Source: Aurantiochytrium sp. KH105
Lineage: Eukaryota; Sar; Bigyra; Thraustochytrida; Thraustochytriidae
Direction of reading: 5' to 3'
Assembly (NCBI GenBank): GCA_003116975.1
Contig: BGKB01000011.1
Coordinates: 1-64,000, forward strand
DNA: 64,000 nucleotides
The position numbers and the translations under genes are program-made. Of this stretch, positions 1 through 64,000 are shown piece by piece. How positions within the stretch are numbered: the first letter of the stretch is position 1; each line of letters begins with the position of its first letter. The notes under the pieces are model-generated. The model made no database searches and was not told the DNA's origin. It was given only the letters and a program-made list of their open reading frames with translations.

Positions 1-236
<236 letters not shown>

Positions 237-964
237 TACGCAAGCCAGCCGGCCGAGCCGCAGCTACGCAAACTAACTGTAACTACTAGAGCAGCAGCTC
301 AGCTCCAGCGACGACCATGAATAGATAGCGCGGCGAGCCCCTGCGCTGCGCGTCGATTGTCCTACGCAGGCGCAGCGCAGCGGCGGCAGCGGCGCCGGCG
401 CCTGCGGCAGGGCCCGGGCGCGGAAATCGGCGCGGGTCATCCGTCATCCGTCCTCGTCCTTGGTCATGGCGCCGGCCGGCCGGCCGGCCGCAGCGAGCGC
501 GAGAATGGTTGGATTTTTGAACCTATTGGGGCGCGCTCGCGGCTGGCTGCTGCACGCGCAAAAGGCGAAGGCGGTCGGGCGCGCTCGCGCGGAGCGAGGG
601 GACGCAGCCGCAGCCGCGAACTTCGAACTCGCGCGTCCTGGCTCTCAACCTCGGGGGGGAAAGATGAAGGCAAGGCCGCCAGCGAGCGGGCGCGTTTGAA
701 ACTTCTTTTCCTTTCCGGCTGCTGGCTCAGTCAGGCCGCCGCGCTTGGCTTCGCGCGCTGCGGTCGTGCGCCTCCTCTCGCGGTGCGCAGAACACACGTC
801 GGTCGCTCCGCTCCGCTCAGTGTCAGTCACGTCACGCGCTGCCGCTGGTCGCTGCAGCTTGCTGCAGCTGGCTGCTCACGCGGGCGTCGTTCGTTCCTTC
901 GCTCGTGGTCTTCCCGGCGCACGGGCCTTCGCGGACCACCTGCGACGCAAGCTCGGACGCGGCT

Positions 965-1000
<36 letters not shown>

Positions 1001-1581
1001 CGTACGCACGCAGACACGTACCCACGCACCGCGAGCGGCATCGCGGACCTCCCCGGCCGGGTCGAGCCCGCTGCCGCTGCCGCTGCCGGGACGATGGCCA
1101 TGGATGTTGTGTTGTTGCATCTCGGCAGCACGGTCAGGTAGTAGTAAACGTAGTGCGTAGAAGCAGGAAGAGGAGGATGCCGCTGGCCATGGTGGATGTT
1201 GAAATGCGCGGGGTTTCCCCGGCGCCCGGGGAAGAAGGAGGGCCGGTGTTTCTTGCGTCGGGAAAATAACGAGACTCTGGAGACACCCCTCCCCGGAAGA
1301 CCCGCGCCCGGGGTTAGAGCAGACAGAGCGCTCGGGGAGGGGGGTGCTGGCGAGCCATAGGGTTTTAGACGCGGGTCGGCGTCCGAAAGGGTGTCTGAAA
1401 GGAGGCGAACTCTTCGAATCGATTGCTCGATCTTCTCTTTTTTGATGGGCGGAAGCCCGACGTTTGCGGGCAGTGCACAGACGCCGGGTCGCGCGCGCGC
1501 GCGCAGGCGGGCGGGGCGGGGCGGGGCCGGGCGGGCCAGCCAGCCAGGAAGGTAGGCAGGTAGGCATATCGCGACGCAATA
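237..1581. other. GC-rich intergenic region, no supported gene
   Basis: Open frames here are low in complexity (Arg/Ala/Pro or Thr-His-Ala-Arg from the ACGC repeat), occur on both strands at once, and match no family. The region ends at the MFS transporter start and includes a GC-rich run near 1490-1540. It probably contains the 5' untranslated region and promoter of that gene. Confidence 0.6.
966..1013. repeat. CACG tetranucleotide microsatellite
   Basis: About twelve copies of a CACG/ACGC unit with one imperfect copy near the 3' end. The same unit occurs upstream of the thioredoxin gene (7797-7860) and at 22325-22345. Confidence 0.95.
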
Positions 1582-3372
1582 ATGCACGAGGGGAGGCTGC
1601 ACGCGAGCCTCGGCGGAAGCCGCGACGAGGGACAAGGACTTCTCCACTCCTTTGACGACGACGACGACGACAACGTCAACGACGAAGGCGAAGCAGAAGT
1701 ACGCGATGGTATCGACGGAGAAGAGGACTGGCCAAGCCCTAGCGCCGTCCGTGTGCGCGACCTTATCTTCGCAGACGCGGAATGGAGTGGGAGCCTCGAA
1801 AACCCGAGAGGCTTTGGTAGCCATAATAGCGACGAGGCGCCGGATCTCAAAGAAAACGACACGCCCGCCGACTACGGCTACAGACTGCTCGACCGAGCGC
1901 TCGAGGATGTTACAGGAAAGTTCCAGGCCTTGCTCACAGTCTTATGCGCCCTTGTGAACTTTGTCGACGCCGCAGAAACCATGATGATGGGACTGCTGTA
2001 CCCGAGTCTCATGCAAGAATTTGGTCTCACGGAGCAACAGCTGGCCCTTATGCCCTCTTTAACAAACGTTGGCATGCTGGTGGGGGCCCTCGTCTTCGGC
2101 AACCTTTCCGACAGTGTCGGTCGGCGCAAGACGCTCATCGCGAGTCTGGCTATTTGCGCACTCTTTGGTTTCCTATCATCGTTCGCCCAAAACATTATCT
2201 CGCTCTCCATCTTGCGCATGACCTTGGGATTTGGCTATGGAGGCAACATCGTCACCTCCACGACACTGCTCGTAGAATTTCTCGCGCACGAGGAGCGCGG
2301 CGTGTACACAATGTGGTGCGGCGTCGGCTTTGGCGTCGGGGCCCTGTCCATTGCTGGGCTCTCCTGGGCCGTCGTTCCCTACCTTGGATGGCGCTGGCTC
2401 ATCCGCCTCGCGGCCCTGGTCTCCGTCCCAGTTCTCGTCATGCTCATCTTCGTGCCCGAATCTCCGCGATTTTTCATCATGCGCCATCAGTACTACGAAT
2501 GCGTCAAAGCCGTGGACTTTGTCGCGAACTTTAATGGCAAAGCCCTACCACGCTACTTTAATGCCGCAACCCTTAACGTCATGCACCACGATCGGCGACG
2601 TCATGAATCAGCGCGCAACTGTTTTGGCTATGGAGACATTATGCGGGCCCCGGTTCTCGTTACCCTCATTCCCCTCGCGGGCTGCTGGTTTCTCAATGCT
2701 TTTGCCAGTGTCCTCAGCGCCTGGATTCCGATCCACGCGCGAAGATTCTTTCCAGACAGCAACAACATTGTCTACACGATTGCACTCGTACAGGCCTCGG
2801 GAATCCTCGCGGGGACCCTTTTGCAGGTATTTATGGTGCGCCACTTTGGTCGGCGCATTCAAATGCGCGTTGGCTTCTTGCTCAGCGCGCTCTGTCTCCT
2901 TCTGCTCGGCTTCTTCTCTTATGTCTCGCTTGGCGCGCTCTTTGCGCTTGCCTTTGCCATTCAACTTACCGAGCAGGTCATCATCATGACGCTCTACCTC
3001 TACACGCCAGAGGCCTTTCCGACGGCTGTGCGTGTCACGAGCTTTGGGATTTGCCAAGCGCACCATCGCTTCGCGCCCATCGTCGCCCCTTTCGTGGTCG
3101 CTTCTCTCGATCACTACGGTTTCAATGTTACATGCTTTGTTTTCTCCGGCGTCTTTTGCATTGGGGCTGTCCTTGCCATGATGCTTCGAGTTTCCACCTT
3201 CAACACGCCCCTAGTCGAGGAGTCCGACCTTGCTGCACGTCGCCATTCCTTCAACACCTCTGCGTTTACACGCAATCCACAAGATCCCGAGTTCGACAGT
3301 GCGCCTTCTGATAAGTCTATCTTTTCCTCCTCGCCGCTCCTCGATGCGAGACCTCCGGAGGGCGTCATTTAG
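1582..3372 (+). CDS. MFS transporter, SV2/SLC22-like
   Basis: A 596-residue major facilitator superfamily transporter, expected to carry a small organic solute across a membrane; the substrate cannot be told from sequence. The first ~100 residues are hydrophilic and acidic with an Asp run (DDDDDD) and should be cytosolic. About twelve hydrophobic segments follow. The loop after TM2 carries the family signature GNLSDSVGRRK (about residue 172), a weaker copy (RHFGRRIQMR) sits at the matching place in the second half, and PESPRFF follows the first six helices as in SV2/SLC22 and sugar-porter relatives. The C-terminal tail is Ser-rich and polar. The ATG at 1582 is the first in frame and gives a family-typical length. 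No introns are needed. The family assignment is firm, the subfamily tentative. Confidence 0.93.
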   Translation: MHEGRLHASLGGSRDEGQGLLHSFDDDDDDNVNDEGEAEVRDGIDGEEDWPSPSAVRVRDLIFADAEWSGSLENPRGFGSHNSDEAPDLKENDTPADYGYRLLDRALEDVTGKFQALLTVLCALVNFVDAAETMMMGLLYPSLMQEFGLTEQQLALMPSLTNVGMLVGALVFGNLSDSVGRRKTLIASLAICALFGFLSSFAQNIISLSILRMTLGFGYGGNIVTSTTLLVEFLAHEERGVYTMWCGVGFGVGALSIAGLSWAVVPYLGWRWLIRLAALVSVPVLVMLIFVPESPRFFIMRHQYYECVKAVDFVANFNGKALPRYFNAATLNVMHHDRRRHESARNCFGYGDIMRAPVLVTLIPLAGCWFLNAFASVLSAWIPIHARRFFPDSNNIVYTIALVQASGILAGTLLQVFMVRHFGRRIQMRVGFLLSALCLLLLGFFSYVSLGALFALAFAIQLTEQVIIMTLYLYTPEAFPTAVRVTSFGICQAHHRFAPIVAPFVVASLDHYGFNVTCFVFSGVFCIGAVLAMMLRVSTFNTPLVEESDLAARRHSFNTSAFTRNPQDPEFDSAPSDKSIFSSSPLLDARPPEGVI

Positions 3373-3899
3373 GTCGAGGCCAGGCAGGTAGAAGCTCAAC
3401 ACACAATCATTTTGTACAGTATTTCAGCCAGGCTGTCTCAAAAACAAACCCACAAAGGAAGACATGCATTTAAATTTCGTCAAGAAAGTGCTTGTTATGC
3501 AGGCCGTTTCGAAGGCTTGCTGCACGCATTGCCTAGCGAAAGCCACAAAGTCATCGTCGCTCCTCTTACTTATTATCAAGAAAGTAGGTGTGTACCTTCT
3601 TTAAAAACTAAAAATGGGTTGCGCGAACTAGAACACACCTGTTTTGTTTTGCATGAGTGCGCGCGCGGGACAGAGTCCCACTTTGAGGACCAGAGACCAA
3701 GGCGCGAGACGGGAGCGAACTCAAAAGCTTGATTGCCGAATAGGCCGAGCGCGAAAAGCGTGCCGGCGGGCGCAAGGTCGCGCAAGCTCTTGATCCCACA
3801 AACGACCAGCTGAAGCCAGATCGCGCACGCTCTCTCTCGCTGTCACTCTCGAACGCGTGGCTCGCGACAGGCGACGCGAAACAGACTACACCTAGCATA
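3373..3899. other. Intergenic region upstream of the TPR-IQ-LRR gene
   Basis: About 530 bases between two plus-strand genes, more AT-rich near 3410-3620. It contains the GGGTTGCGC-type motif listed separately. No coding frame is convincing. It should hold the transporter 3' end and the promoter of the next gene. Confidence 0.6.
3610..3625 (+). promoter_or_regulatory. Candidate cis element containing GGGTTGCGC
   Basis: The 16-base string AAAAATGGGTTGCGCG lies about 275 bases before the TPR-IQ-LRR start codon. Its exact reverse complement occurs at 10015-10030 in the calaxin/CFAP299 divergent promoter. The regulatory role is inferred from this reuse. Confidence 0.4.
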
Positions 3900-6800
3900 A
3901 TGCAGGAGCACGTGCGGAGCGCCGCAACAGCCGTCGCGGAGGGACGATACGATGAAGCACTTTCTTGCCTCGATGTTGCCCGAATCAAATGTGCTAGTCA
4001 AAAACCATCGAGCGCGTTTTGGAAAACCCGAGCTCTTGCTGAGCTCGGACTTTACAAAGAAACATTCGCAAAGCACCGTCTCGAAGCTGCACGCGATGCC
4101 GTCGCAAAGGGACTTCAAGATGCGAAAAAGCCAAAAGTTGTCGTGGGCCTCGGCCTCGTCGAGTGCGAAGTCCTCGCGCTCTCAGGTGCGTACGAAGCTT
4201 GCGTAGCCAAGTACAAGAGCTTTTTCCTGGAATACCCGACCTTTGTTGAGGATTCAAGTCTTCGCATCAAGGCCGCCCAAGCCTATCGTCGCTGCGACTT
4301 GGTCGATGAATGCACAGACCTTCTCCAAGAAGTCATGGATGATCCCCCAGCACCATACGAAGAGGCAGACATCTTGCTCATCTTGGGCGTCTGTTACGAG
4401 TACGCAGGCACGAGGGATGGAAAGCGCATGGGTAAGGAGGCCTTCAAGCACGCTTTCAAAAAGGCACGAGAGGCTGGCAAGGTCAAATTTGCCTCTACTG
4501 AAGAGTCAAGCGGAGCCGATCCAAGGAGTCCTGGTGTCAGCCCAGGCGACGCAACCGGGCAGCCTCAGCTCGACTTGCTCCATTCTCCGCTCAAGCAGCA
4601 GCCCAAGCACATTACGTTTGCAGAATGGAAGGCCGATCCAGAGACATGGACCTCGCTTGCCACACGATGCCGTGCTTGTGGGGACCTCGTTTTCGCCCTC
4701 GACTTTTATACAAAGGGGCTGTGGACAGAAAGTGGTCAGCAAGATCCGGCACTCTGGATGCAATTTGCCGAGCTTAGCTACGTCATGGGCGAAGTCGATG
4801 CCGCTGTTCAGGCATGTGCCACCCTGTATTATATGCAGCCCTTTGACCTCAGTCTCCGAGCTCGTCTCGGAATGTGGGATCCGCAAGGTTGGGGCGCTCA
4901 CATTGCCCTCGAAGAGGCCACCATCACCAAGGTTCAAGCCTTGCTCCGAGGTCGCTGGGGACGTCGCTATGCTGCGGAGCACAAGCGTCGCGTCGTCGCC
5001 GAACGTGCAAGACGTCGCGCCGCGGCCATCGAGATCCAACGCACTGTTGCACGGGGCGTGCAAGGTCGTGCAAAGGCACAACGAAGGCGCGATCAAATCG
5101 CCGCGGAATGGGCCGCATATCAGCGCTTTCTCCTGGAAACAGCGGCCACGGAAACCTTGCAACGGTTCTGGAGATGCGCAAGGGCTCGGATGGACTTGAA
5201 CGCTCGAAGAAAGCACTTCGCTGCGGCAAGAACAATACAGTGTTTTGTGCGGAGTGCACTTGCCAGAATTGAGCTTGCGGACCTGCGTCGCACTTACACG
5301 GAGCGCATGCGCGAGCGGGGCGCCACAAAAATGCAAAAGATCTGCCGCGGATTCGCAGGTCGGCGTCGCGCTCGTATTGCGAGGCGTCGGCGCGACGCTG
5401 CGCGCCACATTCAGCGCATCTGGCGCGGCTTTCGAGCGCGCAAGGATTTCCACGTCGATCTTGCTAACTTTCGCGGCGCACGCGCCATGCAGCGAATTGC
5501 GCGGGGATATCTTAAGCGAAAATGGTACAAGGGCCTACGTGGTGCATCGACTACCCGTATTCAAACTGCATTCCGAGCGTACTTGTGCCGTACTGCCTTT
5601 CCTGGGTTTCGCCGCGGCATGACACGCTTCAGGCGCACTTTGCAGACATCAAACACGCCCTTTACTTCCATGCTTGACGCTCTGCATTCGCATATCCCTT
5701 CAGATCATGATCACCATCCCCACCAGAGGCAGCAGCAGCAGCAGCAGCAGCAGCAGCCAAAACAAAAGCAACAAGAACAACCACACCCAACAGAGCAAGT
5801 GGCCGCCAAGGAAACGGAGAACCCCCACGAAACGCAGCGGCCAAACTCTGCGCTTGCAAAGACTTCAGACATTGAGAAAATTGCGCCTCAAGACGCGCGA
5901 CCGGATTCAGCGCCTACGTGCATCACGATCGAAAAGAATCCCCAAGTGCAAGGGGAAATTCAACAAGCGCCAAAACAACGTCGAGCCTCGCAAACGCACA
6001 AAACCTCCGCACGCTCTCGCGTAGCGTTTGTGAATGTTGCACCTGATCCAAATGTCACTGTCAAGACGCTAAAGGAGTGGCTCGTGGAGAATCACCGGCA
6101 AGCAGAATGTATCTGGACACAGCACCTCGCGCTTGGCCCACGCGGAGCAACGGAGATTGCAAACATTTTGCAAACAAACGAGACGGTGACCGAGATTGGC
6201 CTTGGAGCAGGCTCCGAACTCGGCGTGCATGGAACAACAGCCATTGCGGAGATGATGCGGTGTCACAATTTCAGATTTCGCCGTCTCATGATCGATGAGC
6301 AGCCAGAGCTTCAGGACGAAGGGACCTTGCCCATCGTCAAAGCAGTCGGGGACTTCTTCTTTGGCAGGTACAGTCGACTCGAGGAACTCAGCTTGCGAAA
6401 CACAGGTCTCGGCGACGTGGCTGTGATTGCTCTTGTGGAAGGTCTCGAGCTGAATACCAAGCTTCGAAGACTCCATTTGGAGCAGAATCGGATCCGGGAC
6501 GCGGGCGCCGCCGCGCTCGGCGCCATCTTCCCGCGGAACGAAACGCTCGAGGAACTTGATCTTCGCGACAATCGCATTGCGAGCGAGGGCGCTGCAACGC
6601 TTGTCCGCGCGCTGGAATCAACCTGCGCAGGTGTCAAGGCCGTGAGAGGACTCCATTTACTGCGACTTGACGCGAACTTCATCACCACCTGTGGCGGCAG
6701 CGCCATAATCCGTTGTTTGCGAGCCTCTCGCAAGCATCGGCGCGTTCTGCGGATTACGGCATCTGCAAATCCGTTCGGATCGCGTCTTCACGAAGAGATC

Positions 6801-7136
6801 CGTGAGTACATGGGATCAAACAAGGCTTCGAGCCATCTGTTGCCCGAGGTCCGCAATCCGCTGACCTCGGCCTCGGCTGCGTGTGCCTTCATGTCGGAGG
6901 GGCCCGACGACGAAGCGAACCCTGCTTCCGATGTCGCCGGCGAGGACGGTGCCAATCCGCGGCTTCAGATTCAGGGTCCGCCTTTCTCGCGTCCCTCCAA
7001 GGCGCTCTTGCAGCTTGGGCCCGTGAAAAAGCCGCGTTCCAGAACCAGCCCGTACCTTTCGCAGCCCTGGGCCTTGCGCTCGGTCAAGGCGCACCCACAA
7101 GCATCGCTCCGTCCGCGCGGGGCTTTCGCTGCTTGA
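3900..7136 (+). CDS. TPR-like / eight-IQ / LRR scaffold protein
   Basis: A 1,078-residue protein. Residues 1-330 are helical with TPR-like pairs (for example AEGRYDEALSCLDVARIK and a later segment around DLVFALDFYTKGLW). Residues about 338-560 hold eight IQ motifs in series, including KVQALLRGRWGRR, MQKICRGFAGRRR, IQRIWRGFRARKD and IQTAFRAYLCR, which should bind calmodulin or EF-hand light chains. A Gln-rich, disordered linker follows (about 600-700). Residues about 710-960 are ribonuclease-inhibitor-type leucine-rich repeats (LEELSLRNTGLGD, LRRLHLEQNRIRDAG, LEELDLRDNRIASEG). The tail is basic and unstructured. IQ-plus-LRR proteins are common in axonemal and cytoskeletal complexes, so a flagellar role is possible but unproven. 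The ATG at 3900 starts the TPR region directly. No introns are needed. Confidence 0.88.
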   Translation: MQEHVRSAATAVAEGRYDEALSCLDVARIKCASQKPSSAFWKTRALAELGLYKETFAKHRLEAARDAVAKGLQDAKKPKVVVGLGLVECEVLALSGAYEACVAKYKSFFLEYPTFVEDSSLRIKAAQAYRRCDLVDECTDLLQEVMDDPPAPYEEADILLILGVCYEYAGTRDGKRMGKEAFKHAFKKAREAGKVKFASTEESSGADPRSPGVSPGDATGQPQLDLLHSPLKQQPKHITFAEWKADPETWTSLATRCRACGDLVFALDFYTKGLWTESGQQDPALWMQFAELSYVMGEVDAAVQACATLYYMQPFDLSLRARLGMWDPQGWGAHIALEEATITKVQALLRGRWGRRYAAEHKRRVVAERARRRAAAIEIQRTVARGVQGRAKAQRRRDQIAAEWAAYQRFLLETAATETLQRFWRCARARMDLNARRKHFAAARTIQCFVRSALARIELADLRRTYTERMRERGATKMQKICRGFAGRRRARIARRRRDAARHIQRIWRGFRARKDFHVDLANFRGARAMQRIARGYLKRKWYKGLRGASTTRIQTAFRAYLCRTAFPGFRRGMTRFRRTLQTSNTPFTSMLDALHSHIPSDHDHHPHQRQQQQQQQQQPKQKQQEQPHPTEQVAAKETENPHETQRPNSALAKTSDIEKIAPQDARPDSAPTCITIEKNPQVQGEIQQAPKQRRASQTHKTSARSRVAFVNVAPDPNVTVKTLKEWLVENHRQAECIWTQHLALGPRGATEIANILQTNETVTEIGLGAGSELGVHGTTAIAEMMRCHNFRFRRLMIDEQPELQDEGTLPIVKAVGDFFFGRYSRLEELSLRNTGLGDVAVIALVEGLELNTKLRRLHLEQNRIRDAGAAALGAIFPRNETLEELDLRDNRIASEGAATLVRALESTCAGVKAVRGLHLLRLDANFITTCGGSAIIRCLRASRKHRRVLRITASANPFGSRLHEEIREYMGSNKASSHLLPEVRNPLTSASAACAFMSEGPDDEANPASDVAGEDGANPRLQIQGPPFSRPSKALLQLGPVKKPRSRTSPYLSQPWALRSVKAHPQASLRPRGAFAA

Positions 7137-7919
7137 TGCCGCTGCCGACTACGAATGCCGCTCCGCGGGCCTGGACGTTGGCGGCGCCTCAGGACCTCGA
7201 TCTCCCGCTCGTCCGCACGCCGGCCAGATGATCGACCATCGCCCGATCATGACCTCGATGCGCCAACCCGCAGCTGTGTGAATTACGCGGCCCATCGCTG
7301 CACCGGGACGAGTCCAGTTCGCTCTGGCTGCTGCTGCTGCTGCCGGCCAGCCGGGTGCGCCACTCGGGTGCGCCACTCGTTGGCTACAGCCCGCCGCCTC
7401 CGCTGCCGATGATGTGGCGCCGCCAGGCTGCTGGAGAACGAAGCGCCGCCGGGCCGGCGTCAGCTTGCGGCCGTCCGCAGCGCGAGCCAGCGGAGCTTGC
7501 GGAGCCAGCGGCGTCCAAGCACCAGCCAGCTGCTGTGCAGTGGCTGCTGCAGGGCGTCCCACCGCAGGCCTTCTAGGCTCAGGCTACTTGCTCGTTGCCA
7601 CTGGAGAACAAGAATAATCCCGCCATCGCCGAGGAAAAGCGGGTTTGGAGAACGCGGAGAATAAATAGAAAAGGATCGACAAGTATACTTGTAAATAGAT
7701 AAGTGGCAACGGGATCTTGAGGCGGCGGATATTTGCAGCAGCCTGCAGCAGCGGGCAAACCCGAAACGCGTACCGGACGCTCAGACACCGCTCCCCCGCG
7801 CACACGCACGCACGCACGCACGCACGCACACACGCAAGCTCGCGCGCACGCACGCACGCGCCTCCGCCGCGCCCGCCCGACCCACCGCACACGCGCAAAG
7901 CGTAAGAGACCAAGCAACC
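7137..7919. other. Intergenic region and thioredoxin promoter
   Basis: GC-rich first half with short overlapping frames and no recognisable protein; more AT-rich near 7610-7720. It ends in the CACG microsatellite 60 bases before the thioredoxin start. Confidence 0.6.
7797..7860. repeat. CACG tetranucleotide microsatellite in thioredoxin 5' flank
   Basis: CACG/ACGC units with small interruptions, ending 60 bases before the thioredoxin ATG. They probably lie in the promoter or 5' untranslated region. Confidence 0.93.
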
Positions 7920-8246
7920 ATGTCGGGTGACGAAATGCTCAACATCACCGAGGACGGAAAGCTCGACGACATCCTCAAGGAGAACGAGCTCGTCCTCGTC
8001 GACTTTCACGCCGAGTGGTGCGGACCGTGCAAGATGATCGCGCCCAAGGTCAAGGAGCTCGCAAAGGAGAACCCCAGCATCTTCTTCTGCAAGGTCGACG
8101 TCGACGAGGCGGAGGAGACGGCGGCGAATCTTAAGATCACCGCGATGCCCACTTTCATTGCCTTCAAGAGCGGCACGGAGGTCAAAAGAGTCTTGGGCGC
8201 CTCGGAGGACAAGATCAAGGAGGCCATTGCAGCCCTCCTGGCCTAG
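7920..8246 (+). CDS. Thioredoxin
   Basis: A 108-residue classical single-domain thioredoxin, a cytosolic-type dithiol oxidoreductase that reduces protein disulfides using electrons from thioredoxin reductase. The active site WCGPC is preceded by the usual DFHAEWCGPCK context, the buried Asp is in VLVDFHAEW, and the cis-proline loop is present (ITAMPTFIAFKSG). No signal or transit peptide is seen, so the product should be cytosolic. Length is typical. The ATG at 7920 follows ACC, a good eukaryotic context. The gene is convergent with the calaxin-like gene, 154 bases from its stop. Confidence 0.98.
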   Translation: MSGDEMLNITEDGKLDDILKENELVLVDFHAEWCGPCKMIAPKVKELAKENPSIFFCKVDVDEAEETAANLKITAMPTFIAFKSGTEVKRVLGASEDKIKEAIAALLA

Positions 8247-8400
8247 ACTAGGCCATACACACACCCAGCTCAACCGAATCTTGATCTCCTCCTTCTTCTT
8301 TGTTTGGGGAGAGGAAATTGTTAAAGTCTTTTTTTTTTCTACTATCCTTTTCCTTTACTATGATGGCGAATACACACACGCGCCTACAATTAGCCAATGT

Positions 8401-9785
8401 CTACTGTTTACGACGCGTTCGTTGGCTCAGAAAATCGCCAGCGTTGGTGTCTGCATCCGAGGTCATGCTTCGGCCGAACATTCCAAAAATGTCCTTGGCT
8501 TCAGGGTGTTGGCGAATGTATTCGATCGCTTCATCGACTGTCATCGATCCGTTCTTGTCGAGATCAATCTCGGAAAAGACTTGCTCAACAAAGTAATCAG
8601 AGACTTCCCGGATCGTGTCGTCCACCTCGACCATGAGACTGCTCAGAAAGACTAAAGAACACCACAAACATGAGAGATGAAAAGAAGAGAAGAAAAGAAA
8701 CGAAAAGAAACGAAACGGAATAGAACAAGAACAAAAAGGGTTAAAAATTCAAAGTCCTCCTCCTCTTCCATTTTTGCGCTCTCCATCAAATAAAAACTTA
8801 CATTGCCCCAGTTCGTCGCGTGTGATGCCTCCGTCTTTGTCAATATCGTAAACGCGAAATAAGAAATCCGTGCGCTTTTCGCGCGAACCCTTTTCCAGGG
8901 AAGACATGGCCTCGACAAATTCACTCCAGTCAATAATACCCGAACCTGGACACATTCCGGGGTGTTAGTGTTTTCTTGTCTTGGTTTTTTTTCTTGACTG
9001 CATCCAACACACGAGACAAACGTACCATCCTCATCGAGCACCTCAAAGACGCGATCCACAAAGAGATTGTCCTCGACACTGAGCATAGGCACACCACGCC
9101 GAAAGGTGTCCTTGTCAATTCCTTCTGTGGAAGAAGACAGGGCTGTGAGGGCCTTAAAGCGGTTGAAAAGCTTGTAAAGTTCTCGCTCGGTATAATTTGT
9201 CGAGCGGATAAGCTTGCGCACATTTTGTTGCCGTAAAAACCCATGTACGGCGCTTATTTCCGAGGCGAGATGGTTTGGTTTCTCAACTGCTGCCATATCT
9301 CGCCTCTGGAGCTGCGAATGCTTGCGAATAGCGCGTCGTCTTCTCTCACCCGCTGAACTGGGAGGTGTCCCGACTGCAATTTTCGATCCTGACTCAACGG
9401 CCTGCCTCCAGTTTTGCGTGAAGCGCGACACGACTGCTTCTTGCGGCAAAAGCGAGGAAGACGTCGAAGCTGGACCGTGCTCCCGAAGTAGCTTTTGGTG
9501 CTGCTGATGAATCTCTTGCTGGCGACGGAGCATCACATGGCGTCGACGTCGAAGATCCTTGGTGTCAGTACGGCTTGTCAACCTTGCGGGAGACTGAGGG
9601 CGCACGGCCTTGTACATTTTCAAGTTTGGACCCGATTCGGCACGCATGCCTTTTGTCATCACCGGCTCCTTTTCCTCGTCAAGATCATCCTCGGTGCCTG
9701 AATCCTTCGCATTTTGTGGTGCTCCGCGCAAACTTGATGGCCCGCGCAAACTCGGTTTCCGGGGTGAAGCCAGTTGCCTCGACAT
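8401..9785 (-). CDS. Calaxin/EFCAB1-like EF-hand protein (three exons)
   Basis: A spliced minus-strand gene with exons at 9785-9026, 8945-8802 and 8651-8401, giving 384 residues. Both introns (8946-9025, 80 bases; 8652-8801, 150 bases) start GT (GTACGT, GTAAGT) and end AG, and splicing restores EF-hand loops across the junctions. The first ~200 residues are basic and poorly conserved. The C-terminal half has a degenerate first hand, then DEDGSGIIDWSE, DIDKDGGITRDE and DLDKNGSMTVDE. Order and spacing match calaxin (EFCAB1), the calcium sensor of outer-arm dynein; recoverin or calcineurin B relatives are alternatives. The upstream frame extends to 9917 but has no ATG there, so the ATG at 9785 is preferred. 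The gene is divergent from CFAP299. Confidence 0.85.
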
Positions 9786-10496
9786 TTGTCTTGGCCCCAC
9801 TCGCACAAGACTGACGCAGGAGAAAAATGTACGCCGTACGAAAGCGCGTTCAGCGTGACCTAGCTGCACTCGACCGGTGGACCCGCTGCGCGCTAGCACG
9901 CTGTTTGAATGCACCAAGCTACGGTGCGGCTCTCGCTTCGTGCAATGTCGTCTCGCTTGTTGAGACGACTCGGAGCCAAGCGCGGATTCTTGCCCCGATT
10001 CTCATGTTCCTGTCCGCGCAACCCATTTTTGTTTTGTGCAAATTTGGGTTGCGCACACATCCGTTCATCCGGTCTCGGTCGCAACCTTGCTAATTTTCGG
10101 ACCTACTTGGTTTTAGAGGGAAGGAAGCAAAGGAAGTCGCCTGCACGGGCATACATACACCTTTGTTTTATCTCATCTTGCAAAGACTGTCCTGGAGAGA
10201 AAATTAAAGGATTGGAGCTTAAAGAAGAAGAAAAAGAAGAAGGAGCCGGCACTCGCGGCGGCGCCAAACAAGAAGACAATCAGACAAATAAATAAAAGGA
10301 AACGAACACGCTGCAGAGACTGCGGATTGATCGAGCTGATATCCAGCTCAAGAGAAGACTGCAATCCTTTTTTCGCGTTGACGCTCGCTGCACGTCATCC
10401 AAAGGAACTTACCCTTTGCGTTGGCGCTCGTGGCCTCGTATTGCTGGACATAGAGAAGCACAATAAGTCCCGGCCAAGGAGGCGACGCTATCAATC
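9786..10496. promoter_or_regulatory. Divergent promoter region of calaxin-like and CFAP299 genes
   Basis: About 710 bases lie between two start codons reading away from each other. The region contains an inverted GGGTTGCGC repeat (10016-10054), and no independent gene was recognised. Frames across 9827-10295 look non-coding. Confidence 0.55.
10015..10054. promoter_or_regulatory. Inverted repeat, candidate bidirectional cis element
   Basis: GCGCAACCCA at 10016-10025 is the exact reverse complement of TGGGTTGCGC at 10045-10054, with a 19-base AT-rich spacer. The left arm belongs to a 16-base string shared with 3610-3625. The GTTGC core resembles half of an RFX X-box, the known ciliary-gene element of animals, but that link is inference. 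Confidence 0.5.
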
Positions 10497-11228
10497 ATGG
10501 GCCCCGAAGGCGACAATGGCGTAGACCTTCGCGCTCAAGGCGGTCGCGAAGGTTCTCTGGAGCAATATATGACCTACGAGGACTACCTCGATTCGCAGAT
10601 TTCGTCGACAGACAAATACTACCTTGAAGACGAAAGTTTGGCGCGCCAGCTCGTGGAGCTCGGATATCGAGGCAGCGGCGAGACGCTCAAGCGCGAAGAG
10701 TTTGAGGCGCGCAAGAAGGCAGAGCGAGATCGCCACTCGCAAAAGAAGAGCGCTCCTAAAATGCTGGCATCTGCAACCAAGGACCTCAATGGGTTCCCAT
10801 TTTTGCAAGCCTTGGCAAATCGCGAGGAGCTGGTGCGCAACGGAAAGTTAACCAGCATCATCTTCATTCGCGACAAGACAAACAAAGGTCAGGGCCAGGA
10901 GGTCAGCGGCTACATTGACTTCGCCCATAGACTCAAGACAGAGAATTTTGAGCCTTATTTCGACCGGAAAAAGAAGCTCATGCCAAAGCCTACGGATCTC
11001 AGCTACTACAATTGGGAAACTCACACGAGCACCTCCAACAGCACGCCGAACTTTCAAGTCATTGCTGATAATGAGGCAGGTTTACTTTTCAAGAATAAAC
11101 GTGACCGCAAAGTGATCAACGTTGATCCGAAAGCGAACCCTGGCGACAATTCTACACGCACCGAAATTCAGACAGATGAGTATTTACAAGTGGTCATTTA
11201 CGATCACATGACGCGACGAAAGAGCTGA
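10497..11228 (+). CDS. CFAP299: Cilia- and flagella-associated protein 299
   Basis: A 243-residue single-exon gene with strong similarity to CFAP299 (human C4orf22) along its whole length. Recognised conserved stretches include YEDYLDSQI, YYLEDESLARQLVELGYRG, SGYIDFAHRLKTE, SYYNWETHTSTSNSTPNF and NVDPKANPGDNSTRTEI near the C terminus. CFAP299 is conserved in organisms with motile cilia; its biochemical role is poorly known. No signal peptide or membrane segment is present. The ATG at 10497 lies just before the conserved region. The gene is divergent from the calaxin-like gene, and its stop lies 95 bases from the stop of the convergent mucolipin-like gene. Confidence 0.96.
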   Translation: MGPEGDNGVDLRAQGGREGSLEQYMTYEDYLDSQISSTDKYYLEDESLARQLVELGYRGSGETLKREEFEARKKAERDRHSQKKSAPKMLASATKDLNGFPFLQALANREELVRNGKLTSIIFIRDKTNKGQGQEVSGYIDFAHRLKTENFEPYFDRKKKLMPKPTDLSYYNWETHTSTSNSTPNFQVIADNEAGLLFKNKRDRKVINVDPKANPGDNSTRTEIQTDEYLQVVIYDHMTRRKS

Positions 11229-11323
11229 CAAAATCTAAGTAGAAATCAATTTTACATCAAGCAAGCGGATGTTAACAAAGAGCCAAGTGCCTCGCGTCTA
11301 CGTTTACGCCAAAACGAGAGAAA

Positions 11324-13582
11324 CTAGTCATCAATGCTGTCGAGAACATGATGCAGCCATCGAAGTCTGCGTTGCTCGACAACGTCTTCACCATCTTCTT
11401 CGCCTTGTCCACGGCGTACCGAGGGGGAATTTCGCGCGGCGCCATTCAGGGTCGCATCGCCGCGCCCAACGTGGTCTCTTTGCGCTTGATCTTGACCTTG
11501 GCCCTGCTCTAAAGAGGAGGCTATGGTTGTGCCAGCAAGACCGTCGTCTACGATTTGTTCATCGCGGACCTGCTTCGCAAACGTCTCCAGGCTACGTGCC
11601 ACTGCGCGCGTCGAAAAGAAAGACTCCTCCACGATTGCGATAAAGACATTGAGCACCACATACATGAACAGACTGATGAAGGTGTACAGGTAGATCTGTG
11701 TCATGACCGGGTAAGCGCTCACAATGTCCATAAAGGTTTCGCGAATGACATCACCGTTGAGAACGCTGAAAAGTGTAATCATTGACATTCCAAAGGATCC
11801 AAATCGCTCTGCGTGGTCGCCAAAGAAGATCATGCCAAAAAGGGCGTATGCAAGAAGGATTGGCACAACGCCCATGAGAAAGCGCGCGACGCGCGGCAAC
11901 GCCCGATTCAGCGTGAGTACAATGGTCAGATATTGCGGCTTGTGGGCTAAAAAGGAGACGGAGTTGACCCAGATGAGCCCGCAACCCAGGCCCGCAGCAA
12001 ACTTTTCCCCTGTCGAAACTGGCGCCAAGCCATTGGATCGTACAAGTCGCGCAATCGCCTGTCCTGAGTTGAGCACCGCCGCCAAAGACGCGAGCACGAA
12101 CCAAAAATTGAAGAAGCGCAGACGATCTCGCCACGCAAAACGCAGCTTTCCTCGGGCTAAATCGGGAACAAAATTGTCCTGAAAGGCGCGTGCTTCATTT
12201 GTTGCGGCACCGGTGCCGTCGTTACTTGTAGCATTGAGCATGACGGAAAATTCGGCTGCGAGCAGAGGCGTGTCAAAGCTCTCGTTTCCGGATCCGGTAT
12301 CGGGGTCGCGCAGCATAGAGGCGACAATTAGGTCTGAGCGTCTGGCAGCAGACGCCGAAGCCTCGCTCGCAATTGAATGCTCTGCGCGCCGGAGCAGGCG
12401 CCATGACAGCCAGACTGACCGCGCGCAGAGCGCAAGAGTCCAGCACGAAAGCATCACGACGAGAATGTCAACGACATGCACGCTCTGGCGAATGAGCGAA
12501 GCGGCAGTCGGCGGTGGGGCGCAATTGAAGGCAATCTCGCTCTGCAATGTTAGAATCATTTGGCCGCGCTGCTGAAAATTATAAAAAAGACGAACTTCCC
12601 AGACGAGACACTCGCGGCCTGATCCCGTAGGGCCTCGTGCCTGTAAACGGAATACGAGCTCCATTTGCAAGACAGAGCGTAGGTACTTGGGAAGACGGTT
12701 TTCGAGACGCTTCGCAAAAGGACCCAAGTCGTTTTCATTGATGAAGAAAGACTCGGTCGTTGTTCGCTGCAGCTTCTTTCGAAAGAAGCTGTCCGCGAGA
12801 CCCGTGAGGCCATCCTCTCCGGTTTGGACTTGATCTTGTGCTTTTGCCTGGTCACTCTCGTCAGCGAAGCGAATAATCTCGAGGTGGCCGTCGCTACAAT
12901 GCCCTGGCGAGAGGCAAAATGCTGAATCTATGGGATGACTGATTTGGTCGACAGAGGTCGTTGTGATGCGCTTAAAGTTTGTCGTAGCGCGCAACACCGA
13001 GTCTCGAGCCTCGTCCACGGTGTAAAGAAAGAAACGACGTTCGTCAAAGTCAAAGTCCGCAGGAAAAAAGTAATAGTAAAAGTTGCGCCGGGCGGCTCGA
13101 ACGTAGGCTGCGTCACGTGCGTTGATGTTTACAATCTGCCAGGTGGTGAGCACGAGCAAGGCGATGTGCAGGATGAGCTTCCACGGAAAACGGCCGTACA
13201 GTCGCCACTTTTCCCAGGTGGAGAGGAAGACGTGATCGCGTGCGGGAATGCGCTCAAACTGGCTACGCAGAAGATTACTTGCGCGGTCGTTCGTCCTGAA
13301 TCTTGTCCTTCTTCTCCGTCGTGACATCATCGCCGTAATTGTCTGAGGTGGGCTCGGGTGATCGCGCACGGGCAGATCTTGCCATGCTTCTCCTTGCTGC
13401 TGCTGCTGCTGCAGCTGTTGCTGTTGCTGTTGCTGTAAATGTTCGTCCAGGAGCTCAGGGCCTCGCTCTCTCTCTGCTCGACTGTTTGCGTGTGCGTTTG
13501 CATCTGCGTCGCGGCCCTGCGCTGCGCTGGCACCTGCATGACCTCCGCCTTGGCCCCGGGCCTCGCCCGCAGGCGCGTCCAT
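11324..13582 (-). CDS. Mucolipin (TRPML)-like cation channel
   Basis: A 752-residue six-helix channel of the TRPML/polycystin group; in animals these release Ca2+ and other cations from endolysosomes. The N-terminal ~110 residues are disordered and contain Gln runs coded by CTG/TTG repeats (plus strand near 13397-13438). The mucolipin-type entry FLSTWEKWRLYGRFPWKL leads into TM1. A large lumenal domain between TM1 and TM2 contains a paired-Cys segment (FCLSPGHCSDGH). TM2-TM5 follow, then the pore MITLFSVLNGDVIRE, matching the NGD filter of TRPML channels, and TM6 with LNVFIAIVEESFF. The C-terminal tail is short and acidic. Human TRPML1 is 580 residues, so this copy is longer at both ends. It is head to head with a polycystin-like channel. 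Confidence 0.9.
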   Translation of the reverse strand: MDAPAGEARGQGGGHAGASAAQGRDADANAHANSRAERERGPELLDEHLQQQQQQQLQQQQQQGEAWQDLPVRDHPSPPQTITAMMSRRRRRTRFRTNDRASNLLRSQFERIPARDHVFLSTWEKWRLYGRFPWKLILHIALLVLTTWQIVNINARDAAYVRAARRNFYYYFFPADFDFDERRFFLYTVDEARDSVLRATTNFKRITTTSVDQISHPIDSAFCLSPGHCSDGHLEIIRFADESDQAKAQDQVQTGEDGLTGLADSFFRKKLQRTTTESFFINENDLGPFAKRLENRLPKYLRSVLQMELVFRLQARGPTGSGRECLVWEVRLFYNFQQRGQMILTLQSEIAFNCAPPPTAASLIRQSVHVVDILVVMLSCWTLALCARSVWLSWRLLRRAEHSIASEASASAARRSDLIVASMLRDPDTGSGNESFDTPLLAAEFSVMLNATSNDGTGAATNEARAFQDNFVPDLARGKLRFAWRDRLRFFNFWFVLASLAAVLNSGQAIARLVRSNGLAPVSTGEKFAAGLGCGLIWVNSVSFLAHKPQYLTIVLTLNRALPRVARFLMGVVPILLAYALFGMIFFGDHAERFGSFGMSMITLFSVLNGDVIRETFMDIVSAYPVMTQIYLYTFISLFMYVVLNVFIAIVEESFFSTRAVARSLETFAKQVRDEQIVDDGLAGTTIASSLEQGQGQDQAQRDHVGRGDATLNGAARNSPSVRRGQGEEDGEDVVEQRRLRWLHHVLDSIDD

Positions 13583-14021
13583 TCTGCTCTCGGTCCAGCC
13601 GAGTGCACGATCTCAAGAATGCCTCGGGCTGCTAGCCCTCTTCATGATGCAGTGCGAACGAGTGCGAATGGAAATACCCGTTATGCCGCGTTGTTCTTAA
13701 GCCGCAACATTCATTGTCCACCTGGGACAAGACGACGACGACGACGAGAACCACGCCGAGGTCTTGGATCATCGTCGCAACTCGCACCGCGCCCGGCTCG
13801 CAGAAAGCGGACAGACCTCTGCGGCGTGCGTGGTGCCGCCGGGGAGGGAGGGAGAGAGGGCGGGAGGTTGGCGAGGAGGCGCACACCGTTTTGGTCACGG
13901 AGGGCGTCCCTCGACCTCCTTTGCACGAACGAACGAACGAACGAACGAACGAACGAACGAACGAACGGTCGCGGGCCCAGCAGAGACAGATCTGAAAGCA
14001 GCAACGAAGAAGAGCGACGCC
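13583..14021. promoter_or_regulatory. Shared divergent promoter of two TRP-type channel genes
   Basis: A 439-base gap between the start codons of the mucolipin-like (minus) and polycystin-like (plus) genes. It includes an AT-richer part near 13650-13715 and a GAAC microsatellite close to the polycystin-like start. Confidence 0.5.
13925..13967. repeat. GAAC tetranucleotide microsatellite
   Basis: About ten copies of GAAC/ACGA ending 55 bases before the polycystin-like start. The reading frame can be extended through it as Arg-Thr-Asn-Glu repeats, but this looks like 5' untranslated DNA. Confidence 0.95.
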
Positions 14022-16331
14022 ATGATCTCGAGCGGGGAGGCTGCGAGCAACGGGAGAGCCGTGAGCCCCCGCGACGACGGCGTGCGTCAGAGCGCGAGGG
14101 AAGACGATCCTGAGAAGAACGGCCTTCGCCGGCGACAACGCCAGTCTCTGCTGGCGGAAGGATGGACGCCATCCTGGACGCGCAAGCTCGAGGTCGCCAA
14201 TGCGGGCAAGTCGGCGATTTCCATATACGAAAACTCCTCTGACACCAAGCTGCACGAGCCTCAAAAGCTAGACAAGACCGCGATTAGCATCCAGCGCATT
14301 TGTAGAGCATTTCTTGCACGTCGGCGCTTCCAGCGTGTCGTTTCTCTTCGCAGCGCAGTGACCCGAAAATCGTTTGAGCACGCACTTGCGCAAGCTGCGG
14401 TGCAAAAGCAAGGGTGCGGAGCACTCTTGTGGCATGCGCTCTTTTGCATTGTCGTCTTCAGCTTTGTGTTCACAACGGGCATGCAAACAGACCCACCGGC
14501 GCGAAGTGTAGAGGCTGTCCTCAATGATGCATTCACGCTCCCTGAAGACGTCGAGGTGACGAAAGCAACGGATGTGTATGACTACATTCGCGCCCTCGTT
14601 AGCAGGCTGCACTCTCCAGAGGCCAAGGTCCTTGCCAATATTTCGGACACATGCAGAGACTCACTAGAAACATGCTCACCTTTTAGTGAGCCGCTTGACT
14701 ACGACTGCATTGCCATCTCGCGCGACTCTGGTTTCCTCGACTATAACAATCGTATCGTGTTCGGACTTTTCTTGCAGCAGTCGCGATATGAGATTGTACC
14801 TTGCGCAGAGGGCGTTTTCAGTCTGTATGCTGAAGAGGTTCGGACGCAAGAATGCTTTCGCGAATTTTCGGGCGCGCAAACGTATGCACTGCCCGAGATC
14901 CTCGCGCCGGGAGGATCCTACCAATTGAATCATTCGCGGGTACTTGAGCCGGCGTACGAGTACTATGCTCAACAGTCTCCACCAGGATTCTGGACGCTTC
15001 TGGACGTGGGCGTCTTCAATTTTCCAGAAGAAAAGACGATGTGCGACGTCGATGAGCTAGAACTTGCCAAGTGGATCGACCATTTGACGGCGTCTGTGTA
15101 TCTCATTCTACCTTTGCAGAACCGCAATGGGCGTGGCGTCTGGGCCACGCTAAGCCAATGTTTTTCCTTTGACACGGGCGGCAGGGCCACAGAGGAGCGT
15201 AGCATCTCCTCTGCGACGCTGCTCGACGCCCAAGGATCGAAACCCCAGCTTGTGCTTTTAACAATTTACCTTTCCATGGTGCTATATAAAATGGGCGCGG
15301 CGCTCCAGGAAATGTGCTCCGCAAGTATGCGTAGCAGACGAATGCCCCGCACGAGCCAATGTCTTCGCTTCGCGCTCTTTATTGCACACCTCGTGGGAAT
15401 TGGAGTTTTTATCTCGGCCCTCGTCCAGTCCGAGGCGCTACTCGGTTCGAGTCTCGAAATTCAGGAACGTCAGCTCGAGGACCTTGATGGACTCTGGCAA
15501 ATGTTGAATTCCTTTGCAGAAGTTTTGAGCATGTTGTCGCTGTATGAGTCGCTTTTGGCCCTCATTCTGCTCGTCATGACAGCGCAGACTGTGCTACTCT
15601 TGGACTTTCACCCACGACTGGGATTCATCTCAAAGACGCTTCAGGTCGCGGTGCAGGATCTCTCCCTGTTCGTCGTGGTGTACGTGCTCGTGGTTCTCTT
15701 GTACGGAATGATTGGCTCTGTGCTGCTGGGCAACGATGCGGATGCCTTTGCTTCGTTATCAATTTCGATGATTTCGTTGTTTTTCGTATCACTCGGTCAG
15801 TTTGATCTCGTGCTCGACGCGGTGCCGTCTTCGGCGTTGTCCTCGTCGGCCTTGTTGCTTTACTGGGCATACTTTCTGAGTTACATTGCAGTCACGAGCA
15901 TCATCATGTTCAATCTGCTTCTCTCTCTAATCATTGAAGCTTTTCTCAAGATTGACGAGCAAACCAAGAAGCGGCACGTGATTGAGTTTTCTATATTGGA
16001 AACGAGCCGAATTTACGCCGAGTGGACATGGTTTGATCTTGTGCACTGGCACCTTCCTCGCGCGAGACGCCAGTGGTGCAGGACTCAGCCGCGAGCCAAT
16101 GCAGTAGAGAGTCACATGGTACCTTCTAGGTTGACTCGAGTGCCGATGCGATTGGACGACTTTACACGAAGCCTCTTGGCTCGTCTTCCTTGGGAGGAGG
16201 AGAGCTATCGTCTGCGCATGGAGCTTTCAGGTATTTTTTCATCGCGCATTGTAGATCGCCTCATTGCGAACATGCAGCTTTATTCGCAGTCTAGACGTAT
16301 GCAGTCGTTGAAGCGCGAGTCCACGAAATAG
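14022..16331 (+). CDS. Polycystin-2-like channel with N-terminal IQ motif
   Basis: A 769-residue channel of the PKD2 family, non-selective Ca2+-permeable channels often found in cilia. The ATG at 14022 was chosen because the frame upstream only translates the GAAC microsatellite. An IQ motif (ISIQRICRAFLARRRFQR) lies just before TM1 (LWHALFCIVVFSFVF). A long extracytosolic polycystin/TOP-type domain follows with several Cys. TM2 is near VLLTIYLSMVLYKMG, with TM3-TM5 following. The pore loop reads SISMISLFFVSLGQFD, and TM6 is IIMFNLLLSLIIEAF. The filter has LGQ where vertebrate PKD2 has LGD. The C-terminal tail is basic, with no clear EF-hand or coiled coil. Family assignment is strong; it could equally be called a PKD_channel-domain protein. 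Confidence 0.9.
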   Translation: MISSGEAASNGRAVSPRDDGVRQSAREDDPEKNGLRRRQRQSLLAEGWTPSWTRKLEVANAGKSAISIYENSSDTKLHEPQKLDKTAISIQRICRAFLARRRFQRVVSLRSAVTRKSFEHALAQAAVQKQGCGALLWHALFCIVVFSFVFTTGMQTDPPARSVEAVLNDAFTLPEDVEVTKATDVYDYIRALVSRLHSPEAKVLANISDTCRDSLETCSPFSEPLDYDCIAISRDSGFLDYNNRIVFGLFLQQSRYEIVPCAEGVFSLYAEEVRTQECFREFSGAQTYALPEILAPGGSYQLNHSRVLEPAYEYYAQQSPPGFWTLLDVGVFNFPEEKTMCDVDELELAKWIDHLTASVYLILPLQNRNGRGVWATLSQCFSFDTGGRATEERSISSATLLDAQGSKPQLVLLTIYLSMVLYKMGAALQEMCSASMRSRRMPRTSQCLRFALFIAHLVGIGVFISALVQSEALLGSSLEIQERQLEDLDGLWQMLNSFAEVLSMLSLYESLLALILLVMTAQTVLLLDFHPRLGFISKTLQVAVQDLSLFVVVYVLVVLLYGMIGSVLLGNDADAFASLSISMISLFFVSLGQFDLVLDAVPSSALSSSALLLYWAYFLSYIAVTSIIMFNLLLSLIIEAFLKIDEQTKKRHVIEFSILETSRIYAEWTWFDLVHWHLPRARRQWCRTQPRANAVESHMVPSRLTRVPMRLDDFTRSLLARLPWEEESYRLRMELSGIFSSRIVDRLIANMQLYSQSRRMQSLKRESTK

Positions 16332-17156
16332 TCAGTCACAAGGAATTCATTACTGTGATGAAGGACTCACAAGAGACTGAGCGCGCATCCTCCGAATACT
16401 TTAGAATATACGTATTAGGAGCAGGTTAGTTGCGCGATTAAGTCTGTCTGCATGGCCGGCAGGCACCGATGTGGAGTGCGCTGTGTTTGGCGTCGCCGCA
16501 GCAAGTTCAACGCTGCGAGGAGCCCTGGGCTTGTTATTTTTGCAGCCTTGAAAGGAGGAGAGTTTGCGATGAGGTCCGGTCCTCGCAGACTCCGCACGCC
16601 AATGGTTCTATAGGTAGGGGTACTGTATCGCTCTGGCGACAACGAGAAACAAGTGCCGAATAGTGTTGCCATTGGTTGCTTTTTGTCTTTTTCCCCCAAG
16701 AGTCATGCAACTTTTGAAACGATTTGAGAACAATGAAGTAATTCAAGAAACGATGCGAGAGACATTGGGGTCCGATTTGGGACGTTTGGCCGCCGTTCAG
16801 ATGACTACATAGTGCAAACAAAGCTCAGACAAATGGCTGTCGTTGGAATGGAAATACAAATACCACCCACAAATGTCCAAACTCACCTCATGTGGCTGGC
16901 CGCATATCTTGACGATGCTCCTGGCCAGCTTTTACAGTCAAGCAGAAGGTGTTGATGATGAAAGTCATCGCTCTCTTGGTGAAAAAGTTGGTGGATAGAT
17001 TGTAATCTGAGTATTATGATGCTAGCAAAACGGTTAAAATTAGACATGTGCAGGACGCTGTGGGTACGCTAGATTTTGTTTTGTTTTGGGGAAGGGGACG
17101 TATTGAAAGAGAGAAAAAAGCGTCATCCTTGGTTGCACATAACCGGGCTGTTCTTC
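16332..17156. other. Convergent intergenic region, nothing recognised
   Basis: About 825 bases between two convergent genes. Base composition is mixed, becoming AT-richer toward 16960-17100. No convincing frame, tRNA-like structure or repeat was seen. It should hold the two 3' untranslated regions. Confidence 0.6.
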
Positions 17157-19742
17157 TTAAATGCGCGAGTAAGAGCGCGCATCAGCGGTCTGGCGGTAGA
17201 TGAGAGCCGCAGTGCCGAGAATGAGGCCACCGACAGAGAAGGCAACAAAGTTGGAGCGCGCGACCTCTACGGGGAGCTCCATCATGGAGACGAGAGACAT
17301 GGAGGAAGTGCTGTGGAGAGCGTCATCGTCGTCGGTGTCGGTGGCGTTGCCCTTGGCCTCCTTGGCCAATTGCGAAGCGGCAGCGCGCACTTGGGCTACC
17401 GCTGCAAGAAGCTTATGGGCAAGAAGCTCGGCCTCGTCAGCAGCCTTGAGGGAAGCATCGTTGGCCTTCTCGGCAACGTCGTGGGCAGCCTTATTGACTG
17501 CGTCAATGTCAATGGGGCCCATGTTAGCGTCGGCGCCGCCGCCGCCGCCAGCTCCCATGGCGCCACCAGCGTACGAGGAGTACCCAGCGTCGCTGCTGCT
17601 GTCGTCATCGCTAGAATCAACGTTCTCGACGGAAGGGCGATCCATGGCATAGTGCTCGACATTGGTGCCGTTCTTGCAAATGTTTGGCAAACCATACGTC
17701 TTGCCGTAAAAGGTGAGCGAGATGTGCTCCTGGTGAACGCACTCGAGATCATCCTTGCACTCGCCAAAGTCCATGCTACCGAGGTTCCAGATACCGCAGG
17801 GTCCGTTGAGACCACCGGGCGTGGTGACGGGCATCTCCTTGGAGGTGAGTGCGCGGGCATTCAACATGCGCCGCTTGGGCTTCTTGACGCACTTTCCGGG
17901 GGCAAAGGAGGTGAAGAGAGGGTGGGTCTCACAGTGAAAGCCCTTTTTGCAGGCACCAAAGTCCTTGTAGGGCGTCACGCCGCAAGGCGCACCGTCGCTG
18001 CCCGAGTCCTTTTTGTCGGTGGAAGTGGTGTTGGTCGAGTTAGCACCGTTTGCAGGCACGGTCATGTTGAGGGCCGGGATTTGCATGGTCTTGTCATCGC
18101 CCTTTTTAGAGTCCGACGAGCCCTTGGGGATAAACTTTTGCCAGTCGAAGCCGCCTCCGGCGCCGCCAGCACCACCAGCACCAGTGCCGGCATTCGCGGC
18201 AGCGGCCATGTTGGCAAGCTTCTGACCGGTGAATTTGGAGTAGTCAAAGGAGGCCATGGAGCCGGACGAGCCCGACGAGGAGGAAGACCTCATGTTGACC
18301 ATCTTAGAGCCGCCGGGCATGAACTTTTGGTAGTCAAAGCCGCCCCCGGCGCCGCCAGAGCCGCCGGTGCCTGCGCTGCCCGAGGCCTTGGACTTGCCGC
18401 TCTTGTCACTGCTGCTGCCGCTGCTGCTGCTACCGCCGGGAATGAACTTTTGGTAGTCAAAACCGCCACCGGCGCCGCCAGCGCCGCCAGTCGATGCACC
18501 GGCAGAGACAGAGTGCTTGGTCTCGTTGGAGGATGCGCGAAGGTTGACGGTCTTGGACGAGTCCTTGCTGCCGGGCACGTACTTTTGGTAGTCGAAGCCG
18601 GCGCCACCGGAGCTCGACGAGGACGAATCGGACTTGTCGCTCTTGCTCTTCTTCTTCTTGTCATCGTCTTTGCTGCCAGGGACGTATTTTTGGTAGTCAA
18701 AGCCACCGCCGGCGCCACCGGCGCCGCCCGTGCTTGCGCCTGCGCTGGCGCTGTCGTCCTTCTTCTTCTTCATGTTGACAGTCTTGGAGGAGTCCTTGCT
18801 GCCAGGAATGTACTTTTGGTAGTCGAAGCCACCGCCAGCACCGCCGGAGCCGCCCGTACCCGCGCCAGCGCTAGCGCTGGTGCTGTCGTCGTCCTTCTTT
18901 TTCATGTTGACAGTCTTGGAGGAGTCCTTGCTGCCAGGGACATACTTTTGGTAATCAAAGCCAGCGCCAGCGCCGCCGGCGCCGCCGGTCGAGGCGCTGC
19001 CCGAGGCCTTGCTGTCGCTCTTTTTGGAGTCGCCGTTGGGCGATCCAGAGGCACCCTTCATGTACCCCTTGTAGAACTTGTCGTAGTCGCCTGCGGCAGA
19101 CGCACCTCCAGCACCGGATGCGCCGGCGCCGCCGTCGCCGCTTGTCTTGGCCTTCATGTTGATGAAGTGGGCAGTGGCGTTTGCGATGACGTCGTGGCTC
19201 TTTTGCTTGAGATCATCCATGTTCTTGCTGGCGCGGTCCTTGGCGTCGCCGGCAGCTTCGCTGACGCGGTCCTTGGCATCGGAGGCTTGATCGGCCTTTT
19301 TGTCCTTTTCGTTTTTGATCTTTTGGGCAATGTCCTTGGCCTTATCGGAGGCCTTGTCGATGGCTTTGTTGACGTTATCCTTGGCCTTGCCGGCTGCGTT
19401 CTTGACTGCGTGGGACGCGTTTGCGATGGCCTGGCTGGCAGACTCGAGGTCGAGGGACATGGCGACGGCATGGTTCACGCAGTCTTCAATGACGAGGTGG
19501 GCGACGTAGGCGGCCTCCTTGGCGGTCATGTTGGTCCTGCCGGCGGGCACGCAGTGGTGCGCCTCGTTGCAGACCAGGTCTCCGCAGCACTCCTCCGAGG
19601 ACTCGCACTTGTCCGCGCCGGTGGCGGGGGACCCGGGCGGGCCGGACGCGTACACGGGCAGCACGCAGGGCCTCGCCTCTGCCGTCGCGAGCACGGCCAG
19701 GGCGGCGAGGAGGCCCATCACGGGCGCCTTCATCGCGGTCAT
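17157..19742 (-). CDS. Secreted/type I membrane protein with FDYQK repeats
   Basis: An 861-residue protein. A signal peptide (about residues 1-23, ending near ATAEA) precedes a Cys-rich segment (CESSEECCGDLVC) resembling dickkopf/colipase-type knots. Residues about 85-200 are Ala/Lys/Asp-rich amphipathic helix like group 3 LEA proteins. About eight repeats follow, each with a Gly/Ala/Ser-rich spacer and a core such as GGFDYQKYVPGSKD or FDWQKFIPKG. Two Cys-rich segments come next (CGVTPYKDFGACKKGFHC; CGIWNLGSMDFGECKDDLEC), then a second Ala-rich helix and one C-terminal TM (about 835-850) with a short basic tail. It is probably a cell-surface or wall/scale/adhesion protein; I do not recognise the family. 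The ATG at 19742 is followed in frame by another at residue 4. Confidence 0.85.
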   Translation of the reverse strand: MTAMKAPVMGLLAALAVLATAEARPCVLPVYASGPPGSPATGADKCESSEECCGDLVCNEAHHCVPAGRTNMTAKEAAYVAHLVIEDCVNHAVAMSLDLESASQAIANASHAVKNAAGKAKDNVNKAIDKASDKAKDIAQKIKNEKDKKADQASDAKDRVSEAAGDAKDRASKNMDDLKQKSHDVIANATAHFINMKAKTSGDGGAGASGAGGASAAGDYDKFYKGYMKGASGSPNGDSKKSDSKASGSASTGGAGGAGAGFDYQKYVPGSKDSSKTVNMKKKDDDSTSASAGAGTGGSGGAGGGFDYQKYIPGSKDSSKTVNMKKKKDDSASAGASTGGAGGAGGGFDYQKYVPGSKDDDKKKKSKSDKSDSSSSSSGGAGFDYQKYVPGSKDSSKTVNLRASSNETKHSVSAGASTGGAGGAGGGFDYQKFIPGGSSSSGSSSDKSGKSKASGSAGTGGSGGAGGGFDYQKFMPGGSKMVNMRSSSSSGSSGSMASFDYSKFTGQKLANMAAAANAGTGAGGAGGAGGGFDWQKFIPKGSSDSKKGDDKTMQIPALNMTVPANGANSTNTTSTDKKDSGSDGAPCGVTPYKDFGACKKGFHCETHPLFTSFAPGKCVKKPKRRMLNARALTSKEMPVTTPGGLNGPCGIWNLGSMDFGECKDDLECVHQEHISLTFYGKTYGLPNICKNGTNVEHYAMDRPSVENVDSSDDDSSSDAGYSSYAGGAMGAGGGGGADANMGPIDIDAVNKAAHDVAEKANDASLKAADEAELLAHKLLAAVAQVRAAASQLAKEAKGNATDTDDDDALHSTSSMSLVSMMELPVEVARSNFVAFSVGGLILGTAALIYRQTADARSYSRI
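18130..19095 (-). repeat. In-gene tandem repeats coding FDYQK units
   Basis: Eight units coding FDYQK/FDYSK/FDWQK plus a degenerate ninth (YDKFYKGYMKG) recur every 105-135 bases within the secreted-protein gene. Several share near-identical flanks ending SKTVNMKK. Unequal lengths suggest expansion by recombination. Confidence 0.9.
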
Positions 19743-20500
19743 GATTCTCCTGCCTGCTTCTTGCCTGAGAGAGCGAGGCGGCGGTCCCTCGTCAGGATAC
19801 CGTTCACGCTCGCTCGACTCCTCGCTCGCGCCGCGCGCGCGGGCGGGCGCGGCGTGCGCAGAGGGCGGGCGCGAGGGCGCGCGTGCGCGTGCGCGCGGGC
19901 GGGCGGGTGCGAGGGCGCGCGCGCGGGGAGGAGGGCGTGCGCGAGGGCGGCGAGCGACGGGCCGCTGCTAACGCCGCTGCGCTTCTCAATCGGGTTCTGA
20001 GCGCCGTGCTTCTCTCCTCTCCCCTCCTCTCCTTCCTTCTCTGCCTCTCTCCCTCCCTTCTCTCCTTTCTTCCTCCTTTCTTCCCCCCCCCCTTCGTCCC
20101 TCTGCTTCGTGGCAGGGACTCATCGCCGCCACTCTGGTCTGGCCCCCGCAGCGCAGTGGAGCCGCTCACGCCGCCTCTGGGGAAAAGATACCGGCGGAGC
20201 GGGGAGATAAGGCGCGGCGCCACTGCGACCGACCGGCCCCCTCACGGGACCCCGTGCGGGGACTGGCCGCCACTGGCGAGATGGGCGCGCGGCGGGTGCC
20301 GAAGAACGCCCGGCTCGAAAGAGAGAACGGCTGCCGGAACGAATCCCGGGCCGATCAAGCGAAGCCTGCCTGAGCCTTTGTGCGTGCCTGCCTGCGAATG
20401 GTATGATAGGGCAGAGAGCAGCGCTAGGCTTCTTGCGCAGGGAGAATTCAAAGGCTCGGCTGCGGTTCTGGAGTGAAGGCTCGGGATTGACTGCTGCGAC
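19743..20500. other. Promoter side of the secreted-protein gene
   Basis: Extremely GC- and CG-rich near 19820-19970, then a pyrimidine-rich tract, then mixed sequence. Overlapping Arg/Ala-rich frames on both strands are not credible genes. Confidence 0.5.
20009..20106 (+). repeat. Polypyrimidine tract
   Basis: About 98 bases that are almost entirely C and T on the plus strand, with a short run of pure C near 20084-20092. It lies about 270 bases upstream of the minus-strand secreted-protein gene. Confidence 0.85.
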
Positions 20501-21370
20501 AATAGAGGCAGCCTCATGAAGGCCATGTTTCCTTGCTTGCTGTTGCTTGCGGCCAGCAGCGCTCGAGGCATCCCGAGAGACGTTTTCCTTTGACGTATAC
20601 CTTTTTCACAGCCAAGTTGCGTTGGTTGGCATCTGTTTCATTTTGGTTCAAGGGATCAGGTCATGGGCGCCAAAGCATGTGTGGTTCGCCTTGCTTGTAA
20701 CGCCCGGCCAGCGGCATCGGTGGCGGGTAAGAAAACACTCCAGGCAGGCCATTCAACTTTGCCGGAGGTGAAGAAAACGCAGGTCCGTCTGTCTCTCCAC
20801 TAAAACTTGAGAGAAAAGAAAACGAGCCAGCCCGCTCCTGAACAACGAGCGCCGTTGTCAGCGCGGCGCTGCAAAGAGCCTCCAAGGCTTCGCATTTTCG
20901 TTCCCGCGTCCTCCCCTCGAAGCATGCCTCCGCGCGACGTTGGCGATGCGAGCTGCCGCTGGCCATGGTGGCTGCCCCTTTCTTTTCTTTTTTTTCCCTA
21001 ATCAAATCTCCTGCCGGTGCGGCCCGCTCCCCACAGCCGCGCGTCTATCCATCGGCGCAGAACCTCGCGCGCGGCGGCCGTTGTGAGGACGCCGCCACTG
21101 GGCCCAAGTTTCCGCGGCGGCCGCGGTGCGGGGGCCGCGGCGCCCACGCAGGCGGCCAGCGGGGACGCGCGCCGGGCGTCCCGCCCTCACGAACCGCCGC
21201 GCCGCAGCCACCGAGATCTTCCGCCCTCCCTCCTTGCCTGGCGATCGCGACCGCGACCGCGCTGCAAGGCCGAGGCAGTCCAGGCCAGCCAAGCCCGGCC
21301 TCCGCGAGGCGAGGCGAAAGGAGCCGGGAGAGCGTGTGAGAGATGGCGAGCGAATGCGTCCCGAGGCTGG

Positions 21371-21458
21371 GTGGATGGATGGATGGATGGACGGATGGAC
21401 GGATGGATGTTTCAATGTTTCACAGTCAATGCAATGCAATGCGATGCGATGTAATGCA
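21371..21458. repeat. GGAT array followed by imperfect ATGCA array
   Basis: GGAT units with GGAC variants to about 21410, then after a short gap period-5 AATGC/GATGC units near 21427-21458. Confidence 0.92.
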
Positions 21459-21595
21459 AATTAGTCCCACTCGGTTTTCGCACTGTTTGTCACCCAACCT
21501 GATTGGTTTCGAAAGCCCCCGTGTCTGTATCTAAATCTCCCCAGCAGGCAACCTGACGGCCAGCCTGCCAGCCCAGGCAAGGTGTCGAGCGCTGG

Positions 21596-21640
<45 letters not shown>
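21596..21640. repeat. CCAG tetranucleotide microsatellite
   Basis: About eleven perfect CCAG units. The same unit recurs at 26527-26561 and, in reverse complement, at 27740-27762. Confidence 0.96.
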
Positions 21641-21641
<1 letters not shown>

Positions 21642-21858
21642 AGCAAGCATTCTTCGCCGGGGCCACCAATGCGAGATCAACTTTTCGATCCATCGGCGGC
21701 GATGTCGCTCTCTCTCTCGGTCCATCGGCGATCAATCAACCGCCACCAACTCCGCCTGCCGCGCGGCCTGCCAGCCTGAGGTATGTTTGGAAGAGACACG
21801 CGCAAGATAAACTCGCGCAAGGAGAACTTGAAAGGCCACGGTGCAATCACTCACATGT

Positions 21859-21911
21859 CAATCATCAATCAATCAATCAATCAATCCATCGATCGATCGA
21901 TCAATCAATCG
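21859..21911. repeat. AATC/GATC compound microsatellite
   Basis: AATC units turn into the self-complementary GATC unit and back to AATC. Confidence 0.94.
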
Positions 21912-22059
21912 CTGCTGCAGTGCGGAGCCTGGCCCAACCGTCATCACCGGTGCGGCCCTCGCCTCCCGCGTTCGAGCGAACCGCGCGGCTGCCGCTGCTG
22001 CTGCAGAATGGACGACGCCCAGCGCAGTCGGGCTGGCGACGGGCCTCTCCGCGACGCAA

Positions 22060-22110
22060 GGCATGGCATGGCATGGCATGGCATGGCGCGGCATGGCGTG
22101 GCATGGCGCA
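22060..22110. repeat. GGCAT pentanucleotide microsatellite
   Basis: About ten copies of GGCAT, with GGCGC/GGCGT variants in the second half. Confidence 0.94.
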
Positions 22111-22263
22111 GCGTCGCGAGGCGAGGCACGGCTGCTGCCTCTGCGGCGTGCGCGAAGAGGGCGGGATCCGCACCGCGCCTCCCGCCCGCGACCGTTGGGC
22201 GCCACAGTGGCGTTGCAGTGTAGAGAGAGAGAGGGTGGAAAACCAAAAAAACGCGGCCTGATC

Positions 22264-22345
22264 CCCCTCCCTCCCTCCCTCCCTCGCTCGCTCGCTCGCT
22301 CCCTCTCTCCCCGCCCTGGCCGTACGCACGCACGCACGCACGCGT
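22264..22345. repeat. CCCT, CGCT and ACGC microsatellite cluster
   Basis: Adjacent short arrays: CCCT units, then CGCT units (to about 22300), and after a 20-base gap ACGC units (22325-22345). Confidence 0.9.
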
Positions 22346-22540
22346 ACACGCTCGCACGCGCGTCTCCAGCCGCGGTCGTCGCAGCCGCCTGCGCCCGAGT
22401 GGCCTGTGTGCGGCCACTGTCCGCTGGCTGTACAGACTCTCGGCGCGGTAGATGCGCAGACCTCCTTCCTTCCGAGCCTGCCGCCGCCGGCATTCACAGT
22501 GGACCCGTAACGGCTCCAGGATCTCGCTCGCTCGTCGCGT

Positions 22541-22573
22541 CCCAGTCCCAGTCCCAGTCCCAGTCCCAGTCCC
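22541..22573. repeat. CCCAGT hexanucleotide microsatellite
   Basis: Five and a half perfect CCCAGT units, a period-6 array among mostly period-4 and period-5 neighbours. Confidence 0.95.
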
Positions 22574-23353
22574 GACGCGGAGCAGGAGCGCCGCCCGGCG
22601 CCGCCAACAACCACGCACGGCCAGCCAACCGGCCGCCGCCCGCGCCGGGGCGCACTGCCGGCGCGGGCCTCGCCCCTCCTCGGCGTCTCTGGCTGCCCGC
22701 CGCGCCCGCCGCGAAGATGCCGCGGCCAACCATGCGTCTGGCTCTGGCTGCGCCCGGCAAGGCGAGGCGGGGCGGGCGGGAAGGCAGCGCGTAGGGCGCC
22801 ACTGTGAAAGGACAGGCCCGGCGGCGTGGCGCAGGGACGGCGGGTGGCCGAAGATTGATTGACAGAGAGGTGAGCAGCGGCGGAGGCCAGCGAGGCGGGT
22901 AGGGAAGGGTGGGGCAGACAGTGGAGAGATCGTCGGGGGACGAGGCCTGGCTGGGCTCGTCTTGGTCGCGACCGTGGCTAGGCTCGACGAAACAGTGGTC
23001 GATGATGTGAGAGCGGATGCGAAGGGTGAAAACGTCGAGGCAATTCACGAACTGAATCGCGAACAGACCAGAGGGCGAACGGCATCCTCTTGCATGATAA
23101 AAGGGGCGCTGCAGGTGTGACAGTGGAGGGCAGTGATCAATGCCAGCATGCTTTGAGCACAGTCCATGTTGGGAAACGTCTCCGAGTCGACTGCTTTGAG
23201 CTACGAAGAGAGAGAGGGGGACGCCCCCAAGGGAGGATTTGTCTTGTTTGAGGCGCAGCACGAAACAAAGTTCTCCTCCAAGCCGAATCTACCGTCATAG
23301 GAGCCCAATGTTTGAATTTTAAGATAGTATCACCTTGCACGGTGTACGCATGA

Positions 23354-23623
23354 GCTGAACGATCGCAAGAGACATCGACTCGATTTCTGTATATGGCTCT
23401 TGCAATGGAGAATGCGTCGATCTCCAAGCCAGAGCTTTTGGAAAAGAGTTCTTGATTGCAAACCTCGATTTGTCTTCCTTGGGTTGAGATTTACCAAATT
23501 TGTTTGCACGATACGCTTGACACATTCTTTTCCACTTGCGATGACCGGAAGATGAACATCACGAAGCAAGAATTTCAAAGTACCGTATCTGCATTGTTGG
23601 GGGCCAAGGGAAGTCTGCAGTGA
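23354..23623 (+). other. Possible relic or exon with EF-hand-like stretch
   Basis: One frame reads protein-like sequence with a single internal stop (at 23453) and includes DDRKMNITKQEFQ, which resembles an EF-hand loop and exiting helix. A GTAAGA near 23680 could be a splice donor. This may be chance, a decayed gene, or a spliced gene whose other exons I cannot place. Confidence 0.2.
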
Positions 23624-23984
23624 GACAGCTGCACACCTCCGTCCTCGCTTTCGATGATCGTTTTATGAAGACCACGGAGGTAAGATTCCTAGTGCCGCGT
23701 ATCTATCTACATCTGCATTGCTAACACCAGAGAAAGCCTTTCTACGTATGCGGCCGCACCCTGGCAATCTTCAAAGTGTGGCAACTAGCAGTACATTTTC
23801 GCGCACAAGGACCGATGCGCTATGCACGGATATTGTCACGGTTACATTGGCGGCACGTCCTGAGGTATACGGTGGTGAGGCGCTTACGCTATACACTATT
23901 TCAACGATGAAGGACGTGAACGTGTCAAATCCGATGGCGAATAACGAGTTTGCTGGCAGAAGCTCATCGACTTGCTTGATGTCT

Positions 23985-24345
23985 AAAAAGGTTTTCGCAA
24001 ACGAAAACCCTTTGCGTTGCTGGATGGTCTCTTCCCCCCCCCCCCGTTGTTAGTTGGCCTTCAGTTTTTGTTACTGGATGGTCTCTCTTTTGCGTTGCTG
24101 GGCGCAGGTTGGCTTTGCTGTTGCAGAAAACCCTAGGAATTTTTCCCTGGCATCTGACAAGGCTCTTGCAAACGAGAAAACGTTGGTCTGCTTCATGCAA
24201 TGCAAAATGGCCTCTATCTTGCGTTGCTGAATGCGCTGCGAGTTTGACTTTGTTGTGGCAGAATCCCATGAAGTTGGTTTTTTGAATTGACAAAGTCCTC
24301 GCAAACGAGACACCTTTGGTCTCTATTTCGCGTTGCTTTGTGTCA
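23985..24345. repeat. Degenerate tandem repeat, unit about 80-170 bases
   Basis: The string GCAAACGA recurs at 23997, 24168 and 24301. GCGTTGCT recurs at 24014, 24092, 24221 and 24330. Similar sequence lies between them, including TTGCAGAAAACCC and TGGCAGAATCCC. Copies differ by substitutions and length, so the array is old. Its minus strand stays open through most copies. Confidence 0.7.
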
Positions 24346-24699
24346 ATATGCCCTTGATTCCTGTGCTCTCTTGTTTGGAGTTTCATCTCTTTTAATTAAT
24401 GCCTTCCACGGTCGGGCATGATGAGTAAGATAACTCTCTTTTACACATTGACCGAGCATTGCTACTCAACGTAGCATCTTTCCAGGCGAAGCCAGCAACG
24501 TTCTTCTTTCTGGTCAGGATGTAAGGCAGACAACAATTTGCGACAGCAGGTCAATTCCAAAGCATGCCACAAAACAGGCGATGCGAACAGTGCACTTGTG
24601 GAAAGAAGTTGGGCGGCGATGGCCGACTCGTGATGTGGAAGAGGTAGACTTCTGATGTTTCCTGGCGTGCAGCGCAAACACGAAAGAGTCCCCAGCAGC

Positions 24700-24700
24700 A

Positions 24701-24738
<38 letters not shown>
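24700..24738. repeat. CTG trinucleotide microsatellite
   Basis: About twelve CTG units. They would code polyGln on the minus strand, but no surrounding gene was recognised. Confidence 0.95.
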
Positions 24739-25120
24739 ATTTCACTTGTCACGTTGTGCGATCGTGCCATGGGCGATTGCGTCTTTGACAGCAAGAGCAG
24801 AGCGGGACTGCCTTCCTGAGCAAGTCGGTCGGGATCTGAAAGACCCATGGAGATGCCCTGAGGCTTCGTTTCTACCAATCTTGCGTGATCGACTCATCGG
24901 AAGCGAAATCATTCGATGGGTCGTAAGTGATTTGGCGTGATGAAGAACCTCCAGCGCAAAGCTGCTTCGCTCACGGAGCTGTCGCCACGATGACAACGTC
25001 GCAAACAGCCTGCAGTGGCGAGGGATTATCATCTCTGGCTGGGCAAGAAATTCAAAATATGCGTTTCTAGGCGCTTTGCGATCAGCAGCGCAAATGAGAC
25101 CGAGTATGAACAATGCGCAT

Positions 25121-25142
25121 TCACTCACTCACTCACTCACGC
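25121..25142. repeat. CACT tetranucleotide microsatellite
   Basis: Five CACT/TCAC units, followed by loose TCAA/ATCA-rich sequence. Confidence 0.9.
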
Positions 25143-25914
25143 ACTCCTTCAATTTCTCAATCAATCCATCAATGAATAAATCAGTATTGATCGCAGTCAC
25201 GACCATTCGCAACTGCCGCCGCCAGCACCGCAAACGCACGCACACGCAGTCTGCCGCTGCTGCCGCCACGAACACGTATGAATAAGAAAGAAAGAAAGAA
25301 AAAACTTTTTGCTCGCTGATGGCGACAAGCGCGCGTGATTGTTTTATGATTTGTGCTAACCGAAACTACTACAAGTGTGTAACAATTCCGCACCTTTAAA
25401 CAGCTCGGGCTTCGTCGAAGGCGCTCCATGAAAAGAGCCTTTCGGCGACATAACTCAGAAAAATAAGATTTTGGGCCCCGCTTGCCTCGAGCTTCGTACA
25501 TGCGACGACAGCGCCACGACTCGGAGTCTCCACAGCCGCTTGTGGCAGTTTTACAGGCAGGCGGGCAGGCAGGCGAGCAGGCAGACGCCCGGGGCCGGGC
25601 TCTTGGCGCGGAAGTCTACCGCGCGTGCTCGGGTAGGTAGGTCATCGGGGAGGATGAAGAGGAGGAGGCCGCAGCCAGCCGACACTGGGAAGCGCAAGGG
25701 AAGGAGCGGCGAAGGTGAAGAATCGTCGACCGACCAAGCCAGCCGTCCACAGCGGAAATCGAGCAAGGATTTGATCGTCTGATACGAGAGACCCGCGAGG
25801 CTGCGTGAAAGAGGGTGGCTCGTGTGCATGCAGCCAGGGAGGAAGGAGGTGGCGTGTGCGGTGGCGGAAGGAAGAAGAAAGGCCCGATTGAAAGACGCAG
25901 CGGCCAGGCAAGCG

Positions 25915-25966
<52 letters not shown>

Positions 25967-25969
25967 TCA
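25915..25969. repeat. TTTC tetranucleotide microsatellite
   Basis: About thirteen perfect TTTC units, the same unit and strand as the array at 1-236. Confidence 0.97.
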
Positions 25970-26525
25970 TCTCCCCTTCCCTTTCGCGTCAGCGTGCGCT
26001 TGGGCCCGCTGCCGAACTCTGCGGCAGCTGCTGGTGGGTCGACGGACGCACCCGCGCACATTCGGCCACTGGCCGTCGAAAGCTCGCTCGCTGACCGGAC
26101 GCTGGCCGTCCGTCCGTCCGCAGCGAGTCGCCGTCGGGCGCCAGCCCCGCCAGCGGCCAGCGGCCAGGCGGAGAGGAGCCGCGCGGAGTGAGCGTGCCCA
26201 GCCCGCGGACGTCCCTCTGGCCGGGCTTGCCGGCCCGTCCCGCCCCGACGACACCCGCAGCTCGCGCGAGTATGAGGGCGGCTGCGAAATCGCTTTCTGG
26301 AGAACGCAAGAAAGGCGTCCTGGAGGTCCCCGCACAGCTGCCGTTCCTCACAACCGTCGGGACGGATTCTGCGAGCATATGCCCGCAGTGCGGGGCTGTG
26401 GAGCCCTCTGCCCTCGGTGGCGGCAGGCGTGGGGGTCTGTTCACCCTCTTCCACTTCAGGCCGCTTCCGAGCGTCAAGGGGAGGATTCCAACCCCACGCC
26501 CAACTGCGACCGCCGCGCCGGCCGC

Positions 26526-26526
<1 letters not shown>

Positions 26527-26559
<33 letters not shown>

Positions 26560-26561
26560 AC
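26527..26561. repeat. CAGC tetranucleotide microsatellite
   Basis: About eight perfect CAGC units, the same unit as at 21596-21640. Confidence 0.94.
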
Positions 26562-26910
26562 CGCTAACCCTGCTTGCGTCTGCTGCCTCTGGCTGAGGCT
26601 GCCTCAAGCCATGGCTGGCTGGCTGGCGAGTCTTGCCCGTGGTGCCGCAAAAATGCAGTGGAAAATGTAAGCAGCGGGAAACGATCGATGCGACCGTCAT
26701 CGCGAGGGGAGCGACAGCGACAGCGACAGCGACCGAGCGTCCGCGCCGCTGCCGCTCGTCGGTACGGTCGCGCGCGCTTCCAGGATCACGTCCGGATGAA
26801 AGACGCTCGGGAATCCGCCATGCTGGCTGCACTGGCTGCAAATGCTGCGCGAGAAGGAAATGAGCATCTCTTGTAGTGCTCTCGATGGCGAGTCGTTCAA
26901 TGTTCGTTCT

Positions 26911-26960
26911 TTCGATCGTTCGTGATCGATCGATCGATTGATCGATCGATCGATCGATCG
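26911..26960. repeat. GATC self-complementary microsatellite
   Basis: Mostly GATC/ATCG units with one GATT interruption. Each unit is its own reverse complement, so single strands could fold back. Confidence 0.94.
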
Positions 26961-27263
26961 CAGCAGCCACAGCCAGTAGCAGCACCAAGCGCAGCGTGGC
27001 ATGTGGATTGCACGCCGATTTTGGACGCGGTACGGCTCGCACGTCGTTGGTGAGAGGGAAGGAGAGGCGCGAGAGGGCCCTGCGGCGAGCTGACCTGGCA
27101 TTCGTCGCAGCAAGACAAGACTTCGCCGCGAGGGGAGGGCCGTGCTGAGGCGCGAGCCTGCGATGCTTCCCCTGCCGCACTGTTTGTTTCCCTCGTCTGC
27201 GTTTGGCTGGCCAGCCACCACAATCATGAGGCTCTTTTCGTCCAGGGCGGTGGCCAGAGGCCT

Positions 27264-27267
<4 letters not shown>

Positions 27268-27294
<27 letters not shown>

Positions 27295-27330
27295 ATGGAT
27301 GGATGGATGGATGGATGGAAGGAAGGAACG
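27268..27330. repeat. GGAT microsatellite grading into GGAA
   Basis: About twelve GGAT units and then several GGAA units. Confidence 0.96.
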
Positions 27331-27739
27331 AAGGAGCGATGGAAGGAAGGAAATGAGGAAATTGGGCAAGCCATGCAAGCATTCTCGCCGTCAGTTGCTT
27401 GCATCTGGCTGCAGGCACGGAGGAGAAATCCACCATATGGTTGGCCATGGCTGTTTGCATGATGCGTGCGTCCATGCTCTTCCCCACCATCCCTTTTCCG
27501 GAAAAGAAGATTGAGAGCTCGCATGGCTGGCCATGCCAGGATAGCGGCAAGGATCGCGAGGCGGGGACGAAGCAAATCATCTCGCAGCAGCAGCTGCAGA
27601 AAGCAGCCCAGGCTGTGTCTGTCCTGGCGAATGCGTCTGCATCTGCGTCTCTGTTTGCGCAAGAGAAAGTGAGCGGGAAATGAGTGAGCGAGCGAGCGAA
27701 CGAACGAACGGGGCGTATCGATTCGCTGTCCGGGCCGGG

Positions 27740-27762
27740 CTGGCTGGCTGGCTGGCTGGCTG
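27740..27762. repeat. GGCT tetranucleotide microsatellite
   Basis: Five to six GGCT units, the reverse complement of the CCAG/CAGC arrays. Confidence 0.9.
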
Positions 27763-28947
27763 GCAAGTGGTGCTTCCCTTCCCTTCCCGCATAGCAGCGC
27801 AGCGCATTCATCGCTGCGCACCGTAGCCGCGCCGCACGCAAAGCCAAGGCAGCTCCGGGCTGCTGGATGCCGTGCTGGCCGTGACAGCTGCCAGCCATGG
27901 CCAGCCGAAGCCCGCTGCTGGCGGCCGTCCAATGAAGTGGCTTGAATGCCCGTCTTTCAGGTCTTTCGCCGACGTCGAACGCGCTTCCCCAAGCCCCACA
28001 GACACGAGAAACTCGAAGAAGCTCTTGAGGGCGCGGCGGGACGCCGGAGGGACGCGTTGGGACGGGCTGCGGAGGAGACCTAGACCCTCAGTCCCCTTCA
28101 ATTGCGCGAAGCGCTGCTCTCACAAGCCCAAGGTCAAGCGCACGAAACGGGGCATTTATTCCTGATGCGGCGTCGCTTCTTGCGCTCTCTCCCTGCGGAG
28201 CCGAGCAGAGGCGCACGGGGCAGCCGCGAGGCGCCCTCCGCTGGCCAGTGGGTGGCGCGGCAGAAAGCTGCGGAGAGCAAATTCCGCGCCAGCTGTCCAG
28301 ACGGAGCTTTTCTTCGCCCTCACACACCGGCGGCCGAACCGTGACGGCGCTGTAGTAATAAACAAACCGCCGCCGACGTCCTGACAGTAAGACAGGCGAG
28401 CGCGGGCGAGGCAAAGTGAAGGCAAAGCAAACTTTGCCAGCTGCAGGCAGAGGTGAGTTAGTGATTGACATGTGAATGAACGAATGAATGAATGACACGG
28501 CTCGTCGCGCGGGTTCCTTGCTTCCGGGCTCGCTTCCTCCCTTCCTTCCTTCTTATCTTCGTTCCTTTCGCCTTGCTCGCTCGCGCGCTCGCTCCAGAGG
28601 ACGCACGCTCATGCAACCCGGAGCTCTGGACAGCGGCGCGACATCGACGTGCACGGGCGAGGCGGCGGCAGGAGGAGGTGCCCGCGCCCCGTCCCCAGCC
28701 GCCGTGGCCACCTCACTGGCAAGCATAAGCAGGCTCCTTGACTCGGGTCGCCGTGGCTCGGCACGAGTTGGCTCGGCGGGGCCCGCAGCGGCCCACTGGC
28801 TGCGGTTACGCTGCGAGGGAGGCGAGACCAGTGCGGGCTGCTGGGAGAGAGGGGGGGAGGGGGGGGAGGTCGATGTGGGTGAGAGGGGCGGAGGCGCGAG
28901 TCGGAGGCGAGGCAGTCGATTCAAGACGGCGCGGGCGAGGAAGGCCG

Positions 28948-28994
28948 CGAGGCGAGGCGAGGCGAGGCGAGGCGAGGCGAGGCGAGGCGAGGCA
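28948..28994. repeat. GGCGA pentanucleotide microsatellite
   Basis: About nine perfect GGCGA units. Confidence 0.96.
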
Positions 28995-29126
28995 CGCCGC
29001 AAGAAGGCAGACGGCAAACTGGCAGACAGAGAGACAGGCAGACAGACACGCAATTCGGCAGGCAGACGGCCAGACCGCTGCGCAGACCGATCGACGGGCT
29101 GCTGCCGACTGCCTTACAGACACTTA

Positions 29127-29156
29127 ACGCAAGGCAAGGCAAGGCAAGGCAAGGCA
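29127..29156. repeat. AAGGC pentanucleotide microsatellite
   Basis: Five to six perfect AAGGC units. Confidence 0.94.
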
Positions 29157-29285
29157 ACACGACGCGCGAGCGCCCGCGGACGGCGCCGAGACCGCGACGA
29201 AAGCCTTAGGTGGCTAACTCCGCACAGACGGCACACTCCACTGGCTGACGACAACCTCCACGAGCACGACAGCGACAGCAGGACT

Positions 29286-29313
<28 letters not shown>
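29286..29313. repeat. CAG trinucleotide microsatellite in kinase 5' flank
   Basis: Nine CAG units lying about 170 bases before the kinase start codon, probably in the 5' untranslated region or promoter. Confidence 0.94.
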
Positions 29314-29316
<3 letters not shown>

Positions 29317-29482
29317 AGCCCATTTGTTACAGCCTCTGCTCTCCACTACTTTCCAGGACAGTGCGAGGGAGCGAGCGCAAGAACAAAGGCGAGCAAAACA
29401 TAGACGTGGACACGAATACATTTTCTTCTCAGAATATACACACCCGAGGTCCCTTGGCCTGCCTGTCGCCTTCTTCTCCACG

Positions 29483-30709
29483 ATGAGCACCGGCGCTGCA
29501 CTCCGCGCACGAGACCCCAAGTCGCACACAGTCACGGGGAGCGCAGAGAAACCAGAAACCCTATGCACATTGCACATCGACAGGTTCCTGGCAGATGGAC
29601 CTTCTGGCCAAGTTGCGGTGGCCTCGTGGGCGAAGCCAAACATAAGCTCCGACAGCAGCAAAGAAAACAAATCCAATGTAGATAACGCAGTTGAGGTTCA
29701 AGCTGACCAAGCTTCGCAAGATAGCGACCAAGATGGGAGCTCGGACGAAACGACGAGCGCGGACAGCGCAACCACAACGGGGGCATCGAGCGACATGCCC
29801 TTTGCCGACTCTCTCACACCAGAACGATCACACGAGCTTTTGCAAGAACACGGCGCATGGATCGATTTGCCGCTCCAATGCGCCCCAAAAGTCAGCTCGC
29901 AAGGCCACTTTGCTGTGAAAATGATAAAATTACCCACCAACGTACAAGAAAACACCCAAGCACTAGCAGAGATTGAAATCATCCGCATTCTCTCGCAACA
30001 AGAACACAAATTTCCACTCCTCGTCGATCTTACCTTTTGTGCCTATTCGCAAGGTTACGTTTACGTGGGCATGGAATTATGCGCTGGGGGCGACCTCTTC
30101 ACTCTGATGTACGAGCACGAACTGGAGCTCGAAGAGGTTCTTTTTGCGGCGGCAGAAATTGCTTCGGGAATACAGCATCTTCACGATCGGGGCATTGTGC
30201 ATGGCGATATTAAGCCTGAAAACATTGGCCTTTCTGCGCAGGGACATATCCGCATTCTGGACTTTGGTCTCGCGACGCATTTAACGCCCGAAGAGCACTG
30301 GGACGACGATCAAAACAGGCTCTGTGTATGTACCACGTCGGGGACGCTCTTCTATTCCGCCCCGGAAATTCTCAAGCGCGAAAAGCACGGCTGTGAAACG
30401 GACTGGTGGAGTTTTGCCGTTGTTCTTTTCGAAATGTACTACTCGTGTTGGCCCTGGTGTGCTGAGAACGACCAGGATACCTGTAACTTGATCTGCGCGG
30501 GCCCACTCGAGTTCCCTCACGACAATCGGCCATTTGTCCCCGAGCTCAACAATTTTTTTCACCAGCTTTTTCGCAAAGAGCCTTCTCGCCGCCTTTGCCA
30601 CGAGGCAGGACTCGCCAGCATCAAGGCGCATCCTCTATTCAATTTTGTCAACTGGGACCTAGTCGCCAGTGAAGGCTATCAGGCGCCACTCTCTTTTCAA
30701 GCACAGTAA
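29483..30709 (+). CDS. AGC-like Ser/Thr protein kinase with N-lobe insert
   Basis: A 408-residue protein kinase that transfers phosphate from ATP to Ser/Thr. The glycine loop is DGPSGQVAVA (about residues 37-46). An acidic Ser/Asp/Thr-rich insert of roughly 85 residues follows before the ATP-binding Lys in FAVKMIK (about 143). The catalytic loop is HGDIKPEN (about 239), with Gly in place of the usual Arg of HRD. DFGLA and SAPEI are intact, and DWWSFAVVLFEM is typical of AGC kinases. The C terminus is short, with no clear hydrophobic-motif tail. The ATG at 29483 was chosen because upstream in-frame sequence looks like 5' untranslated DNA. The kinase assignment is strong; the subfamily is uncertain. 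Confidence 0.92.
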   Translation: MSTGAALRARDPKSHTVTGSAEKPETLCTLHIDRFLADGPSGQVAVASWAKPNISSDSSKENKSNVDNAVEVQADQASQDSDQDGSSDETTSADSATTTGASSDMPFADSLTPERSHELLQEHGAWIDLPLQCAPKVSSQGHFAVKMIKLPTNVQENTQALAEIEIIRILSQQEHKFPLLVDLTFCAYSQGYVYVGMELCAGGDLFTLMYEHELELEEVLFAAAEIASGIQHLHDRGIVHGDIKPENIGLSAQGHIRILDFGLATHLTPEEHWDDDQNRLCVCTTSGTLFYSAPEILKREKHGCETDWWSFAVVLFEMYYSCWPWCAENDQDTCNLICAGPLEFPHDNRPFVPELNNFFHQLFRKEPSRRLCHEAGLASIKAHPLFNFVNWDLVASEGYQAPLSFQAQ

Positions 30710-31384
30710 ACACCGCCACCCTACTATACATTTCATTCGACCATTGCGCACTCTTTTTCGCTCTTTTTATTTTGTCATCATCTTTCGTCACCCCCTTCAT
30801 TTTCTGATCACTCACTCTGTATTTCGTTAAAGCCTATCCTTTTGAGGAGAACGTCTCTTCGCCGCCAGTGCCAATGCACCCGCACACTTCCGATGCTTCT
30901 TTACATAAAGCATTTGAGCTGTCTGGCTGCTCAGAGCACAATGTTGATGGCATGACACATATATGTATGTTAGCCAGCTGCAACATAAACTTGCGCTTGC
31001 TCTACGGGCAGCGGGACTTTTCAGCCAGCCGCGCAGCCCATTCTCTCCGTGCGCAAAAAGGCTCTCGTGTCTCACCATTTTTTCTTTGTTCTCCTGCGAG
31101 CCCCAGGTTGAGACTTGGCCGCCTCCGCCAAAACGGTCTTATTATTTGACGTGCACATCCACGATGCACACTGTATGAATGAAAAGAGGTGGGTGGCAAC
31201 TTGAACGTTTTGCAGTGCAGTGCAAAAGGGAAAATCACTCCTTCGTGGACCGCGCGGGCTAGCGCCCTTGCGCGCGGCCAGATCATCTATCGCGACGGCA
31301 AGAAAGACGGTGGCCGCCGACGTGAAGACGAGCAGGCGCAGCGGTGAGGCGGGCCAGCCCGCAAGAAAACCTTGACGGCGCAAG
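30710..31384. other. Intergenic region, kinase 3' end and myosin promoter
   Basis: About 675 bases. The first part is T-rich (30730-30830), typical of a 3' untranslated region; the rest is mixed. No gene or repeat array was recognised. Confidence 0.6.
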
Positions 31385-34300
31385 ATGCCCTCCAAGACGG
31401 CGACGACGTCGACCTCCAAGAGGGCTGCGCGCGCCGCGATTCACGAGCCTCCGTCACCGCCCTCGCCTTCGCAGCAGCCGCTGACGACGGACCAGGTTCG
31501 AGAGCGTATCCGGCGCGGGTCGCTCTCCCTCAGCCGCGGGGTAGCCGCGCTCGCCCGGGCGCAGAGCGAGGGCCCCACCGAGGACGAGATTGAGGCTGCC
31601 TGGTCAGAGCACACCACTGCGGAAGGCGCCACGTACTACTTTAACTCGCTCACGAGGAAAACGACATGGGATACCCCCACTGACTTTGCTCTTCGTGAAA
31701 CGCGCCGCAAGAGCGGGGCCAACATCCTCGCAGAAAGCGGGTCTTGGGCCTGGGTGCGAGATGAGATCTTTTGCTTTGCACCTGCGCAAAATGTCAGTGG
31801 CACGACCGATCTCTTTGTCACGCTCGACGGTCGCGAGATCCGCGTTGACTCTCCGGACGACATTCTCGGCCCCGTTCTAGACATTGATCGCGTCAACAAA
31901 GACACCGACGACATGGTCAAGATGCAAGTCATCAATCATGCCACCGTCCTCCAAAACCTGCGCCTCCGCACTGAGCGAGACAATTACTTTACAAACGTCG
32001 GCACTATTCTCGTGAGCGTTAATCCTTTCAAGTGGATTAATGACCTGTACACAGAGGATCAGTTTGCGCTTTACAGGGAGCGCGTCGTGGGCGACGAGGT
32101 CCCGCCTCACTTTTTTGAAATTGCTGACAATGCTTTCCGAGGTCTACGCGAGGAGCGCAAAAGCCAGAGCATTATCATCAGCGGCGAGAGTGGGTCCGGC
32201 AAGACCGAAGCAACCAAAAAATGTCTCCAGTACCTCGCCGACGTCGCGGCGTCCGCGGCAACCGGCCTTGAAAACAAGCTTCTTGCCACGAACCCCATCC
32301 TCGAGGCATTCGGAAATGCCAAAACACTGCGGAACGGTAACTCGAGCCGCTTTGGCAAGTGGACTGCCGTCAAGTTCGATGGTCGCGACCGTATTGCGGG
32401 CGGTCGCATTGTCAACTACCTGCTCGAGAAAAGCCGCGTTGCAACACAAATCAAGGGTGAGCGCAACTTTCACATTTTCTATCAACTTGTCAAGGGTGCA
32501 AATGACAAACAACGAGCGGCCCTCCGTCTTCCCAAGGCTTGCAGCCAGCTCAACTACCTCAACGCTGGCACCTGCACTGAGATTCCCGGCGTCGACGACG
32601 CCGAGGCTTTTGCCGAAACCACGGAGGCCCTCGACGAACTGGGTTTCTCGCCCCAGGAGCAAATGGACATTTTTCGTGTCGCTACGGGCGTTATGTGGAT
32701 GGGCAATGTCGAGTTCGCCCCTCCCCTCGGCGCCGCGGCAGAGGACGCCTGCGAAGTGCGTCTCCCTTCGAGTGAAGCAGCCATCAAGGCCACCTGTGAT
32801 CTCCTCGGGTTTTCACGCGAGGAGTTTCTCTCTAACGTTACGAATCGCATCCGCTCCATGGGCGGTCAGGTCATCGCAAGCCCGCTCAGCGCGCAGGCCG
32901 CCGCCGAATCCTGCGCGGCGCTCGCCAAGGAAATTTACGGCCGCCTCTTTGACTGGCTGGTCGAACACGTCAATAAAACGCTGGCTGGCGAGTCGCCACA
33001 GGGCGGGGCGAGCGGTCCTTTTGATGCACCGGGCCGCATGATTGGTGCTCTCGACATCTTTGGCTTTGAAATATTTGAGCACAACTCTTTCGAGCAGCTC
33101 TGCATCAACTTCGCCAATGAGAAACTTCAACAGCACTTCAATCAGCACACCTTCAAAACGGAGCAAAGGGTGTACGAGGCCGAAGGGATCGACTTTGTCA
33201 CTCCTCCATTTGAAGATAACGCCGACGTGCTTTCACTCCTTGAAGACAAGCCCCGTGGTCTCTTTGTGCTCCTTGATGAGGAGTGCGTTTTACCGCGCGG
33301 GTCGGACGCCTCGTACGCTAGCAAGGTCGCGCAGTTCCACGGGACGGCCTCAGGTGGAGACTCTCACCCGCGCTTTCAAGCAGGACCAAAACTTCGCGCC
33401 AAGCGCGAGCTCTCTTTCGCGGTCGAGCACTATGCCGGTCTCGTAGTATACAGCGCTCTGGGCTTTCTCGAAAAGAATAAAGATGATCTCCGCGAAAATC
33501 TCGTTAGTCTGGCGCGAGGAGCCACGAATGCCCTTATGGCATCCGCCCTTTTCCCTGCAAGCTCTGTGGAGGACGATGGAACAGTGACAACCAGCAACGC
33601 CAACTCCTCCGGCTCGGGCAGGCGCCGTCACAAGACCCAGGCCGGATTCTTTTGCCGCCAGCTCGACGGACTCATGACCACGCTCGATGCGACGAGCCCG
33701 CACTACATTCGCTGCATCAAACCAAACAACGAAAAGGCGCCAGACCGCTTCGATCCCTTTTTGTGTCTCGAGCAACTCCGCTATTCGGGCGTCTTTGAGG
33801 CCATCGAGATCCGCAAGCAGGGTTTCCCCTTTCGTCGCACGCATGATGTCTTTTACCGGCGCTTTCGCGTCTTTTCGAGCGACGACTTTAAGACGCATCG
33901 CGAACCCTCGCTCGTGGGATCCGCCAAGGATCGTTGTAAAGCCCTGCTCGAGGATCTCTTGAAAACCTCTGAAAACGATCCACAAGTCGACCTTACCGAC
34001 TGCCGTCTTGGAAAGACAATGGTGCTCTACCGCGCGCCCGAGCACCTTTACCTCGAAGCGCATCGCGAGCGAGCCCGCGATCGCGCAGGTGGAGACATTA
34101 CTCGCATCGCTCGAGGTCACTTAGCGCGATGCAGGGTCGCTGCATTTCGCGATGTCCAGCGGGAACTTCGCGAAGCAGTCGACTCACGTGAACTCATGGA
34201 CATAAGTGAGGCCGTCGCCGCAGCAGAAGAAAAGGTCAAGCCCCCCTTTAATCTCCACAAGGAAATTCAAGAGGCCCGCGATGTCATGGCCGTCATCGAG

Positions 34301-37300
34301 GATGAGCTCCAGCTCTGCGCCCAGGTCGAAGACCTCGAGGCTGCGATTCAAGACAAGCCAGCCGCTGCAGCCGAGCGCTACGAAGAGATTGAGGATGTAC
34401 TGACGGCCTGTGAGAAGATGCAGATCGCACGAAAGTACCCCGAGCTCCAATCTACCATTGCTGACTTTGATCGCCGAATTCAAGGCGTTCGTAACCTTAT
34501 CCAAGCGAAGAAGGACCTGCGCGCTGCAACGCGGGCATCCTACAAGCCCGAGCTCGTGAGGGCGATTCAAAAGGCCAAGGCGCTTCAGGAAGACCATGGT
34601 TCGCCCTTTTGCGAGCAAGAACTCAAGGCCGCGCGCGATCGCCTCGACCATGTTGTTCGCGAGGAAAAGCTGATCGAGTCCCTCGTATCAGGACTTGGCA
34701 AGGGCGGGCCGCAGGGACTACCCGGAAAACTTGATCTTTCCGTCATTAGCACAAAGTCTCTTCGCAAAGCCTGGACCAAGGCTGCCGCAGCACGCGAGGA
34801 ACTAACGCCGCGTGGGCGGTCTCTCGCCGATGTCGCCGAACTCGTCCTCGCCTTGCGCGAGAGCCTGCAGGGCTCGGACTGGGACTCGACAGAGTCACTT
34901 TTGGCTCGCGCCATGAAACTCGACGAGGACGGCGATCTTGACCGCTTTCATATTCCTCGCGATGAGATTGACCTCTGCAAGGGCGAGTTGGCGTGCTACA
35001 CCATTGTTGCCGAAATCTCATCCGCTATGCAGTACGACACTGTGCGCGGGGATGCCTCCAAGCCTGACTTTTCGCAGGCTTCCACAAAGCGACTCAGGGA
35101 CGATATTGAAGACGCCAAGATGCTCGAGTCGCCAGCAGAGGTCGCGCACGCGGTTATTGCGAGCGCAGAACGGCATGCCCGCCTTCGCGATGCTGCTGTC
35201 AACACACACTGGGAAACCATGGCAACGCTTCTCGACGGCGACCACGACACCCTCAATGAAGGCCTTAATTCGGAAGACAGGTATGCACGCATCTTTCTCG
35301 ATGCTGTCAAGCCCGAACAAGAGCTTCTGAAAAAGCTGTACTTTGCTCATGTTCTGGAAACACGGGCTTCCGAGGCATTGGCCAAACGAGCCATCTCCGG
35401 TCAGGTGGGAAAACTTAAGGTGAACCCCAAGCCAACCCGCGAGCTGGATGCCGTCGTTTCGTGGGTGAAGAAGCACCTTGGAGGATCTGGACCTTCGGCT
35501 CGAAGCGCGGCGCTGCTCATTCTTGTCCAGCACGTGCGGTCCATTCGCGCCGACCTGGAACGCTCGTCCGATGATCGAAGCATCTTGGAGCGCGTAACAG
35601 AGGCTCGCAAGCTCGCAACAAAGCACAGCGCTCCCGAAGCCTGCAAAGACGAACTCAAGCTCGTGCTGCATGATCTCACAGAAAAAGATTGCGTTCGAAT
35701 CCTTGCCAAGGCAGCCAAGGCGCCTGGCGCGGTGGCTGGCACTGTTGGCAGTATCAAAGTCGCTGGAGTCAGCGCTGATCCGCTCGACCAAGCGCTCAAG
35801 GAAGCTCAGTCGAAACTTGCTGCAGTCGGTGCTGATCCTCAGCCTCACTCCAAGGAGGCCGCCCAAGCCTTTTACGGCGCGCGCGAGCTTGCTAATCTGC
35901 GACGCGCTATTTTGAATGACGATTGGGACATGGTCGAGTCTGTACTTCTTGCAGGAGGCGATCACAAGGATCCGGACGAGGATCCCCTGGAAGCAACAGA
36001 AAAAGAACTGCAACTTATTCAGGATGAGCTGAATAATCGAACCATCATTGCCGAGCTGACGCGCGCGCTTTCTTCGGGCGGGGCACAAGGTAAGGTTGGC
36101 AATCTTGATCTCGACGGCATCGAAGTCGATGCTCTACAGGCTGACGTGGATGACGCCAATGAGCTTGGCTGCAAGACGCGCGAGGCCAAAGATCTCCTCG
36201 AAAATGCTAACCTCGTGCTTCGTCTTCGTCGCGGACTCGTCTCCCAGGACTGGGAAATGATCGAGCACGCTTTGGAAGAGGCGCGCTTCAAACGTGTCAT
36301 TCCCGCCGCCGAGGCCGAAGTCAAGCTTGCAACAAAGGAGTTGCACAATCGTCGCATTATGCATGCTCTGCAGCACGCTCTGAAATCAGGAGGACCCAGC
36401 GGAACAGCAGAAAACCTGCGTGTAGACACAATCACCTTTCATGTGTTAGACGAAGCCTTGGCACTTGCTCAAAAGCTGCGCTGTGAGTCCAAGTCTGCGC
36501 AGTGTCTCTTTGGTGCATGTAAAATTGTGCGTGCTGGAAGAGCAGCTCTATCCGAGAAGCGTTTCTTGCAGCTGGGCCAGCTCGTCGAGGACGCAGAGCG
36601 CCAGGGCTTCTTAATCGTCGAAGACGGCAGAAACGATACGAACGACGAGGCCGAGGAGGTCAAGCGTGAAGCCGTCGGCCCTGCGCAGCGCGAGCTGTCT
36701 TTGATGCGTGAAAAGTTTGAAGATGAGAGCATGTGTCGTGACCTGGCCGAAGCACTCGCTGAAGGCCAGCCTTCGGGTCGCATTGGAGCCATTGACTTGT
36801 CGAGCGTTAAGCTTGGTGTGCTCCTCAATGCTACCGAAAAGTATAGCATGCTTGAACCTCGTTCGACGCGTGCGGCGCAACTTCTCGAGAGCGCAAAGGT
36901 CTCCGTGTCACTGCGCGAGGCGCTTCTTGCCGGCCCGGACTGGGCATCAGCCGAGGCCATTCTCGAGCGCCATGCTCCAGAGGCTATTATCGAGGAGCAT
37001 GGATTCGGTCTTGTGGAAAGCGTCGAGGCGGAGGCAAATCTTGTCCGCGATGAGATCGAGCATCGTGCTGTCATGTCAACTCTCTCCGGCGCGATTCGCC
37101 ACGGCGCCGTGTCCGGGTCCATCGGCGCTCTCGATCTCGATCTGCTCTCTGTCGAAATTTTGAACGAGGCCATTGAGGCTGTCAAGAAAATGAATTGCAA
37201 GTCCCCCGAATCAAAACAGCTCTTTGAGACGGCCAAGGCGCTGCGAGATGTACGCGCTTGCGTTGCACAGGCCGACGCAGCCACGTCTGCAGAGGGGCAA

Positions 37301-40300
37301 CCAGACGCCGTGACCTGGCTCGGCGCAGTCCAGGTTTCTCTGGACAAGGCACGCAAGATTTCTGTGGCGCAAGAAGCGGCGGAGGAACTCAAACTTATCC
37401 AGGATCATGTGGACGACATCAAGATTATCCGAGAGCTTTGCGCGGCGCTCCGCCAAGGGGCGGTGCAAGGCAAGCTCGGCCAGGCAGACTCGAACTCGTG
37501 CGAGCTCGAACGCCTGGAGAGCGCCCTACAATGCGTCCATACACTTGTCTGCAAGACGGAACGCGCGAAAAAGCTCGAAAAGACTGCCAAGCTTGTGGCC
37601 GTCTTTCGCAGCGCTCTTGTTGCAGATGGCTGGGATGGATTTTCGCAGCTGCTCAACAAGCAGCTCGGAGTGAGCGTCGAGGGCGGCTCACCGCCCGACC
37701 ATTTTGCTGGCCACGCTGACGAGGCGCGGGAAGAATTCCAGCGACTCGTCGATGAGTGCCGAGAGCGGACAGCTGCTTCGCGTCTCAAGCATGCTTTGGA
37801 AAATGGATCCGTGCGGGGCACTCCGGGTGAGGCCAACTTGTCGGACTTGGACACGCAGGGTCTCGAGCATGCAATCGCGCTCGCTCGTCGGGCTGGCAAG
37901 CACTTGAGCCAGCCCACCAAAGATTTAACTCGAGTTGCTGAGACGCTGCTGCTGGTTCGCCAAGGCTTTGAGCATGGAGGACGCGAGCAGGACGAGGTGG
38001 AGGCCATTGCTTCTGCTCTGGCTCGCATTCCCTCGTTCACGCGTGTTGGCGAGGCGGCACTGTCCGAGTCCACGACAAAGGAACTCGAGCTTGCACAAGA
38101 TCACGTTCACGACTTTCGCATCCGCAAGACAATCCGCGAGGCCATTCGAAGTGGCCATGGAGGCGATCCGCTTCGCATTGCTGCGGTCGACACGTCAGGT
38201 CTCCGCGATGCGCTCAGTGCTGTCAATGCGGGTCTGGGCGGGGCCAAGTCGCGCGAGGCGCGTGACCTCGTGGATGGCGCAGAGCTGATTTTGAAATTAC
38301 GAACTGCTCTTTTGCAACGCGACTTCGACGACCTGCGTTTCGTGCTCGGCGACGCGATCGATAATGAAGGCATTTCCCGCATGCCAAACGCCGAGGAGCA
38401 AGTGTACCACGCACGTGGGCTCCTTGTGAGTCACGAAACGGTCAAGACGTTGGGCGAGGCGGTGCGAGATGGCTCCGTTCTCGGAGGAGGAGATCGTCGT
38501 GATCGAGAAGATCAGAGCGCGGCAGACGACGAGGAGAACGACAGAGAAGTGAGCAGCCAAGCTTTGCGAGAGGCTCTTGCCAATGTCGAAAAACAAGTGG
38601 GTGGACAGTATGACCCGGAGGTTCTCAAACTCTGCGAATTGTGTGAGCACTTGGCCGAGCTTCGCGACGTTTATTTGACTTCGAGCGCAAAGCGCTGGGC
38701 CTCTGTAGACGCTGAGCTCACGGCGATGCAAAATTGCATGCTGGTGCTCGATGACCAGCGCCGTCGGCAGCATGGCATCGAAAGTAGCGATGCCAACACG
38801 GAGAGTGAGCATGCTGCGGCGATCGAAAAAGTAGAAGGAGAGGTTCGTGCCGAGTTTCAAGAGATTCATGACCGGGCCGAGGATCGCCTTGCTCAGCGCA
38901 TGATTCTTGAAGCCATGGCTGAAGGTGGTCTGCAGGGCCGCGTCGGCGCCGTGGCAACGTCTTCTGTCTCGGTTGCGTCTCTCGAAGCCGCAGTTCATGC
39001 AGCCTCGAACGCACGCAAGCCTTCGTCACGTACGAAGATCATGCTGCGCGAGGCGAAAGAGCTTCTTTCGTTGCGTAAAGCCATGTTGGCAGATCAATGG
39101 CAGACCGTCTACAATGTGGTTCGTACGTGGCGCGAGAACACGCCCGATCGCGCCGTGTCGTCTTCGTCAACGATGCAAATGACACTGGCCGAAGAAACGC
39201 AGCTTGAGGCTTTGCAGCTGTTTTCGAGCGAGCGGAGACTGGCTGGCGACGAGGCGACACGTCGCGTCGTCGTTGACGAGCTTTCGCACGCGCTTGCGAA
39301 CGGTGGTGTGCGGGGCGCCCCCGGGGAGCTGAGCACGCAACATGTCTCTGTTGCACAACTCAATCGTGCAATTGCTCATGCGCTTGAAATTGGAGTCACA
39401 ACTCCTGATGCACAGCAGCTCATGCTTGCGGCGCACACCGTTCGTCAAATTCGCAACGGCATCCTCGCCAGTCCCGATGAGGGCGGCGGTGACGGTCGCG
39501 TAGATTGTCCATTGGTTCGGGATGCGCTTCGGATTTGTGAGGAGGAGCAAGACGCCGATTCTGATTTGCCCGAGGTAGCAAGGCGTGAGATCGTGCTCAT
39601 CAAGCACGAATTGGAGGACCAGGACGCAGCCAAGGCTCTCTCGGATGCCCTTGCCTGGTCAGAAGCTTCGAGTGACGATGAATATGAAGAGGAAGGTCAG
39701 GATCTCGCGGCTCGATCTCATCTGCAAGTTGTTTCCGATCACGCGCCCGAAGATGAGAGAAACAACGAAGACGTGAAGGAAGAAGACGATGACGACGATG
39801 ACGATGACGACGACAACATCGATGTCAATGACAGACAGGACAAGAGCGAGGATAATGAAGCGATGGAGAGGAACAGTGAGGAAACGGAGTCTGCTCGTGA
39901 CGAGGCCGAGGCCAAGTTGCGCCGTGCAGAAGAGAAGCAGAGCGTGCAGCGAGCGGCGGGCGAGATGGCGCGGCGAACCTCGGCCTCGTCGTCCTCCTCG
40001 TCTTCATCTTCCTCCCCCGCAGCTCGCACATCTGCAAAGGCTCCAGCAAGAAGCCAGAGGTCGCGGCGTCGGCGGCGAAAGTTTTCTCGCTATGCACCAT
40101 CTCGCGTAAGCGTCGAAAAGGTGAATAGTGCGATCGCGAGAACGCAGGAGGGGAGATGCCATACAGTGTATTCAAGTGCGCTATACAAGTTGGCCTTTTT
40201 AATTCGAGATATGCGCCTTGCATGCCTCGAAACGGCGTGGGCGCAAGCTTCGGCGTGCATTGCGTCGATCGACAAGATGCGTGATCGGATTCGCTCGCAA

Positions 40301-43069
40301 GAAGCCCCCGTGTCCACGCAGAGCGGTGGCACACATCAGTGGCGATCAGCGCTTGCACTCGTGCAACCCGAGGTGGAGCGCGCCCGAGAAGAAATTGAAA
40401 ATCTCGAGACTGTGAGCCAGCTCAGACAGGCTCTTGCTTGCGGGCAGGCTCCTGGGCATTTTGGGTACCTGCGCATCGAGCGCGCGGACTTGCGTGCTCT
40501 GGACAAGGCATTGGGGCGGGCTTCTCGGATTCGATGCCGCTCCGAAGAAGCCGTGGCGTTGCGCAAGACTGCCAGCTTGCTCCGACAGCTGCGCGCCGCG
40601 GTGATAAATGCAGACTTTGTGACGGCCTCCGTTGTGCTCTCAGAAGCACAAACCTACGCCGCAAGTCAAGGTGAGGGCGGCGCGGCAAACGCGTCGGCGA
40701 TTTCATTGTATCACCGTCTTCCCGTAGCAGGCGCAGAGATGGAACTTTTGCACCATGAGGTACAAAATCAGCTCGTGTGCCGCGCTCTCAAAACAGCACT
40801 TCGGTCGGGCGCCATAACGGGCCGTGTGGGCGCCGTAAGTATTGCCAGTTCGAATGTGCAGAGCCTGGAACGCGCAATGACCAAGGCGGAGTCCCTTGCG
40901 CGCATCACGGATGAGACGCGAGCGCTCGTACACTCTTGCAGGGCCGTTTTGCAGCTGCGGCGTATTCTCATGGATGCGTTTTCGTCCGCTGGAGCGATGC
41001 ACGGTGTTGATGAGGCTGCCTTGGCTCCGCACATGTGGGAAGCGGCGCAGCAGGTGTTGCGAAGTGCCGTCGCCAACGTCCCTGAGGGAACGGGCGCGCT
41101 GCAAGTCGCACAGCAGGATGCGCGCAGCGGCGGCCCGGCTGGCATGGTCACGACGGCCCCAGGACCAGCGCGTCGCGGTTCGACGGCGTCTTCCTCGGCG
41201 TCGTCGGTTGCGTCGTCCCGAGCGAGCCATGCACGTCCTGATAGCCGCCCTCAAAGTGCACCGGTTGTGGGCCTGTCGGATCGTGACGCGCGGTCCTTTA
41301 GTCTCTTGTGGTGCCACCCTGATGCGCGAGGTGAATTGGCGTTGTTGCTCGACGAGATCCAACATCGTGAAGCCCTGCAGGGACTTGTACGCGCCCTTGC
41401 TTCGGGACATGCTAAATTTCTTGGTGGTTTCGTAGATGTAGCGACGGTGAAAACGGGTGCTTTGGATGCGGCGATCGCAACAGCCAAAAAGGTGCCTGCG
41501 CGTACCGATGAACTCACCTCCTTACAACTTTCAGCAAGCATTGTTCTGCGCTGTCGCGAGGCTCTTCTTGATGGAAGCTGGCAGGACCTCGACAACATGC
41601 TTCGCGACTGCACGGACTTGCGCATTCACGAGGTAGCTGCGGACGAAATGAACATGATGCGACGAGAAACTCACCTGCACAATGTCATCAAGGGGGTGCT
41701 GGTCCGCTTGCAAGATGCAACGAAAAACCGAGACGTAGGGGCTTTAGAGCACGCCCTCGAAGAGGCGGAAACCTTGCGACTGGGCGCGAGCCCGGATCTG
41801 CACGTGCTCTCGCGTGTGAACAAGGCGCGGCAATTACTTGATCGCCTCATGGTCGTGGATGAACGTCTTGATCAGTGCGTACAGCGCGCTGATTTGCGCG
41901 GTCTGGAATCGTCTCTCGAGGAAGCGCGCCGTCTCAAGTACAGTCCGCGCGCGGCGGCGGCCGCCATTGATTTGCGCGATCGTCTTCAAGCAGCATACTC
42001 CCAGGCAGAGCGGGCCGTGGAGTCTGTGGATGCTACGGCAATGCGCGCACTGCTTGAGCAAGCGAGGCGCGAGCGTATCGATCTGCCACGCATGGCTGAA
42101 ATGCGGAGGCTGTTGTCGATGCCTCCCGCGCAGCTTGAGCGACTGCGGCTCAACGCCGCGGTGGAACGGGGCGACGAAGACACGGTGGTGAAGGTGACAA
42201 CGAGCATCAAGACGCGCTTCTTTGAGCAGGAGGCGACGCGCGAGAAGCATCGTTTGGAGCTCTTTCCCGCGCTCAAGAGCCCTTCCGAGTTTGCGGCCAA
42301 CACTGGCGCGGTTGGACCAGGTTTGGCGTCGGGCATGCTCTCGCATTCTTCATCGCCCATTCCGACATCACTATCGCGTCTACCGTCGACACCGGCGACC
42401 TCGCTTGCGGTGAAAGTTTTCCGGGCGCTTTTGGGCTACATGGGAGACCGCGAGTACTCGTATCCTGCGTCCTTGGCGCAGGAGATTTTGCAGGTCGGTC
42501 TCGCCGTGACTGAGCTCCGCGATGAGATTCTTCTTCAGATGCTCAAGCAGCTTTCGGACAATCCCTCGCCAAAGTCGCGTCAGCGTGGCTGGCTACTTCT
42601 GAGTTTGGCGCTTCGCACGTTTCCTCCGTCTGAGCTCTTTGAGAATTTTTTCGAGCTTTGGTTGCGTCGCAAGGGTGTCGAGCTGCGTGCGCGTGCCGGC
42701 TCGAGCGAGGCCAACAACTGGGCTCATTTGTGTTTGAACCAGATGCACCGCATTGTTTTCCGCGGCCCAGCCGAGGCCATTCCGCCGCTCGACGAAGTGC
42801 ACCATCTCTTGCACGTGAATCCATCCGAGCACAGCCGTCTCACGGCGTCGCCTGCCGCGGTGGCAGGGGGCAAGTCATATCCCAGTCGGGGAACTCTGCA
42901 CGATCAAGATCGCGGTGATGCAGAAGGCGAACGAGGTTATCTGCAGCAACAGCAGGAGCAGCACCAATTGCACCAATCGCAGCAGCAGCAGCAGCAACAA
43001 CAACAACCGCGGCGGCATCAACAGCGTCTTCCCTCGCGCCTCGACATTCCACCCTACGAGTATTCGTGA
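31385..43069 (+). CDS. Giant WW-motor-repeat-MyTH4 myosin
   Basis: A 3,894-residue unconventional myosin in one uninterrupted frame, an actin-based ATP-driven motor. Residues about 70-101 form a WW domain (WSEHTTAEGATYYFN then TTWDTP). The motor spans about 177-885: P-loop GESGSGKT at 267-274, switch I NSSRFGK near 319, switch II DIFGFE near 557, then YIRCIKPNNEK and YSGVFEAIEIRKQGFPFR near the converter. One IQ motif (ITRIARGHLARCRV) follows near 905. Residues about 1090-3440 are about 17 degenerate helical repeats of 100-150 residues, interrupted by an acidic/Ser/Arg-rich linker near 2760-2900. MyTH4 lies at about 3673-3797 (ILLQMLKQLSDNP, RGWLLLSLALRTFPP). The tail is Gln-rich and has no visible FERM. 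The ATG at 31385 gives the WW domain a short disordered leader. Confidence 0.93.
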   Translation: MPSKTATTSTSKRAARAAIHEPPSPPSPSQQPLTTDQVRERIRRGSLSLSRGVAALARAQSEGPTEDEIEAAWSEHTTAEGATYYFNSLTRKTTWDTPTDFALRETRRKSGANILAESGSWAWVRDEIFCFAPAQNVSGTTDLFVTLDGREIRVDSPDDILGPVLDIDRVNKDTDDMVKMQVINHATVLQNLRLRTERDNYFTNVGTILVSVNPFKWINDLYTEDQFALYRERVVGDEVPPHFFEIADNAFRGLREERKSQSIIISGESGSGKTEATKKCLQYLADVAASAATGLENKLLATNPILEAFGNAKTLRNGNSSRFGKWTAVKFDGRDRIAGGRIVNYLLEKSRVATQIKGERNFHIFYQLVKGANDKQRAALRLPKACSQLNYLNAGTCTEIPGVDDAEAFAETTEALDELGFSPQEQMDIFRVATGVMWMGNVEFAPPLGAAAEDACEVRLPSSEAAIKATCDLLGFSREEFLSNVTNRIRSMGGQVIASPLSAQAAAESCAALAKEIYGRLFDWLVEHVNKTLAGESPQGGASGPFDAPGRMIGALDIFGFEIFEHNSFEQLCINFANEKLQQHFNQHTFKTEQRVYEAEGIDFVTPPFEDNADVLSLLEDKPRGLFVLLDEECVLPRGSDASYASKVAQFHGTASGGDSHPRFQAGPKLRAKRELSFAVEHYAGLVVYSALGFLEKNKDDLRENLVSLARGATNALMASALFPASSVEDDGTVTTSNANSSGSGRRRHKTQAGFFCRQLDGLMTTLDATSPHYIRCIKPNNEKAPDRFDPFLCLEQLRYSGVFEAIEIRKQGFPFRRTHDVFYRRFRVFSSDDFKTHREPSLVGSAKDRCKALLEDLLKTSENDPQVDLTDCRLGKTMVLYRAPEHLYLEAHRERARDRAGGDITRIARGHLARCRVAAFRDVQRELREAVDSRELMDISEAVAAAEEKVKPPFNLHKEIQEARDVMAVIEDELQLCAQVEDLEAAIQDKPAAAAERYEEIEDVLTACEKMQIARKYPELQSTIADFDRRIQGVRNLIQAKKDLRAATRASYKPELVRAIQKAKALQEDHGSPFCEQELKAARDRLDHVVREEKLIESLVSGLGKGGPQGLPGKLDLSVISTKSLRKAWTKAAAAREELTPRGRSLADVAELVLALRESLQGSDWDSTESLLARAMKLDEDGDLDRFHIPRDEIDLCKGELACYTIVAEISSAMQYDTVRGDASKPDFSQASTKRLRDDIEDAKMLESPAEVAHAVIASAERHARLRDAAVNTHWETMATLLDGDHDTLNEGLNSEDRYARIFLDAVKPEQELLKKLYFAHVLETRASEALAKRAISGQVGKLKVNPKPTRELDAVVSWVKKHLGGSGPSARSAALLILVQHVRSIRADLERSSDDRSILERVTEARKLATKHSAPEACKDELKLVLHDLTEKDCVRILAKAAKAPGAVAGTVGSIKVAGVSADPLDQALKEAQSKLAAVGADPQPHSKEAAQAFYGARELANLRRAILNDDWDMVESVLLAGGDHKDPDEDPLEATEKELQLIQDELNNRTIIAELTRALSSGGAQGKVGNLDLDGIEVDALQADVDDANELGCKTREAKDLLENANLVLRLRRGLVSQDWEMIEHALEEARFKRVIPAAEAEVKLATKELHNRRIMHALQHALKSGGPSGTAENLRVDTITFHVLDEALALAQKLRCESKSAQCLFGACKIVRAGRAALSEKRFLQLGQLVEDAERQGFLIVEDGRNDTNDEAEEVKREAVGPAQRELSLMREKFEDESMCRDLAEALAEGQPSGRIGAIDLSSVKLGVLLNATEKYSMLEPRSTRAAQLLESAKVSVSLREALLAGPDWASAEAILERHAPEAIIEEHGFGLVESVEAEANLVRDEIEHRAVMSTLSGAIRHGAVSGSIGALDLDLLSVEILNEAIEAVKKMNCKSPESKQLFETAKALRDVRACVAQADAATSAEGQPDAVTWLGAVQVSLDKARKISVAQEAAEELKLIQDHVDDIKIIRELCAALRQGAVQGKLGQADSNSCELERLESALQCVHTLVCKTERAKKLEKTAKLVAVFRSALVADGWDGFSQLLNKQLGVSVEGGSPPDHFAGHADEAREEFQRLVDECRERTAASRLKHALENGSVRGTPGEANLSDLDTQGLEHAIALARRAGKHLSQPTKDLTRVAETLLLVRQGFEHGGREQDEVEAIASALARIPSFTRVGEAALSESTTKELELAQDHVHDFRIRKTIREAIRSGHGGDPLRIAAVDTSGLRDALSAVNAGLGGAKSREARDLVDGAELILKLRTALLQRDFDDLRFVLGDAIDNEGISRMPNAEEQVYHARGLLVSHETVKTLGEAVRDGSVLGGGDRRDREDQSAADDEENDREVSSQALREALANVEKQVGGQYDPEVLKLCELCEHLAELRDVYLTSSAKRWASVDAELTAMQNCMLVLDDQRRRQHGIESSDANTESEHAAAIEKVEGEVRAEFQEIHDRAEDRLAQRMILEAMAEGGLQGRVGAVATSSVSVASLEAAVHAASNARKPSSRTKIMLREAKELLSLRKAMLADQWQTVYNVVRTWRENTPDRAVSSSSTMQMTLAEETQLEALQLFSSERRLAGDEATRRVVVDELSHALANGGVRGAPGELSTQHVSVAQLNRAIAHALEIGVTTPDAQQLMLAAHTVRQIRNGILASPDEGGGDGRVDCPLVRDALRICEEEQDADSDLPEVARREIVLIKHELEDQDAAKALSDALAWSEASSDDEYEEEGQDLAARSHLQVVSDHAPEDERNNEDVKEEDDDDDDDDDDNIDVNDRQDKSEDNEAMERNSEETESARDEAEAKLRRAEEKQSVQRAAGEMARRTSASSSSSSSSSSPAARTSAKAPARSQRSRRRRRKFSRYAPSRVSVEKVNSAIARTQEGRCHTVYSSALYKLAFLIRDMRLACLETAWAQASACIASIDKMRDRIRSQEAPVSTQSGGTHQWRSALALVQPEVERAREEIENLETVSQLRQALACGQAPGHFGYLRIERADLRALDKALGRASRIRCRSEEAVALRKTASLLRQLRAAVINADFVTASVVLSEAQTYAASQGEGGAANASAISLYHRLPVAGAEMELLHHEVQNQLVCRALKTALRSGAITGRVGAVSIASSNVQSLERAMTKAESLARITDETRALVHSCRAVLQLRRILMDAFSSAGAMHGVDEAALAPHMWEAAQQVLRSAVANVPEGTGALQVAQQDARSGGPAGMVTTAPGPARRGSTASSSASSVASSRASHARPDSRPQSAPVVGLSDRDARSFSLLWCHPDARGELALLLDEIQHREALQGLVRALASGHAKFLGGFVDVATVKTGALDAAIATAKKVPARTDELTSLQLSASIVLRCREALLDGSWQDLDNMLRDCTDLRIHEVAADEMNMMRRETHLHNVIKGVLVRLQDATKNRDVGALEHALEEAETLRLGASPDLHVLSRVNKARQLLDRLMVVDERLDQCVQRADLRGLESSLEEARRLKYSPRAAAAAIDLRDRLQAAYSQAERAVESVDATAMRALLEQARRERIDLPRMAEMRRLLSMPPAQLERLRLNAAVERGDEDTVVKVTTSIKTRFFEQEATREKHRLELFPALKSPSEFAANTGAVGPGLASGMLSHSSSPIPTSLSRLPSTPATSLAVKVFRALLGYMGDREYSYPASLAQEILQVGLAVTELRDEILLQMLKQLSDNPSPKSRQRGWLLLSLALRTFPPSELFENFFELWLRRKGVELRARAGSSEANNWAHLCLNQMHRIVFRGPAEAIPPLDEVHHLLHVNPSEHSRLTASPAAVAGGKSYPSRGTLHDQDRGDAEGERGYLQQQQEQHQLHQSQQQQQQQQQPRRHQQRLPSRLDIPPYEYS
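34660..41750 (+). repeat. Array of about 17 coding repeats in the myosin tail
   Basis: Each unit starts with an ALxxG..G..G glycine motif (ALSSGGAQGKVGNLDLDG, ALKSGGPSGTAENLRV, ALRSGAITGRVGAVSIAS). A helix of the form L..A...A..L..KS.EA..L follows, then a conserved LR.AL...DW..VE..L segment and a charged spacer. Copies are strongly diverged, so the array is old. The linker at about 39660-40090 splits it into blocks of about 14 and 3. Confidence 0.88.
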
Positions 43070-43128
43070 TGAATGAATGAATGAATGAATGAATGTATGA
43101 TCGAACGAACGAACGAACGAACGAATGA
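43070..43128. repeat. TGAA and CGAA microsatellites abutting the myosin stop
   Basis: TGAA units begin directly after the myosin stop codon and, after a short break, become CGAA/GAAC units. The array would be transcribed at the start of the 3' untranslated region. Confidence 0.95.
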
Positions 43129-43948
43129 ACACCACTCACATCAATCTGTCATCTTCTTTTCTTTGTGACATCTTGTCTCCTCTGTTCGCCGGGTGCCATT
43201 GTGGCTCTCGTAGCCGCATCGTTCGGCTCCTCTTGCGTTAGAGCACATGGCCGCCCCTGCCCTGCCCGTTCCCGTTTTCACTCTAGTATGCGTTACGGCA
43301 TAAGGCCTATAGTGTACTACCTCCTGCGCATCGTCCAGCAAAGTGAGCGAGCGAGTGTCCCTCCCTCCCTCCCTCCCTCCCTCCCTCCGAGGCCTGTTGT
43401 GTGCGCGTCCCTCCCTCGCCCTCGCCCCGCGCCGCTGCCTCCCGCGCCTCTGCTTGCGGCGGCGCAGCGCAGCGCAAGGCAGCGCGAGGCAGCGCGAGGC
43501 AGCGCGAGGCAAGGCAGCGGGCGCGCGAGGCCGCGGCGCGGCGCGGCACGGCGCGGCATGGCATCACGCGGGCGCCCGATCGAGCGGCACGTGCTGCCCT
43601 GCTTCGCTGCCTTCCTCCCTCCTCCCTCCTCCCTTCCCCGCTCTTCTGCGCTCGCTCGCACGCGCTCGCAGGCAGCAGCGGCAGGCAGGCAGGCAGACCG
43701 CAAAGGAGCCGCGCGGCCAGCACGCGCAGCGAGCGGCGGAGGCGCGCGGAGAGCGCGGAGGAGCCTCGCGAGGAGGGCGCGAGGAGGGCCGGCGGGAGGG
43801 CGGAGGGAGGGGCCGCGTGCTGCGGAGATCGATCGCCTCGGAACGAATCGACCTGCCTCTGGCGGGTTTGAACGATTTCAAATCGCGTTGACTTGGTGAT
43901 CGATCGCCGGCGCGTCGGGCGCCTGCGCGGGCGGCGAGGGAGGGCGAG
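43129..43948. other. GC-rich intergenic region upstream of the LRR gene
   Basis: Contains CCCT units (43367-43388), an imperfect period-10 array of a GGCAGCGCGA-type unit (about 43476-43525), and several Arg/Ala-rich frames on both strands that I reject as genes. It ends at the LRR gene start. Confidence 0.6.
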
Positions 43949-46147
43949 ATGCAGCGCAAGGCGGCGCCCCGCGCGGGGGACGCGGGCGGCGGCGAGACGG
44001 AGTCGCGGTCGGCCGCAGCAGCCTCGAGGTCGGGCAGCCTGGTCGCGGGCATGTTCAACATGATCAAGCGGCGCGCGACGAGGACCGGCGCCAGCGCAGC
44101 GCGCACGCCCGTCGACGAGGAGATGGCGGGGTCGCGAGACAGGACCGCGGACCAGGACGGGGAGATCTTCTGCGAGAATCCCGACGAAGAGGTCCAGTTG
44201 GCCCTCGACTCCCTCGAGGACGACGCGCGTGAGTTCGACCTGCCGACCGCGGCGTCCTCCTCCGCGGGCTCGAGCAGCCCCGAAAAAATGCAGACCAAGC
44301 AGCGGCACTCGCTGCGTCTGTCAAAGCGCATGTCGCTGCGCTCCTCGTCTTCCTCAGCGTCGTCGATGTCGTCATCTTCGTCAGCCTCTCCCTCTGCGAT
44401 CGCAACTTCCACGAGCTCTGCCGGATTTGCTGCTGCGACCGCAGCGACAAAAGCAGGGTCCAGGATCTCGGTCAAGCGCGTCGAGGATTTCCCCTCGGTG
44501 AGGTCTTCTTCTTCCTCGCGCGACGTCGTCCGCGTGGGCAAGTCTGCCCCTGTAAACAGCACCGAACAAGATGCAAGCGTGCTGCGTCGCCTGTCCCAGT
44601 CGCTGTCGCGGCGCTCGTCGTCGTCGAGACGGAGCGAGAGCCGTCGCAAGTCGTCCTTGAGGATCTCGCAGGACTTGAAGCCTGCGTCCGAGCGCGAGCT
44701 CGCGGGACGCCTAGATGTCTGGAAGGGCAAACGTATTAGTACACGGGGATGGTCGCAGAGCAGAAAGTCGAGGCGCAGTGCGCGCAAGGCGTCAAACCCT
44801 CTCGTCGCCCAGAGCGAAACAAGCGCAGACGTAGTCATTCGCACCGATGAGGACCTCGACACGCTCTGCGAGGCCATCGAGGCCGGAGAGGCGCACTCGC
44901 TCCGATTTGCAAGCGCGTCGCCCGCCGTTCTGGAGGGCTTTGCCTCGGTGCTGGGCACCGTGCAGATCGAGGGCCTCCATACGCTGGACCTTTCGGGCGC
45001 CCAGGGCGCCGAGTCCATGGAGAAACTGCTAGACGCTCTCGGGGATGGCGCTGGAGAGACGCTCGAAGAGCTCAATGCGAGCCGCACGTCGGTTTGCCAT
45101 GTATTTGATCAATTTGCTCTCGTTTTGGAATGTATGCCGGCGCTCCGGGACTTGACGCTGCGCATGTGTCTGTTGTCTCCCTCGCAGATCAACACGCTTT
45201 CGTCAGCGCTGCTCGGCATGGACCAGCTCGAGTGCCTTGATCTCAGTGGCAACGAGCTCACCGAGGACTGTATTGGGGATCTTGTTCGAAATCTGCAGAC
45301 AGTCGAGATCCTTCGCGTCCGTGCATGTGGTATTGACGATGCAGGCATGGCATCCATGTGCGCGGGGCTCAAGAAGAACGAGGTGATGTCCACGCTTGAT
45401 CTGAGCGGAAATCCGTTCTCGAGTGGCGCGTGCCAGGCGCTCGCGAGGCTTTTGGGTTCGTCGACCTCTGCTCTGGCCCATCTCGACTTGAGCTACACTG
45501 GCATTGATGAAGATGGCGTGGCCATGCTGTGTGGCGCGCTGACCAAGTCTCGCTCACAGTTGCGGTCGTTGGATCTGCGATCCTGCGCGCTGGGCGTTGA
45601 GGGTTGCTTTGCCCTTGGAGAAGCGCTCGAATCCAACGAAACACTCGAAACGCTGACGGTCGGTGGTCCCTTGCTGCCGCCTCACACGACGCACGGCGTC
45701 TGTGACGAAGGCGTGGCGCGCCTCATTGAGATGCTGCGTGCGAACGAGGGTTTGACAACGCTGACGATTGCCGAGGGTTCCGTGAGCGCGGATGCTCAGT
45801 ATGTGGTGTCCCAGCTCGCCAGCACGCCTGTTGAGGACCGCACGGCACGTCTCGCAGAGATGTTTCTCGTTGACAAGGACGAAGGCGCGACGCTAAGCGT
45901 GCTGGGCGCTGCAGGCCGTGCAAGTGTCAGGCGCTTGAGTCGGGGTGCTTCCAGTTTGATCAGCGAGGATGATTGTGTAGATGGCCAAGCGCTCACTGAC
46001 ATGGCTTTTACCATGTCTGTGGGCGAGGCTGCAGTCCATGCGGCTTGCATGGCCTGGCTTCAGGAAGCCGGTCACAAGGTTTCCAAATTCCCTACGTTGG
46101 GTGTTGCCCTGGACCGAGGCGAGGCGGCCGAAGACGAGGGCTATTGA
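43949..46147 (+). CDS. RI-type leucine-rich repeat protein
   Basis: A 732-residue protein. The first ~270 residues are low complexity, rich in Ser, Arg and Ala, with probable phosphorylation-type clusters. Leucine-rich repeats of the ribonuclease-inhibitor type occupy about residues 325-590 (LHTLDLSGAQG, LECLDLSGNELTEDCIG, LDLSGNPFSSGACQAL, LAHLDLSYTGIDEDG, LRSLDLRSCALGVEG). The C-terminal ~140 residues are mixed helix with no recognised domain. No signal peptide or TM is present, so it is probably a cytosolic protein-binding scaffold. The ATG at 43949 is the first in the coding frame after a GC-rich leader; a later in-frame start is possible because the N terminus is not conserved. Confidence 0.82.
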   Translation: MQRKAAPRAGDAGGGETESRSAAAASRSGSLVAGMFNMIKRRATRTGASAARTPVDEEMAGSRDRTADQDGEIFCENPDEEVQLALDSLEDDAREFDLPTAASSSAGSSSPEKMQTKQRHSLRLSKRMSLRSSSSSASSMSSSSSASPSAIATSTSSAGFAAATAATKAGSRISVKRVEDFPSVRSSSSSRDVVRVGKSAPVNSTEQDASVLRRLSQSLSRRSSSSRRSESRRKSSLRISQDLKPASERELAGRLDVWKGKRISTRGWSQSRKSRRSARKASNPLVAQSETSADVVIRTDEDLDTLCEAIEAGEAHSLRFASASPAVLEGFASVLGTVQIEGLHTLDLSGAQGAESMEKLLDALGDGAGETLEELNASRTSVCHVFDQFALVLECMPALRDLTLRMCLLSPSQINTLSSALLGMDQLECLDLSGNELTEDCIGDLVRNLQTVEILRVRACGIDDAGMASMCAGLKKNEVMSTLDLSGNPFSSGACQALARLLGSSTSALAHLDLSYTGIDEDGVAMLCGALTKSRSQLRSLDLRSCALGVEGCFALGEALESNETLETLTVGGPLLPPHTTHGVCDEGVARLIEMLRANEGLTTLTIAEGSVSADAQYVVSQLASTPVEDRTARLAEMFLVDKDEGATLSVLGAAGRASVRRLSRGASSLISEDDCVDGQALTDMAFTMSVGEAAVHAACMAWLQEAGHKVSKFPTLGVALDRGEAAEDEGY

Positions 46148-46612
46148 AAAGAGAAGCGAGGAGAAGATGAAGAATTTATTGCTAGACAACCCGCCTTGCC
46201 CAGTGCAGGTTGTGTTTGATGAAATTTGTAAGCAAATAAAAAAGAACGCTCAGTATTATGGGTGGGGCAATATGGGAATGCTTTGTGACGGAATGCCTTC
46301 GCTGCTCTCCTAAGGTGTATAAGTACGTGAGCAAAGGTCAACATCAGAAGTTTTCTTCAAAGCCGAGCCATTGGCAACAACAATAGGATTCTCATTCATG
46401 CTCGCTCAAGTCAGTTTTCTAATAACGCCCCGGGGAAAAAGAGGCCAGGTTTCGCCGATGTATGACACTGTGAATACATTCGCGAGGAGGGTTCGAAGGA
46501 AGATAAAAATGTCTGCATTTACGCGGCTCGGCTCAGTGCCGATGGCTTATGCTAGGTTGTTGTTGCTCGAATATTTCGAAGATCCTTCCGAGGACGTCTG
46601 TAGAGACGGCGC
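46148..46612. other. Convergent 3' region of LRR and VDAC genes
   Basis: About 465 AT-richer bases between converging stop codons, with an AATAAA-type polyadenylation signal near 46236 on the plus strand. No gene seen. Confidence 0.65.
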
Positions 46613-47455
46613 TTAGCCGAGGAGGAGCTGAAGACCGAACTTATGCGAGTCACCGGCAAAGTTCTTGGCGTCGACCTCGACGGAGGTGATGAGCTTGACG
46701 CCCGGGCTGACCATCTGGATGGCGTTGGCCGAGACAATACCCTTGGAGTTGAGCTTGCCCTGGAGCACGGTGGCCATGTCGAGCTTGTAGATACCGCCGA
46801 CGGTGAGGAGCTTGGAGGAGTGGTTGTAGGTGGTGGCGAGGGCAATGTCCTTGGAGTAGCGCTGGTGGAGGTTGAAGGTCAGGTCAGAGAGCTTCTTCTT
46901 GGAGGTAAGGGCAGCCACGAAGTCACCGCCGTGGTACGAGAGCGCGGCGTTGTAGTCGACGACCGACGGGGACCCATCCGTCGAATCGAAGCCGGTGTTG
47001 TAGCGGATCTCGCCACCGAGAAGGAAGTTGTCGTAGGCGAGGGTGGACGCACCGTAGAGGGTGGGGCCGTTGACGTCGCACACATCAACGCTAGTGTTGA
47101 CGGTGGCGTTGCCAGACTTGTAGTCGACGCAGAGCTCGCCGGCGGGGGGCTTGTTGGCGCCGTCCTCGGCCTTGACCGTGAAGGTCACGCCCTCGAGGGC
47201 GTTGTCGAGGGAGGCCTCGGTGGAGAAGCGGCCGTCGGTGGTCACGCACACCTTCTTCATGGTGATGCCATCGAAGGGCTTGAAGGCGGCGGAGAGCTTG
47301 CCGGCGACGCCCTTGGGCTTGAGGGTGCCCTCGGTGGTGAGGACGAGGCCGTTCACGCTCTTGGTCTTGAGCTTGAACTTGCGGTCAAAGCAGTAGTCAT
47401 TGTTGATGAGGTCGTTGGCGGCGCTGCCGACATCGCGGAACTTGACGGGGGCCAT
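46613..47455 (-). CDS. Voltage-dependent anion channel (mitochondrial porin)
   Basis: A 280-residue VDAC, the 19-strand beta-barrel of the mitochondrial outer membrane that passes ATP, ADP and other metabolites. Length is typical. The N-terminal amphipathic helix (KFRDVGSAANDLINNDYCF) is followed by alternating strand-like segments throughout, for example FKLKTKSVNGLVLTTEG, GGEIRYNTGFD and LTVGGIYKLD, the last resembling the eukaryotic porin GLK signature. The C-terminal FGLQLLLG fits the final strand. No presequence is expected or seen. GC-rich, strongly biased codons suggest high expression. The ATG at 47455 lies directly before the conserved helix. Confidence 0.95.
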   Translation of the reverse strand: MAPVKFRDVGSAANDLINNDYCFDRKFKLKTKSVNGLVLTTEGTLKPKGVAGKLSAAFKPFDGITMKKVCVTTDGRFSTEASLDNALEGVTFTVKAEDGANKPPAGELCVDYKSGNATVNTSVDVCDVNGPTLYGASTLAYDNFLLGGEIRYNTGFDSTDGSPSVVDYNAALSYHGGDFVAALTSKKKLSDLTFNLHQRYSKDIALATTYNHSSKLLTVGGIYKLDMATVLQGKLNSKGIVSANAIQMVSPGVKLITSVEVDAKNFAGDSHKFGLQLLLG

Positions 47456-47662
47456 CTTGCTTATTTGGGGAGAAAAGAGTTGCTAGGGGGCGGAGACTTG
47501 CTCTGTTTCTATTTTCGATGTGAAGAAAGTAAAGGCGCATTCAGGTGGGTCGCAAGTAGTAACAAGCTGGGTCGTCAGTCAATTTGTTCTCTCATACATT
47601 CGTCTCGATCACCGTTCTCGGCCCCCGCTCTCATCCCCGTCCCTGCTGTGCCGAACCAATCC

Positions 47663-47690
47663 CATGCCATGCCATGCCATGCCCTGCATT
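47663..47690. repeat. CCATG pentanucleotide microsatellite
   Basis: About five CCATG units, the reverse complement of the GGCAT-type array at 22060. Confidence 0.9.
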
Positions 47691-47790
47691 AGCGGCGTTG
47701 GTCGACGCCCGCCCGCCTGCCCGCCTGCCCGCCAGCCAGCCTGGCTTCGCTGGCACCAAGCAGTTTCGCATAGACAGAAAGATTGAGGGA

Positions 47791-47801
<11 letters not shown>

Positions 47802-47828
<27 letters not shown>
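47802..47828. repeat. GA dinucleotide microsatellite
   Basis: About thirteen GA units in the VDAC 5' flank. Confidence 0.94.
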
Positions 47829-47834
<6 letters not shown>

Positions 47835-47962
47835 GATTGCTGAAGAAGAGCGCTGCGCCTCACTGCTGACGCCGTGGCTCGCAACGCCGCGATCCTCCTC
47901 GATCTCCCCTCGCGCCCGCCCGGCGCGGTCTTCTCTCTCGCTCCCGCCTTCGTCTCCCCGCG

Positions 47963-48000
47963 CCTGGCCTGGCCTGGCCTGGCCTGGCCTGGCCTGGCCT
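47963..48000. repeat. GGCCT pentanucleotide microsatellite
   Basis: Seven perfect GGCCT units. Confidence 0.95.
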
Positions 48001-49570
48001 CGTCTCCCCTCGCCGCCCGCCTTCACTCCGCGTCGCCGTTCTTCGCCTCGGCCTCACGCGCCCTTCATCCATCCATCCATCCATCCTCGCCATCTCCGCT
48101 CGTCCGCGCGCCTTCTCCGCGCACAGACGCGCCTTTGCCGCGCCGCTCTCGCGCGCCTTCTCCGCGCGCCTTCTCCTGCTCCTCCGCGGCCTCCTTCCCC
48201 GCTTGCCCGCCGAGCTCGCGTGCTCGCCGCGCTGCGCTACGTACGTGGGTCTGGTGCGAAAGGGATTTGCTCTTCTCTGCGCCGCTTTGCTTTCGCTCGC
48301 AGGATTCAAACTCTGCGCGGCAGTCGCGCGCCTGCCGCAAGTGGACTTTCGCGCGCAATCTCCACTTCGCGCCGCGCCGCTACACTGGCGCATCCGCGCT
48401 ATAGCCCCTTGCGCGGATCCTTCTGGAGCCTTGCAGCGGCCGGTTTTGAATCCTGGCGGCGGAGCAGCCAGATCGCACTGCGGGCCCTGCGCCACTTGCC
48501 GCAGCGATACTCCACTTGCAAGCGCCCCGTGCCCCACTTGCAGGCGCGCGCGGCCACTCGCCATCGAGCGAGAAACTGCTGCATTGGCCGGGAAAGGAAA
48601 CAAAAGAAGCAAAACAAAACAAAACAGAACAGAGCAGAACAAAATAAAATCTTTGCCGCCGGCCAGGCCGCCGCTCCAAGTCGCAGCGGCCAGGCGGCTG
48701 GACACGCACGCAGACGCCTCCGCCCGGGAAGGCAGCGGAGGCGTCTGCGCAGCGACGGTCGCGACGCCGGTGCGGCCTGCAGCGCGTTTGCGGTGGCGGG
48801 CGGGGGGAGAAAAACGCGGAAGGAAGGAGGGGAGGCTGGAAGGAAGGAAGGAAAAAGTCAACAGCGGCCGGTCGGTCCAACCGAGACGGGCCGCGCCCAC
48901 TGGACGTGGCCCCTCTCCCGCGGGGAGCGGTTTCCGCACCTTCGCGCCCTCCTCTCCACTGCCGCCGCAGCAGACACGCGCCTCTGCGGCGCGCGAGAGA
49001 GGCCGTTCTCGCCGGAACGTTCAGTGGACGCGGGAGGAGGGTGTGCGCGGAGATGTGGCTGTCTGGAGGAGACGCACGCCGAGTGTCGGAGGGCCAGCGC
49101 GCCGCAGGAAAGGTTCTGGCCGGGTCTGCTTCGGTCGCGGGAGCGTTACAAAAAGCGATCAAAGTGCGAATATTGGCGTGCAGTACGCACCGGAACCGGG
49201 GCAATAGGACTTGCCTTCCCTGTGTCTTTCCTCGGCACCTTCGCGCCCGTGCCGGCCCTCGATCGAAATTTCCAGCAGACTTTGACTGTGAGGAACCGGC
49301 CCGCTGCAACTCTGCCAGCCGCGCTGCCGCACGAGGCCGTCTTTTGCGCGGGACGCGGTGGCCGCACGACGCGGAGTCTCGACTCTGCTTTGGTCTGCTC
49401 TTCTCTCGCAAGCTTTCTTGGCTTATACGAAAAGAAAATTCGTCCCCCCAACCTCTCACGTTCTGCGCGTCCCAAGATCTGAACTGAAAAAAAGCAGAAG
49501 AAAACCTAGTAGGCCTAAAATAAGTTTCTGGCGATCTGTCTCAGGGGAGGAGGCAGCGACTGCAGGATGG

Positions 49571-52500
49571 TCAGCTCGCACGCACGTGGCAGACGCCAGC
49601 ACGCGCGCCTGCAGACTCCAGGTACCGGAGCCAGCCCGACTGCTTGTGGCTCAGCCGGTCGGTCTCCGACTTGACCTCCAGGAACCACGCCTCGAAACGT
49701 AGCTCGACTCCAGTCTCCGTCGACTCGGAAAAGTCCAAGGGCTGCACGTGCCGTGCCGCGCGCCGGCCTCGCTGCTGCTGCTGCTGCTGCTCGGCCGCCG
49801 CAGAAGATGTCGGCGGCAAGGCCTTGCTCACAATATCGATGGGACGAACCTCGAGATTGAGATTGTCGATTTCTTCGAGGTCGGGGCGGGCTTCATTGGC
49901 CACCAGAGACGGAGCACGTGACACGCGATACAACAAGAGATCGGGACCGCCGCCAGCCCAGTGGTTGTAGTCCTCGCACAATCTGCGAAGAATCGCAACT
50001 AACACCTTGGGCCCGATGCACGCCGCCACACAGGCCAGAGTCTCGCGCGGATACGCGTCCCAGCGCATCCCGCAAACTTGCACGCCCTCGTGGGCATCCC
50101 ACGAGGTCTTTGCGCGCTGCGCAAGAGACGCCGACGACGCGCTTTGCAGGTCGCCCAATATAGCCTCAATCTTGGCACGACGCGCGTCAACAAAAACCCC
50201 ACTGCAATGAAATAAATCGAGAGGACCGTGCTGAAATGGCGTCTGAAAGACGTCCGGGACGCCTTCGTCAAAGATGGCGTCCCACATGAAAATGGCAAAT
50301 AGTGCGCGGAAAATCTGACCTTCGCAATGCATGCCAAGCCAACCTCCGGTCTGCTCAAAGTGTTCCAGCACAAACTCCTCCACATGACAGTACATGGATG
50401 GCGTATCCTCGGCGCTGAAAAACTCGCAACGTTCACCCACCCTCGGTCGGCGCCCTTGCGCCGAGGCGCGGCGTCTTCCAAAGATGGTAATCTCTGACAC
50501 CTGCATATCCCCATTGTTGCCGGACTGGCTTGTGAGCACGTTTTTCGCGTGCGGAAGAGAGACCGCCGTCGTTCGATTCCGCAATAACTTGGTCAGACGT
50601 TTCTCCGCCTCAATGCGGTGCGCGCTGTGCTCAGGCACGCTTCGATCAAGCAAACACAGCACCAACGTCTCTGCCGCAGCTTGACTTGCTCCCAGATGCT
50701 TTTGGTCAATTGAAAGTCGGTTGTACCAGTATCCTCGCCGTCGATGCGAGGTTTGCAGGCGCAAGAGATCCTGCCAGCGCCGCGCCGCCTCCTTGTAGTC
50801 GTGCGCCTTCTCAATCCATTCGATGCCAGTCGATATGGCTTCAGCCAGCGCGTAGCTCGCGCGAAATTGGGCTAGAAACCGCGGTGCATTGCCCGAGACG
50901 CTTGCGGCTTCTTCGCTGATGACGCACTCTTCCAGATATGAAATCAATATATTGACCACTTCTTGTGCTGTGCACGTATCGAGCTTGAGCTCTTTGATCG
51001 CACTAGACGCGCGTAGGTCAAATACGGACGTGTGGGGAGACTGGCGCGTTGCAGTCTCGCGTCGGCCTTCGGTCAGTCTCCGTTGCACCACTTTTTCTGC
51101 ATTGGAAATGCTCGGATTTTCTCCTGCGTCACCAATTGATTGTTTTTCATCGTCGCTGACAATGTCAATGATGATGTCGACGGCAGATGTTGACATGGAC
51201 GCCTTGCTGTCGGAATTAATTTTACTGGTCTGGGCCGTGACGTTTTTACAATTTGCCCGACTCGGATCTGTCTCATGTCTTGTTTCTGCTTTCATCTCGT
51301 GACTAGTCTTGTTCGGCGATGAGCCTCGCGTCACATCTCTTGCTTCTCCTTTCATCTCTTGAAGAGCAACACAAGACGATGGCTCAGTCGATGTTCCAGC
51401 CTCTACATTGATCTCATTCTTGGCACTATTCTCATCCACCACGCTGACCTTTGCATCATCGTCGTCGTCTTCATCGTCGCAAAGCAGGCTAATCACCTCG
51501 GGAGGAGACACTTTGAGCGTTTCCTCGGGAGGCACGGTGTCCGGCTCCATCAACGACGACGACGATGATGATAATGATGATTGTGATGTATATGCTGGCA
51601 CCCATACCTCAAGCCACGTGCGTAGCGCAACAGCCAACTCGTACGCATCGAGCGCACGTCTATCACGGAAAATAGGCCACTCTGTTTTGCATGTATAGTC
51701 TGCAAAACGTAACTTGCCAAAACTTGCGAGAAGACCAGGAAAATGCAACGAAGTGGCTTCGCCTGCTGCACGCGTCGATGATCCATCCTGTACGCGCTGG
51801 AATGAAGACATCGACGCTGTCAGATAATACAACGAGAAAGCGCGTTGTAAAAGGCCAAGGGGCCGGCTCTGGATTGCCACCATTTCGTCCTTGGCGACAC
51901 GGGTAATGAGCCGTGCCACGGGCAAGCCATGGCCAAAGACGGTGCGCTGCGATTTGCCCGCAAATCGAAGTCTCGCAATCGCCTCGGCCTTGGTTGCGTA
52001 ACCTTCGTCGCATTTTGCCCGTTCTTCTGTTCTGCTCTTGCTGCCGCGTCGCCATGATTTGCTCTTGCTCTGATCTCCGATGCTGCGGCGAGTGCAACTT
52101 GTGCTCTGATTACTGCTATTGCTACTACTACTGCTGGCACGGCGACGCACCGAGGCCGAGGCTGCTCCGCGCGGTCGCCGTCCGTCAAGCTTGGCATGCT
52201 TCAGTACTTGTTGGAGCTCAGCTGCAGTAAGCACGGCCTCGGCCAACGAGAGACCCTCCTCAAGACTTGCACGTTGTGCATCAAAGCTTTGCGCAAAACC
52301 AAAGCGACAAAGCTCCTTTAGAGCATTCTCAGCTCGCAAGGCAGCCTGCTGCGCATCTGCATCATTGTCGTCTTCTGAGACTGTCGAGGCGGCAAGCCGT
52401 CGTGGGACGAAATATTTGGCTAACTGTGATGCGCGGAACCACGGCCCTCGACGAGGAAATATTCTTGCAAGAAGCGACTTGGCGTCAACAGAGGCTTCGT

Positions 52501-52927
52501 TGAGAAGGCATTCGATTTGCTCGCGCTCCTCTTGCGTGGCAAGGGAACAATAATCCTCGCGTTCCACGAATACTGTGCGCAGGACCAGCTCCAGGTGCTC
52601 CCTGTAGGCTTGGTTGCGGTCGAGGCCAGGGTCCGCTTTGTTGTGCGAGTCCTCGCTCGCAGGCGCCTCGTTGGACTGACCAATGACGCGTACGTCTTCT
52701 CCTTCTTCTTCTTCTTCTTGCAAGCCCTCTGCCTCGTCCTGCGCGAGCGCAAGGGCTTTCGTCCATGGGATTGAACAGGAGGACGACGACGGGCCTGACG
52801 GCGCCACTAGACTTGCTCCGAGCGCATCCTGCGGAAAACTCTGTTGTCTGCGTCGCTTGCGTCGCTTGCGCCGGGACGCAGGGCTACCCTCCGCGCCGCC
52901 GCGCTCTGGTCTGGCGTCATCCGCCAT
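49571..52927 (-). CDS. FAN1: FAN1-like structure-specific nuclease
   Basis: A 1,118-residue homologue of Fanconi-associated nuclease 1, a 5' flap endo/exonuclease of interstrand-crosslink repair acting in the nucleus. The C-terminal VRR-NUC core starts near EEFVLEHFEQTGGW and includes GVPDVFQTPFQHGPLDLF. The catalytic GGGPDLLLYRV lies near residue 991, and FLEVKSETDRLSHKQSGWL near 1083. The helical TPR-like part is recognisable (YKEAARRWQDLLRL, YWYNRLSIDQKHLG). A SAP-like helix pair appears split by a Ser/Arg-rich insert (AAELQQVLKHAKLDGRRP, then EAIARLRFAGKSQRTVFG). No UBZ zinc finger was seen. A ~75-residue insert containing a Gln run separates the catalytic PD and EVK. The ATG at 52927 (gcgATGG) is preferred; the frame runs upstream but without another ATG. 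Confidence 0.93.
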   Translation of the reverse strand: MADDARPERGGAEGSPASRRKRRKRRRQQSFPQDALGASLVAPSGPSSSSCSIPWTKALALAQDEAEGLQEEEEEGEDVRVIGQSNEAPASEDSHNKADPGLDRNQAYREHLELVLRTVFVEREDYCSLATQEEREQIECLLNEASVDAKSLLARIFPRRGPWFRASQLAKYFVPRRLAASTVSEDDNDADAQQAALRAENALKELCRFGFAQSFDAQRASLEEGLSLAEAVLTAAELQQVLKHAKLDGRRPRGAASASVRRRASSSSSNSSNQSTSCTRRSIGDQSKSKSWRRGSKSRTEERAKCDEGYATKAEAIARLRFAGKSQRTVFGHGLPVARLITRVAKDEMVAIQSRPLGLLQRAFSLYYLTASMSSFQRVQDGSSTRAAGEATSLHFPGLLASFGKLRFADYTCKTEWPIFRDRRALDAYELAVALRTWLEVWVPAYTSQSSLSSSSSSLMEPDTVPPEETLKVSPPEVISLLCDDEDDDDDAKVSVVDENSAKNEINVEAGTSTEPSSCVALQEMKGEARDVTRGSSPNKTSHEMKAETRHETDPSRANCKNVTAQTSKINSDSKASMSTSAVDIIIDIVSDDEKQSIGDAGENPSISNAEKVVQRRLTEGRRETATRQSPHTSVFDLRASSAIKELKLDTCTAQEVVNILISYLEECVISEEAASVSGNAPRFLAQFRASYALAEAISTGIEWIEKAHDYKEAARRWQDLLRLQTSHRRRGYWYNRLSIDQKHLGASQAAAETLVLCLLDRSVPEHSAHRIEAEKRLTKLLRNRTTAVSLPHAKNVLTSQSGNNGDMQVSEITIFGRRRASAQGRRPRVGERCEFFSAEDTPSMYCHVEEFVLEHFEQTGGWLGMHCEGQIFRALFAIFMWDAIFDEGVPDVFQTPFQHGPLDLFHCSGVFVDARRAKIEAILGDLQSASSASLAQRAKTSWDAHEGVQVCGMRWDAYPRETLACVAACIGPKVLVAILRRLCEDYNHWAGGGPDLLLYRVSRAPSLVANEARPDLEEIDNLNLEVRPIDIVSKALPPTSSAAAEQQQQQQRGRRAARHVQPLDFSESTETGVELRFEAWFLEVKSETDRLSHKQSGWLRYLESAGARAGVCHVRAS

Positions 52928-53134
52928 CGCGCAGACACAAACAAGACGCAAGGCGCCCAAAGGAGCGTTGATGAATTGTAAAATTGTGGTCAAGGTTTAG
53001 GCTACTAAGGATGGACCGGTGACATTTACTCAACGCCGGCGCTGGCGATTCGGGTGGCTGCATGCAGTATACTACGGCCCACCCCACCAATGCGGCAACG
53101 GTGGCACATTTGTAAAGGACCTCGCTGTAATAAC
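52928..53134. other. Short gap between two minus-strand genes
   Basis: About 200 bases between the FAN1 start and the stop of the next minus-strand gene; probably the FAN1 promoter. Nothing else seen. Confidence 0.6.
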
Positions 53135-55507
53135 CTATCTGCGCCGACTGTCGCGGCGAGAGCGCTGTCGACGGTCCTGCAGCAGCGTCTCGAGGGCGAG
53201 GATGTTTTCGTCATGCAGCGTAACGACGCTCTGCTCCAATAGGTCAACACGATCTACGACCTGAGCAAATTGTGCTTCGAGGCGCTTGCGCCAAACATCT
53301 TGCTTCTTGTCAAAGTCATGCGAAAAAGTACGCTGGAGCTGCGTCACCTCCTGCTCGGCATCACCAAAGGCTTTATCCAGTACACTGGCAATACGTTGCT
53401 CGCATTGCCGAAGACGCTCATCAAAGAAATTTGCTCTTTCATGACGGCCGCCATTGCACACAGCATTTTCATCAAAGGTGAGGCTTTCGGAATGCGCCTC
53501 AGCTTCTTTTGCCAACGAAGCTGCCATGTCGGAGACTTGGCTTCGTAACGTCTTGGCGAATTCCCCCACGCGAGAAGTTTGCTCGCCAGCGTGCTGAAGT
53601 CGAGCTTCCACATTATCGGTGCGCCTTTGCATCTCGTCCTTCCATAGAGGCTCTTGCGAAGCATGAGTACTTTTCGGAAATTGTCTGTTAGAAATTGTGG
53701 AAACCCGACTGTCGAGCTCAAAGAGTCTCGCAGAGACGCGATCTTCGATTTCCACATGATGACGATCCGTGCGATCACGAACCGCGCGTAGCGCAGTGCG
53801 TAGCTCCTGCACCATTTGCATTGCACTTGAATCGCTATCGGAACATCTTGTGCGATGCGCGTCTTGAGAATTTTTGCGGTCTTGCGATCGGATCGAGTCC
53901 ACTACATTACGCGCCAGAGCCCGATTGTTTTCAGATCGGAAGTCACTGTCGTAACTTCCGTTGCTGCTTCCGTTGCTGCTGCTGCTGCTGTGGCTAGATA
54001 GGCGGCCCGAGTTCGCAGCTGCAGATGCCGAAACCACAGACCGAGCTCGAGCCGCTTCTGCGCCAGCTGCAGCCGTGCGGCTCTTGAGAAGTGCGTCAAG
54101 TTTTGCATTGAGCACGAGAATACGTCGCAAGGGAGCAAGAGCGTCGTGCGCCTCTGCAGGCGTCATTACGTCTTCGTCAATTTCACCCAGGGACAACGTT
54201 GCCAGAGTCGAGTTCGTGCCCAGACATTCAGCGAGAGTGATGAGCGCTGCCTCATTGCATGTGGCCAAATGGCGCGGATTGCGCAGGTCAACCTCGCGCA
54301 CAGAGGCGTTCATTGCAAGGGCGGCGCCGAGGAGCTCCACACAACGTGCGTCGACTGCGGTGGTACATTCTTGGAGCTTCAGCACCTCAAGAGCGCACTT
54401 TCCATCATCTTGCAGATACTCGACGAGACTTCGAATGGCTGCAACACACGGGATGCCGGTGCGAGAGGTATCAAGAAAGCGCAGAGTCCCTGACCGATGG
54501 ACCGCGTTCGCAATTGTTTCGAAGCCTTGCGCACCGATATCATTGTCCGCGAGACACAACACGCGAAGAGGGGTGCCCTCATTGAGGAGACGAGCAATGG
54601 CGGCCGCCCCGCCTTGGCGCGCAAGGCGATTCGAGGAAAGATCCAAATGCGCTAGGTTGGACGTTTTCGCTCTGACGTCGCGAGCGCCGCGCAAGACACC
54701 AGCCACAATCTCTTGCACTGCGTCATCTGTGAGCCCGCACGAGGACAGTCGCAGCGAGCGAAGATTTGTCAGTCGACATAGCACGCGACCTGCAAATGCA
54801 TGCAACGCCCGATCTCCAGCTGCGTCGAGAGGGCACTCGACAAGTTCTAGACTCTCCAGCTCCGCACCGTGCAAGCTGGCTTCGAGACTCTCGGCAAGGC
54901 CCTCCATGCCATCGAGCAAGTCCGCTGCGTCGAGACACTTGGCAAGACTCAAGCTTTCGAGTCCGTGACGGCTCACAAGGCTCGATCCCAAAGCACGCAT
55001 GGCATCGACACCGAGAGGACAATGATGTAGATCCAAGACACGAATTGCGCTCATGTTCGCATCGAGCTGGTCTGGGACTCTGCTCAAAGCTCTCAAAACG
55101 GCTGGCGAGATGCTTTTGCTCTCGTCCAGAAGCAATGCTCCTTTGGACGTGCGCTTTTCTTTTGCACTGTTTCCATGACTGCCAAAATTGGTGTCGTCCC
55201 CCTCGTCAATCATGCATAGCGCGGCCACGACCTCGGACGGTGCCTTTGTAAGCCCCTCCCGAATGCAGGCCTTTTCGAACTCGGCACGTAGGTACGGGGC
55301 ATCTTCACCTGCGTCTGATTGATACTCAGTGGCAGGCCAGTTTCCTCGTCCGCGCACATCCGCGACAGGTCTTCTTGCATGGCTGATGTACTCCTCCTCT
55401 TCGTGTCGTCTGGTCCTGTTGTTTGGGCCGTTGTCCGAGGTTCTGGGTCGCCGCCGCGATGCTTGCTGCACGTGTCGATCGTCTCCTCGGCCCAGCATCC
55501 GATTCAT
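53135..55507 (-). CDS. LRR protein with C-terminal coiled coil
   Basis: A 790-residue protein. The first ~110 residues are charged and disordered. Residues about 150-430 are ribonuclease-inhibitor-type LRRs (LDLHHCPLGVDAMRALG, LESLSLAKC, LRSLRLSSCGLTDDAVQ, LAHLDLSSNRLARQGG, LRVLCLADNDIGAQG). A Ser/Asn-rich linker precedes a long heptad-rich coiled coil (about 520-790, for example FAQVVDRVDLLEQSVVTLHDEN), and the extreme C terminus is Arg-rich. LRR plus coiled coil is the layout of centrosomal/ciliary proteins such as CEP78, but I see no specific signature, so orthology is not claimed. The ATG at 55507 is followed closely by another at residue 4. The gene is divergent from the methyltransferase gene. 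Confidence 0.82.
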   Translation of the reverse strand: MNRMLGRGDDRHVQQASRRRPRTSDNGPNNRTRRHEEEEYISHARRPVADVRGRGNWPATEYQSDAGEDAPYLRAEFEKACIREGLTKAPSEVVAALCMIDEGDDTNFGSHGNSAKEKRTSKGALLLDESKSISPAVLRALSRVPDQLDANMSAIRVLDLHHCPLGVDAMRALGSSLVSRHGLESLSLAKCLDAADLLDGMEGLAESLEASLHGAELESLELVECPLDAAGDRALHAFAGRVLCRLTNLRSLRLSSCGLTDDAVQEIVAGVLRGARDVRAKTSNLAHLDLSSNRLARQGGAAAIARLLNEGTPLRVLCLADNDIGAQGFETIANAVHRSGTLRFLDTSRTGIPCVAAIRSLVEYLQDDGKCALEVLKLQECTTAVDARCVELLGAALAMNASVREVDLRNPRHLATCNEAALITLAECLGTNSTLATLSLGEIDEDVMTPAEAHDALAPLRRILVLNAKLDALLKSRTAAAGAEAARARSVVSASAAANSGRLSSHSSSSSNGSSNGSYDSDFRSENNRALARNVVDSIRSQDRKNSQDAHRTRCSDSDSSAMQMVQELRTALRAVRDRTDRHHVEIEDRVSARLFELDSRVSTISNRQFPKSTHASQEPLWKDEMQRRTDNVEARLQHAGEQTSRVGEFAKTLRSQVSDMAASLAKEAEAHSESLTFDENAVCNGGRHERANFFDERLRQCEQRIASVLDKAFGDAEQEVTQLQRTFSHDFDKKQDVWRKRLEAQFAQVVDRVDLLEQSVVTLHDENILALETLLQDRRQRSRRDSRRR

Positions 55508-56065
55508 TGCAGCCGATCAAAAGTCGCGTGCGCGCGCGCGCAAAAGCACATGCGTGTGTGCGGACTGGCGTGCGCGCACGGTGTCGCGCGACGTCTCCCC
55601 GAGGTTCGCTCGCGCGCTCGCTCGCTGCTGTCTTAAAGCCGAGCCGTTTCCATAAGTGCGCTTCGCAAGCGTCAGGCTTGATGGAAAGTGGACGCGTGCC
55701 AAATCTTGAGGCAGCATGTGCAGCGTGGAGGGAGGTGCGCTCGTGCGAGGCGGGTGTGAATACGTACTGCACGCTCACGTGCACCCCAAGTTTCTTACGT
55801 ATATAGGCCTAGTAGGTATTGATGTGTGTCTTTACTTTTAAGATTAGGAGTAGTACGATGGCATTCACGCATGTGGCGGCCATCGCCGCTGCCGAGGAAG
55901 TACGCACACTACTCCTTCAATGTAGTACATCGCAAGATGACGCATGATGGTAGAACAACTACACTCATTGTTTGCGGCAAGACAGGAGCTGAGCTCCCGC
56001 GGCAAAGCAAGAACAAATCCAGATCTGCTAGATTTGCTTGCCGTAATAACTCGCGCCGAGCAAAG
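55508..56065. promoter_or_regulatory. Divergent promoter between LRR-coiled-coil and methyltransferase genes
   Basis: About 560 bases between start codons. GC-rich next to the LRR gene, AT-richer near 55790-55980. In-frame sequence upstream of the methyltransferase ATG lacks a good start and does not look conserved. Confidence 0.5.
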
Positions 56066-57226
56066 ATGCCCGCCGCCGCCGCCGCCAAGGTCGAAGAAAA
56101 GAACCTCGCGCTCGAATCGAGCTCTCGAGCGGCGAGCGCGAGCGGGTCATCGGTTACCCTAAAGTATGATGAAGCTGCCGCGCGCATCAAGCAGGTGGCG
56201 CCAGCATCAATCATTATCATGCTATTGACCATGCCGTTTTATTTTCTAGTGCTGCTGCCACTAACAATTTTGGCAGTCCTCGTGGTCGTAGTTCCTTGGC
56301 TGCTGTGCAAGTCTGGCGATGACCGCATCCGCTCACAAAGCAGCAAGACGGCCGAGGCGACGGCGCTTGGACGATTCCACAACTACACCTGTGGCCTGGG
56401 ACCCGATTTGTATGCCTGGGCGTTTCTGCCGCTGCATCTGAGACTTGCCGTCCGAGGCGCTACGATTCCGTGGTTTTTCACGCGCACAATCTTTGATGCA
56501 GGAACCGGTGTCGCCGGTGTGATGCTGGGACGTACGGCTTTCTTGGATGCTTCAATCCGGTACGCGGTCAAGGAAGGTGGCGTCAAAAATCTTGTCCTCT
56601 GCGGAGCTGGCTTTGACACGCGTGCGCTCCGCATGGCCAGCGATCTCGAGGGCATCGCCGTTTACGAGGCAGACTCCGAGGCCACGCAAGCCGTCAAGCT
56701 TGCTAAGCTGCGTCGCGCAGGCCTTGTACCGCCCGCTAACACAACCTTTTGCCCCATCAACTTTAACGACCAAGATCTCATGGAGGTGCTGCGGGAGCAC
56801 GGTTTTGACGCTACACAAAAAACAATTGTAATTTGGGAGGGTGTTGCAATGTATCTTTCTGCAGAGACAGTCGGTGGCTTCGTGAGCTCGATATCGAAAA
56901 ATCTCGTGCCGGGATCCTTTCTGGCCATGGATTGGTTTTGGAACACTCTTGACAAACCGCGCTGGAAGGGCCATTTCCATGGTCACGATTTGGCCATCAA
57001 GCTCGCTCGCAACAAGGGCGAGCCGTATCTGTCTGGTTTTGAGGAGCCCTTTGTCCCGGCGACAGTACAAGAGTATTTTGAGGAACGGGGTCTCGATCTC
57101 GTGGACCACGTCATGGTCAAGTCAGATGCTGCGATCGAGCGATACCTTACATTGAAAAATGGGGATCGCATCGGACGTTCCAACGAGGTCAACAACTTTA
57201 TGCTTCTCCGTGTTCCAGATGCATGA
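56066..57226 (+). CDS. Membrane-anchored LCMT-family SAM methyltransferase
   Basis: A 386-residue S-adenosylmethionine-dependent methyltransferase of the leucine carboxyl methyltransferase / UPF0677-like family. A hydrophobic stretch of about 35 residues (MLLTMPFYFLVLLPLTILAV and following) lies near residues 50-85, enough for one long or two short membrane segments. The catalytic domain follows: NLVLCGAGFDTRALRM (about 175) is the SAM-binding motif I characteristic of this family, AVYEADSE supplies the acidic motif II residue, and WEGVAMYLS matches the conserved EG.xxYL block. In animals LCMT1 methylates the PP2A catalytic subunit; bacterial relatives have other substrates, so the substrate here is unknown. 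The ATG at 56066 (AAAGATGC context) starts just before the low-complexity leader. Confidence 0.88.
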   Translation: MPAAAAAKVEEKNLALESSSRAASASGSSVTLKYDEAAARIKQVAPASIIIMLLTMPFYFLVLLPLTILAVLVVVVPWLLCKSGDDRIRSQSSKTAEATALGRFHNYTCGLGPDLYAWAFLPLHLRLAVRGATIPWFFTRTIFDAGTGVAGVMLGRTAFLDASIRYAVKEGGVKNLVLCGAGFDTRALRMASDLEGIAVYEADSEATQAVKLAKLRRAGLVPPANTTFCPINFNDQDLMEVLREHGFDATQKTIVIWEGVAMYLSAETVGGFVSSISKNLVPGSFLAMDWFWNTLDKPRWKGHFHGHDLAIKLARNKGEPYLSGFEEPFVPATVQEYFEERGLDLVDHVMVKSDAAIERYLTLKNGDRIGRSNEVNNFMLLRVPDA

Positions 57227-57524
57227 TACTATCAAGTCTTATAGAGATGAAACTAGCCGTTGAAAGTCAACAAAATTATATTTTGTGCAAGTTCAAAATT
57301 GTAAAACTTCACTTGTTATGACTTTGGCTCATTTGCAAATGACAGTGAGCAGCAACAAGCAGAAGTGGGGATGATTCGCAGCCAGAAAAGAGCGAGCCAT
57401 GCGCAAGCGGGAAGCAAACCAGATACGAAGGTGTCGGGGGCACTTTTACAACACACGCACGTGCTCTCTCCCTTTCTTGCCGGGCGAGTGAGTAAGTGAG
57501 TGAGTGAAGGAGCGAGACCCCAGG
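57227..57524. other. Short intergenic region before the RP2-like gene
   Basis: About 300 bases. AT-rich first half (methyltransferase 3' region), then GC-richer with GTGA/GAGT units near 57485-57508 just before the next start. Confidence 0.6.
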
Positions 57525-58667
57525 ATGAACGTGCTCAAGAAGATTTCACCGCTGCCGCTGGGCGGCGGGAGCGCCAAGGCACAGGTCCATGCAAACGGAG
57601 CGTCGGTGGAGGCCAAGGTTAAAGGCTGGAAAAAGTTCTACAAGGGCACGATCACTGGTTTCGATGCCGCAACCGGAACCTATAGCGTTGAGTTTGAGGA
57701 CGGTGACAAGAAAGACGGCGTCAAGGGATTCAACATTCGTGCAAAGGCCTCGGCCAAGCAAACGTATACTGCCCCCGACGGGAAAACTTTTGAGGACCGC
57801 GCGGAGTTCCGCAAGTACGTGAGCGAGACGTTTTACTCGTTCCATGAGCGCAAGGGAGAGAGCCTCATGAAAAACGCTGGCGAGATCGATGGTCAAACCT
57901 TTGCCCTGCGCGGCCTCGAAGAGTGCGAGGTACAGCTCATGGACCACGCGGATCAGGTACTTGTGGACGGTATCTCGAACTGCAAAATCCTCATTGGTCC
58001 AAGCAGCGAATCTGTTTTTGTGCGAAACGCCAAGAACTGCCAATTCTTTATTGCATGCAAGCAATTCCGCTGTCGTGATTGCGAGTCGTGCACGGTCTCC
58101 TTGTATTCCAAGACTGAACCTGTCGTTGAAACTTCGACAGGTATGCGCTTTTATCCGTACGCGGCTGCGTACCCGGGTCAGGCGGCTCATTTTGCAAAGG
58201 CTAACCTTCCCGCCGAGCACAATCATTGGTGCAATGTCTTTGACTTTAACAAGGGCGACAGCAGCATTCCTGAACCGCACTGGGAGCTCATTCCCGAGTC
58301 CGAAGGCTGGCCGCAATGGAGCCTGGGTGGCGATGGAGCGGAGAACCCCGTGCCAAAGGACGCGCGCGCCGAGGTTGTACCCAAGGAGGGCGGATTTGCC
58401 ATCAGCGTCTCGCAGAACGAGGCACAAACTGCGTTCGATAATGCTCAGCAGCAGACTGCCCCGCGACCCCCGCCCTCGTTGGCACCCGTGCCGCCTGCGG
58501 CATCTGCAACCGCTGTTCCCGTTTCGGAGACCACCGCTGTTGAGGAGGCGTCATCTACAGCAAACGCTGGTGAAGCAAGCAACATCGCGACTTCGGACGC
58601 TGGTGCTGCAACGGCCGAAAGTGTCGATGCTGCAAAAACGCAGGACGCACAGCAGACAGAAGAGTAG
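57525..58667 (+). CDS. RP2-like TBCC/C-CAP protein with Tudor-like N terminus
   Basis: A 380-residue protein. Residues about 20-80 resemble a small Tudor-like barrel (GWKKFYKGTITGFDAATGTY, VEFEDGDKKDGV). Residues about 120-255 form the TBCC right-handed beta-helix closest to RP2: FALRGLEECEV, LIGPSSESVFVRNAKNCQF, and ACKQFRCRDC with the Arg that in RP2 is the catalytic finger activating Arl3 GTPase, then EPVVETSTGMRFYPY and NVFDFN. RP2 and Arl3 return lipidated cargo into cilia. The C-terminal ~110 residues are Ala/Pro/Thr-rich and disordered, and no nucleoside-diphosphate-kinase-like domain follows. The N terminus (MNVLKK) lacks the MGC acylation signal of RP2. The ATG at 57525 is the first ATG in frame. 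Confidence 0.9.
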   Translation: MNVLKKISPLPLGGGSAKAQVHANGASVEAKVKGWKKFYKGTITGFDAATGTYSVEFEDGDKKDGVKGFNIRAKASAKQTYTAPDGKTFEDRAEFRKYVSETFYSFHERKGESLMKNAGEIDGQTFALRGLEECEVQLMDHADQVLVDGISNCKILIGPSSESVFVRNAKNCQFFIACKQFRCRDCESCTVSLYSKTEPVVETSTGMRFYPYAAAYPGQAAHFAKANLPAEHNHWCNVFDFNKGDSSIPEPHWELIPESEGWPQWSLGGDGAENPVPKDARAEVVPKEGGFAISVSQNEAQTAFDNAQQQTAPRPPPSLAPVPPAASATAVPVSETTAVEEASSTANAGEASNIATSDAGAATAESVDAAKTQDAQQTEE

Positions 58668-58840
58668 ATCAATAGTAGCTAAGGTTAGGTTGTTAGAAAG
58701 TCGAGAGAAGAGCAATATCAATCGATTTTCATTCGTTTATGACAGCGCTGCTGCATTAGCATCACATCATGTTCACTCGCGAAAACGTATGGAGGTAAAA
58801 TTCCTTTCTCTTTCTTTTTCTGCTAGACTTTTATACCTGC

Positions 58841-61800
58841 TCAGTCGCCAAGACCGAGCAGCTGGTTCACAACCTGAGACGCTCCCTCGCGCGCCTCTTG
58901 ATGCTTTGCCTTGAGCTTGTCGAGAGCCAGGGACAACTGCTTACGATCGAGTGCACTATTGATCTTGAGCGTAGTACGCAGATCTTGCGCGGTGATTTCT
59001 ACTAACATTGCGCCATCGACGTTGAGCTCCTTGAATGCAGCAATTGAAGATGGAGCAAGGCCGTGAATGCCGCGCAGCCATGTGAGAACTTGATCGGATG
59101 TCCAGCTTTCAAAATGAGAACCAGCTGGAGCGCTAAGTTGAGCAAGAGCACTCGTTGCACGCGAGGTGGCGCGACTTGCATTCTTGCTGCAGCGTGCTTC
59201 GTGCTTGGGCACGTCACGCTGAATGATGACCATGGAGCAATGCTGGCATTTGGACGGAAGCCAGTCGCACACTTTTAAGTGCTCGTCAAGCTTGCCGGAG
59301 GCCACGGGCTCGTCGCAATGCTCACAGGTAGTTGTTGCCTGCGCAATGTTTGCCGACGTTGAAGGTGCAGGCGTTCCTTGGCAATTCTTTTCATGGACTC
59401 GTAGCGTTGCAACCGGCATGGACTTGGCGCAAGACTTGCATTGCCCAGGGCGTTTATCGCATACCTTTTCGTGAAGGGCAGCAGTATTTTTACCTGGGAG
59501 AATACGCTTGCAATATTGGCACGGAACTGTACCTGAGGGCGGCTTGGGCAAGGTTTTCGGGGCCGTCCATTGTTTCTCTTGGCTTGGACGAGAGGGCACG
59601 GCCTGAACAGGGGGGTCCTTTTTGGATTCCATGATGGGGCCATCCTCGTCGTCGAAGTCATTATCGCTGCTATTGGCATCATCGCTAACTTCCTCTCCTT
59701 CTTCTCCTTCTTCTTCTTCTTCTTCTTCTTCTTCTTCTTCTTCTTCTTCTTCTTCTTCTTCTTCATCTCCTTCTTCTTCTTCATCTTCTTCGTCGTCGTC
59801 TTCTTCATCATCTTCGTCGCTGACTTCTTCCTCTTCTGACGGATTCCCCTCGTCGTCTTCTTCGTCATCATTCTCATAGCTTTCTTCTTTTGCTTTAAGA
59901 ATGTCCTTTGTTTTGGTGTTCATAATAATGGCACTGCCATCGTGATCCCCATCTTCTGCATGATGAGGCTGCTCTTTGTCTTGACTCTCTGGGCCGGCTC
60001 CAGGGAGAGATTCGTCATCCTCGACACTTCCTTCATCGTCACTTATGATTGCCGCGATTTCTTGCTTTGTGCTTTGCGGAGGTGGTACAAAGCCAGCTGT
60101 GGCAGGTTGGTTTTGTTGATTTAGCTTGAGCGCGTGTGGAGGCGGAGGCGTTTTGGGCGGAGGTGGCTGGTAGCGTGTGTGAGATCCTCGTACCGCATGC
60201 GCGGCCGTCGCCCCCTGCGAGCCTTGATTGACTTGATTTTGCTTCCACTTTTTCTCAAATTGCTCAAGACGCTTGCGCACAGCTGCGAGCTCTTCCTGCC
60301 GCTTCGCCTCTCGTTCCATTTGCGCGGGCGTCTTCTTTAGCATTGGGCCTGGCGCAGATGCACCGGCTGTGCGAGGTCTCTGACCCATGGGTGAAGATGC
60401 GGGTTTTCCCGTGGTTGGCGGGATCGAATACCCTCGCGGACCGGGTGCTCGTGTTGGCGTCGAAGGCTGGCTCACCGAGGTAGTGATGGGTTCGGGAACC
60501 ATCCCTGCGCTGTTTTGACGTTTAGTGCCCGCGCGTTCCTGCGCCCTGGCGAGTGCTTCTTCATGTTCGTGCTGTGCTTTGCGCTGAAGAGCCTGTGTTG
60601 AATTGGATGCACGTTCGACGCGACCGAGACGCTCTCCGAGATGTTTCTGGTCTGTCATGAGTTTGGCCACATCTGCCATGAGCTGTTCGACGCGGGAGTC
60701 GGGCCGAGCGCGGTCCATCGATGCTTGAAGGCTGTCTTGCAGGGTTTTGATTCGTGCTTGGAGTCGACTCTCGACGCTGGCAGCGGTTTCCGCTTGCGTG
60801 GCGAGTGTTTTTTCTTGTTGCTGCTGCTGTTCTTGTTTTGCAAAATTCATGTCGCCACGAAGCTCCTTGATGGTTTCCGCTTGTTCGGCGATCGTTTTTT
60901 GCAAGGTGTCCAAACGCGACTGAAAATGCTGCTCTGCCTGTGCGACACAATCCTTGAGGATGTCAGCGCGGACACTTTCCAAGAGAATTTTGACTTGAGT
61001 TTCATCGAGACTCTTGGGTTGCTCTTGCTCAGGTCTGGGTGTCGTAAGTGCATTTTCAACGGCCTCGAGACGACGGAGCACCTCGGACGGAATCATCGTC
61101 TGTGAAGCGGGCTGAGAAGAAGGTGGTGGCGGCGGGGGCGGTGGTGGCAAGGGTGTTGCCATTGGGGCCGTCGCTGGTCGATGATTGTGGTGGTGATGAG
61201 CGACTCCTTTGGTGATGAACGCGACATACTGTTGCTGGCACTCGTGTATCCGTTCGCTGAGATGTTTGACTTCTTTGACGAGAGCGAGGGTCGCATTTTT
61301 TTCGATGCTATGAATTCGCTCGCAGAGTCTGGCTTCAACAACTTCGACACGATCACGAAGCCAACCTCGTAGATCACCACCCTGGTGAGCCGGGTCGGTG
61401 TCGATGGAGGCGGGCGTGGCGACGAAATGCTGCCGGGGCAGATCGCGAATAAAGGTCTTTGCAAAGGCTGCGTCAGCCTCTGCGCGTGAGATGCGCATGT
61501 TTTGGTCCCGTAGGTGCGCGCTGAGCTCTGTGTGGGTCGACTCGAGCATGTGCGCGACGAGTGCACGCAATTCATCTTTTGCATGAGACGCATGGGGTGA
61601 TTGGTTTGCAGGGATATCTTGGAGGCGCTGATTGAGACTGTCGCATAGACTTTCGAGTTCGTCGGTGCGCACGCGAGCGTTATGGATGTTGGAAGAGGCA
61701 CTTCGCTTCCAGCGTTCCATGGCGTGCATATCTGCTTGCAGTCGTAGAAGCGCCGCATGATCATCGTCTCGATTTTCTTGGAGAGCGCGGCAAGAAGCGA

Positions 61801-62170
61801 CGGTCTCATTTACTTTTTCGTAGAGATTTTGAACGAGTCTTGTCGATGCGCGGGCCTCTTTTCGTGTTTCGTGGAAAAGCTGGTTCATGGACTTGACCGA
61901 CTCATTGCGCTCAAGCGAATCAGCGTGGATCTGCTGGACGAGATGTGCAAGGTTCTGCGCGTCCGAAGAGGCTGGGTGTCCGGGCGTGGACGTGGTTGTG
62001 GTGTGACACCAGTTTCCTTGGTTCTTGTCGCTGGCTGCGAGACTTTGATGGCCGCTTTGCTCTGTGCGCTCGCACAGCGCAAAGGTGTCAGGGTCATTGA
62101 GGATAGTGGACAGTTTTCGCTCCCACGTCTGGCGCCCGGTGTTAGCCATGTTGGTGACGTCCATGTCCAT
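58841..62170 (-). CDS. Coiled-coil / zinc-finger / SAM-domain protein
   Basis: A 1,109-residue protein. Residues about 60-580 are mostly coiled coil with Pro-rich and disordered breaks. A long acidic region (about 740-850) contains a near-continuous Glu run coded by GAA/GAG repeats. Four tandem C2HC fingers follow (about 880-993), each CxxC..Hx3C: CQYCKRILPGKNTAALHEKVC, CKSCAKSMPVATLRVHEKNC, CEHCDEPVASGKLDEHLKVC and CQHCSMVIIQRDVPKHEARC, of the TRAF-type class. A SAM domain (about 1017-1090; FESWTSDQVLTWLRGIHGL, LVEITAQDLRTTLKI) ends the protein. TRAF-like fingers plus SAM suggest a self-assembling scaffold. The function is unknown. The ATG at 62170 is followed by another at residue 3. The stop is 173 bases from that of the RP2-like gene. 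Confidence 0.87.
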   Translation of the reverse strand: MDMDVTNMANTGRQTWERKLSTILNDPDTFALCERTEQSGHQSLAASDKNQGNWCHTTTTSTPGHPASSDAQNLAHLVQQIHADSLERNESVKSMNQLFHETRKEARASTRLVQNLYEKVNETVASCRALQENRDDDHAALLRLQADMHAMERWKRSASSNIHNARVRTDELESLCDSLNQRLQDIPANQSPHASHAKDELRALVAHMLESTHTELSAHLRDQNMRISRAEADAAFAKTFIRDLPRQHFVATPASIDTDPAHQGGDLRGWLRDRVEVVEARLCERIHSIEKNATLALVKEVKHLSERIHECQQQYVAFITKGVAHHHHNHRPATAPMATPLPPPPPPPPPSSQPASQTMIPSEVLRRLEAVENALTTPRPEQEQPKSLDETQVKILLESVRADILKDCVAQAEQHFQSRLDTLQKTIAEQAETIKELRGDMNFAKQEQQQQQEKTLATQAETAASVESRLQARIKTLQDSLQASMDRARPDSRVEQLMADVAKLMTDQKHLGERLGRVERASNSTQALQRKAQHEHEEALARAQERAGTKRQNSAGMVPEPITTSVSQPSTPTRAPGPRGYSIPPTTGKPASSPMGQRPRTAGASAPGPMLKKTPAQMEREAKRQEELAAVRKRLEQFEKKWKQNQVNQGSQGATAAHAVRGSHTRYQPPPPKTPPPPHALKLNQQNQPATAGFVPPPQSTKQEIAAIISDDEGSVEDDESLPGAGPESQDKEQPHHAEDGDHDGSAIIMNTKTKDILKAKEESYENDDEEDDEGNPSEEEEVSDEDDEEDDDEEDEEEEGDEEEEEEEEEEEEEEEEEEEGEEGEEVSDDANSSDNDFDDEDGPIMESKKDPPVQAVPSRPSQEKQWTAPKTLPKPPSGTVPCQYCKRILPGKNTAALHEKVCDKRPGQCKSCAKSMPVATLRVHEKNCQGTPAPSTSANIAQATTTCEHCDEPVASGKLDEHLKVCDWLPSKCQHCSMVIIQRDVPKHEARCSKNASRATSRATSALAQLSAPAGSHFESWTSDQVLTWLRGIHGLAPSSIAAFKELNVDGAMLVEITAQDLRTTLKINSALDRKQLSLALDKLKAKHQEAREGASQVVNQLLGLGD
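59697..59790 (-). repeat. Coding GAA/GAG microsatellite (polyGlu)
   Basis: On the plus strand an almost pure CTT/TTC array. On the coding strand it specifies a long Glu run in the zinc-finger/SAM protein. Being period 3, length changes would keep the frame. Confidence 0.93.
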
Positions 62171-62854
62171 GCGCAGGCGGAAGGATTCGGACGAAGAAGC
62201 GTCTTTGTATTGTATAATAAATTATCGTCTGATCGCGAGTTGTGAATTGCTTCAAACAAAGAACAAGAAAGTAGCCGTTGATCGCGTACCGAGGTGTGTA
62301 CCTGGGCTGGCCTTTGTGAGTCGAGGACTCGGGTCGTTTTTTCTTTCGTCGAGGGGCTGCCCTTGGGCCTGGCAATGTGCCCGACCATTTTCTCTTTCTC
62401 CCTCCTCCTCGCCACCTGTGTCGCGACAGATGCTTCGGTCGTCTGTCTTCATTTGCATGCGTCGGTGCAATCTACTTCTGTACGATAACGTTGCTCGACG
62501 GTACGAAAAGAGAGAGCCTCACCCAAGTTGAACGTGCAGAGCCCAAAACGCAAACGCAGCGAGCAGGATCGCGCGCACGCCCGCCCGCGAAGGGGCCGCC
62601 GGAGCGAGGGCGGGAGAGGATACGTGCAGGACCGGCGCGAGCGTCGTGGCGCGCGGCCGCTTGGCGGCGGGTGGGGGGCGTTGTTCGTCTCGTGCAAACT
62701 GCCGATCTGCCGAGGGGTTTGGCTGCTCGAAACCGCGAGCCTTTTACACAAACAACTCTTGCTTGCTCGGGGCAAGGCGTGTATAACGCGCGCGAGGGCG
62801 AGGGCGAGGGCGAGGGCGAGGTGCGAGCGAGAAGCGCGGACGCGGAGAGGAGCG
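62171..62854. promoter_or_regulatory. Divergent promoter between zinc-finger/SAM and hydrolase genes
   Basis: About 680 bases between start codons. The left half is moderately AT-rich; the right half is GC-rich and ends in a GGGCGA repeat. The frame upstream of the hydrolase ATG is Arg-rich and not credible. Confidence 0.5.
62791..62823 (+). repeat. GGGCGA hexanucleotide repeat before hydrolase start
   Basis: Five to six GGGCGA units ending about 32 bases before the hydrolase ATG. The spaced G-triplets on the plus strand could form a G-quadruplex in the 5' leader. Confidence 0.9.
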
Positions 62855-63964
62855 ATGTGGAAGCTTCGCGAGATGCTGCGAGGCCGCACGGCGCGTGAAC
62901 TGTTTATGCTGCTCGGCAAGGGCGTGGCAGGCGCAACGACAGCGACGGTGGGCCTTTGCGCGGGCGTCGGCGCGTACGGCGCGTACTCGATCAATCAGCC
63001 GCGGCAACGATGGTTTACGGACAACTTTGTGCTAACGCCAGAGACGATGCGGCTGCCGTACAAGAAGGTGACAATCGAGACGGAGGACGGGATTCTCCTG
63101 GATGCGTGGTTCATGGAGCAGACAGTGCGCGGCAAGGCAAGCTCGAACTTGGTGCTGTGCTGCAACCCTTATAACCAAGACAAGTCATCGCTGCTCGGCG
63201 TTGCGCGCGGACTCTGGGACTCGGGATATTCTGTGTTACTGTACGACTTCCGCAGCCATGCCCGCGAGCAGACGCATCAAACGATCGGATATCTGGAGAA
63301 GCGTGACGGCGACGCGGCTCTGGACTGGCTGTGCGCGAACAAGCCAAAAGACGGGCGTATTGGTCTGGTGGGCGCGTCCATGGGCGGCGCGGTGGCGCTG
63401 ATGCTGGCGGCGGAACGGCGACCGGAGGTGATTGCATGTGCAACAGACTGCGCGTTCTCGTGCCTGAAAGACGTAATTGGAACGCGCTTGGACCGTATGT
63501 TTCCCACGACGCGCCTTTTTGGCATGGACTCGATCTTGCCGCTGCACGTGCTCTTTTTGGAGTCGATTTGCTTTATGACGCGTATTATTTATGGGTACGA
63601 CCCAGCCATGGTGGGGCCTCGGCATGAGCTGGGGAACATCGACATTCCTTTGCTGATTGTGCACAGTGAGAAGGACAGCGTGGTCCCGCTCTCGCACGGG
63701 TTCGAAGTGCACTCGCTGTCCGGGTCATCGGAGAAGGAGTTCTTTGTAGTAAAGAATGCGGAGCACATTGAGTCGTTCTTTTTGGATGAGAAGGAGTACA
63801 CGCGTCGCATTGTTGGTTTCTTTGACGACGTCTTTGGGAACGCGCCGGCCGGCCTTTTCGTTGCTGGTCATGAGGCGCAGCACCAGGCGAACATCAAGAT
63901 TGCTTCCGCGAAGCGTAAGGTTTCCCAGCAGAAGCAAAGGCAGCAGGCCAGCGAAGCGGCGTAG
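62855..63964 (+). CDS. Alpha/beta hydrolase with N-terminal membrane anchor
   Basis: A 369-residue serine hydrolase of the alpha/beta-hydrolase fold. An N-terminal hydrophobic segment (about residues 17-45, FMLLGKGVAGATTATVGLCA) is probably a signal anchor. The core shows the usual order: LVLCCNPYNQDKSS oxyanion region, VLLYDFRSHA, nucleophile elbow GASMGG (Ser near 174), acid in HSEKDSVVPLSHG (near 273) and catalytic His in NAEHIESF (near 302). Length and order resemble ABHD13/bacterial YqkD-like esterases and peptidase-like hydrolases; the substrate cannot be inferred. The C-terminal ~35 residues are Lys/Gln-rich. The ATG at 62855 (gcgATGTGG) starts just before the anchor. The window ends shortly after the stop. 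Confidence 0.92.
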   Translation: MWKLREMLRGRTARELFMLLGKGVAGATTATVGLCAGVGAYGAYSINQPRQRWFTDNFVLTPETMRLPYKKVTIETEDGILLDAWFMEQTVRGKASSNLVLCCNPYNQDKSSLLGVARGLWDSGYSVLLYDFRSHAREQTHQTIGYLEKRDGDAALDWLCANKPKDGRIGLVGASMGGAVALMLAAERRPEVIACATDCAFSCLKDVIGTRLDRMFPTTRLFGMDSILPLHVLFLESICFMTRIIYGYDPAMVGPRHELGNIDIPLLIVHSEKDSVVPLSHGFEVHSLSGSSEKEFFVVKNAEHIESFFLDEKEYTRRIVGFFDDVFGNAPAGLFVAGHEAQHQANIKIASAKRKVSQQKQRQQASEAA

Positions 63965-64000
63965 ATAGTTTCGGAGGCACGCACGCGCGTAGGCTCGCTG

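Follow-up and report, generated by a model that had tools for sequence, protein, structure and literature searches.

Myosin tails set the reach and the cargo of the motor. Known MyTH4 domains bind membrane, microtubules or other cargo, and MyTH4-FERM tails are those of myosins VII, X and XV. The class IV myosins are defined, in the part of the source available, by a motor, a WW domain located N- or C-terminal to the head and a MyTH4 domain in the tail, while a WW domain is possible in class XXI too (PMC3942036). According to passages of a second source, class-4 myosins occur in stramenopiles, rhizarians, haptophytes and a few other lineages, with tail changes in some of them, and those of haptophytes and stramenopiles have undergone multiple tail domain changes (PMC5583752). 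The window analysed here, a stretch of 64,000 nt from Aurantiochytrium sp. KH105 (contig BGKB01000011.1 of GCA_003116975.1, positions 1 to 64,000, forward strand), contains a single uninterrupted open frame of 3,894 codons at 31385-43069 (+), which encodes a myosin with the following features:

31385..43069, + strand: whole coding frame, 3,894 amino acids plus stop (the second-haplotype copy at G000:C18 has 3,900 amino acids)
31598..31678, + strand: WW domain, residues 72-98 (Pfam PF00397, E 2.1e-7, 31.3 bits against a cut-off of 26.9)
31904..34030, + strand: myosin motor, residues 174-882 (Pfam PF00063, E 2.3e-212)
34097..34129, + strand: lone IQ-like motif, degenerate, residues 905-915 (recognised by eye in the translated sequence)
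34130..34627, + strand: neck-proximal region preceding the array (blastp aligns residues 876-1012 with the neck of a paralogue whose tail is short)
34628..41686, + strand: 18-unit repeat array, residues 1082-3434 (HMM, leave-one-out test and allele comparison)
41687..42244, + strand: pre-MyTH4 region, residues 3435-3620 (alignable with the paralogues' short tails; pN/pS 0.019)
42476..42802, + strand: MyTH4 domain, residues 3698-3806 (Pfam PF00784, E 3.1e-21, 76.1 bits against a cut-off of 27)
42947..43024, + strand: glutamine-rich C-terminus, approximate limits (from the translation; allele alignment gives the second haplotype five more residues here)

The WW, motor and MyTH4 domains all score above their Pfam cut-offs, so that the three features that define class IV are present in the window protein, and the motor retains the P-loop (GESGSGKT), switch I (NGNSSRFG) and switch II (DIFGFE). 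The single IQ motif of a preliminary description of this DNA is retained as a degenerate IQ-like stretch seen by eye, Pfam giving no IQ at E <= 1. Compared with the class IV myosins, which it resembles in motor, WW and tail MyTH4 as far as these are laid out in the accessible part of the source (PMC3942036), the window protein adds an array of about 2,350 residues in 18 units between the neck and MyTH4, and an SH3 domain was not found by Pfam. Judged from sequence, the window myosin is class IV-type, an assignment drawn from its architecture and its same-genome paralogues. Just upstream of it, at 29288-30709, lies a frame that by eye is protein kinase-like (HGDIKPEN, DFGLA), and a GAAT/GAAC tetranucleotide tract follows the myosin stop codon directly, at about 43068-43130. 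Elsewhere in the 64 kb are two divergent polycystin-type cation channel frames (11324-13582, minus strand, and 13764-16331, plus strand), of which one has an IQ motif that narrowly exceeds the cut-off, and three leucine-rich-repeat frames (3900-7136, 43949-46147 and 53135-55507), the first of which carries an IQ motif.

At 65 places in the assembly there are matches to residues 1-972, which run from the WW domain to the neck; many of these places are paired on two haplotype-like contigs. Nineteen further myosin loci were fetched and the myosin frame of each was scanned for domains. A WW domain is present at E <= 0.001 in six of the 19 frames (L031, L032, L033, L035, L039 and L047), exceeding the Pfam cut-off in L031 only and staying below it in the other five, and all six also carry MyTH4, which occurs in 12 of the 19; FERM_M is found in four, in L038 below the cut-off. 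L032 and L033 resemble two copies of one gene. An unrooted, midpoint-drawn tree of 20 motors groups the one from the window with the six WW-MyTH4 rows and the MyTH4-only L034 (100/99). The tail had been described as being of no known myosin form, which is not supported, since the N-terminal WW and C-terminal MyTH4 domains had been overlooked and the motor belongs to the 100/99 clade of WW-MyTH4 myosins. The MyTH4-FERM myosins (here L036, L037, L038 and L045) are alike in having MyTH4 in the tail, but their motors are split from that of the window protein by a 100/99 branch, and a MyTH4-FERM identity was rejected because a Pfam scan of the window protein gives no FERM hit at E <= 1 and the chain ends 88 residues past MyTH4. 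Three further architectures were noted among the fetched loci. L046:1553-7576 (G000:C143) encodes a myosin that bears IQ motifs and has an RCC1-repeat propeller in its tail; the 2,483-aa myosin frame L044:879-8327 (G000:C141) contains numerous ankyrin repeats and a FYVE finger at its C-terminus; and in the myosin of L031:702-4952 (G000:C139) the motor is preceded by GYF, WW and Myosin_N domains, while MyTH4 closes the protein.

The sister tails are short. From the end of the motor to the start of MyTH4 (Pfam limits) the window protein measures 2,816 aa, as against 323 in L031, 338 in each of L032 and L033, 625 in L035, 386 in L039, 433 in L047 and 249 in L034. The neck was compared by blastp with six paralogues, leaving out L033, and matches L035 over residues 876-1012 (E 8.1e-17) and L031 over a shorter stretch (E 8.3e-9), with L047 weakest at E 0.14. 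On the other side of the array, the region following it together with MyTH4 matches all six compared paralogues (E 4.7e-36 for L035 to 9.1e-10), and in L031 this match begins just after the neck (E 1.4e-26). Since both flanks align to short-tailed paralogues, the array interrupts an otherwise shared tail: L031, L032/L033, L035, L039, L047 and L034 share with the window protein the motor clade, the neck and the pre-MyTH4 region, while the repeat array has no significant match in them. Indeed, the repeat profile found no significant match in the paralogue frames (up to three longest frames per locus), the best having E 0.12 and i-E 0.45. Searched against six tails, the repeat HMM gave whole-sequence E-values of 0.0031 (L034) and 0.0046 (L031), with best stretches at i-E 0.013 and 0.015, and an hhalign comparison of the unit with the hairpins of the short class IV tails returned a probability of 0.8%, E 0.075 and a score of 18.2, compared with 13.4 for the best of 40 column-shuffled controls. 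At most, these comparisons hint that the unit may have arisen from hairpins of this kind.

The units of the array were delimited with an HMM seeded on 11 GxxxGxxG sites and then iterated; the pattern has 12 matches, but the match at residue 3844 falls in the low-complexity C-terminus and was not used. The preliminary description had about 17 copies at 34660-41750; the array itself stands, the count is now 18, and the limits become 34628-41686 (residues 1082-3434). U15 consists of two stretches (2734 and 2890) flanking an insert and is counted as one unit, whereas weaker stretches at about 922, 2818, 3443 and 3491, with i-E between 0.056 and 1 in the final round, were left uncounted. Each unit was scored against a profile built from the other 17 and compared with 200 shuffles of that unit, a test that is mildly circular because the same HMM had set the unit boundaries, and in which U15 was entered without its insert. 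All 18 units outscore every one of their 200 shuffles. The lowest scores are those of U12, U3 and U15; U12 reaches 13.7 bits against 7.1 for its best shuffle and U3 16.4 against 7.3, while at the other extreme U5 reaches 96.0 against 4.8. The giant myosin with a repeat tail is thus confirmed as one open frame comprising a motor and 18 units, which are listed below with their leave-one-out scores:

34628..34960, + strand: U1, 53.1 bits
34961..35320, + strand: U2, 39.5 bits
35321..35647, + strand: U3, degenerate, 16.4 bits
35648..36001, + strand: U4, 44.7 bits
36002..36313, + strand: U5, in structure model 1, 96.0 bits
36314..36688, + strand: U6, in structure model 1, 68.9 bits
36689..37027, + strand: U7, in structure model 2, 67.6 bits
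37028..37381, + strand: U8, in structure model 2, 73.3 bits
37382..37729, + strand: U9, in structure model 2, 73.9 bits
37730..38077, + strand: U10, in structure model 2, 52.2 bits
38078..38422, + strand: U11, 50.6 bits
38423..38848, + strand: U12, degenerate, weak start, 13.7 bits
38849..39226, + strand: U13, 65.0 bits
39227..39583, + strand: U14, 64.8 bits
39584..40366, + strand: U15, split by an insert, 32.7 bits without the insert
39677..40051, + strand: acidic, serine-rich insert in U15, residues 2765-2889 (net charge -23; pN/pS 0.460)
40367..40732, + strand: U16, 67.3 bits
40733..41329, + strand: U17 with a Ser/Ala-rich insert (about 41027-41329), 61.5 bits (insert pN/pS 0.053)
41330..41686, + strand: U18, 61.4 bits

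Fifteen of the 18 units are 104-126 aa long, the exceptions being U12 (142), U17 (199) and U15 (261). The motif first noticed by eye (ALxxG..G..G, LR.AL and DW) was described correctly: the arginine of LR.AL, which lies at the position of the third predicted helix, is present in 18/18 units, the tryptophan of DW in 12/17 with phenylalanine in three more, and the three glycines of the unit start in 15/18, 15/18 and 13/17, respectively. A glutamate near the unit start (15/16), a Ser/Thr column (16/18) and a set of alanine and leucine positions are also conserved. Pairwise identity among the units averages 22% and is 22.5% for neighbours and 22.1% for distant units; since neighbouring units are no closer in identity than distant ones, the array is old, and a recent tandem duplication was rejected for the same reason.

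The unit is not recognised by the family searches. Pfam, run on the whole protein and on five stretches (U1, U5-U13, U18 and the flanks), and NCBIfam, run on the same five stretches and thus on 11 of the 18 units, place no family above cut-off within the array; the best sub-cut-off matches in these stretches are PLU-1 (Pfam, E 0.007 and also E 0.39) and TIGR00269 (E 0.002). Sequence searches of the PDB leave the unit unrecognised as well, with a best E of 0.11 for a profile of 16 of the 18 units and of 0.58 when the array and the following region were entered as a single query. Known repeat families were therefore rejected as the identity of the unit, in agreement with the initial statement that the repeat is unrecognised. 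Single-protein scans, which detect close relatives only, revealed no relatives of U5-U9 or U17-U18 in viral_contigs and none of U5-U9 in the prokaryotic genome_contigs, and second looks with VIA put no family well above the others, absence there excluding nothing. Within the assembly, all 27 matches of a U5-U6 query and all 18 of a U13-U14 query (E <= 1, best candidates scored) fall inside the gene itself or its allele, and an occurrence of the array in other genes of the genome was rejected at the single-sequence sensitivity of these two queries. No literature on such a myosin tail was found in the titles, abstract starts and passages of the papers listed.

AlphaFold models were obtained for six of the 18 units, with input alignments built from other units of the same protein. 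They share a common layout, in which a long helix is followed by a glycine-rich β-hairpin and three shorter helices. Model 1 (U5-U6) has a pLDDT of 90.1 and a pTM of 0.81 and is confident across the unit junction; model 2 (U7-U10) has a pLDDT of 79.1 and a pTM of 0.59, with the elements in the same order as in model 1, although a pTM of 0.59 over four units leaves the relative orientation of the units uncertain. A common fold between neighbouring units, which had been asked of structure prediction at the outset, is thus predicted for the units modelled. A coiled-coil tail was rejected, as no Pfam myosin tail family is found at E <= 1 and the six modelled units consist of a helix, a β-hairpin and three helices. 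Neither Foldseek against the PDB, for the modelled units, nor a search of BFVD, for model 1, gives a match at E <= 0.001. Neither a placement of the units in a known domain family nor a lack of common fold was found, because the unit matches no family in the searches made and the modelled units share their layout. Alpha-solenoid proteins such as the Nic96 nucleoporin are among the closest known systems. We put it at slightly under even odds that the unit is a new repeat family, perhaps with a new solenoid fold of helix, β-hairpin and three helices, which a protist lineage would have built into a giant arm that extends the reach of a short class IV myosin; we know of no studied myosin with such a reach-extending arm. 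Many tandem helical units could also form a mechanical element that unfolds or unstacks under load, so that the tail is not a rigid arm but tethers elastically or buffers force, and model 2 contains blocks of low confidence (pLDDT 53-66) at loops, some of them between units and some at hairpins. However, low pLDDT is no proof of elasticity, and in model 1 the junction between the units is predicted with confidence, so that a mechanical element appears improbable.

A second copy of the gene is present at G000:C18 (630168 onward), encoding 3,900 aa with all 18 units kept. The two alleles differ at 72 amino acids over 3,894 aligned positions and by indels of one and five residues (six in total), all in low-complexity parts. 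They also differ at 8.4% of synonymous sites, which is high for two haplotypes of one individual, and the window gene and its copy could be diverged haplotypes or could stem from two parental subgenomes. Between haplotypes, pN/pS is 0.100 for the whole gene, 0.066 for the motor, 0.110 for the neck, 0.125 for the repeats, 0.019 for the pre-MyTH4 region, 0.000 for MyTH4 (0 nonsynonymous and 8 synonymous differences) and 0.297 for the C-terminus. The value for the repeats, compared with 0.066 for the motor, indicates purifying selection on the array. The insert of U15 is weakly constrained, having the highest value of the measured regions (0.460), whereas that of U17 stands at 0.053; without the U15 insert the value for the array is about 0.10, as derived from the counts. 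The array is therefore coding and maintained, with a constraint somewhat below that of the motor. A very long single open frame that is known here from DNA alone could be an annotation artefact, in which a myosin and an independent repeat gene are run together or the repeats go untranslated. Yet the frame is kept in both haplotypes, the repeats show the pN/pS of 0.125, and the MyTH4 domain at the far end completes the architecture common to the paralogues, which makes such an artefact highly improbable.

The reading that we prefer, with a probability of roughly 0.55, is that the array serves as a long folded spacer or arm between the actin-bound motor and MyTH4, the mechanism being the weaker part of this proposal. 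The array would form an alpha-solenoid-like arm that runs from the neck to the conserved pre-MyTH4 region. The motor would walk or anchor on actin while the arm sets the distance to the MyTH4 end, which, by analogy with known MyTH4 domains, may bind membrane, microtubules or other cargo, and the inserts of U15 and U17 may act as flexible joints or regulatory loops. Conservation is stronger in columns that are at least 80% hydrophobic (mean 2.04 bits, n=24) than in those that are at most 30% hydrophobic (1.37 bits, n=55), and this pattern, together with the constraint on the array, leans towards a structural spacer. The equal number of units in both haplotypes and the place of the array between two conserved ends point in the same direction. 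On the other side stand the modest pTM over four units and the polar positions: of the ten most conserved columns seven are hydrophobic or glycine and three are polar (R 18/18, E 15/16 and S/T 16/18), and the latter could mark a binding surface. Such positions suit an array that is mainly a multivalent platform, in which each unit or a common face binds partners such as light chains, actin, membrane or signalling proteins, the length of the tail being incidental. Alpha-solenoids are indeed common binding scaffolds, and there are 18 units, but a mean unit identity of 22% and the predominance of hydrophobic or glycine columns among the top ten fit mainly retention of the fold, so that we regard a platform as rather unlikely, if the most credible of the alternatives to a spacer.

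The distance from motor to MyTH4 is about 4.5 to 11 times that of the sisters, through what would be a dedicated folded repeat. If the array was gained, it would be a case of a myosin tail growing from within instead of by domains appended to its end, and the protein would add a repeat family that the sequence searches of Pfam, NCBIfam and the PDB leave unrecognised. In thraustochytrids the ectoplasmic network has an actin cytoskeleton, as stated in the available part of the source (PMC12221091), and would be a place to look for the window myosin only if the host is a thraustochytrid. If the proposed function is true, this myosin and its short-tailed sisters would provide a natural test of what tail length alone does to motor function.
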